Source: a virus. Taken from it: a stretch of 35,482 nucleotides of DNA. The first letter of the stretch is position 1; each line of letters opens with the position of its first letter. The notes beneath the pieces were generated by a model. The model was not told the DNA's origin and did no database searches. It was given only the letters and a program-made list of their open reading frames with translations. A program made the position numbers and the translations under genes. The DNA is taken from IMG/VR virus record IMGVR_UViG_3300028025_002244, positions 1 to 35,482 of that record, one strand, 5' to 3'. Positions 1 to 35,482 of this stretch are shown here, piece after piece.

Positions 1-166
1 TAGATGCAGTAAAAGCATATGCAACGCTTGATTGGTAGGATTTTCTGATTTGAGAAGCGACAGTGTACCCAGCCAGATTCAGTGCCTGACCATTGGCTGC
101 AGTTACAGTGATGATATTACTGTATGTTGCTCCAGCGTCCACATAAAGATTGCTAATAGTTGCCAT
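1..166 (-). CDS. Partial small virion-type protein of unknown function (N-terminus only)
   Basis: An open frame begins at an ATG (166 to 164) and runs off the left edge; about 55 residues are visible, beginning MATISNLYVDAGATYSNII and containing LNLAGYTVASQIRKSY. The pattern of a short beta-rich start followed by a 'DLTGYTarsqIRrsy'-like segment resembles small proteins in the structural regions of marine T4-like phages, whose role is not established. A near-perfect T4-type late promoter box lies 29 bases upstream, so it is probably expressed late. The C-terminal part is outside the window, so length and domain content cannot be judged. Confidence 0.7.
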   Translation of the reverse strand, partial: MATISNLYVDAGATYSNIITVTAANGQALNLAGYTVASQIRKSYQSSVAYAFTAS

Positions 167-194
167 TCTGGAATCCAATAAATTCTATACATCT

Positions 195-202
195 TATTTA
201 TA
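195..202 (-). promoter_or_regulatory. T4-type late promoter box TATAAATA
   Basis: Read on the minus strand, positions 202 to 195 are TATAAATA, an exact match to the T4 late promoter -10 consensus recognised by the gp55-gp33 sigma-like complex. It lies 29 nt upstream of the ATG at 166 and immediately after the terminator at 219-240, where a new transcription unit would be expected. T4 late promoters need no -35 element, and none is apparent. Confidence 0.75.
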
Positions 203-218
203 ATACCAGAGACTGCAA

Positions 219-240
219 CAAAAAACCCTCCGAAGAGGGT
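219..240 (-). terminator. Intrinsic terminator with UUCG tetraloop
   Basis: On the minus strand the sequence is ACCCTC-TTCG-GAGGGT followed by TTTTTG: a perfect 6-bp stem closed by a cUUCGg extra-stable tetraloop and a U tract. It starts 6 nt after the TAA of the oxygenase gene ending at 246, so it would end the transcript carrying the three oxygenase genes. Confidence 0.9.
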
Positions 241-245
241 CTTAG

Positions 246-830
246 TTATCTAAAAGGTTTACCGCTAATCCAACTAACTAGACTGTTTCTAGTTCCCTTA
301 GTGACTGGAGTAACTGCATGTAAAGTATAACTTGGAAATGCTAGTAAAGTTCCACGAGTTCTTGTTAATTTTTCTCCTGGAACCTCATCAAGTATTTCAA
401 AATCTCCACCTTCATATTCATTTGGATCTGTCAATTGAACTGTAATGGAAAGTTTCCTGATAGATTTTAGGTATAGTTTATCAATATGAGGGTTATATTT
501 TCCGCCTGGAGCGGTATACTCAGTAAACTGTAACCCTTCATTAAAGCCAAATAAATCAAAATTAAAGAATTTAGAGTTAAGTTCCATAACAGCATCTGTG
601 AGTCTTTTATAAATCCAACTTGTATCTGGATTTGGTTCTAGAAAGACCGATCTACTATCTCTATATTCAGAACTTGCACCAATAGTCACTGATTTAGTTA
701 ACTCATATTCATATCCAAGTTTTATTATCTGATCACACTCTTCATTAGTAAATAAACCTTCAGCATATGCCCACCTGGAAACTGTATCTACTTCTAAACC
801 CCATGTAGTATTTGGTATTTGTTGTTTCAT
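246..830 (-). CDS. 2OG-Fe(II) oxygenase, prolyl-4-hydroxylase-like
   Basis: This is a 194-residue non-haem iron, 2-oxoglutarate-dependent dioxygenase with a double-stranded beta-helix core. Visible ligands are H115-x-D117 (in KYNPHIDKLY), the distal H171 (in FPSYTLHAVTPV) and R181 for 2OG binding (in KGTRNSLVSW). The fold pattern 'GG-F-I ... RGTLLAFPS..LH.V.PV..G.R.SLV.W' is typical of the P4H/PKHD group common in marine myoviruses. The frame extends upstream to a TTG at 842, but the ATG at 830 is preferred: it is preceded by GAGA about 8 nt away and avoids overlap with the upstream gene, whose TGA is at 841 to 839. It is last in a cluster of three oxygenase genes ending at a strong terminator. 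The substrate is unknown; a phage or host protein residue is possible. Confidence 0.88.
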   Translation of the reverse strand: MKQQIPNTTWGLEVDTVSRWAYAEGLFTNEECDQIIKLGYEYELTKSVTIGASSEYRDSRSVFLEPNPDTSWIYKRLTDAVMELNSKFFNFDLFGFNEGLQFTEYTAPGGKYNPHIDKLYLKSIRKLSITVQLTDPNEYEGGDFEILDEVPGEKLTRTRGTLLAFPSYTLHAVTPVTKGTRNSLVSWISGKPFR

Positions 831-838
831 AATATTTC

Positions 839-1417
839 TCAATTAAAATTAAATGATATGGATATTCTTTCGTCATCCTCGTCTTCGGTTCTATTTTGTT
901 CCACATAATGTTTAAGATATGCTGGGAATAAAACTAGCATTCCTTCTTCTGGAACAATTCCAAAGTTACCAGCATTAATTTCAGATAATTCGTCTGGAAC
1001 TAACCATTCTTGGCATTCATCAGGTCTAACTAATTTAAGAACTCCACTATCCTTTGGCACTTTTATATAAAGAACCCCAACAATGTTAGTCCATGGGTGA
1101 GAATGGGCGATGTTATAATCATATTTTTTATTGATGTTAAACCAATAATTACCTAATTTAACATCTCGTTTTATTCCATAGTCTTTATAAATTTTTGTAA
1201 CTTGTGGTGCTATTTCATATAAAATATCTTTAATCCATTCTTGTGTTCCATAGTCAAAATACTTACTCTGCCACCCACCACGATTGGACGCTCCAATGTT
1301 GTGTTCATCTGGAATAATATCTCTAAGTTGTTTAATATTTTCAACCAAGTGTTTATATGGTTGTGTCACTCTATACACATAAATTTTAGTTGCAAATGGT
1401 ATAATTTCTTCTAACAT
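839..1417 (-). CDS. Putative 2OG-Fe(II) oxygenase (TIGR02466-like)
   Basis: A 192-residue protein of the small 2OG-Fe(II) oxygenase-like family found in many marine phages (the pattern of TIGR02466). Diagnostic segments are AHSHPWTNIVGVLYIKVP (H105, H107), DSGVLKLVRPD, LVLFPAYLKHYVEQN (H170) and the C-terminal ERISISFNFN (R184). The family pattern is 'H.HP....sGvyYi..p..sG.i.f.dP ... lFPs.l.H.V.pn ... RiSiaFN'. It is clearly paralogous to the gene at 1717-2325, with the same domain order and ending. A GTGAG ribosome-binding-like stretch precedes the ATG. The reaction and substrate are unknown, so iron-oxygenase chemistry rests on family membership and the retained His/Arg residues. Confidence 0.82.
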   Translation of the reverse strand: MLEEIIPFATKIYVYRVTQPYKHLVENIKQLRDIIPDEHNIGASNRGGWQSKYFDYGTQEWIKDILYEIAPQVTKIYKDYGIKRDVKLGNYWFNINKKYDYNIAHSHPWTNIVGVLYIKVPKDSGVLKLVRPDECQEWLVPDELSEINAGNFGIVPEEGMLVLFPAYLKHYVEQNRTEDEDDERISISFNFN

Positions 1418-1429
1418 TTAATCTCACTT

Positions 1430-1714
1430 TCACTTTTTCATTTTAAATCTATCAGGGTCATATTGATCCATAGTAATATTATTAAATGGATCCCAATATT
1501 CTATTTGAACTCTTTTATTATTTACATACATCATAAAACCAGTAATTTTATGTCCAGTCTTTTTATTTTCATCTTCTGCAATTTCCATAAAGGTAGTCCA
1601 TACATGTAGTATTTCTGAATTAACCTCTGGAGAATCTGTGCAGGTTCCTTTAACAATCTGGTCGTCGGTAAAAATACCCTCACCGCCAGTCATGCAAACT
1701 CTAAAATGTGCCAT
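1430..1714 (-). CDS. Small phage protein of unknown function (94 aa)
   Basis: An unrecognised 94-residue acidic/basic mixed protein starting MAHFRVCMTGGEGIFTDDQ and ending DQYDPDRFKMKK. It lacks a signal peptide or membrane segment. The first four residues (MAHF) match the 124-residue protein at 2394-2768, but nothing else does. It lies between two paralogous oxygenase genes, 12 nt from one and 2 nt from the other, so it is co-transcribed with them and could serve the same pathway as a substrate or accessory factor; this is only inference. A real gene is supported by its placement in the tight operon. Confidence 0.7.
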   Translation of the reverse strand: MAHFRVCMTGGEGIFTDDQIVKGTCTDSPEVNSEILHVWTTFMEIAEDENKKTGHKITGFMMYVNNKRVQIEYWDPFNNITMDQYDPDRFKMKK

Positions 1715-1716
1715 AA

Positions 1717-2325
1717 TTATTTTTCTCTATCTGAATGTATTAACGAATAATTAAACGCTAAGGATATTCTTTCTAGCGATTTATCTTTAAATTTATTTTC
1801 TATAACTCTATGTTTTATGTATGAAGGAAATAATATCATCATACCTTTTTGTGGTTGGACTTTATAAATTGTATATGAAGTTTCATTTGGTTCTTCTGCA
1901 TAAAAATAATGCACTAGTGGATCTGGTCGTTCAAATTCTATTTCACCTGATCCCTCAGGAACATTAATATAATACACCCCACTAATTATTGAACCTGGAT
2001 GCATATGGGTAGAACAATAGTTACTATCACCATCAATATTAATCCACCAATTAGTTAATTCTACCTTTCTATTTAATCCCCATCTGGATAGCATAGAAGA
2101 ACACAGTTCACCTGAATAATTTAATAAACTATTAATATCAGTATATTGTTGGGATAAGGTAGTGTCAATTAAATTAGATGTTTGTTTTCCATTATTGTTG
2201 TATCTATAGTTAAAGTGATCTGTTGTATTTTTAATATCTTGGACATCTTCAAAAATACAATTATAATTCAAATCAGTTATTACATATAGTGGTGTAACAA
2301 AAGGTATAACCTCAGTAAAATTCAT
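1717..2325 (-). CDS. Putative 2OG-Fe(II) oxygenase (TIGR02466-like), paralogue of the gene at 839-1417
   Basis: A 202-residue protein with the same architecture as the gene at 839-1417: STHMHPGSIISGVYYINVP (H107, H109), GSGEIEFERPDP, MMILFPSYIKHRVIEN (H172) and LERISLAFNYSL (R186). N-termini also align (MNFTEVIPFVTPLYV against MLEEIIPFATKIYV). It is the first gene after the terminator at 2364-2388, so it heads the oxygenase operon. The pair probably arose by duplication or serial acquisition, with different substrates. Catalytic activity is inferred from the family pattern. Confidence 0.82.
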   Translation of the reverse strand: MNFTEVIPFVTPLYVITDLNYNCIFEDVQDIKNTTDHFNYRYNNNGKQTSNLIDTTLSQQYTDINSLLNYSGELCSSMLSRWGLNRKVELTNWWINIDGDSNYCSTHMHPGSIISGVYYINVPEGSGEIEFERPDPLVHYFYAEEPNETSYTIYKVQPQKGMMILFPSYIKHRVIENKFKDKSLERISLAFNYSLIHSDREK

Positions 2326-2347
2326 TATTATTCACTCATAAATTGTT

Positions 2348-2355
2348 TATCTATA
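2348..2355 (-). promoter_or_regulatory. Weak late-promoter-like box TATAGATA
   Basis: The minus strand reads TATAGATA (2355 to 2348), one mismatch from TATAAATA, 22 nt upstream of the ATG at 2325 and just past the terminator at 2364-2388. The position suits a late promoter for the oxygenase operon, but the region is so AT-rich that a chance match is possible. Confidence 0.35.
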
Positions 2356-2363
2356 AATTATAT

Positions 2364-2388
2364 ATTAAAACCACCCGAAGGTGGTTTT
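2364..2388 (-). terminator. Intrinsic terminator with UUCG tetraloop
   Basis: The minus strand reads AAAACCACC-TTCG-GGTGGTTTTAA, a 9-bp stem with a cUUCGg tetraloop running into T-rich sequence. It lies directly after the TAA of the 124-residue protein gene (2394) and before the oxygenase operon. The loop and general design match the terminator at 219-240, while the stem sequence differs. Confidence 0.85.
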
Positions 2389-2393
2389 TAATT

Positions 2394-2768
2394 TTAGTAA
2401 CTAAAGGGTATCCATGTTTGTGTAGTTTCATCCCATTTATGAGAATTTACAGTACCATCTTCATCAACGGTATCTCCTGGACTTGCTATTGGTGGTTCCC
2501 AATAACATGTGCTTTCATTTAAAACCCAAGAAGCAAATGGCTTAGGTGCATAAAAAGCATCACGATCTGCGTCCCAAATCATACCTTTACCAGCAAAGTT
2601 TTTTCTAAAAGGTGTGCCACCATGAACATGAACACCACCATATGTATTATATGAAGTTTGTACCCATTGTTCAGGCTCGCCAAATACTCCAGAATTAATA
2701 ACTTCTTGCTCTACAACTATTACTTCTGTTACTATATTATTTTTATCTATTCTAGCAAAGTGTGCCAT
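2394..2768 (-). CDS. Conserved marine-phage protein of unknown function (124 aa)
   Basis: A 124-residue protein starting MAHFARIDKNNIVTEVIVV and carrying FRKNFAGKGMIWDADRDAFYAP, then KPFASWVLNESTCYWEPP and a final HKWDETTQTWIPF. This order ('MAHFA.id.nn.Vt.ViVv ... fRkn.Ag.G..yd...daFi.pkPf.SW.ld..t..W.aP ... y.Wde....W') is typical of a small protein found in many tailed phages of aquatic bacteria, often near tail-fibre genes. Its function is not established. AGGAAAAATAAC precedes the ATG. It lies 13 nt downstream of the glycine-rich adhesin-like gene and is followed by a strong terminator, so the two are probably co-expressed. Confidence 0.8.
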   Translation of the reverse strand: MAHFARIDKNNIVTEVIVVEQEVINSGVFGEPEQWVQTSYNTYGGVHVHGGTPFRKNFAGKGMIWDADRDAFYAPKPFASWVLNESTCYWEPPIASPGDTVDEDGTVNSHKWDETTQTWIPFSY

Positions 2769-2781
2769 GTTATTTTTCCTA

Positions 2782-3909
2782 TTATGAAGCGATATATCTA
2801 ACTAAAAGCAAACCAGACCCACCAGTTCCACCTCTTGATGCTTGGCCACCAGACATACCACCACCACCACCGCCACCGCCAGTATTGGCTTGTCCAGGCT
2901 GTTGGGCTTGCGGAGTTGATGAGTTCATGGCAGATGATCCACCGCCACCGCCACCATATCCGCCAGAACCAACTGGTCCACCAGAGTGATTTCCCTGTCC
3001 ACCACCACCACAGAAATATCCACGAGTACCTGATGTTGAATTCGATGTATTGGTGCCATATTGATTAAATGTTCCAACCCATGAAACTTGTCTACCGTTC
3101 ATTCCACCATTATTAGAGCCATATCCAGCAGGAGCACCACCAGCACCACCTCCAGATAATTGTCCGTAACCTTCATTACTAGAACCATTACCTCCACCAT
3201 TATTACCAAAACCGCTAGTTAATGATGTTGCAGGTACTATATTTCCATTAGGAGAAGTCGTTACGCCAGATCCTGATACTTGTAATCCAGTTCCATTGCT
3301 AGCACTATTTATTCCTCTACCTCCACCAGAACCACCATTTTGAGCTAATGCGTTGGCATCACCGCCATTACCGTCATAAGATCCACCAAGACCACCACCC
3401 ATTGCAGTAATAACATAACTAGAACCTAGAGCAATATATGAATCACCACCATATCGGATGCCAGAAATCCAAGCATAATTACCTGGATTCAGCTGTCCAG
3501 GTCCACCAGTACCAACGACTGCAGAATATGTTCCACCAGAAACATATTGTCCTGTTAGAGAAACTAAACCACCAGCACCACCACCACCTGGAACCCAGCA
3601 ACCACCACCACCACCACCACCGACAGCCACAAGATCAAGAGTTCCTCCATTAATAATACTTAAAGATCCAGATGATGTGAATGCTGCAACACCATAAGTT
3701 GTTCCACCATCGGTATATGTAGCTCCAGTTCCTCCAGAAACTGATAATTGACCAATTCCCAACCAAGAACTTGTTCCTACATTATAGTATTCAAGATATC
3801 CAGTGCTGGTATTAAATCTCATCATACCAGCAGCTGGAGATCCTGGTCTTTGTGCGGTTGTTCCAGTTGGAATTGTGAGTGCGTGTTCGCCTAAGACTGT
3901 TGAAGGCAT
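2782..3909 (-). CDS. Glycine-rich tail-fibre or adhesin-like protein
   Basis: A 375-residue protein. Residues 1-50 are a phage-fibre lead segment (PGSPAAGMMRFNTSTGYLEYYN and SWLGI). From about residue 75 a glycine-rich domain begins with FTSSGSLSIINGGTLDLVAV followed by seven consecutive glycines (97-103), and it closes with GGTGGSGLLLVRYIAS. This frame of a short beta start, VAVGGGG and final 'GGSG...VRY' is that of phage and bacterial glycine-rich domains. T-even phage gp38 adhesins use polyglycine loops to bind host receptors, so host recognition is a reasonable inference. The start is supported by AAGGGGAATTCA just before the ATG. It lies among other fibre genes, downstream of a terminator. 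Confidence 0.75.
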   Translation of the reverse strand: MPSTVLGEHALTIPTGTTAQRPGSPAAGMMRFNTSTGYLEYYNVGTSSWLGIGQLSVSGGTGATYTDGGTTYGVAAFTSSGSLSIINGGTLDLVAVGGGGGGGCWVPGGGGAGGLVSLTGQYVSGGTYSAVVGTGGPGQLNPGNYAWISGIRYGGDSYIALGSSYVITAMGGGLGGSYDGNGGDANALAQNGGSGGGRGINSASNGTGLQVSGSGVTTSPNGNIVPATSLTSGFGNNGGGNGSSNEGYGQLSGGGAGGAPAGYGSNNGGMNGRQVSWVGTFNQYGTNTSNSTSGTRGYFCGGGGQGNHSGGPVGSGGYGGGGGGSSAMNSSTPQAQQPGQANTGGGGGGGGMSGGQASRGGTGGSGLLLVRYIAS

Positions 3910-3956
3910 ATTGAATTCCCCTTTTTATGCATGATGTTTAATCCCCTAAACATTTG

Positions 3957-3982
3957 AAAACCCAGATTCCCCAATCTAGGTT
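3957..3982 (-). terminator. Probable intrinsic terminator after the S74 fibre gene
   Basis: The minus strand reads AACCTAGATT-GGGG-AATCTGGGTT then TTC, a 10-bp stem with one G-U pair and a short T tract. It lies 10 nt past the TAA of the tail-fibre gene (3993). The weak T tract makes termination less certain than at the two UUCG hairpins. Confidence 0.6.
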
Positions 3983-3992
3983 GTGCAGCTAA

Positions 3993-4889
3993 TTATTTCC
4001 CTTTTAGCTGCTGAACTTCTTTATTTAGTTCCTTAATTGCTTCGATTAACAATGGAACTAATTTTTCATACTGGACAGTTTTATAGTTCTGTCCAGATCT
4101 TGATATCTCTGTATTTTCAAATAACATAATATCAAATGGTGCTGGCTTTACTGCTTCAGGTAGAACCTTTTCTACATCTTGAGCAATAACACCAACTTCA
4201 TTTTGTTTTTTGTAACCCAATGACTCTGCAATAGAGTTTGGTTTGTAGGTTACACCACGAAGTGCCATAACCTTTTCTAAGGCATCTGTAATTTCTACGA
4301 TGTCTTCTTTTAATCGTTCATCAGAGTAGTATGATGTAATCTGATTAGTGGCTCGAATCTCACCAGCAGTTCCTGATGCTGCAGTTCCAATACCCAATGA
4401 ACCAAACTGTGGGTTTGAAGTTGTTGCGATATCCTGTGGAGCAGATAAAGTAATACCGCCAGAGGAATTAGTTACTGTGACTCTATTTGCAGTTCCAGTC
4501 AATGTGGCAGAGGAATACCCACCAGCAGATGTTCCAATTAAAAGAGTACCACTAGACGGAGCAGTTGTGATTCCAGTGCCACCAGAAGCTACAGGTAATG
4601 TTCCAGTAGTAAGAGCAGAGGTGCTAGTCGCATAAACCGCACCACCAGAAGTAAAGGAAGTTAAACCAGTACCACCCCTATTAGTAGCAATTGTAGTCGC
4701 ATTCCAAGTTCCTGTTGTAACTGTTCCAAGAGTAACAAGATTAGAATTTCCTGTGTACGATGCTTCTAACTTATCAGTGTTTAGATTGATAAAATTAGTG
4801 TCAATCTCACCATTCGTCAAAGGCAGGTTTTTTCTGGTAACTCCACCGACACCAGTAGTTCCTGTTTCTCTAGTTGTAATCGCAGCCAT
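3993..4889 (-). CDS. Tail fibre with C-terminal intramolecular chaperone (Peptidase S74)
   Basis: A 298-residue fibre protein. The N-terminus has the module LTNGEIDTNFINLNTDK (about 24-40), also found in the fibre gene at 12644-13858 and likely used for attachment. Residues 45-180 are Thr/Ser/Gly-rich fibre shaft with GGTGLTSFTSGG and GGTGITTAPSSG repeats. From residue 189 the Peptidase S74 / endosialidase chaperone domain follows: SDERLKEDIVEI, GVTYKPN, GVIAQDVEKVLPEAV and a C-terminal coiled coil (about 265-298). Such domains trimerise the fibre and then cleave themselves off before the Ser of the S-D-x-R motif, here S189. It has its own late-promoter-like box at 4923-4930 and a terminator at 3957-3982, so it may be a separate unit. 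Confidence 0.88.
   Translation of the reverse strand: MAAITTRETGTTGVGGVTRKNLPLTNGEIDTNFINLNTDKLEASYTGNSNLVTLGTVTTGTWNATTIATNRGGTGLTSFTSGGAVYATSTSALTTGTLPVASGGTGITTAPSSGTLLIGTSAGGYSSATLTGTANRVTVTNSSGGITLSAPQDIATTSNPQFGSLGIGTAASGTAGEIRATNQITSYYSDERLKEDIVEITDALEKVMALRGVTYKPNSIAESLGYKKQNEVGVIAQDVEKVLPEAVKPAPFDIMLFENTEISRSGQNYKTVQYEKLVPLLIEAIKELNKEVQQLKGK
4774..4798. repeat. 25-nt near-identical direct repeat, copy 1 (fibre N-terminal module)
   Basis: Positions 4774-4798 and 13773-13797 read tcagtgtttagattgRtaaa and then attag on the plus strand, differing at one base. Each encodes the NF-I/T-NLNTD/E part of the fibre N-terminal module. The two copies flank the cassette at 4937-12637 in the same orientation. 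Confidence 0.85.
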
Positions 4890-4922
4890 TTATATTCCTA
4901 TATGGTTTCTTAGCATACTTGT

Positions 4923-4930
4923 TATTTATT
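4923..4930 (-). promoter_or_regulatory. Late-promoter-like box AATAAATA
   Basis: The minus strand reads AATAAATA (4930 to 4923), one mismatch from the T4 late box, 33 nt upstream of the fibre ATG at 4889. It lies in the 47-nt gap between the oxygenase stop (4937) and the fibre gene, the largest gap in this part of the window. No terminator is seen in the same gap, so read-through from the cassette is also likely. Confidence 0.45.
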
Positions 4931-4936
4931 ATTTAG

Positions 4937-5632
4937 TCAACCTACGATTAGGTCTCCAGAATAACAATTTATTGCAGGTTCTATTAGGTTTAAATCATCT
5001 ATATCCACAAAAAACCTTATCATAAGGGCTGGAGTAGATCCATGATTAAACACATTGTGATAATGATATGAGTTAAAAATATAAGGAACACCTTCGATAT
5101 ATTTAGAGTCATATGAAACAATCGGTTTTATATTAAAGTCTGATCCTCTATACTGTCGATAATCCACCACCGAATGTTTAAATCCTTCTGGAATACAAAT
5201 AGGAAGCTGAACTATCAATATGTTCTCTGGTTGATGAAACTCTAACACATGGCTATGCCAACCTATAATGGTGCTCGGCATAACTTCCTCAATTCTACAT
5301 AAAGACTTTCCTGCACCAAGAGCCTCTAAAACCTCATAGGTATAGGGTAAATATTCTGTCAATCCAGTCTTTTGAAATTTACCAAATCTTTCTAGTAAAG
5401 CATTACCACCATCGCCTTCATTCGTGTCACAAAACATACTTCCATCGTAGCTATACAAAGAAAGATTATTCCAACCATCTGGGCTATGATTATATCCTTT
5501 TTGTATATTTGCATTATAACTCATTAGAGGAAACGGCATCGCTCTAATCTCATTCTCTATTCGCTTAGCATCAAATGAGAATAGTAGAGGAAGATGTGGT
5601 ATAGTTTTAACCTTCTCTAATAACTCGTTCAT
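4937..5632 (-). CDS. Aspartyl/asparaginyl beta-hydroxylase-like 2OG oxygenase
   Basis: A 231-residue protein resembling the Asp/Asn (and Pro) beta-hydroxylase branch of the cupin-fold oxygenases. The core reads IEEVMPSTIIGWHSHVLEFH, then ILIVQLPICIPEG, a segment before YIFNSYHYHNVFNHGSTPAL and IRFFVDID. Candidate iron ligands are H126 and the distal H192 (in HNVFNHG), with R206 for 2OG. The usual second ligand of an HxD motif is replaced by H128 (HSH), so it may use a two-His facial arrangement. The ATG at 5632 lies 26 nt inside the upstream radical SAM gene, implying translational coupling. As last gene of the cassette, it could hydroxylate the same target acted on by the radical SAM enzymes (inference). 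Confidence 0.68.
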   Translation of the reverse strand: MNELLEKVKTIPHLPLLFSFDAKRIENEIRAMPFPLMSYNANIQKGYNHSPDGWNNLSLYSYDGSMFCDTNEGDGGNALLERFGKFQKTGLTEYLPYTYEVLEALGAGKSLCRIEEVMPSTIIGWHSHVLEFHQPENILIVQLPICIPEGFKHSVVDYRQYRGSDFNIKPIVSYDSKYIEGVPYIFNSYHYHNVFNHGSTPALMIRFFVDIDDLNLIEPAINCYSGDLIVG

Positions 5633-7484
5633 AGTATGTTCTTATCTGATAGAATTTATCATATTTTGGTGAAAACGTATTCTTATAACTATTCAATTTT
5701 TCTTTAAACTGCTCCACTATATTTTCTGGGATTTCAAGATTAAGTTCTTTACCAATACCTATTAAAAATTTAATATAATCCTCTTCAAATACTAAAACAC
5801 ACACTTTGTAAATGTAAGAAAAATCAACAGATACATCAGTAAACGGTAAATTAAATTGTTTATAATCTACGATCTCTTTCCTGTTACCCATCATTAAATC
5901 ATACATCTGACTATTAAGATCTTGCATAGCCAATACATATTTATTTTCACTGGGAGAGGTAATACCTTCATAAATTTTCCTAAAAATTAAAGAAGGTTTT
6001 TCTAGCCTACCGATTGCAATATTGTGCTTAACTATCGTATCTGTAAAGTCAATCATGGAAACATTTTCAAGTATCCAATGATTCATAAAGAAAAACTCCG
6101 TAAAGTCTTTTCTTGTGTAACCATCTGCTTCGACCACAAACTCTACATCAGATAAAAATTTAGGATCAGATGATATATGGTAATCTTTAAAGATATTAAT
6201 GTCATCGTAAGAATAACTATTCATTTTAGATTTACCAATGCAAATCTTTTCAGTTTTAATATTAAACTTTTTAATATATTCAGGATCGTATGCAGGAGAG
6301 TCTGGTAGAAATAACCAAAGGTATCGTTCCAACCCATAACCATACTCATACTGAATATCAACTTCGTCATAAAAGTCGTTTTGAGTATAACCTGGAAGAC
6401 CCATCATAAATTCAAAGTCTGCTCGAATACCATATTCATCGAATAGATACTTGGCAAACTCAAAGTCTTTTTCACGAGGGATATCAGTTCGTTTAATGTT
6501 ACGAAGAACCTCGTTGTTAAGAGTTTGTAAACTTAATTTATATCGTTCAACCACACCTGCTCTTGCCAGTGGTTCAATTGTTGCCCATCTTCGTTCTTGT
6601 TTAGACTTGGTCATACCATAAATCTCTACATGAGTTGGAAGACCAGAAAACGATTTTATTTCTTCAATATATTTTGAGACATCTTCATCTTCTTTGTAAA
6701 TACCATAGTTGGCATCAAGAATTTGAATTTGATCAATACCAACCTGAGGTATCCAATCTAGATCTTCTTTAATAAAGTTCATAGATTTACGGATAACCTT
6801 ACCACCAATTCCACCACCCCATTCGCAGAACACACATTCGTAGGGACATCCACGAGTTAACTCAATGGGTAGAACTAATGGAACACCTCGCTCCAGTGCA
6901 ATATTTTTACATTTAAATAAAATGTCTTCATTACCTGCAATTAAACTTCCAGGAAACTCAAAGTCAATTTTATTTGGGCTTTTACCACGACCAGTTTTAT
7001 AGATTGAAAATGAAACTTCTTTCCAGTTTATATCGCCTTCAACAAATTGATCAAGAATGTCATTAATAAACCATTCACCATAACTGGTGGGTTCACAAAT
7101 AGCATCTATAAATTTATTCTTAAAGAACCAGTCGATCTTATTATGCGTAATGTTAAGGTGTGGTCCACCAAGAACAATAATTCGTTTTGGGTTTCTTTCC
7201 TTTAGTTCCTTTGCCACAGCCATAATAGCCATGTGACTCCAAAGATAACTAGAAAATGCATAAATGTCAGAATCTTGTTTATCGTAGTAGTCAACGATAT
7301 CTTCAAATGACCAATCTTCTAAATTTAGAATTGGTTCTTCCCATTTTACATGTGACGCATACTTACCATGTTTAATATAATAGTTCTTAAAGTTAAGCCA
7401 ATTAATCGGCAACCTTACAATGGGAACTCTTAAATCAATATTAAGAAACGAGATTCTTATGGATTCTTTGAGTTGCTTCGACAT
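5607..7484 (-). CDS. Radical SAM enzyme with N-terminal B12-binding-type domain
   Basis: A 625-residue enzyme. The N-terminal third has a cobalamin-binding-type Rossmann pattern (DIYAFSSYLWSHMAIMAVAK about 73-92, then RIIVLGGPH at 101-109), without the axial-ligand DxHxxG motif, as is common in this class. The radical SAM core begins IELTRGCPYECVFCEWGGG, with C213, C217 and C220 as the [4Fe-4S] ligands. YKLSLQTLNNEVLRNIKRT and FEFMMGLPGYT are the usual later strands. Members methylate unactivated carbons or do other B12-dependent chemistry. The 200-residue C-terminal region is unrecognised. The frame opens with GTG at 7496, but ATG at 7484 is preferred. It overlaps its upstream neighbour by 44 nt and the downstream oxygenase by 26 nt. 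Substrate unknown. Confidence 0.85.
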   Translation of the reverse strand: MSKQLKESIRISFLNIDLRVPIVRLPINWLNFKNYYIKHGKYASHVKWEEPILNLEDWSFEDIVDYYDKQDSDIYAFSSYLWSHMAIMAVAKELKERNPKRIIVLGGPHLNITHNKIDWFFKNKFIDAICEPTSYGEWFINDILDQFVEGDINWKEVSFSIYKTGRGKSPNKIDFEFPGSLIAGNEDILFKCKNIALERGVPLVLPIELTRGCPYECVFCEWGGGIGGKVIRKSMNFIKEDLDWIPQVGIDQIQILDANYGIYKEDEDVSKYIEEIKSFSGLPTHVEIYGMTKSKQERRWATIEPLARAGVVERYKLSLQTLNNEVLRNIKRTDIPREKDFEFAKYLFDEYGIRADFEFMMGLPGYTQNDFYDEVDIQYEYGYGLERYLWLFLPDSPAYDPEYIKKFNIKTEKICIGKSKMNSYSYDDINIFKDYHISSDPKFLSDVEFVVEADGYTRKDFTEFFFMNHWILENVSMIDFTDTIVKHNIAIGRLEKPSLIFRKIYEGITSPSENKYVLAMQDLNSQMYDLMMGNRKEIVDYKQFNLPFTDVSVDFSYIYKVCVLVFEEDYIKFLIGIGKELNLEIPENIVEQFKEKLNSYKNTFSPKYDKFYQIRTYYERVIREG

Positions 7485-8487
7485 AATCTGTTTCACTGTT
7501 AATTTGTATAATTCTTGGAGCCAACTGTTTCATATGAGAACAATGCTCTTCAACCATTCCATGCTGTTTCAAATCTTTAATCGTTTTCTTGCATCCGTTG
7601 CAAATACTAAACATCGGACAAGTAACACATTCATCTTTCAATGAAAACAACTCTGGTGCGTTTTGCAATGGAGTTATAAAACCACCCTCTTTAACTTCCT
7701 TTACAAAGTTAATTGGATATTCTTTATCGTCACCCATGGCTCCACAAGAGTAATAATCACCCTCTGGATTCATTGCTCTAATATGGTCATCACAATTTCT
7801 TGCCTGAGGACAAACATTGGCGATATTATTCAGACGAGTCATCATCTGTTTAGTATTAAACTCCCACGGATGAAGTCCTCGTTCGTAAACTTCAATATAC
7901 ATTTCGTATATTTTACTTAGGCGATATGGTGATGATTGTTCTCCAGATGCCATGGCATAGTTTAACTTACATTGGACATCCATTTTCTTGGCTAACTCCA
8001 CATGACGAATTGCGTGCTTTTCATTTTCTTCAGAGATAACTGCAATAAATCCTGGACGATAACCAACTTCTTTTAGGAACAAATCGCTAACATTCCAAAA
8101 GTCTTTTTCAGTATAGACTCTGGTTCCTGATATTACACGACCAAATCCATATTGAAAACTTGTTGTAACTGCAACTCTTGGGTGTTTAAATAAAGGTGTC
8201 CACATCTCTGGTTTCTTATAGAATGCCCAGAGATTTGTGGTGAAACTTATGTTTGTTGGGAGATTGTGTTCTTCAATATAGTCAAGTATAGTGAAGTAGT
8301 ATTCTGGTTTCATCATTAGCGGATCTCCGCCATTGACAATAATACTATTTGTGTTTGGAAATCTTTTTAAAAAATCAAAAATGTGCTGATGATCAAGAGT
8401 GCTTGCTTTGTCTTCTACGAGTTTGGTTGATGAACAAAAGGTGCACTTAAAATTACATAACTCAGTTGGTTTGATTATAAGTTCCAT
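7441..8487 (-). CDS. Radical SAM/SPASM-type enzyme (second copy in cassette)
   Basis: A 348-residue radical SAM protein beginning almost directly with the cluster motif: C11-NFK-C15-TF-C18. IIVNGGDPLMM (about 49-59) is the SAM-binding GGDP/GGEP motif. The C-terminus carries a SPASM-like set of cysteines: C226, C232, C248 (YYSCGAM), C287, C290, C296, C299 (ECVTCPMFSICNGC) and C316, enough for auxiliary Fe-S clusters. This design is that of anaerobic sulphatase-maturase-like and peptide-modifying enzymes that act on Cys, Ser or other side chains. The ATG at 8487 lies 26 nt inside the preceding gene. The neighbouring CHGS-tail protein is the obvious candidate substrate, though this is not shown. 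Confidence 0.85.
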   Translation of the reverse strand: MELIIKPTELCNFKCTFCSSTKLVEDKASTLDHQHIFDFLKRFPNTNSIIVNGGDPLMMKPEYYFTILDYIEEHNLPTNISFTTNLWAFYKKPEMWTPLFKHPRVAVTTSFQYGFGRVISGTRVYTEKDFWNVSDLFLKEVGYRPGFIAVISEENEKHAIRHVELAKKMDVQCKLNYAMASGEQSSPYRLSKIYEMYIEVYERGLHPWEFNTKQMMTRLNNIANVCPQARNCDDHIRAMNPEGDYYSCGAMGDDKEYPINFVKEVKEGGFITPLQNAPELFSLKDECVTCPMFSICNGCKKTIKDLKQHGMVEEHCSHMKQLAPRIIQINSETDYVEATQRIHKNLVS

Positions 8488-9433
8488 TTTTCACTTTATA
8501 CTTGTCAAGCCATGCTGTATTTTTATGGAGAATGGTGTTCCAGAAAATTGGATTAATTGAATCAAAATTAGAATAGTTAGGAAATAATAATTGATTGCCA
8601 GACGCAAACTCTTTATTTAAAAGGTAAGTCTCAACAAATTTTTGTTTAGAAATATTTGCATCTTGATCCCACATTGGTTTCCATTCTGTGGTATTATTCA
8701 TTACAGTAAAGTAATGTTCTAGATAATCAAAATCAAAATGTTCTTTAATTTTATCTACAATTTTATTTGGAAATACTTCATCGATCTCAAACTGTTCCAC
8801 AAAAGAATCAATAAACTCATTATTAGTTAAATTTGCAATTGTAAATTCTTCATCTGAAAGTAATGCTGGTAAATTTTGTTCAGCATCTTTAGACCAAAAT
8901 CCAGGAGATCCATCATACATTTCAGTGGCACGATCTACGCAGAATTGTAAGGCATCTTCATTACCTCTCATAGCGTTTGCAAATGCAATTTCTATTCTTG
9001 TTGTAGTCAATAAAGAAGAAAAGATAGATGCAGTATCTGTTCCCTTTAAAGTCTTTGGTAGATCTACAAACTCTACATCTCTAGTTGCGAATACACCAAT
9101 TCTATAATTTTCTTTAAGTCTATCGAATGAGTATAATTCTTTAACAGCAGATTCTTCTAATACACCATTAAAGAAGTATGAGTATACATACATAAAGTTC
9201 TCAACATCACAATAAATCACAGTTTTAATAGTCGAATAATCTTCATGAATTTCATTAAATAATTCTTCTAACTCATCATCGTTGATCTCTTTATATGAAT
9301 GTAAAATATCATATGTGAGATTGAGCATTGGATCTCGATCTAATTTTGCATGAGACCCTATCCAAATCTGTTTAGATTTTTCAACAATACTATTTGTAGT
9401 TGATAGATAACAATTATCGAAAAGATATATCAT
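8462..9433 (-). CDS. Unrecognised cassette protein A (323 aa), paralogue of the next gene upstream
   Basis: Not recognised. It starts MIYLFDNCYLSTTNS, has IWIGSHAKLD, then KTVIYCDVENFMYVYSYFF (about 70-88), an acidic helical middle and a C-terminus ending KNGTYNQTN. No signal peptide or membrane segment is seen. The frame extends to a codon at 9484, but the ATG at 9433 is preferred because it makes a classic ATGA overlap with the upstream TGA (9432 to 9430) and because the resulting N-terminus (M-I-Y-L-F-D-N-C-Y) matches the upstream protein's (M-L-H-L-Y-N-S-C-Y). The shared N-terminus and the IYCD motif at a similar distance suggest a duplicated family. Possible roles are substrate carrier, partner or new enzyme; no function is assigned. 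Confidence 0.75.
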   Translation of the reverse strand: MIYLFDNCYLSTTNSIVEKSKQIWIGSHAKLDRDPMLNLTYDILHSYKEINDDELEELFNEIHEDYSTIKTVIYCDVENFMYVYSYFFNGVLEESAVKELYSFDRLKENYRIGVFATRDVEFVDLPKTLKGTDTASIFSSLLTTTRIEIAFANAMRGNEDALQFCVDRATEMYDGSPGFWSKDAEQNLPALLSDEEFTIANLTNNEFIDSFVEQFEIDEVFPNKIVDKIKEHFDFDYLEHYFTVMNNTTEWKPMWDQDANISKQKFVETYLLNKEFASGNQLLFPNYSNFDSINPIFWNTILHKNTAWLDKYKVKNGTYNQTN

Positions 9434-10314
9434 GCTATTAAACCTAACTGTGTGATTTTTGATTGTGGTAATCTCATTAACCATCTAATCAACCAAGTAT
9501 CTACTTTATCATTGGATACCAGTAATAAAAATTTTGGATCATTTAACAATTCTTCGGTGACCCCAGTTTCAAAAAATTGTAAAATTAATGGATCTGTAAA
9601 CAACGCTATTTCTTTTCGCATTTCCATGTATAATTCTTTCATGGAAGCTACTGTACTAAATCGCTGATTATTTACATCTACTGCCCAGCCACCAGTTTTT
9701 CTTGAAAGATAACTTTCTTGTGCTTCATCAAAAAACGAATAAACATAACGATTAACAAGATCGTTTAATATTTCAATATGATTATTTGGAACACCGCATT
9801 TTCTATTTGCAATTTTCCATTCAATTCCAGCATTCTCCCAAACCCAATAAGGATCTATCGGAAATTTACTAACATTTGGTATTGAATTTAGTTCTATAAA
9901 ACTATCACCAAGATCGTTAATGATTTCTTTATTGGAAGAATCAATTAGTTTTGATTTAATTTTTAAACGAACACCAAATAGTTTAGCAAGATCAAAATAC
10001 AAACTATTATCAAAAAACTGAATATGTGATTTAAGTTTAGCAGTAAATAATTTTATTAGAGTTTCATTGTCACAATAGATGATAAATTTTTGTTTGTTAC
10101 TAAATGCAGGTAATAGTAGATTACTATTAATAAAGTCTTCGTATGTTTTAAAACGAGCATAACATTGATGTATGAACACATTATTATAATAAAAACTATT
10201 CTCAACTCCTGCACCTAAAATTGCGTGTTTGTCGCCAACTACAATATAATCTGCAGAAGATGGATCAAACATTGCATATGGATATGCATAACAAGAATTA
10301 TAGAGATGTAACAT
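9430..10314 (-). CDS. Unrecognised cassette protein B (294 aa)
   Basis: Not recognised. It begins MLHLYNSCYAYPYAMFDPS, followed by ADYIVVGDKHAILGAG, FIHQCYARF and KFIIYCDNETLIKLF (about 76-90). The C-terminal half is helical, with VYSFFDEAQESYLSRKTGG and a final TWLIRWLMRLPQ stretch. Its N-terminus, its G-x-K/H-A-x-L segment and its IYCD motif match the downstream protein, so they are probably paralogues. It overlaps the genes on both sides (17 nt upstream, 4 nt downstream). The conserved early Cys-Tyr pair and the IYCD cysteine are the most notable features. No function is assigned. Confidence 0.75.
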   Translation of the reverse strand: MLHLYNSCYAYPYAMFDPSSADYIVVGDKHAILGAGVENSFYYNNVFIHQCYARFKTYEDFINSNLLLPAFSNKQKFIIYCDNETLIKLFTAKLKSHIQFFDNSLYFDLAKLFGVRLKIKSKLIDSSNKEIINDLGDSFIELNSIPNVSKFPIDPYWVWENAGIEWKIANRKCGVPNNHIEILNDLVNRYVYSFFDEAQESYLSRKTGGWAVDVNNQRFSTVASMKELYMEMRKEIALFTDPLILQFFETGVTEELLNDPKFLLLVSNDKVDTWLIRWLMRLPQSKITQLGLIA

Positions 10315-11056
10315 TTGTCTCTTCGTAAATATTTTGTAATTGTTGTGGAGTAAATGAATTATCTAATATCATCTTTAACAGAGGGAAAATAATACAGCCA
10401 TCTGTTATATAAGTCATAAGTGTCTTACCTGAATAGATTGGTCTATCAAAGTAAAAATCAAAATATTTAATTTTATCAAATTTTGGAATTGATGCATAAT
10501 AGTGAGAATTAAAAGTTTCGTTTTGAAATAGATTAACAAATGTTTTTCCTATTTCTTGTTTTTCTTCTACTATGTTATTTGTTATAAAATCTCCAAGTTC
10601 TTCTTTATAAGCATTTAAATTTTTAATTGCATATAGTAAAGTTCCATCTAAGATGTCACAAAGTGCTTTAATCAATTCTTCGTTTTCTTTAACAAAGTGC
10701 TCTATCTCAGAATTGGTTAAAATACTTTTTTGTAAAAATTCAATATCTAATTTTGAATTATCAACTAAAGATAAATTATATCCTTTTTGATAGAATAGAC
10801 TTTTAATAACACTAGCCAATAATTGCTCAATATTTGCAGTGGAATTGTGTTTAATATATTCGAGTAATAGAGTTTCCTTCTCGTCAATAGAAACATCTGT
10901 GAAATCAATATCAACTGTTCTATATTTTAAATTGCTAAAATAGGTAATAAAATTTTTACCTTTAATAGTTGAATTTGCATAATCAATTTTAGGAGAATCT
11001 AATTCTCCTGTGATAATACTTTTTAAGGTAACAGAATCAAATGGAACACTATACAT
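10298..11056 (-). CDS. Unrecognised cassette protein C (252 aa)
   Basis: Not recognised. The product begins MYSVPFDSVTLKSIITGELD and is Lys/Glu/Asn-rich and mostly helical, with NFITYFSNLKYRTVDID and LTNSEIEHFVKENEELIKAL, and a Phe/Tyr-rich stretch FDKIKYFDFYFDRPIYSGK near the C-terminus. The frame continues up to a TTG at 11086, but the ATG at 11056 is preferred since it overlaps the upstream TAA by one base (TAATG), the usual junction in this genome. LTNSEIEHFVKE is weakly like LTNNEFIDSFVEQ of protein A, so a distant relationship is possible. It immediately follows the CHGS-tail protein gene, which suggests it acts with that product. Confidence 0.72.
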   Translation of the reverse strand: MYSVPFDSVTLKSIITGELDSPKIDYANSTIKGKNFITYFSNLKYRTVDIDFTDVSIDEKETLLLEYIKHNSTANIEQLLASVIKSLFYQKGYNLSLVDNSKLDIEFLQKSILTNSEIEHFVKENEELIKALCDILDGTLLYAIKNLNAYKEELGDFITNNIVEEKQEIGKTFVNLFQNETFNSHYYASIPKFDKIKYFDFYFDRPIYSGKTLMTYITDGCIIFPLLKMILDNSFTPQQLQNIYEETNVTSL

Positions 11057-11577
11057 TATAAACTTCCGTGACAAGATCCATGGCAATTGCTATGGCAGTA
11101 AAATTCTTCAATAAGAACAGTATTGTTTCTGTGATTATTAATGTTTTCAGACAAATAATTCACAAAAAAATCTAAATCTGATGCATCAATAACACTACCA
11201 GCAGTAGGACCACCCTCAAATCCATCCCACTGATAAGTACCATTTAAATTAGTTATGTTAGTTTCATCACTGTTTAACTGTGCTCTAACATCACCTTGTA
11301 TCTGATACCATTTTTGTAGACGAACACTTCTAATTCTGGATAATAAATTAGCATATCCTCTGAAGTTAGCCACTATTGTAGAAGCAGTAACATTAGCGTC
11401 AGAAATATCAGAACTAAAAGAACCTGTTGCATAACCACTAGCATTACCACCAGTGATATCTGTTTGAAATGGTTGGTTGCCACTGTGCCACACAATACCT
11501 GCATTATAGGTATTTCTAATAGCTTCCATTGAAGCAACAATATTTGCTTTTGTTATATTATCGCCAGCTGTTGTCAT
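11056..11577 (-). CDS. CHGS-tail protein: candidate substrate of the radical SAM enzymes
   Basis: A 173-residue protein with no cysteine in its first 160 residues, ending C161-HSN-C165-HGS-C169-HGS-L, three tandem copies of a Cys-His-x-x unit. The N-terminal part (ITKANIVASMEAIRNTYNAG, IVWHSGNQPF, then LLSRIRSVRLQKWYQIQGD and ASDLDFFVNYLSENINNHRNN) looks like a folded helical/beta domain, not a signal or membrane segment. A long leader-like domain with a short Cys-rich repeat at the very C-terminus, encoded right behind a radical SAM/SPASM gene (20-nt overlap), is the layout of ribosomally made, post-translationally modified peptides. The large N-domain could equally be a virion protein with a modified tip. 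Both readings are inference; the repeat and its position are read directly. Confidence 0.8.
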   Translation of the reverse strand: MTTAGDNITKANIVASMEAIRNTYNAGIVWHSGNQPFQTDITGGNASGYATGSFSSDISDANVTASTIVANFRGYANLLSRIRSVRLQKWYQIQGDVRAQLNSDETNITNLNGTYQWDGFEGGPTAGSVIDASDLDFFVNYLSENINNHRNNTVLIEEFYCHSNCHGSCHGSL

Positions 11578-12637
11578 TCTTTAACCTTTGCATTAATGTT
11601 TTCGGTGCTGCACAGACATCTTCCTGCCATTTTAATTGGTGACAGTCGCTATTACAGATATCAAATACATCACAGGTATAGCAACGAGGGTCTCTTTCTA
11701 TCTCGCATGTAATGTTATTTATTCTTCCTCTGGCAGAGAGTAGACTTCTAATGGGTTGAAATATATCTCCAAAACCATTACCCACTGCAGCATTTGGACA
11801 TCCTGCCACAGTTCCATCGGCATTAATTGTGAAGATTTTCTGTTCGCAATCTCTACAACGAACTCCACCATGTATCCCTTTAGTTATAGAGGAATAAACA
11901 CCTTCCAGTAGGACATCTTTATATTTAGGTTTTATTGTCTGATAGGTTTCGTGCATCCTAATAAACCAGTCGTCTTGATCTTTATTTTTAGGAAAAATAT
12001 GAGTATTTTCAAGTGCCGAACCATCGTGAGTTAATCGTTCAAACTGCACCCAATTAACACCTAGAGTATTGAGCCATAGAACTAACTCAGTAGTATCCAT
12101 CTCCATTAGTTGTTTATTAAGACTAATGTTTAGAGTGATATTATGCCCAGCATCTACCACAGTTTGCAGATTCTTTCGCCAGAGGTTTTCTTGCTTATCA
12201 TTTTCAAATCGAATACCCTTATCCCATGAAGTGCAAAATCCATTCTTTAGAACAGTTCTGAAAAACTTCATGTGGTCTTCAGTTAGATTAAAACAGAGAT
12301 TAGTAGAACAAGACCAGTTAAGATTAGGAAATAGTTTTGATACCTTATCCCATACATAGTACATATCATCTAGCGGAGCAAGGAATGGTTCTCCTCCATG
12401 GAATGTAATATTCCCACCATTAAAAGATGGGCATTCCTCGTGGAGTCGTTCAAACCACTCTACTGTATTCTGGGGATTAAAATATATCTTTTTACCGTTG
12501 ACACCATTTGTAAAACAGTGTTGGCAATTAAGTTGACAAGTTTCGGTGGTCTTAAGATAGACCACCAAATCTTTTGGGATTAATATATCTGAAAGAGATA
12601 CATCTGTCTTATGAAAGACAATTGGTTGAGTTATCAT
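11558..12637 (-). CDS. Radical SAM/SPASM enzyme next to the CHGS-tail protein
   Basis: A 359-residue radical SAM protein. The core motif is C34-QLN-C38-QH-C41 after VVYLKTTET, and the SAM-binding GGEP is at 81-84 (ITFHGGEPFLAP). The SPASM region is cysteine-rich: C261 and C264 (VRCRDCEQ), C280 (TVAGCPNAAVGNGFGDIFQP), C311, C319, C322, C328, C332 and C342. ADGTVAGCP followed by 'G.GFGDIFQPI' is the standard SPASM pattern of peptide-modifying enzymes such as anSME, sactisynthase and related maturases. It is 6 nt downstream of the fibre gene and overlaps the CHGS-tail gene by 20 nt. It does not have the longer architecture expected of HxsB, so only class-level identity is claimed. Confidence 0.87.
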   Translation of the reverse strand: MITQPIVFHKTDVSLSDILIPKDLVVYLKTTETCQLNCQHCFTNGVNGKKIYFNPQNTVEWFERLHEECPSFNGGNITFHGGEPFLAPLDDMYYVWDKVSKLFPNLNWSCSTNLCFNLTEDHMKFFRTVLKNGFCTSWDKGIRFENDKQENLWRKNLQTVVDAGHNITLNISLNKQLMEMDTTELVLWLNTLGVNWVQFERLTHDGSALENTHIFPKNKDQDDWFIRMHETYQTIKPKYKDVLLEGVYSSITKGIHGGVRCRDCEQKIFTINADGTVAGCPNAAVGNGFGDIFQPIRSLLSARGRINNITCEIERDPRCYTCDVFDICNSDCHQLKWQEDVCAAPKTLMQRLKNDNSWR

Positions 12638-12643
12638 GAAGCA

Positions 12644-13858
12644 TTATAAAATTACACATTCAACAAGTTTAACATTAACATCTTCATTTGTTTCTAATGC
12701 TATTGCAAATGAATTGCTAGTATCACCATACACGCCCTTACCATCTTGATTACAGATTAGTGGTTGCCCTTTGCGAATTGGACCAACTACTTTAACTGGA
12801 ACACGACCACGAAGTGCAATGGCTTGACCATCTGCTTCATCATTCATTAAAAATGCTGGATTAGTAGAAATAACACCAAGAACTCTTTGTCCAGACTGCC
12901 ATGTTTGAGTTGCCTCTGCATCACCATTAAGTGCAACTGCTAATACAGTTCCTGCTTCATACTCTACATCAGTTGTATATTTTTCTGCCAAGTCAGCATA
13001 TTGAGCAGTAGTTGCAGTTCCAAAAATAGTGCCGAAACGATTGCCAGTTTGACCGATATTACCAGAGCCATTAGTTCCTGTTTTAATAAGTGCAGAAACT
13101 TCAGGTGTGCTTGATAATGCAATAGTAGGATTACCAGAAACTGCATCACCATTAGTTACTGTTATAGAAGTGCTACCTGCAATACTTCTTGTTATTGCTG
13201 TACCTGCAGTATCTTTAACAAACAGACCATGAGTTGTTATAGCAGCGAGTGCTGTTAAGTTATTGGAAAATGGTTGAACATCTGAACCAAGAACCAATCC
13301 AAGATTTGTTCTTGCTTGAGCAACAGTGCTCGCACCAGTACCACCATCAGCAATCGCTAAGTCTGTAATACCTGCAATAGAACCACCAGTGATTGATACA
13401 CTGTTAGATGCTTGAGTTGCCATAGTGCCCAAACCTAGATTTGTTCTAGCGTTTGCTGCAGTAGTAGCACCTGTTCCACCATTGTTTATTGCTACAGTAC
13501 CATCCACATTGGTCGCATTACCAGAAACAGTTCCAGTTACATTACCTGTGAGGTTTCCTGTAACATTTCCAACTAGAGTTGCAGTAATAGTTCCTGCAGA
13601 GAAGTTACCAGAACTATCTCTGTGAACAACAGTATTTACCGTATTTGATGTTGAAGAGTTTCTACCATCTAGTAAATCAGCATCTATACCAGATCCTGAT
13701 CCGTCAACAGTAAGAAGTTTAGTTAAAACATCTGCTGCAGTATAAGTTGCAGCATCTAGTTTAGTTCCAACCTCAGTGTTTAGATTGGTAAAATTAGCAT
13801 CTGCCTCTGCAATCGTAAGCGGACTGCCTTTAACTGATCGTAATACGATTACTGCCAT
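12644..13858 (-). CDS. Tail-fibre-like structural protein
   Basis: A 404-residue fibre-type protein. The N-terminus carries LTIAEADANFTNLNTEV (about 14-30), the same module as the S74 fibre at 3993-4889. The shaft has VGNVTGNLTGNVTGTVSGN and two near-copies of the classic phage fibre repeat, GGTGATTAANARTNLGL (127-143) and GGTGASTVAQARTNLGL (172-188). The last 120 residues form a distinct globular domain starting AQYADLAEKYTTDVEYEAGT and including GQRVLGVIST and RVPVKVVGPIRKGQPL, resembling C-terminal domains of marine phage fibres. Role: probably peripheral tail fibre. Its start shares a TAATG with the 75-residue upstream gene, and the accessory cassette begins 6 nt after its stop. Confidence 0.8.
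   Translation of the reverse strand: MAVIVLRSVKGSPLTIAEADANFTNLNTEVGTKLDAATYTAADVLTKLLTVDGSGSGIDADLLDGRNSSTSNTVNTVVHRDSSGNFSAGTITATLVGNVTGNLTGNVTGTVSGNATNVDGTVAINNGGTGATTAANARTNLGLGTMATQASNSVSITGGSIAGITDLAIADGGTGASTVAQARTNLGLVLGSDVQPFSNNLTALAAITTHGLFVKDTAGTAITRSIAGSTSITVTNGDAVSGNPTIALSSTPEVSALIKTGTNGSGNIGQTGNRFGTIFGTATTAQYADLAEKYTTDVEYEAGTVLAVALNGDAEATQTWQSGQRVLGVISTNPAFLMNDEADGQAIALRGRVPVKVVGPIRKGQPLICNQDGKGVYGDTSNSFAIALETNEDVNVKLVECVIL
13773..13797. repeat. 25-nt near-identical direct repeat, copy 2 (fibre N-terminal module)
   Basis: Second copy of the repeat at 4774-4798, 24 of 25 bases identical, same orientation, in the start of the fibre gene at 12644-13858. It marks DNA-level relatedness of the two fibre N-terminal modules. 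Confidence 0.85.
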
Positions 13859-14085
13859 TATCGTTCCTTATTAATAAGAGTAATAAGCAATTGCTTAATC
13901 TCTGACATATCTGATTCAATCTGTTTGATCTTATCAGCATTTTGTTTAATTTGTTGCTTCATATCTTTAGAAGAATTTTTTCTAGCAAGATAGTTTTGAT
14001 AGTCTGTTGTATTAGTATTTATTACTGCACCACTAGACAAATCTCTAACCAAACTATCACTATCTTGTATTTTAACAAATTCCAT
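13858..14085 (-). CDS. Small coiled-coil protein (75 aa)
   Basis: A 75-residue charged protein starting MEFVKIQDSDSLVRDLSSGA and ending in a heptad-like helix with NADKIKQIESDMSEIKQLL (about 49-67). Residues 37-75 are a likely coiled coil, suggesting an oligomeric assembly or chaperone role for the giant protein encoded just before it, or the fibre just after it. The frame begins with a GTG at 14094, but the ATG at 14085 is preferred because it forms the TAATG overlap seen throughout the operon. Small proteins of this type are often found in this position in marine T4-like phages. No function has been assigned. Confidence 0.75.
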   Translation of the reverse strand: MEFVKIQDSDSLVRDLSSGAVINTNTTDYQNYLARKNSSKDMKQQIKQNADKIKQIESDMSEIKQLLITLINKER

Positions 14086-17000
14086 TATGCACACGCTATT
14101 ACACGAAGATCTTTAATTCTTGGAACTTCAGAACTATTATCTGATTTCATAACTAATTTTAACTTAATTGCATCAAATCCATCCATGTCAGTTTCAGAAA
14201 AACTAGCATCAACAAATCTTTCTGTTCCATTACTAAAGTTAGGAATGGGTGCATCTACTGTCATTAAAGTATATGGCACAGAATCAAAGGATGCAGTAGA
14301 TCCAACAACGGCAGTTTTGTAATAAACTTCAACTGACGCTTCTGCTGGTAAATTAACAGCGAAACGAACTCTTAAGAAGTTGGATGGATTTGCCAATCTG
14401 ACAGTCTTAGTTACATATTTACTAAAAGTTGATGACTCAATCGGTGCGATCTCATCAACGAATCGTTCACGCTGAGTTAAAGTTGCATTACCAGTGATTG
14501 CAGCTGGTGCTGCAGAGAAAGTGATAGAACTACCATCTGAAGCAACAGCAGTAATTAAACGAGTGCTTGATCCAGAAGATGCCCCAGCGATTGTAAGATA
14601 CTTACCAACAGTTGCTGTTTTAAATTGCGCATTTCTAGTAGAAGTAGTAATTTGATTTCCTGAAACAGTAACACCAGAGAGAGCACTTAAGATAACATTA
14701 TCATCAAGTCCTGACACATTCATATTAGTTTCGGAAGGTTCATTAATTTTATTACTAATCAAATACATACTTGTACGATGTGTATCAAGAATTGGTGACA
14801 ATGCATTATTTGTACTACTAAATGTAGCATTCATAGTTAGAGATTTGTTCCCACCCAATGAATTAGTTTCATTAACCTCAGAGGCAACCATTCTTGGAGC
14901 AGTAAAATAGTTAGTTTCATTTGCAAGAATGCCACTAAATGCTGCATCTTCTACATATGGAGTTTGCGAAGTTGAATCTACAGATTTACCAGTAGTAGTT
15001 TTAATTCCAAAATCGACTTGAGTTTCAGAGAATGTTTGAAGTTGAACCGCAGGTTGCACTGCATCGTATTGTAGATTTCTCGTAGCTTTAATACCAGAAC
15101 CACCACCATAACCAGAGGAAGTTGCAGCAGTGGCTACAGTAATACAATAAGAGTCTAAATCTACATCACTAATAACATGTGTTGCATTTAATTGTGCAGA
15201 TGGAATACCATTTACTGCTGCAGCAACACCACTTATAGTTACACGAGTGCCAGATGGAACACCATGATTATCTTGGTACACACGAACTTTTGTTTGACCA
15301 TTTCTTACTTCAAATGGGTCTACTCCTAATACTTGAAGAGGTATTAAATCATTTACATATTCAACATTAGCTACAACATCAGTTCTAAATTTAGCACGAT
15401 ATAAAACAAATTTTAAATCTTGTGTTTGATCAGCTGTCCAAGTAGATGCGTTTTGTGATTTAAATAAAGAACCAAGATATGGTTGCTCAGAAACAGTACG
15501 AGCACTTCCTGGCATTTGTTCACCAACTTGAGAGATCCAAACTTTATACGCATTTGAATCAGATGCCAATATAATTGCATACTCTGTATTCTCTTGAACA
15601 TATACAGGAGAAGGGAACGTAAATGTTGTGGCAGTATCATACTTATTAACTGATACGTCATCAAGTGTTACAGTAGTAGCAGAAAGATTGACATTTTCTG
15701 GTTTTAATGTGACACGACTAAATGGTAAAACACGTTTTCCAGGATACCCATTCACAACTTCACGAATTTCCAACATAACTGGAATTTTATCGTCTTTAGT
15801 TGCAAAGAAAATATCTACTTTAGATAAGAAACAACCACCCTTTTGCTCAATTAAAAATGTTTGAGCAAGAGGATCCCACCAGCCAGTATCAGCAACAATA
15901 CGATCTGATGTTTGAATAATAACTTGATTTTCTGAAAGTTGTTCTTCTACTAACTCTGCATTACGAACTGAGTGAACTGTTTGTTGACGAGTTTCTAAAA
16001 TACCTTCAGCACGATAATTTCCACGACCACGAGAAGTAAAGTCTCCAGTAGCTGTTGATGTATCAACAAGTTTAAATTCACGAGTACCGCAACGGAATCT
16101 TAACGCATCGGTATTTGGAATTTTAAACAGTAACTGTATGTCACCATTAAAGTTGGTGACCAAATTGCCACCAAGAGAACCAGTTGTTATTGTACCAACA
16201 GTACCAGTGGCTGCAGAAACAGATCCAGTAATGGTTTCAGTACTAGTAAATGTTCCAATAATATTAACAACATATAATGCATACGCATTGGTATCTGCAT
16301 TAAAATCTTTACCGACTACAACTGCAGTCGCACCAGATGTTCCACCAGTAATAACATCACCACGATTTAAACATACTTGGGAATCCCCATTAATGCGACG
16401 AGCAGAGCCTGATGCCAAACCACCCACATTGACATCAGTATTAAATGTACCTGCAACTGGAGTGTATACCATTTTAGTTGCAGGGGTAACATAAGAAGAA
16501 ATATCAATATTATCAAAGAACGGATAAAAACGAGTGTTTGGTTTTAGTTTTTGTACTTGAATTAAAACATTTCTAGATCTAATGTAAGGAATCGCAGCAG
16601 TTTGTAGTACACGATCTCCAACTACTTGTCTATCAATTTTTGTGACTAATGATGTTTTAACACCAGTTCTTGATTGACCAACTTGTGTCGCTGTAGATTC
16701 TACAGTAATCTGGCGAGCATTACCCCACTCAGCAATACCAAATCTAGCTTGAACTTCTGCTTGTGATAAACGAACATCACCAAAACCAGATGCCCAATTA
16801 GATCCAAATGTAAATTGAGTACGACCAGTATTTACACTTGTTCCAGACCAAGTATTTTGCCATGCATTCCAAACAGTTCCAAGAACACCTTTTTTCTCAG
16901 CAATATTTTTGATTGTGCTATAATTACCTTCAATATCAATAACTAAATCTGGACGACGATCTACTTCAAACCAATCATCGGAAGATGGATTAATTTTAAC

Positions 17001-20000
17001 ATCACCCAAGAAAGTAAATACTGCAAATGGATTAATATTTTCTAAACGAGTAGCGTAGGGTTGTTCTATTAATTTAACATGTGGAGTCGTTGTATCAAGC
17101 GGTAAGGTGATAACATCACCATATAACTTGTAATTACTTGATAGACGATTAGCATCACTAGAATTTTTTTCTAGTAAATTAATATTTTGTTGAGTGTAGA
17201 AAGGACGAAGTTCTGCGTTTTCCATATCAATAGAACATACATAGTCTGGTGAAAGGCTATCACCAGTATTATGTCCTGTGAATCCATCTACAATAAATCC
17301 ATTTTTAAATCTACTATCACCATTAGAATCAATAATATCAAGAGATTCAGTTTGTTGTTCTAGTAAGGATAGTGATGTATAGTATTCTAGATTATCAATT
17401 CGTTTTTCAAGTTTACCAATATCACGCATTGTGTATCGTTTATTATCAATACGACCAACTTGAACATTGTTACTATTTGTACCAAAAGTATATGGCTCTA
17501 GATTTAAATTATATAAAACTAAACCGAGTGCAGGATCTAATGGCTCTCCTGGATTTAATGAAGAGATGCCATCAATATTAAAGAAGTTGCCACCCAAATC
17601 TACAGCAATTTTAGATTTGCGTGCCAAATAGTATGTAAAGTCTGTGACAACATCAATACCACGTTTTGGCACTAAAGAAACGGAAGAACCTGTTGATGAA
17701 AACCCAGTTCCAGCATCGTTTATTCTTGGGCGAAAATCAATAGAATCTCTTAATGCTATTCCTTGATAATATGGAATTGCTTTGTAGTCTACATTTGCTG
17801 GATATGAATTTACTGTAAAATAATCACCAGTTGAGTGTGTAAAGTAATCAAATGTTATTTCAATTGGTGCTTCTGGAGGAGCATATGAATTTTTAAGAAT
17901 TAATCTTGCTTGATCATAATGAGTAGTTCTTTGACCATTATCAAAATCATAACGATCTGAAATGTCGATAGAATATGTTGCACCTGGAGATGCAAATGTT
18001 CCTGATTTCATTTTAACAGATACTAATCTATAACCATCAGCAAATCCCAATAAAAGAGTAGAATCTTGTGCAGTCGCTTGAGTAGTAAATGCTACTGTTG
18101 CAGAGGACACTAGAGTTTTAGTTTTTTCTGTTAAAGTAGCTCCACTTTTATTAACAGCTGCAATAACCATCATACTTTTACCAGATAATCCACTAGCCAG
18201 ATCAAATGATACAGATGATCCAGATGGAGTAATAGAAGTAGGTAATACAATAGCACCACCATCAGTGGCATTATTATCAACAACAATATAATTATCTGTT
18301 TCTGCTGCTGATGCAAAAGTACCAGATGCAGTAGAAACTGTTAAAACTGGGGAGCCAGATACTGTTGCAGTTCCAGTAAACTTTTCATATACTGTATAAA
18401 TTGTATCATTGGCCAACGCAGATGAACGAACACCTTTAATAGCATAGTATGGTAATGGAAAAATTAGGGATGTATTTTCTGGTTCATAAACAGTTGTAGA
18501 AACTCTGTCAATAGTAGAACCAGTAATAGTAGTAGAACTATCGACAGTCATAGAAACTTGTGAAGCAATCGCTGTAATACGACGCTTAGTTCCACCAAAT
18601 GATACTACATCTCCAACAATAAAATCAGTTTGGAAAGAAGTACCAGTACCAGTAATTGTAGTAGAAGATGATGCTGTGGCAGAACCAATCAAACGAGTTA
18701 AAACAGGTTCAATATCTGCAGAGAAAGAAAGATGTGGATCACTTGATACATTAAAGAAAAATGATTTTACTTTACGAGCAAAGTCAAAAGTGCCATTCAT
18801 TTTAATATCAAATAAACTCAATTTGTAAATAGCAGTCTGTGTACCGATTGTTCCATTGTGCCATTCTAGTAAACGGACACGAGCAGTACCAACTGCTGTG
18901 GCACTCGCAGGAGCAGTACCAACAGCAGATGTTAATCTATCATAGAGTGTTACTTCACCGAAAGTATCTACTGGTGGTAGACTATTTACGTTAGTTACAA
19001 GAACATAGTTACCAACTGTTGCTGGAATGACAGCATTTTCTACTTGAACAAAGTCACGAGATTTTGGAACAGTAACATATTCAGCTGCAGTTTTTTCAAT
19101 TTCATATCCCTGAACATATGCCTTTCCTGGCTCTAAACCAATAGCAAGGTTTGCCTCATTTGCTTGATTTGTTGCAAGATTGTCTGCGTTTGCTGGAGAA
19201 TAAACCCCACGATTGTAGTAAGGAGTTGTATTGTATTCCCACTGAATACCAGTATTACCTGGACCATCAAAAACTGCACCTGCAGTATGTGTTGGTGGAG
19301 TAGTTGCTACAGATGTGCCACTATTTTTAGCAACATATGTATTTCCACTATTTGTTACAACATCGCCTATTAGATAAACACGACTAGCTGACCATGCTCC
19401 ACGATTATTGTTACGATATTCACGAACATCAATTTCAAAGTTTTTGACTGTATAGTTACCAGACTCGTCATATGTACGACGAGCAAATGTTTGTTCTAAT
19501 ACTGAATACTCTGTGCGACGAGTTTCTTTTTTAACCTGTCCATTTTCTGTTCGAATTAACTCAATAAAATCTGTATCAGCAGTGCTTGAATCAGTTAGTT
19601 TAGTTAATGTTGTGGTTATGCTGTATCGATGTGCACCTGGAGCAGCATAGTTAAATGAATTTTGAGCATTATCATATAATGTTTCGTCTTCTTCTGAAGT
19701 AATAATTTCTTCTTCAGCCACCAAACCAATACGATATGATGGAGTATTTGTGTATTTGTCAAGAACAATAGTTTGTGGTTCTACAAGGACAAAATGTCCT
19801 TTAATATAGTAGACACCAAGAGTAATCGTTGCAATAGAACCTACACCAGATGGAGATGAAGCTGCAGCTTGAACAGTATATGTAGTATCAACATCAGAAA
19901 TAACATCACCAGCAGCAAATGTTTTTTCTGTAGTGCTAGTTCCAGAATTCTTATAACGAACAAAAAGTGTAGCTGGATCTGCACCAGAAGATTTAACATA

Positions 20001-20330
20001 ATGAATAACTTCAGCCTGTAGACCAGTTGCGTTCTGAATCGTTAATCCGACAAACTCTTCAACCACTGTATCTGCATTAACTGATGCATATGCAGCTTCT
20101 AATTTAACATATCCAATTTTTGTATCAATCGCAGCCTGTCCAGGAATAACCATTGCACCTTCTTTAAATACATGGTCTCCGAAACGAGAAATTTGATTCT
20201 GCAGAATAGTCTGCATTTGAGTGAGTTCTCGTGCTTGAACTGCATAGGCTGGGCGATAAAGAATTCGATAGAATTTTTTAGTTTCATCGAAGTCGTCATA
20301 ATATGGTTCGGTATTAAAGTTAATAGCCAT
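14085..20330 (-). CDS. Giant virion structural protein (DUF4815-type, 2081 aa)
   Basis: A 2081-residue protein, the largest in the window. The N-terminus MAINFNTEPYYDDFDETKKF and RILYRPAYAVQARELTQMQT is characteristic of the DUF4815-type virion proteins of marine myoviruses. Farther in are a Trp/Tyr-rich carbohydrate-binding-like module (WSASRVYLIGDVVTNSGNTY), several small beta domains (TITGTGTSFQTDFIVGDVVS), a long middle typical of these proteins, and a C-terminal HGVPSGTRVTISGVAAAVNG beta domain. It is probably a large peripheral baseplate or tail-surface component. A late-promoter-like CATAAATA lies 29 nt upstream, so it heads a unit that may read through into the accessory cassette. There are no frameshifts; the frame is intact. 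Confidence 0.82.
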   Translation of the reverse strand: MAINFNTEPYYDDFDETKKFYRILYRPAYAVQARELTQMQTILQNQISRFGDHVFKEGAMVIPGQAAIDTKIGYVKLEAAYASVNADTVVEEFVGLTIQNATGLQAEVIHYVKSSGADPATLFVRYKNSGTSTTEKTFAAGDVISDVDTTYTVQAAASSPSGVGSIATITLGVYYIKGHFVLVEPQTIVLDKYTNTPSYRIGLVAEEEIITSEEDETLYDNAQNSFNYAAPGAHRYSITTTLTKLTDSSTADTDFIELIRTENGQVKKETRRTEYSVLEQTFARRTYDESGNYTVKNFEIDVREYRNNNRGAWSASRVYLIGDVVTNSGNTYVAKNSGTSVATTPPTHTAGAVFDGPGNTGIQWEYNTTPYYNRGVYSPANADNLATNQANEANLAIGLEPGKAYVQGYEIEKTAAEYVTVPKSRDFVQVENAVIPATVGNYVLVTNVNSLPPVDTFGEVTLYDRLTSAVGTAPASATAVGTARVRLLEWHNGTIGTQTAIYKLSLFDIKMNGTFDFARKVKSFFFNVSSDPHLSFSADIEPVLTRLIGSATASSSTTITGTGTSFQTDFIVGDVVSFGGTKRRITAIASQVSMTVDSSTTITGSTIDRVSTTVYEPENTSLIFPLPYYAIKGVRSSALANDTIYTVYEKFTGTATVSGSPVLTVSTASGTFASAAETDNYIVVDNNATDGGAIVLPTSITPSGSSVSFDLASGLSGKSMMVIAAVNKSGATLTEKTKTLVSSATVAFTTQATAQDSTLLLGFADGYRLVSVKMKSGTFASPGATYSIDISDRYDFDNGQRTTHYDQARLILKNSYAPPEAPIEITFDYFTHSTGDYFTVNSYPANVDYKAIPYYQGIALRDSIDFRPRINDAGTGFSSTGSSVSLVPKRGIDVVTDFTYYLARKSKIAVDLGGNFFNIDGISSLNPGEPLDPALGLVLYNLNLEPYTFGTNSNNVQVGRIDNKRYTMRDIGKLEKRIDNLEYYTSLSLLEQQTESLDIIDSNGDSRFKNGFIVDGFTGHNTGDSLSPDYVCSIDMENAELRPFYTQQNINLLEKNSSDANRLSSNYKLYGDVITLPLDTTTPHVKLIEQPYATRLENINPFAVFTFLGDVKINPSSDDWFEVDRRPDLVIDIEGNYSTIKNIAEKKGVLGTVWNAWQNTWSGTSVNTGRTQFTFGSNWASGFGDVRLSQAEVQARFGIAEWGNARQITVESTATQVGQSRTGVKTSLVTKIDRQVVGDRVLQTAAIPYIRSRNVLIQVQKLKPNTRFYPFFDNIDISSYVTPATKMVYTPVAGTFNTDVNVGGLASGSARRINGDSQVCLNRGDVITGGTSGATAVVVGKDFNADTNAYALYVVNIIGTFTSTETITGSVSAATGTVGTITTGSLGGNLVTNFNGDIQLLFKIPNTDALRFRCGTREFKLVDTSTATGDFTSRGRGNYRAEGILETRQQTVHSVRNAELVEEQLSENQVIIQTSDRIVADTGWWDPLAQTFLIEQKGGCFLSKVDIFFATKDDKIPVMLEIREVVNGYPGKRVLPFSRVTLKPENVNLSATTVTLDDVSVNKYDTATTFTFPSPVYVQENTEYAIILASDSNAYKVWISQVGEQMPGSARTVSEQPYLGSLFKSQNASTWTADQTQDLKFVLYRAKFRTDVVANVEYVNDLIPLQVLGVDPFEVRNGQTKVRVYQDNHGVPSGTRVTISGVAAAVNGIPSAQLNATHVISDVDLDSYCITVATAATSSGYGGGSGIKATRNLQYDAVQPAVQLQTFSETQVDFGIKTTTGKSVDSTSQTPYVEDAAFSGILANETNYFTAPRMVASEVNETNSLGGNKSLTMNATFSSTNNALSPILDTHRTSMYLISNKINEPSETNMNVSGLDDNVILSALSGVTVSGNQITTSTRNAQFKTATVGKYLTIAGASSGSSTRLITAVASDGSSITFSAAPAAITGNATLTQRERFVDEIAPIESSTFSKYVTKTVRLANPSNFLRVRFAVNLPAEASVEVYYKTAVVGSTASFDSVPYTLMTVDAPIPNFSNGTERFVDASFSETDMDGFDAIKLKLVMKSDNSSEVPRIKDLRVIACA

Positions 20331-20359
20331 TCTTTATTCTTCTCTCGGTTAGTTCTCTA

Positions 20360-20367
20360 TATTTATG
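20360..20367 (-). promoter_or_regulatory. Late-promoter-like box CATAAATA
   Basis: The minus strand reads CATAAATA (20367 to 20360), one mismatch from TATAAATA, 29 nt upstream of the ATG at 20330 in a 37-nt gap between two large genes. The next upstream genes are joined without promoters, so this is the likely start for transcripts covering the 2081-residue protein, the fibre and, by read-through, the cassette. Confidence 0.55.
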
Positions 20368-23247
20368 TTAGAATTTGATAATAGTTCTAAGAGTAACAGT
20401 CTCTTCATCTGATGGAGTAAATCCAGCTTTATTATCAATAAACATTAGCTGACCAGAATATTTATCCACTGTTGGATTAGATACTGAAGATGCAGTAAAT
20501 GTTTGAGAGGCATCATTAGTAAAGATGTCGTTAGTTGCAGGAACATCGTTATCTAAAGATTGGATTAATGCTGCTGTAGATGTAGAGGAAACAACACGAT
20601 ATCTTCTCTCAAAAGTAGTCCCACCTATAACTCTATCAACAGTTATATTTGTATCTTTAGGAAAGAAAGAGGTATTGATAGCACCTTGTACTAAGAAACA
20701 TGCAGATCCGATCACTCCTGTAAAACGAGTATTTGCTGCATATGTTCTTGGGTTTTTAATAATTCCTAATTGACGATAATCGTTATTTACTTCAAGTCCT
20801 TGATTTAGGTCATTGGAAACATTAGAGTAAAACATTAATGTTCTTGCAAAAAACTCATCTGGAGCATTTTTACCATGTCCACCAAATGGAGGCATAATTG
20901 CTCTGGCTTTACCAGCTTTACCATTTCCAGTAATTACCACGTTGGCAAAAGTATAATTTTGTCCTGGATTTGTAATATTAATTTTAGTGATACGACCTGT
21001 GGCAGTATTAATAGTAGCTGTGGCAGTTGCACCAGTTCCGTCGCCTTGTATGGCAATTGTGGCAACACCATAACCATATCCACCAGAGATTAATTTAATT
21101 GCATTAATAGTTCCAGCTGTAGTTAAAATTTCATTATTGGCTTGTAATGATGCAATGTTACCCACATTTAAATCTGCGGATAAACTAGCTCCAGTTCCAT
21201 CTCCAGAAACAGCTATAGTTGCTGTACTATAACCAATCCCACTATTCTCAACAGTAACACCAGTAATTTGTCCAGCATCTAAAATTGGGTATAGTTTAGC
21301 GTCTGATTTAGAAACATTAACTGCTGCAATTGCACCAGATCCACTACCACCACTAAACGAAACTGTAGGAACAGTTGAATATCCTGCACCAAATCTACGA
21401 ACAACTGAACCAGTCGCTGGTGTTCCAGCATATGCTACGGTAGCAGATCCATTAGAAGCTGAACCTGATGTATGTGTAGGTGCAGTTCCACTAGTAGTTC
21501 CAGCACCTGTAATTGTATAAAGTCTATTCGAAACGAAATATTGTTCACCAACTAAAACTGCAGTGGATAATGGAAATGCAGTTCCAAATATTACTGTTGG
21601 GTCACTAGTATAATTATCACCTGGATTTGTTACTCTAACAAATAAAACAGAACCAGTAATAGCATTCATTTTGGCAGATGCTACTGCAGCAGAACCACCA
21701 CCACCAGAAAATGTAATTGTTGGTGCTGTAGTATAACCAGATCCACCAGTGGTTAAATTAATCTCTCTGACTGCACCAGTTAAACTTACTGTATTAACAC
21801 TCTGTCTTGAAGTATTAGAATATGTTAAGCCAGTTGGAGTTCCTGCAGTAGTAACAATGGCAACATCAGCAGTAGTGGTTAAAGTAAACCCTGTTACAGA
21901 AGACCCAGAACCAGTAATAGCAGAAACTTTATATGTTGTTGGATTTGAGTATCCAGTAATGCTACCAGTGCCACCAAATGTTCCAGAAATAGCAATTAAA
22001 TGACCAACCGATAAAGTAGTTGCAGTACAAGTAAATTGACCAGCTGTGCCTGCAATAACAACTCCTGAAAGAGTTGGTACAGTCATCGAAGCAGTTCCCT
22101 TTGCTCTGGTACCAACAAATTTTAATGCTGCTGTACCATTTTGAACTATGCCAAGTCTATGCGTAGGTTCAGAAGACGATAAAGTTCCTGGTGCAGTAAT
22201 TTCATAAAAGTCAAATACACTATTGTAAATTCTTTGTCCAAGAAATACGGTTGCCCCAGAAATAAATGATGACGCATCAGAAACTGGATCGCTAAAAGTT
22301 ACTGTTGGAGCAGAAGTATAATTAGTGCCAGCATTAGATACAGTTACAGCATTTACAAAAATAGGATCTTCTTCACGAGAACCATCACCTGAAACTGTAA
22401 TAGTTGCTGTAGTATACCCAGAACCTTTATTATTAATAATTACACTATCAACAGTACCATTAGAATAAAATTGATTAGTCAGTGCAGAAACTACAGGAAT
22501 CTGTTGGTCATTTAAAAATTTACCCCTTAAATTAATAGGGACATTATACATGTATTTCCAAATATAACCATCTGATGTTGATATTGGAGAAACAGAAGTT
22601 CCAGTGGGTTTAACTGTTGATGCAGCATTTAAATTATTATCAAGACATTTATACACATTGAAGTCATCTGTCATAACATAAAAATTAGCATCTTCAAGAT
22701 TATTTTCACCAGAGTATGCTAAATTTAAAACTGCCTGTAAGTTTGCGCCAACACCACCTCCGCCAGTCACTGTAACTGTAGGAGTAGAAGTATATCCTGT
22801 TCCTCTTGATACAAAATCCACATCAATAATTTGACCATCTAAAACTACTGGAGTGTAAGAAGCACCTGTGCCACCGCCACCTGATATAGTAATAGTCGGC
22901 AAAGAAGTAAATCCAGTGCCACCAGAAATAATATTAATGCCTAAAATTTCATTACAGTATTCATCGTCATACATATCATAAATTGTATTTGAAGTCCAAT
23001 TTCTTCTTGGAATAACAAATGATACATCAGATGGACCAATTTGTTTCATTGTAATAATTTCAGATCGAGCATTGCGTTCATATGCATAACTATCAATTGG
23101 ATATGGAGGATTCAATTCATCTGTCCATGACAATGTCTTACCAAGATAGTAATAATAGTTTGAACTTCTTGTTACTACATCTCTGTAGACACCCTCTGCC
23201 AATGATTTGTGCAGAATGGTTTTAATTAAAGATGACGATGTTGTCAT
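20368..23247 (-). CDS. Large virion structural protein with repeated Gly-rich beta units (959 aa)
   Basis: A 959-residue protein. The N-terminus MTTSSSLIKTILHKSLAEGV and YYYYLGKTLSWTDELNPPYP matches a conserved structural protein of marine T4-like phages. Beyond residue 100 it has many repeats of a unit like GGTGFTSLPTITISGGGGTG and RGTGYTSTPTVTVTGGGGVG, recurring about every 30-100 residues to the C-terminus; these probably form a stacked beta fibre or helix. The last 180 residues include FARTLMFYSNVSNDL and a conserved globular end. It is probably a baseplate-peripheral or tail-associated protein. An AGGGTT motif precedes the ATG. Exact T4 counterpart unclear. Confidence 0.8.
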   Translation of the reverse strand: MTTSSSLIKTILHKSLAEGVYRDVVTRSSNYYYYLGKTLSWTDELNPPYPIDSYAYERNARSEIITMKQIGPSDVSFVIPRRNWTSNTIYDMYDDEYCNEILGINIISGGTGFTSLPTITISGGGGTGASYTPVVLDGQIIDVDFVSRGTGYTSTPTVTVTGGGGVGANLQAVLNLAYSGENNLEDANFYVMTDDFNVYKCLDNNLNAASTVKPTGTSVSPISTSDGYIWKYMYNVPINLRGKFLNDQQIPVVSALTNQFYSNGTVDSVIINNKGSGYTTATITVSGDGSREEDPIFVNAVTVSNAGTNYTSAPTVTFSDPVSDASSFISGATVFLGQRIYNSVFDFYEITAPGTLSSSEPTHRLGIVQNGTAALKFVGTRAKGTASMTVPTLSGVVIAGTAGQFTCTATTLSVGHLIAISGTFGGTGSITGYSNPTTYKVSAITGSGSSVTGFTLTTTADVAIVTTAGTPTGLTYSNTSRQSVNTVSLTGAVREINLTTGGSGYTTAPTITFSGGGGSAAVASAKMNAITGSVLFVRVTNPGDNYTSDPTVIFGTAFPLSTAVLVGEQYFVSNRLYTITGAGTTSGTAPTHTSGSASNGSATVAYAGTPATGSVVRRFGAGYSTVPTVSFSGGSGSGAIAAVNVSKSDAKLYPILDAGQITGVTVENSGIGYSTATIAVSGDGTGASLSADLNVGNIASLQANNEILTTAGTINAIKLISGGYGYGVATIAIQGDGTGATATATINTATGRITKINITNPGQNYTFANVVITGNGKAGKARAIMPPFGGHGKNAPDEFFARTLMFYSNVSNDLNQGLEVNNDYRQLGIIKNPRTYAANTRFTGVIGSACFLVQGAINTSFFPKDTNITVDRVIGGTTFERRYRVVSSTSTAALIQSLDNDVPATNDIFTNDASQTFTASSVSNPTVDKYSGQLMFIDNKAGFTPSDEETVTLRTIIKF

Positions 23248-23273
23248 GTAGAACCCTAAACTAAAAAGTTAAA

Positions 23274-23729
23274 TTAACTTACAGTCACAACCCATGTTAC
23301 AGCAATAGTATCACCAGCAGCTTTATTAACTACTGGGAAAGTAGTACGGCAGAGCATAGTTCCTGAAGATGATGCGTTTAAAACTGCAGCTTCAGTAATA
23401 GCACCTGTACCAGTTCCTGCTGGGAAAGTTGCAGTGTAAGTAATAGTGTTAGTTGAAACAACAGATCCTGCTAATGATACACGACCAGTTTCTGCGCCAA
23501 GAGCAGTATCTGATGCACCTGGAGTTCCAGTACCAGTTCCAATAGCCATATGAGTCATGGAAACTGGGGAATTGGTTGTTGCAACAATTTTAGATGCAAT
23601 ATAGTTTTTACCAGCAGTGACAACTAGATTAGGAACTTCAAATTCCTTGATAGTTTCACCACTAGCGTTTGTTTGTACGATGCGAACTTTACCAGTCGCC
23701 TTTAATTGTTCTGTGATTTGATGGTTCAT
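23274..23729 (-). CDS. Small virion or fibre-associated protein (151 aa)
   Basis: A 151-residue beta-rich protein with NLVVTAGKNYIASKI, MTHMAIGTGTGTPGASDTAL, TGAITEAAVLNASSSGTML and KAAGDTIAVTWVVTVS. The layout 'NlVv..Gk..ia.r......mthmaiGtGt......dtaL..E..R......gtgaItEagifna.s.gtmlartvf..v.k...dt..itW.vt' is a recurrent small phage structural domain found near tail-fibre genes. A strong Shine-Dalgarno AAGGAG (23740 to 23735) lies 5 nt before the ATG, the best in the window, which implies high expression and a multi-copy virion component (inference). Confidence 0.78.
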   Translation of the reverse strand: MNHQITEQLKATGKVRIVQTNASGETIKEFEVPNLVVTAGKNYIASKIVATTNSPVSMTHMAIGTGTGTPGASDTALGAETGRVSLAGSVVSTNTITYTATFPAGTGTGAITEAAVLNASSSGTMLCRTTFPVVNKAAGDTIAVTWVVTVS

Positions 23730-23744
23730 AAAATCTCCTTTATT

Positions 23745-26147
23745 TTATAGCGTGTTAAATGTAGACTCTCTTGAGCCTACTGAATATTCATCTGCAAAGA
23801 TGATGTAATCTTGTCCATAATAAGAATTTAGCTGTACATAACCAGTGTGGTCTTGTGGGTCTAATTCATCTGGACTGGACACTGTAAATACATATTTATC
23901 TGTTGTTATACCGATACTTTCAGTTATAACTGGGGTATCTGATAATACTTTATCTACTTCAAAACTTGAAATAGAATCTAACATTCCACTGTAAGATGTA
24001 GAAAGCGATTTTCCAGTATTAAATACTGTAGAAGTGCTTTGCATTGTAACAGAATGTCCCTCTGCATCTCCATTATTATTTAAAGTAGTTTGATTTAATA
24101 ATTTACCAAACGATTGTGCATAAGAAGAGTCATCTGGCGTATTAAGAGTATCATCCAATACAGAGAAGAATGTTTTTATAAATGTAGAATCAGATGGAGT
24201 GTCAAGAGTATCAGAAAGAACTTTGGTTGTAGTTAAAAATGCGAATGAGTCTGTTGATACTATAAGATCTGTTAGTCCAATACCCAAAGATTTTACCAAT
24301 GATTCTAGTTCTAAACTTAAATCATAATTATTGGTAATATTAAACTCACCAAATAGTGCCATACCTGCAGGGTGCAACATCGTTTTAACGGCAGACTTAT
24401 ATGAAGAAAGTCTTTCGTCAATTTTAATTACATATGAAAATGCTTGATAGTAACGACTGTCTTGTACATAAATGCTATCACTAATAAATCCATTATTAGT
24501 TTGAAAATATCCTGGATACTTTACAAGAGCACCCAGTGCAACCGAGATAATTGCTGGATCGTCTGAATTTGTTTGTGCGTTTTTAAAATTTAAAGAGAAC
24601 TCTCGGAAAATAGTACCAGCATAAGAACCATCAACATATTCTGCTACTACATAATCTACTGAGTTAACATAACCCTGTTCATTAAAACCTTCTGTTCTAT
24701 CATTAAGAGATGGTTTAATGGTTAGTGCTTGTGTTCCACCTGGAGCATACAAACTTCCAATTGAGCGAGAATTTCTAAAAACATATCCACCAGAATATGA
24801 TCCAGATATCGCTGTACCAGCACCATATTCGCTCGCCAGACCAGTTAATGTAAGTGAGGTTGTACTGGCAATACTTTTAACTACACCCACCAATAAAGGT
24901 GTTGTGTCTGTTGTCCAAATTTCATCACCAACTGCTACATTACCAACTGAACCAAAACTAGAACCAGTTCCAGTAACAGTTGCGCTTGATGACGACGCAG
25001 ATATAGTGCCAGCACCTGCAGATTGATATGTATTTAATTCACTTAATGTAGAAGTACCTGCAATATTAACCGATCCTGCAGAAACAACATCATTTGTCGC
25101 TAAAATTGACAATGCAAAATTAGCAGTATATCCTAAACCAAACTTAATAAATTCTGCATATTTAATGCCACCATCATCTTCAACTTCAGTGACTTTCATA
25201 AGAGCACCAGTACCAATACCAGATCTTAATTCAAATACTTGACCAACTCTAAAGTTTTTTCCTGATTGTGTTATTGTTAAATTTTTTGTGGCTGGTACAA
25301 TTCTTGCTTGAAAAGTGTCTTGAAATTTGAGTAAATCTCCAGGATTTACAATACCAAAGAATCTTTTATCTAAGAAAAATTCATAGAGTTCATTTGAAAA
25401 AATTAATGAACTATTAACAGTAGCAGTATTAGCATTACTTAATGTTATAACATTTCCAGAAATAGAAACTACTTTTGTACCACCAGCAATACCACCACCA
25501 TTTTGTGGTGCTGTAACTAATTGTCCTACTTCAATGCCTGTATTATTTGTAACAGTAACAGTGCTGGCACCAGAAACTCCAGTAGATTCGATTTCAAAAG
25601 ATTTACCAATTTTAACAATACGATCGATTTCACCAATAAGAGATTCTTTTTTATCAACTAGAACCCTTAGAATTCTTCCAGCAGTTTGAATGTCTACTAG
25701 TTTACCAACAATGTCATCAGGATCACCATAATCAACTTGAGCGAAAATTGAGATTTCTTGATTCCAACGACCATCAGAAGCAACAAGCATCTGCTGCCCT
25801 GGATATAATAACTCTACATTTTTACCATAAAGAAGTTTAAACAATAACTTGTATGATGCCTCAGAACCTTTGGCAAGATACTGATCTTTAATATGTGATA
25901 GTAAAAATCTTTCGTCTTCTACAACAATGGGTAGATTATAAGCAAGTTCTTTTTTAAACTGATCAATAAAACTTTCTAGAGTTTGATCGATGTCTCTAAA
26001 TTTACTTAAATCTACACCTTGATTTTGTAAATATTCATAGTATGCTTCTACGAATGCAACAAATGTAGGATAGTCCTCTCTGATAAACTCAGGGAGTTGT
26101 CGTTTTACTACCGATGCTATCGGTGTTCTTACTGAACTAGTATGCAT
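23745..26147 (-). CDS. Large virion structural protein (800 aa)
   Basis: An 800-residue protein conserved in the structural block of marine T4-like phages. The N-terminal 150 residues (PEFIREDYPTFVAFVEAYYE and the segment with SYKLLFKLLYGKNVELLYPG) are helical and typical of the family. The middle has small beta modules such as ATVTGTGSSFGSVGNVAVGD, while the C-terminal quarter holds two degenerate repeats, KVLSDTLDTPSDSTFIKTFF and SVLDDTLNTPDDSSYAQSF. It starts at a TAATG junction with gp6. Probably a baseplate-linked or tail-fibre-network component; no T4 counterpart is evident. Confidence 0.78.
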   Translation of the reverse strand: MHTSSVRTPIASVVKRQLPEFIREDYPTFVAFVEAYYEYLQNQGVDLSKFRDIDQTLESFIDQFKKELAYNLPIVVEDERFLLSHIKDQYLAKGSEASYKLLFKLLYGKNVELLYPGQQMLVASDGRWNQEISIFAQVDYGDPDDIVGKLVDIQTAGRILRVLVDKKESLIGEIDRIVKIGKSFEIESTGVSGASTVTVTNNTGIEVGQLVTAPQNGGGIAGGTKVVSISGNVITLSNANTATVNSSLIFSNELYEFFLDKRFFGIVNPGDLLKFQDTFQARIVPATKNLTITQSGKNFRVGQVFELRSGIGTGALMKVTEVEDDGGIKYAEFIKFGLGYTANFALSILATNDVVSAGSVNIAGTSTLSELNTYQSAGAGTISASSSSATVTGTGSSFGSVGNVAVGDEIWTTDTTPLLVGVVKSIASTTSLTLTGLASEYGAGTAISGSYSGGYVFRNSRSIGSLYAPGGTQALTIKPSLNDRTEGFNEQGYVNSVDYVVAEYVDGSYAGTIFREFSLNFKNAQTNSDDPAIISVALGALVKYPGYFQTNNGFISDSIYVQDSRYYQAFSYVIKIDERLSSYKSAVKTMLHPAGMALFGEFNITNNYDLSLELESLVKSLGIGLTDLIVSTDSFAFLTTTKVLSDTLDTPSDSTFIKTFFSVLDDTLNTPDDSSYAQSFGKLLNQTTLNNNGDAEGHSVTMQSTSTVFNTGKSLSTSYSGMLDSISSFEVDKVLSDTPVITESIGITTDKYVFTVSSPDELDPQDHTGYVQLNSYYGQDYIIFADEYSVGSRESTFNTL

Positions 26148-27982
26148 TATGATCTAATAGAGTTAAACTGATAATTGTAACCTGCTTGTAAGTCACCATT
26201 AATTGTATTATCTGCGATCGCTTCAATAGTTAATAATGTAGGATCTATTTGAACGATTTGATTTAATGCTGATACAACATCATATGATTCTGGTTTTACC
26301 TGCCACTCAAAGAATGCTCCATCAATGGCTCGAATTGTTAGACTGCGAACTACAATACTTCCTGTATCATAATTAATAGTTCCTATATCTGGAGTAACAA
26401 TGACCTTTTCAAAATTAGTGTTTGTGTAGTACAAACGAATATTTCCGTTAGCGTCGTCATCGAGGAAATGTAGTTCATTACTATTTGGGATATAAAAACC
26501 TGTTGATGCAAAAACTTCACCCTGTTTACCACCATCCTGAGAAATTGGATTAATTAAATCAAGAATATATTGAGAAGCAATATTATATTGCACCTCATGT
26601 GGATGACGAATCATAATACGAGTTATGTTATTTGTAATAGCTGGATCTGTTTCATCAATAATTTTAGTTAATTTAGAATAACGAAGAACAGAATCAAATC
26701 TTTCTAACTCTTCATCATTATATTTCATGATTGATTGTTTAACTAGAGTTTCAATCTGTGCAGCCGTTTTAGTGGTTGCTCTTGGATTATAGTAAACAAA
26801 TGAGGTAACTTTAATATTAAAGAATTCTGGGTCTACTATTTCTGGAGTAATAGAAACAATATTTCTTGATTCTAAAATATTATTTTTAATAAACTCTTTT
26901 TGTAAATTAGTTAGTTTACTTGCTTCTTTTGGTTTAATACAAATGTAAGTTTTACCGTAGATTGGAGGATTATTATCTTCTCCACCCCACACTGAGATAG
27001 TTTGTGCCTCAGGGAAGTTCTTTAAAATAATGGCTTTATAATCATCTGGTGTTACTGCTCTATTTTGTGCAGCATAGTATTTTGGTGCATTAAATTTAAT
27101 TTCATCAATACTTTCTGAAGAAGCACCACCAGATGCTGCAGCAGTTGCCGTAACAGATAAACTGCTTCCTGCCAAAGTAGCACCACCATATGTGAATGAT
27201 GACGCTGTATTTGGTTCCTCTAAACTAGAAACCATATAATCTAAAGTAACAACATTTCCATTTGATAATGCTAAACCTAGATTATCATTACCAAAAGAAA
27301 TCTCATATAAACCATCATCAATTTCCTTAACAAAATATATTGTAGATAATTCTGTAACTTCAGTTAATGTATCTGCTCTAGTATATACTTCATAAAGATC
27401 TGAAGAAGATGTTTGCTGAATACTAACAGTTAGTGTATTTAAATCTGCATTGGCATTTGGAATAATAAAACGAACACCTGGAGCCATAGTGTATTTGTAT
27501 TGAAGGGGAGTACCCTCAGTTAAAACCAATCCTGTAAATGTATATGCACCAGAAACTAATGCAGTCGTCACAGCTGAACGATTATAAAATGTGTATGATA
27601 CATTATCAATCGAAGTTGTGAATGGTTGCATTGCTGGGAGAGTAACAGTGGATGGTGAACTTGTCGGAGAAGTTACAGTGGCAGTTACAGTGGCAGTTGC
27701 ACAACTAGCCGAACGAGGCATGTAACCAAGCATTTTAGCAAGAGAAACTACTGATGCTCTTTTGCTGGCAGAATCTAAGAAGCACTCATTGACAGCTAGG
27801 TTAGTATAGATTCCATTATAATGAGTATTGTAAGCAAGAACATCTAGGAGAACAGAAAGTCCAGATCCTTCAAAATCATAATCTTGAAATTCAGTCTGTC
27901 CTTGTAAAAATGTTTTTAGATTAGACTTAATAGCATCAAAGTCTAACTCTGATACTTGAATTCTTTTATTATTGTTTGCCAT
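26147..27982 (-). CDS. 6: Baseplate wedge subunit gp6 (baseplate J-like)
   Basis: A 611-residue protein corresponding to T4 gp6, the wedge protein that forms the inner baseplate ring and changes conformation at sheath contraction. Typical features are ELDFDAIKSNLKTFLQGQTE and FEGSGLSVLLDVLAYNTHYN at residues 12-60, followed by NECFLDSASKRASVVSLAKM and LGYMPRSA; the central APKYYAAQNRAVTPDDYKAI and KTYICIKPK are the J-like core. T4 gp6 is 660 residues, so the length fits. It lies directly after gp25 through a TAATG junction, the conserved gp25-gp6 pair of contractile tails. Confidence 0.93.
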   Translation of the reverse strand: MANNNKRIQVSELDFDAIKSNLKTFLQGQTEFQDYDFEGSGLSVLLDVLAYNTHYNGIYTNLAVNECFLDSASKRASVVSLAKMLGYMPRSASCATATVTATVTSPTSSPSTVTLPAMQPFTTSIDNVSYTFYNRSAVTTALVSGAYTFTGLVLTEGTPLQYKYTMAPGVRFIIPNANADLNTLTVSIQQTSSSDLYEVYTRADTLTEVTELSTIYFVKEIDDGLYEISFGNDNLGLALSNGNVVTLDYMVSSLEEPNTASSFTYGGATLAGSSLSVTATAAASGGASSESIDEIKFNAPKYYAAQNRAVTPDDYKAIILKNFPEAQTISVWGGEDNNPPIYGKTYICIKPKEASKLTNLQKEFIKNNILESRNIVSITPEIVDPEFFNIKVTSFVYYNPRATTKTAAQIETLVKQSIMKYNDEELERFDSVLRYSKLTKIIDETDPAITNNITRIMIRHPHEVQYNIASQYILDLINPISQDGGKQGEVFASTGFYIPNSNELHFLDDDANGNIRLYYTNTNFEKVIVTPDIGTINYDTGSIVVRSLTIRAIDGAFFEWQVKPESYDVVSALNQIVQIDPTLLTIEAIADNTINGDLQAGYNYQFNSIRS

Positions 27983-28374
27983 TATCGGGTTCTCTCTAAT
28001 GCTAGATCAAGAGTAATAGGACTCTCGGTATTTGCTATTTTAAATTCTACTGTTACATAAACTTCATTAGCGTCCAAAGAATCATCAACTCGAACATCTA
28101 AAAGTTCTACTCGTGGTTCAAAGTTATTAATAACATCGATAATGGCTCGTTGCAGCATCATCGAAAACATTGGACCTGGAAGTTCAAAAAGTAATGCACG
28201 AACAGGAGAGCCAATTTCGCTATGAAATGGTCTCTCGAAGTTTCTGGTTAAAAGAAGGTTTTTTACGGATTGCTTAATTGCATTCTCGTCGTATCTGCGT
28301 GTAATATCCCCAGTCACTGGATGTTTAGTGAAATTTAGGTCTAAGTCAGAAAAGATTCTTGTATTTCTTGCCAT
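27982..28374 (-). CDS. 25: Baseplate wedge subunit gp25
   Basis: A 130-residue protein of the gp25/GpW-like family (T4 gp25 is 132 residues), the wedge component that helps nucleate sheath assembly. Diagnostic segments are DENAIKQSVKNLLLTRNFER, PFHSEIGSPVRALLFE and the C-terminal VTVEFKIAN. The core R-P-F-x-x-x-x-G-S-x-V motif is intact. The gene is adjacent to gp6, as in nearly all contractile tails. Confidence 0.95.
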   Translation of the reverse strand: MARNTRIFSDLDLNFTKHPVTGDITRRYDENAIKQSVKNLLLTRNFERPFHSEIGSPVRALLFELPGPMFSMMLQRAIIDVINNFEPRVELLDVRVDDSLDANEVYVTVEFKIANTESPITLDLALERTR

Positions 28375-28388
28375 ATTCTTTATTTAGG

Positions 28389-28691
28389 TTATTCTATGAA
28401 AGAATTAGTAGATCCTTCAGCTATTGCATCTCCACAAGCGATGTTATCACCTATTCGTGCTGCAGGTTTACCCTCTATAAATGTCTTGCTGGCTCCAGAA
28501 GATGGAGATCTAGTTGAACCAGAATGTGTAGTAATCCCACATGTATGAGAAGCGTGTTGGCATGCATTGTCTACCACAGACGCTTTAATACCATTAAAAA
28601 ATGTTTTAGAAACAGGGGTCTGAATCAAAGCTGTGGGTGGAAAACACCCATGTCCTGTGCTCATATCTCCAAGTCTACTAATTGCAGGCAT
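28389..28691 (-). CDS. PAAR-domain tail-spike tip protein
   Basis: A 100-residue PAAR-family protein expected to cap the gp5 needle (as T4 gp5.4 does) and sharpen the membrane-piercing tip. Repeated PAAR signatures are visible: RLGDMSTGHGC, FFNGIKASVVDNACQH, IEGKPAARIGDNIACGD and AIAEGSTN. H14, H46 or H49 and C86 are plausible metal ligands. It lies between gp25 and the small protein gene next to gp5, consistent with assembly on the central spike. Confidence 0.9.
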   Translation of the reverse strand: MPAISRLGDMSTGHGCFPPTALIQTPVSKTFFNGIKASVVDNACQHASHTCGITTHSGSTRSPSSGASKTFIEGKPAARIGDNIACGDAIAEGSTNSFIE

Positions 28692-29134
28692 TATAGTGTA
28701 TATCCCACATAAGTTTGTAGAGAGGTTTTACCAGAAGTCCAATCGTTGGTTACTGTCTTAGTATAACTCTGAGTAGCCACTGTAGTTGCTCCATCCTTAG
28801 CAGTCGCTGTATATGTAAAAACTCTAGAGGTTGATACACTGGCTTTATACGAAATCATTTCTTCCAGTTTATTAAGATCAATTTGATTAAACTTTGTAAC
28901 TACTGGGAAAGTTCCCTCTGGTGTTCTGTATGTAATTGTATTGTTAAATGAATCCTGATAGTATCCAGAAAGAGTATCTCCAGAAATAGTTATTGTATTA
29001 GGATTCGTTTCAGTTGCAGCAATAGTTACAGGATATGAAGTCATAGTAGCGTCATCAATATAGGTTACCGTATGAGAAATAGAAACATTCTCATTTACTG
29101 ATCCAAGATCTGTTGAAGAAGGAGTCCAAGCCAT
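28691..29134 (-). CDS. Small beta-rich structural protein in the hub module (147 aa)
   Basis: A 147-residue protein with MAWTPSSTDLGSVNENVSIS, TAKDGATTVATQSYTKTV and a C-terminal SLQTYVGYTL. It is Ser/Thr-rich and beta-predicted, with an Ig- or cadherin-like feel, and a central helical KFNQIDLNKLEEMISYKA. It sits between gp5 and PAAR with TAATG junctions on both sides, as a homologous small gene does in other marine T4-like phages. A minor virion or baseplate role is inferred. Confidence 0.7.
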   Translation of the reverse strand: MAWTPSSTDLGSVNENVSISHTVTYIDDATMTSYPVTIAATETNPNTITISGDTLSGYYQDSFNNTITYRTPEGTFPVVTKFNQIDLNKLEEMISYKASVSTSRVFTYTATAKDGATTVATQSYTKTVTNDWTSGKTSLQTYVGYTL

Positions 29135-32100
29135 TATGCTGATTTCGGTGGAATGTTATCAAGAAGAACAAACCCAGCAGGAATTCCTTTTGTGTCTCTC
29201 TTGTAAGTTTTATCATTTACCATTGTAAATGCCATCTTTCGTTTTCCACCTGTTTTGTATGCCATGTGTATCCAAATAGATTCTGGATAACGATACTCAA
29301 GAATAATTTGATCATATGGGAGAATCTTTTCTAATGCTTGAACAAACTCGTATGTTTTCTGTCCTTTGTTTGGTAATAAAATACCAATATCAACTGCTCT
29401 ACCCTTACAGTGATCAGAAGTTGGAGATTCATTACCAACAACTCCACGAAGACGATATCCAGAGTTTATTCTCCATTGAGTTTTATATCCTCCAATGCCA
29501 CCTGGAAGAACTTCAAGAGCAGGTTCAAGTAGATTTTGTGCAGTTAATGCTAAATTGGCCACGATGTCTTGAGCAGTAAACAATATTTCTGGACCATCTT
29601 TAGTTTCTTTAAGCATTTGATCAACTAGTCTATGTTTACCACCAACTCCACCATCTATTAACATACCAAGAGTAAAGTTCTTTGATAAACGATAATCGTT
29701 TGTAAATTCTTTTGTAGTTTTAATAATACTAGTGTCCACAGAAACTTCTTTAGCGTTAGCAGAAGGTTTGACGATTAATGGTGCTTCTTCTGATGCGACT
29801 GGAGGTGGTGCATTTGGCACACCTTCTTTTCTTGCTTGCTCAGCAGATGCAGCACGACCTTCTGGTGTGTCATAATCATCTGGAGTTTCAGCCACAGTTT
29901 TTTCTTCAATCTGTCTCTCTGGTAAAATCGTAAATGGAACAACAGGATTAATTGGAACACCAAGTGTTGGAGGTGTTAATGGAACATTCTCAACATCATT
30001 GGCTCCATCAGCACCATTACCAAATTGCCCTTGCGCATAATCCATATTGGTAGTTCCACCAGATAGATAATTGGCTTCACCCTCTGCTTCAATATTAGTT
30101 GTAGCACCTTTGATACTTAATGCACCAACTGCTTGTGTATCGTGCACCCCATCTGATTTTGTATAAATGTTTGCAGCTTGAATAGAGTAATCGCCAGCAA
30201 CTTTAACTTTCATGTCACCACCAACAGCCAAAGTTAAATCGGTCGCCACTCCAATGTCGGCATTATTTCCAACTCTTACTGTGGCGTTTTGTTCGACATG
30301 AATATTTGCATCTGTTCTAGAATAGATGTTCGCATTACCATCAACAGTAATGTTTAGTTCCCCTGATACATGAACACAACCATTCTTTTCCATTAATACA
30401 AAGTTATCACCAACTATGTAATTAACCTGAGTTCCGTTTGGATCGATCTCAGAGAACGTGCCTGAACGATGGTATGTATTAATTCGTTCATATCCTGGAG
30501 TATCATCAAACTCTTGAATGTGTCCTGATTCAGTTTCAAGAACTTTATTAAATGGATACTTTGCACCATAAGGTGCTTCTGGTTGATCCCATGAACCTAA
30601 ATCTAATGCTTTTGGTATTCCACGAACACGAAGTGCATCTTTTCGTTTGACAACAGTGCCTTCAATAATACCACGAGCAAGTCTATTGGTATCTGGTTCA
30701 CCGATATAATCTTTTAATGGATATTTGTTGTTTGGATCTCTAAATCCAGTAGTAAACGAACCAGTCTCAATACTTTTTTGTGATGGTCTTGGTGTAGAGT
30801 CATTTCCATCTTTTGGTGGCTCTGGTGTTGGTTGTCCAGCATCTTTTTCTACTCCACCAGTACCCTCTTTACCATAAAAGTATTCATAATAAGATTGTTT
30901 GATTGCTGCAATATCAGGAGTGTTTACACCAACTGCCTTTTTAGCTGCAAGAAAGAAATCTGGATGTCTAGTTGATTCTACACCTTTAACTCTATCTTTA
31001 ATATACAGTGCAGCAACCAGTGCTGACACATTAATGTCATTATCAAGTGAGTCTGGATTATTTACAATATCTAAACTTAGTCCAGTTGCATTTGCCAGAT
31101 TTTGATAACGCTGATAATTGGCACGACCAGTTAATTGGATAAATCCACGACCATAGTATTTTCCGCCATCGGCATCTGTAAGATTTCCTAAGAAACCTTT
31201 ACCTCGTTTTGTTGGTCCATATGCCCAAGAGAAAAATTGTTCTCTAGTTACACCTTTTTTGGTAGCATCAGAAAATGTTGCAATGTCTTCTGGAGTTGCA
31301 AAAGAATAAACTTGTTTTAATCTATTTGGACTATAATTAAATGCCTCTAATTGTGGTATCCATCTTGACTCACCACCAGCAATACCTAATAATGCACACT
31401 TTTGTTCTTTGGTAGTTAATCCTACTTTATCACATGCAGCAATTAATGCTTTAATACCCTCTGCTGATTTTGATGGGTTTGAAGATGATTTTGGTGGAGG
31501 TAATGTTGGTATTGAAGTATTTGTTGAAGTCTGTTTAACAGGTGTGCTAGTAGTAGAGCCAGTTGTTACTGGTGTTCCAGATCCAGACAATACAGGATTA
31601 CCAGAACCATCTCTTAAAACATTTTCAAACACTCTACTTTGACTAACTGCATTTAAGTTAGTTGGTGGATCTTCAAACTTGAGAATGTTCTCACCATAGT
31701 TTACAACTGCATTACTAATTGTAATTTGTGTGCCACTATTAATAGAAACAATAAATGTTTCTGCTGGAATACCAAATGCCAATACTTTCATATTGGCTTT
31801 TAATACTGATGTTAAATTAGTTGAACCATTTTCTGGATCGTATAATGTTAATATCTTTCCATTGGTTGGACCAGGAACTGTTCTTAGTTCAATATTTTCT
31901 GTTTTAGTAGATCCAGCAATTGGACCACTATCATCAGCATCAATTGGTGCTGGTGCATTAGGAATACCACCAACAGTACCAATTATAATTGGTTGTTGCT
32001 GACTCTCATCCGCAAAAATAATAATTACAGATGTTCCCTCTACTGGACCAATTGGAGATTGTCCAATACCATTCATTGCAGCTGATGTGACAGGCTGAAC

Positions 32101-32235
32101 TGGAACTGCCCATGGAAGATCGGCTGTAGGAAGCTGTGACTTATCATGAGTGTGTAATCCTACCACACGGACTTGGCAACGACCAAGTCTTAATGGGTCA
32201 CTTCTATTTTCTACAACACCATAGTAAAAATTCAT
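29134..32235 (-). CDS. 5: Baseplate hub/needle gp5 with two lytic domains
   Basis: A 1033-residue gp5 homologue, far longer than T4 gp5 (575). Residues 1-95 are the OB-fold (FYYGVVENRSDPLRLGRCQV). Residues about 258-455 are a GH19 chitinase/endolysin-like glycan hydrolase: LGIAGGESRWIPQLEAFN with candidate catalytic E289 and YYGRGFIQLTGRANYQRYQN, replacing the T4-type lysozyme. Residues 600-740 are the beta-helical needle (VSGELNITVDGNANIYS and similar). Residues 850-1000 are an M15-like D-Ala-D-Ala peptidase domain, INSGYRL, SDHCKGRAVDIG (H942, D949) and IWIHMAYK (H990). A proline-rich linker (465-485) separates the first lytic domain from the next segment. It digests peptidoglycan during injection. 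Confidence 0.9.
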   Translation of the reverse strand: MNFYYGVVENRSDPLRLGRCQVRVVGLHTHDKSQLPTADLPWAVPVQPVTSAAMNGIGQSPIGPVEGTSVIIIFADESQQQPIIIGTVGGIPNAPAPIDADDSGPIAGSTKTENIELRTVPGPTNGKILTLYDPENGSTNLTSVLKANMKVLAFGIPAETFIVSINSGTQITISNAVVNYGENILKFEDPPTNLNAVSQSRVFENVLRDGSGNPVLSGSGTPVTTGSTTSTPVKQTSTNTSIPTLPPPKSSSNPSKSAEGIKALIAACDKVGLTTKEQKCALLGIAGGESRWIPQLEAFNYSPNRLKQVYSFATPEDIATFSDATKKGVTREQFFSWAYGPTKRGKGFLGNLTDADGGKYYGRGFIQLTGRANYQRYQNLANATGLSLDIVNNPDSLDNDINVSALVAALYIKDRVKGVESTRHPDFFLAAKKAVGVNTPDIAAIKQSYYEYFYGKEGTGGVEKDAGQPTPEPPKDGNDSTPRPSQKSIETGSFTTGFRDPNNKYPLKDYIGEPDTNRLARGIIEGTVVKRKDALRVRGIPKALDLGSWDQPEAPYGAKYPFNKVLETESGHIQEFDDTPGYERINTYHRSGTFSEIDPNGTQVNYIVGDNFVLMEKNGCVHVSGELNITVDGNANIYSRTDANIHVEQNATVRVGNNADIGVATDLTLAVGGDMKVKVAGDYSIQAANIYTKSDGVHDTQAVGALSIKGATTNIEAEGEANYLSGGTTNMDYAQGQFGNGADGANDVENVPLTPPTLGVPINPVVPFTILPERQIEEKTVAETPDDYDTPEGRAASAEQARKEGVPNAPPPVASEEAPLIVKPSANAKEVSVDTSIIKTTKEFTNDYRLSKNFTLGMLIDGGVGGKHRLVDQMLKETKDGPEILFTAQDIVANLALTAQNLLEPALEVLPGGIGGYKTQWRINSGYRLRGVVGNESPTSDHCKGRAVDIGILLPNKGQKTYEFVQALEKILPYDQIILEYRYPESIWIHMAYKTGGKRKMAFTMVNDKTYKRDTKGIPAGFVLLDNIPPKSA

Positions 32236-33512
32236 TATTTTGTCCTGTTCATATCCATCATAGATGATTCTTTAATAATTTCCATATAACACTCATGTTT
32301 TTCTCTATCAACATAGTGATTAATAGCTGCAATAATATAATTTCCAGAGAACATTTTATCTGTGGTATCACCATCTTTCTTTGATAGTGGTTCTATTCTC
32401 TTAAGATCTAATTTAATCTTCTGTCCAACAGTATAATCGCATCTTCCTGGAACTGTAATATTAATCTTATTTGCTTCAGCTAGTTTTAGTAGCGAAATTC
32501 TTTCTTGATTTGATTTAGCATTAGTGACATCACCAAAGCCATTAAAGTTTCCAAAATTCTTTGGATAGGTAATAATTCTTGATGCTGCTCTAAAAATTGA
32601 ACGATCTGAGTTAATTGGATATTTGTTTAGATGTTTTTGTTGTTCAAATCGTTGAAACATATTATAATTCTTAGCACTGTATGTTTTCTTTGTTACATCA
32701 TAAGAAACTTGTCTTGATGAAAGCATTCCTGAACGAATACGATCCATATAATCAAAAGCAGTTGGTATACTAATTTCAAGAATACGCTTGTAATCTTTTT
32801 CTGGATTTCTTATACTACCACCACCTGGACGATCGTCACGAGTATATTTGTCATAAACAAAATCTTGAAATACAGCATTTGTATAAAGTCGCTCTAAACT
32901 AATAAAATAAAACCCATCACGATTTTCAAAAAATACATAACTTGGTGACCTGTTAGTATTAATCGCAGTATCTGCGAGGTACATAATGTTTTCGATAGGT
33001 GTCCAATAATTAGAAATGTATTTTGTATTATTTAATGTGTCTTCAATAAAAACTTTCTTATCAGATTCTAGACCAAATGTTTTATCTTTGATAAATGGTT
33101 CAATCATTTTAGAAATTTTATCACCAAATACACGACTAGTTTTTTTATTTAAATCAACAACAGCTTCTACAGAAATAAAATGTAATTGATAAACAACTGA
33201 TTTATCTCCAGACATTTCTCTGTTAGTCATTTTATAGATGTAATATTTACCTTTGATATTATTTTTATCAAGAGTGGGAGTACTAATTTCTAACTCAAGA
33301 TATTCTTCACCAATAAATGGGAATAGATTAACTAAATCTAAAGAGTCTTTTAAAATTAGACTTCCAGTAATAAATGGTGCAAAAAGATCTTCATAAAATT
33401 GAACATTAATTACTTGTGCGCCAACATCTTGATAAAAACCCTTTGCGGTAATTATCTTGACTTTATCAATGCTGACATCACCAGCAAATCTCAATACTTG
33501 ACTAGGTTTCAT
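32235..33512 (-). CDS. Baseplate hub protein, probable gp27 counterpart
   Basis: A 425-residue protein with VSIDKVKIITAKGFYQDVGA and VQFYEDLFAPFITGSLILKD, an early barrel like that of contractile-tail hub proteins, then ENRDGFYFISLERLYTNAVF and a C-terminal beta barrel ending in GNYIIAAINHYVDREKHECY. T4 gp27 has 391 residues and lies next to gp5 in function; here the gene lies immediately upstream of gp5 with a TAATG junction. Both point to the gp27-like hub ring on which the gp5 needle sits. Sequence similarity to T4 gp27 itself is low, so the assignment is by length, context and pattern. Confidence 0.7.
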   Translation of the reverse strand: MKPSQVLRFAGDVSIDKVKIITAKGFYQDVGAQVINVQFYEDLFAPFITGSLILKDSLDLVNLFPFIGEEYLELEISTPTLDKNNIKGKYYIYKMTNREMSGDKSVVYQLHFISVEAVVDLNKKTSRVFGDKISKMIEPFIKDKTFGLESDKKVFIEDTLNNTKYISNYWTPIENIMYLADTAINTNRSPSYVFFENRDGFYFISLERLYTNAVFQDFVYDKYTRDDRPGGGSIRNPEKDYKRILEISIPTAFDYMDRIRSGMLSSRQVSYDVTKKTYSAKNYNMFQRFEQQKHLNKYPINSDRSIFRAASRIITYPKNFGNFNGFGDVTNAKSNQERISLLKLAEANKINITVPGRCDYTVGQKIKLDLKRIEPLSKKDGDTTDKMFSGNYIIAAINHYVDREKHECYMEIIKESSMMDMNRTK

Positions 33513-34243
33513 TACAATAGATCTTTATAATCTGTTAGAATTTTATTAATAATTTGTGGTGAAATAATTTTTATTCTTCTTTTCTCTTCATTTTCATCTC
33601 TAAACCATTGAATATTTGTTACATTAACTGCACCTGCAACTGTCGAATTAACATTATATCCTGCAGCATTTACATAGTGGTGACTATAATTTTCACGACC
33701 AGCAGTTTTAACTGTGACTGTCCCACCAGCAGTACCAGTTGGAGCAGAAGTTGCAGTGAATGTAAAAGTATCTGCTGTTACTGATGTTATCGTGTATGTT
33801 CCATTCGGAGCATTTGTGGTGGCAGTTGCACCAGATAAAGTTACTGTTGTAGTTGGTGAAGATAGTAATCCGTGAATGGCTTTAGTTACTGTAATTGTTG
33901 TTCCACTATATGACCAACTTGTTGCGGTAAATGATGGATTAAAAACTGCCTTGCCTGCCTCAACCAATTCTAATTCAGGTAATGGGAAGTCTGTTAGATA
34001 ATCATAACGCTGATTTGCTAGCATAATAATCCAATGATATTCTGGATTACCGTAAATCTTTTCTGCGATAATCTCTGGAGTTTCTCCATCTACAATATCA
34101 TACTCGTCATATACTGCAATATTGTCTAAAACCTCTTTACGAAAACGAACATTTCGTGTGATGTCTCTTACAATTGAAGTTTTTGTTTCATATGTTCCAT
34201 AGCGGAAGTCGTATAAAAATTCTGGAAATTCTTTGAAGTACAT
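33512..34243 (-). CDS. 53: Baseplate wedge subunit gp53 with an inserted beta domain
   Basis: A 243-residue gp53 homologue (T4 gp53 is 196). The N-terminal LysM-like core is clear: ITRNVRFRKEVLDNIAVYDE, DGETPEIIAEKIYGNPEYHW and IIMLANQRYDYLTDFPLP. Residues about 105-180 are an insertion of a small beta domain (SWSYSGTTITVTKAIHGLLS and NGTYTITSVTADTFTFTATS). The gp53 C-terminus then resumes: NYSHHYV and RRIKIISPQIINKILTDYKD. gp53 holds the baseplate wedges together; the added domain probably extends from the surface. Confidence 0.9.
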   Translation of the reverse strand: MYFKEFPEFLYDFRYGTYETKTSIVRDITRNVRFRKEVLDNIAVYDEYDIVDGETPEIIAEKIYGNPEYHWIIMLANQRYDYLTDFPLPELELVEAGKAVFNPSFTATSWSYSGTTITVTKAIHGLLSSPTTTVTLSGATATTNAPNGTYTITSVTADTFTFTATSAPTGTAGGTVTVKTAGRENYSHHYVNAAGYNVNSTVAGAVNVTNIQWFRDENEEKRRIKIISPQIINKILTDYKDLL

Positions 34244-35349
34244 TACATACCATCCTTAACTTTATCTTTGGTAAGAAGAGCAAGTTCTCTAAAGTTCATT
34301 GTTACATTAATCTGTGTAGGCATACCATTATCATATGTAGTAAAGTTACCATTTGGAGTATAGTTGATATTCATTTCTGTTAGTACACAAGATGTATGAC
34401 GATGTAAATTTCTATTTTCCAACCCATTTTGATAGTAAAAAATATCAAATTCAGAAGGGTAGATATAAACAAAATTATTTGAGTCTTTAAACTCTGGATG
34501 CATATGATATTTAAACTCGTAAATGATACGCATCACATTTTCTGCTTCAGCTGCACTTCTTGGAAAGAACTGATAATCAAAAGCAAATGTTCTAAAATCT
34601 ACACCTTTAAATACTTGTTCTTTCTTTGGATTTGCTGCCAATCCAGTTGCAGCTGATAGTGCTGCAGCACCTGGACCTTTTGCTAGCATAAGATTTGTTA
34701 CTGCTGCTTGTGCTGGTTCAGCAAGATCTTTTACCTTACCACCACTAGCAGTAGCTTTTAAAATCTCTTCAATACCAGTAGAAGCCATGGCCATCGCCAA
34801 TGTATCTTCTTCTGAATATTGCATACCATAACGGATTTGTAATTGATTTGGAACATGAAGGGCTACAGCAGTCTTTAATCGTTTTTGTGCTCGATTTGCA
34901 GATGCTGCATAATTAGCAGTTGCGCCAGCACCAACAGTAGCCAGTGCAGCTGCACCAGCAGAAGCACCACCAATACCCAATGCCTTACCAAGTAGTGCTC
35001 CACCAGCATTAAGAGTGGCACTTGCTGCAAACAATTTGGTTCTATCTAAATTTTGTGCAACAAAATCTCCACGATCTCTTGGTGGTATCTCTTTAACAAA
35101 TTGATCTTCCCCAAGTTCTTTTGCTAACTTAGAATCAACAGCGATGTTAATATAAAATACAACATAATTTCCACCATAACGATTATCGGAAGCCATCAAA
35201 TCGTCTGGATATGAATGGCTTTTTACTTCATATTTGTTTAATTCGCCATTTTTTTCAAACTCTCGTGGACCACCTCGTTTGGTGTAGAGATTTGTTACTG
35301 CTGAATCGATAGCATTGTCGATTCTGCGGATATCTGCTTGACTAGCCAT
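34243..35349 (-). CDS. 48: Baseplate tail-tube cap protein gp48
   Basis: A 368-residue protein, matching T4 gp48 (364) in length. Residues 1-95 are the N-terminal arm (VVFYINIAVDSKLAKEL); residues 104-150 are Ala/Gly-rich and hydrophobic. The C-terminal conserved half carries TFAFDYQFFPRSAAEAENVM, IIYEFKYHMHPEF, YPSEFDIFYYQNG and LTEMNINYTPNGNFTTYDNG. gp48 sits on the baseplate hub and starts tail-tube polymerisation with gp54. It is first in the minus-strand baseplate operon with a late-promoter-like box upstream. Confidence 0.85.
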   Translation of the reverse strand: MASQADIRRIDNAIDSAVTNLYTKRGGPREFEKNGELNKYEVKSHSYPDDLMASDNRYGGNYVVFYINIAVDSKLAKELGEDQFVKEIPPRDRGDFVAQNLDRTKLFAASATLNAGGALLGKALGIGGASAGAAALATVGAGATANYAASANRAQKRLKTAVALHVPNQLQIRYGMQYSEEDTLAMAMASTGIEEILKATASGGKVKDLAEPAQAAVTNLMLAKGPGAAALSAATGLAANPKKEQVFKGVDFRTFAFDYQFFPRSAAEAENVMRIIYEFKYHMHPEFKDSNNFVYIYPSEFDIFYYQNGLENRNLHRHTSCVLTEMNINYTPNGNFTTYDNGMPTQINVTMNFRELALLTKDKVKDGM

Positions 35350-35393
35350 TTTGTACCTTTTGACCTAAATAAACGGAGTTTATCCTAATTACT

Positions 35394-35401
35394 TATTTAT
35401 G
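35394..35401 (-). promoter_or_regulatory. Late-promoter-like box CATAAATA upstream of gp48
   Basis: The minus strand reads CATAAATA (35401 to 35394), one mismatch from the T4 late box and the same variant as the box at 20360-20367. It is 44 nt upstream of the gp48 ATG and overlaps the start codon of the divergent plus-strand gene. A small inverted repeat, ATAAAC-GGA-GTTTAT (35369-35383), lies between the two genes. Confidence 0.5.
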
Positions 35402-35482
35402 TTCCATAAGAGAAAGTACACTCCAATATTCCCAGAAAAATACGCTGGAGATCCAACCAATATCATAATGAGAAGTTCATGG
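35399..35482 (+). CDS. 4: Head completion protein, gp4-like (N-terminus only)
   Basis: A plus-strand frame starts at the ATG at 35399 and runs off the right edge. Its 28 residues include KRKYTPIFPEKYAGDPTNII followed by MRSSW, the start pattern of the T4 gp4-type head completion protein ('yKp.NP.KY.GdP.nIiyRSSWE'), a protein with nuclease-like sequence that finishes the DNA-filled head before tail joining. It diverges from gp48. No good Shine-Dalgarno is visible; GGAG at 35375-35378 is about 20 nt from the ATG, too far to be ordinary. It is the only clear plus-strand gene. Confidence 0.7.
   Translation, partial: MFHKRKYTPIFPEKYAGDPTNIIMRSSW

Follow-up and report, generated by a model that had tools for sequence, protein, structure and literature searches.

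A T4-like gp5 spike protein with GH19-type and M15-type domains in a metagenomic viral contig, and the carriers of the M15 domain among related phages

The window, here the whole 35,482-nucleotide stretch of IMG/VR record IMGVR_UViG_3300028025_002244, carries a phage tail cluster in the order hub, gp5, phrog_1168, PAAR, gp25 and gp6, and all features located below lie on its minus strand. The ORF at 29134..32235 encodes a 1033-aa protein assigned as a gp5-like central spike using Pfam, PHROGs and phmmer to T4 gp5. It is flanked on one side by the tail/hub protein phrog_350 (32235..33512; PHROGs), in which PHROGs detected no enzyme domain and Pfam returned 0 families. On the other side, a 147-aa phrog_1168 protein (28691..29134; PHROGs) lies between gp5 and the PAAR tip protein (28389..28691, 100 aa; Pfam PAAR_motif 35 bits, cut-off 27; phrog_281), followed by baseplate wedge gp25 (27982..28374; Pfam, PHROGs). 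No enzyme domain was detected in the 100-aa PAAR protein.

Domain order in the spike was found to be OB fold, GH19, predicted three-stranded needle, linker of ~100 residues and M15-type peptidase. The original prediction had named the ORF as gp5, and this was borne out: the N-terminus scored 89.1 bits against Pfam Gp5_OB (cut-off 25), the protein was assigned to the gp5 family phrog_430 (E 4.6e-92), and T4 gp5 was matched using phmmer at E 2e-45. The OB fold covers residues 1-95 (31951..32235; Gp5_OB E 4.3e-25), with T4 gp5 8-105 aligned to residues 1-93. A small all-beta domain at about residues 114-189 (31669..31896) was assigned from strands predicted over model residues 21-94, where most pLDDT blocks were at 74-82. 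Its structural matches were middling (VIA Z 9.1 to chain 8eci_1 over 81 residues, 8.2 to 9n71_A over 75 residues). The pre-needle segment and predicted triple-stranded beta-helix needle occupy about residues 548-735 (30031..30594), the end point being set by eye from the repeats; in sequence this part resembled T4 gp5 376-563 (phmmer) and phrog_430 (547-726), and Gp5_trimer_C (20.1 bits, cut-off 30.9) and Gp5_C both scored below their cut-offs. The proline-rich linker past the needle (about residues 736-835, 29731..30030) was assigned from sequence and pLDDT. In the model, which starts at residue 760, pLDDT was <50 at residues 760-787 and 59-82 over four blocks at 790-829, with a short helix at 791-804.

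The GH19-type domain (about residues 258-470, 30826..31464) sits in the slot of the T4 gp5 lysozyme, between the OB fold and the needle, and no T4-type (GH24) lysozyme was found there. The earlier description of this domain as inserted after the OB fold is correct as to position, but it replaces the T4 lysozyme domain and is not an extra insertion. Residues 261-470 matched endolysin phrog_181 (E 9.7e-27), and the Pfam Glyco_hydro_19 score of 24.9 bits was just under the cut-off of 25.5, which was exceeded in gp5 of 5/5 long relatives. The predicted structure has a GH19 fold, aligning to the GH19-type endolysin 8p8e at VIA Z 17.3 (rmsd 2.7, 187 residues) and to 8xcl at Z 16.6. E289 (31369-31371) and E297 (31345-31347), which we take to be the catalytic pair by reference to known GH19 enzymes, align with Glu in both structures. 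E297 was present in 95/95 domains and E289 in 94/95, the sole exception being a second, degenerate GH19 copy in locus L208.

The M15-type domain occupies about residues 836-1033 (29137..29730). Residues 920-1016 matched endolysin phrog_894 (E 2.3e-10), and Pfam Peptidase_M15_3 gave 13.0 bits, under a gathering cut-off of 23.2 that was reached by domains which the M15 profile groups with that of the window (Astolliot 24.7, OC 49.4, L208 24.1). PF08291 was detected in 2/5 long relatives and was over cut-off in 0/5. The C-terminal model has an M15 fold: over 131 residues it aligned to the Zn DD-peptidase 1LBU at Z 10.3 (rmsd 2.9), with the next row at 5.8. In Foldseek the best match was also 1LBU, at E 1.3e-3, and none reached 0.001. 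Both domain types that had been placed on gp5 were recovered in this way, by profile and by fold, and in the order given for them. The zinc ligand pattern of Peptidase M15, H-x6-D ... H, was found at H942 (29410-29412), D949 (29389-29391) and H990 (29266-29268), the three residues predicted. In other M15 enzymes (VanX, Ply500, T5 endolysin) a catalytic acid stands three residues before the third zinc ligand; in the window that position is I987, and the invariant acid is E980 (29296-29298), ten residues before the ligand. H942, D949 and E980 were kept in 157/157 M15 domains, and H990 in the 154/154 that reach that position.

In an alignment of 32 proteins, 143/1033 columns were invariant, and E289, E297, H942, D949, E980 and H990 were each invariant in 32/32, so the chance of all six falling among the invariant columns is P about 6e-6, if columns are independent. 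The original prediction had named missing catalytic residues in either domain as evidence against itself; on alignment the key residues of both domains were intact.

The combination of GH19, needle and M15 in one ORF was found 86 times in all, in the window, in Synechococcus phage BUCT-ZZ01 and on 84 other viral contigs, some of them near-identical. Where a GH19-needle ORF and its stop codon were in view, M15 was in the same ORF at 83 of 84 loci. A spike with both enzymes had been called unusual; it is instead the usual arrangement across a large family of uncultured T4-like phages, occurs in BUCT-ZZ01, has counterparts with other enzyme pairs in the gp5s of phages Cr30 and OC, and has dual hubs in print beside it. 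What was established directly is the order of the domains, the families to which profile and fold assign them, the conservation of their key residues and how prevalent the architecture is in the family.

The same M15 type was attached either to the gp5 needle or to the PAAR cap, with one carrier per tip, and this is a new finding. The gp5 needle carried M15 at 126 loci, where PAAR was a gene of its own, and the PAAR cap carried it at 10 loci; gp5 was in view at eight of the latter and was without detected enzyme in 8/8. No locus among those surveyed had M15 on both. M15 was a separate ORF near a needle ORF without M15 at three loci (L167, L199, L206), and gp5 and PAAR occurred with no M15 at two. 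In the gp25/gp6 stretches of Mosig, HTVC008M and S-CAM3, outside which their gp5 genes lie (for Mosig, just the start of the OB gene falls at the edge), a PAAR match was found with no M15, GH19 or needle in 3/3. An M15 tree of 43 representatives of 167 domains grouped the PAAR-fused M15s together with two non-PAAR rows at a support of 99/97, separate from the group of the window; BUCT-ZZ01 had an unsupported placement. PAAR-M15 fusion may, on this tree, have arisen once. The PAAR-M15 protein of phage PA5oct is marked ESI-MS/MS in its record; its ribonucleotide reductase and thymidylate synthase are equally marked, so the mark is no proof of a place in the virion. Nucleotide search with the gp5 of one relative (L050) gave no match to known phages at megablast sensitivity, and the photosynthesis gene PF00124, sought as a host clue, was found in 0/5 long relatives. 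Titles and abstract openings among the matches listed, in which subscription papers are thinly covered, held no description of a GH19-M15 gp5 or a PAAR-M15 phage tip protein.

We consider it likely that the window gp5, with two peptidoglycan hydrolases that complement each other, is the central spike of a T4-like contractile phage belonging to the wider cyanophage/Pelagibacter-phage branch. Enzyme activity, bond specificity, order of action and display of M15 beside the tip are what we infer. The OB fold would seat gp5 on the hub, and the needle, with the separate PAAR protein as its cap, would pierce the outer membrane. Since the tip enters the periplasm first on contraction, M15 would meet the wall first, and this putative zinc peptidase, on its linker past the needle, would cut stem or cross-link peptides. 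The GH19 domain in the T4 lysozyme slot would cut glycan strands and, from its position closer to the base, would enlarge the opening for the tube. How an enzyme past the needle could be reconciled with a PAAR tip had been raised as a question, and it is partly answered: M15 lies ~100 residues beyond the end of the needle, related phages carry M15 on PAAR, and evolved VgrGs have enzymes past the needle.

It is unlikely that M15 is cleaved off in virion maturation or serves mainly in lysis from within, leaving a mature spike with GH19 only. T4 gp5 is itself cleaved during maturation, the long linker, parts of which have pLDDT <50, would be readily cut, and three loci encode M15 separately. Against this, the fusion to gp5 is retained at all but one of the 84 loci, and other phages have M15 joined to PAAR, which is itself a protein of the tip. 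A separate GH19 ORF (209-214 aa), a candidate endolysin, was present in 4/5 long relatives and could serve lysis, so the gp5 enzymes need not do so. We think it improbable that the M15 domain binds the wall without catalysis, like the hedgehog-type folds of the same superfamily: hedgehog signalling domains take ranks 2-29 in the structural list of the C-terminal model and the acid at -3 is missing, but every domain retains E980 and the first two zinc ligands, and the DD-peptidase is the top match, well above hedgehog (10.3 vs 5.8). The hedgehog matches were not taken as indicating function. It is just as doubtful that the GH19 domain targets surface polysaccharide or a chitin-like glycan instead of peptidoglycan, since phage-type endolysins and the T6SS effector TseP top its structural list (Z 14.6-17.3) and it occupies the position that the peptidoglycan lysozyme has in T4, even though chitinases are the best-known GH19 enzymes and those of plants and bacteria score Z 9.5-11.4. 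A chimeric assembly, conceivable because the window is a metagenomic contig and one relative (L044) has a spike ORF interrupted within GH19, was rejected as next to impossible, given the same one-ORF architecture on 84 other viral contigs and in BUCT-ZZ01.

Returning to the spike with two hydrolases, the family points to wall breaching by two activities of a single spike protein in many uncultured T4-like phages. It also points to a peptide cutter that can switch carriers yet is kept close to the tip. The spike tip resembles an exchangeable enzyme slot. It is an even call whether T4-like spikes in general have such a slot at the tip, holding a single peptide-cutting enzyme that is often accompanied by a sugar-cutter closer to the base. 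On this reading a single M15 type would have moved between gp5 needle end, PAAR cap and neighbouring gene, each tip using one of these carriers, and in another group the slot would be taken by a CHAP-like domain. If true, phages would have in this slot their equivalent of evolved VgrG/PAAR, and peptide cutting tip-first, then glycan cutting, would be a general entry mechanism. Sequential action of tip peptidase and shaft glycosidase becomes testable in one named phage, BUCT-ZZ01, as does a common modular rule for phage and T6SS spikes.

T4 gp5 has one enzyme, of another fold than GH19, is not known to carry anything past the needle, and has gp5.4 as PAAR partner. The window gp5 shares with it the OB fold, an enzyme between OB and needle and a PAAR partner, has a predicted beta-helix needle like that of T4, and differs in having two predicted enzymes, one past the needle. 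BUCT-ZZ01 gp5 (ON615601, UTS51949.1), 37% identical and recorded only as baseplate hub subunit, T4-like gp5, has the same domain order with key residues kept; its record gives Synechococcus elongatus PCC 7942 as host. In Caulobacter phage Cr30 gp5 the OB fold, glycan hydrolase, needle and M15 are ordered as in the window, the glycan hydrolase being Phage_lysozyme2 in place of GH19; as a query it recovered only 2 loci, Cr30 itself being one. Phage OC gp5 likewise has M15 and Phage_lysozyme2.

Dual-enzyme hubs are already published, and a dual gp5 has been predicted. Hub gp15 of Anabaena cyanophage A-1(L), in the text available, carries sugar-cutting and peptidase domains, both reported to hydrolyse host cells (PMC10966104). 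It resembles the window gp5 in joining both on one tail protein, and differs in an extra lysozyme-like domain and in placing the enzymes on the hub barrel protein, with a separate spike (PMC10966104); those of the window are on the spike. The diffocin hub-hydrolase CD1368 also pairs two enzymes on one protein of a contractile machine, a transglycosylase and an NlpC/P60 endopeptidase, on a hub, of other families and for a Gram-positive target, according to the available passages (PMC11329794). The excerpt on phage CBB describes a gp5-like OB-domain protein, CBB_240 (later CBB_250 in the same passage), with two predicted hydrolases, M23 and lysozyme; it has 894 aa, other families and a C-terminal lysozyme, and is a prediction only, with a weak M23 match (E 6.48E-4) (PMC5259590). 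A Neisseria T6SS M15 was dropped as a VgrG-fusion precedent, the M15 protein being encoded, in the text available, by a gene downstream of vgrG. Evolved VgrGs, bacterial weapons with other enzyme families, have an enzyme fused past the needle (VgrG2b, PMC6899460; VgrG3cp, PMC9927483), with no OB-to-needle enzyme mentioned in the available text of either paper. The VgrG2b domain is found also on PAAR or as separate cargo (PMC6899460), and one VgrG study, in its available part, suggests that an altered VgrG tip might weaken PAAR binding. Evolved VgrGs join gp27-like and gp5-like parts in one T6SS protein, whereas the hub-type protein and spike of the window are separate genes in a phage tail cluster, and the window gp5 shares with them only the placement of an enzyme past the needle.

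The gp5 spike protein (1033 aa, 29134-32235, minus strand) was assigned from its ORF and from family matches. The Gp5 OB domain was matched at residues 31-93 (whole protein 89.1 bits against a Pfam cut-off of 25), the needle section of phrog_430, a gp5 family, at residues 547-726 (whole-protein E 4.6e-92, PHROGs), and T4 gp5 matched the window protein at E 2e-45. Two PHROGs endolysin families, phrog_181 and phrog_894, were matched at residues 261-470 (E 9.7e-27) and 920-1016 (E 2.3e-10), respectively. The Pfam score was slightly below the cut-off for GH19 (24.9 vs. 25.5) and far below it for M15_3 (13.0 vs. 23.2), and both domains were therefore examined further.

The model of residues 95-545 had a mean pLDDT of 66.5, with the GH19 part mostly at 77-91, and matched phage-type endolysins (Z 14.6-17.3) and TseP (Z 16.6), a T6SS effector whose structure entry is titled dual functional. 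For residues 760-1033 the mean pLDDT was 80.9; within the peptidase, ten-residue blocks mostly scored 85-96, with one at 74 and the last at 67. The top structural match of this model was the Zn DD-peptidase 1LBU (Z 10.3, rmsd 2.9, 131 residues), followed by hedgehog domains at Z 5.8 and below, and Foldseek returned 1LBU at E 1.3e-3, with no match at E 0.001 or better. Between OB and GH19 lies a small beta domain (31669-31896, minus strand), for which the structural matches were middling: a chain of Arthrobacter phage Bridgette and the phage Mystique tail tube.

All predicted catalytic residues, namely E289 and E297 of GH19, E980 of M15 and the three M15 residues of the original prediction (H942, D949 and H990), were invariant across 32 aligned proteins (the window, 30 viral contigs and Synechococcus phage BUCT-ZZ01, the 31 relatives being 37-98% identical to the window). 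In larger sets, with the window counted, E289 was kept in 94 of 95 GH19 domains and E297 in 95/95. The sole exception was the second, degenerate GH19 copy of one locus, whose 1754-aa gp5 frame (L208:5986-11247) carries M15 and two GH19 stretches, the second without the first catalytic Glu. H942, D949 and E980 were kept in 157/157 M15 domains and H990 in 154/154, three further rows stopping at the contig edge. The same four M15 residues were kept in 28/28 rows of an extended alignment, to which M15 domains of three named PAAR-M15 phages, of Cr30, pf16 and Melnitz, and one free BUCT-ZZ01 protein were added. VanX, Ply500 and the T5 endolysin carry an acidic residue three positions before the final His. 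No acid was found at this position in the aligned window M15, and this, together with the invariant E980, which sits on the neighbouring strand in the predicted model, is read here as a feature of an M15 subtype.

In the scan of viral contigs, 109 stretches matched, all of them relatives, and 80 were kept; BUCT-ZZ01 was the only one of 2376 matching phage records to cover at least 80% of the window protein. Loci were annotated with six purpose-built profiles (OB, needle, GH19, Phage_lysozyme2-like, PAAR and M15), at least one of which matched in 211 loci. The loci were found with M15-bearing queries, and their counts are biased towards M15. The M15 domain lay in the same ORF in 83 of the 84 loci with a GH19-needle ORF and stop codon in view. 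The 83 include a gp5 ORF interrupted within GH19 (L044:491-3610), which could be a sequencing error. In the one exception gp5 is split into OB, GH19-needle and downstream M15 ORFs with gaps between, followed by PAAR (L206:1698-6438). Thirteen further GH19-needle ORFs run off the contig, with M15 already in view in three.

In 148 loci a single ORF carried the needle followed by M15, and a separate PAAR ORF was present in 126 of them. M15 was fused to PAAR in 10 loci, of which Vibrio 207E48.1, PA5oct and Astolliot are named phages. These counts, with many close relatives and the Cr30 genome twice among them, are not independent events. The profile-annotated set contained no locus with M15 on both needle and PAAR, and where gp5 was in view in PAAR-M15 loci (8/8), Pfam matched it to OB and needle families but detected no enzyme domain. 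The PA5oct record carries an ESI-MS/MS mark on the PAAR-M15 protein (L088:3338-4360) and likewise on several adjoining metabolic enzymes. In 22 loci the needle ORF had its stop in view and no M15 in the stretch examined; two of these (L175 and L214) had PAAR in view as well, so M15 does not occupy the tip slot in every case.

Domain order was OB–Phage_lysozyme2–needle–M15 in Cr30 and OB–needle–M15 in pf16, and in Melnitz two successive genes encode OB and needle–M15, respectively; in all three M15_3 was under the Pfam cut-off and M15 was called from phrog_894 and our own profile. The order in phage OC was OB–M15–Phage_lysozyme2–needle. The Melnitz OB gene also showed similarity to VanY below the cut-off (22.4 vs. 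25 bits; L087:1820-4860), possibly placing two peptidases on one tip. OB–needle was followed by a CHAP match just below the cut-off of 26 (24.0-25.4 bits) in L169 (24.0 bits; L169:2126-4309), L171, L172 and L174. Another OB-needle protein gave two matches, to a carbohydrate-binding family (under cut-off) and to Phage_lysozyme past the needle, and is followed by a separate M15 ORF (L199:3696-7085).

In the M15 tree, the four PAAR-fused representatives and two non-PAAR rows formed one group with support 99/97, separate from the window's family. The six carrier groups required 10 changes, the least possible being 5, and part of the 10 reflects truncated or split ORFs. The M15 domain has thus changed carriers, once or more often.

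The nearest gp6 proteins were those of Pelagibacter phages Mosig, Melnitz and HTVC008M (41-42% identity). A psbA-type gene had no match in any of the five longer related contigs, all possibly fragments. On the minus strand at 5607-12637, radical SAM exceeded the Pfam cut-off in the proteins at 5607-7496 and 7441-8487, the first of which also has a sub-threshold B12-binding match. The protein at 11558-12637 was over the cut-off for Fer4_12 and under it for Radical_SAM, and two proteins without Pfam matches lie near these three. Two phrog_81 (2OG-Fe(II) oxygenase family) proteins and one phrog_61 match lie within 2.1 kb at 246-2325 (minus strand).

A proline-rich stretch of approximately 100 residues separates the needle end (around residue 735, judged by eye) from the peptidase, with pLDDT <50 at residues 760-787 of the predicted model. 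Such a linker would leave the needle tip free for PAAR. A 147-aa phrog_1168 protein between gp5 and PAAR (28691-29134, minus strand) could be a tip adaptor. Most likely, peptide cutting by M15 would accompany entry of the tip, and glycan cutting by GH19 the passage of the shaft behind it. A separate GH19 ORF of 209-214 aa, a candidate endolysin, was found 16-22 kb from gp5 in four of the five longer contigs, and this speaks for a role of the spike enzymes in entry.

Evolved VgrGs, including VgrG3cp (PMC9927483) and VgrG2b, have enzymes past the needle; besides its place on VgrG, the VgrG2b domain is reported to occur on PAAR or as separate cargo (PMC6899460). A VgrG fusion study suggests that an altered VgrG tip might destabilise PAAR binding, which calls for caution with the window spike model. 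The endoglucanase and peptidase domains of A-1(L) gp15 are reported to hydrolyse host cells (PMC10966104), the diffocin hub-hydrolase combines a transglycosylase with an endopeptidase (PMC11329794) and M23 and lysozyme domains have been predicted in a gp5-like protein of phage CBB (PMC5259590); double activity is thus a known principle. The Neisseria LysM-M15 protein is encoded downstream of vgrG and not fused to VgrG. Added here are GH19 and M15 together on a phage spike, the prevalence of this arrangement and the apparent carrier change to PAAR.
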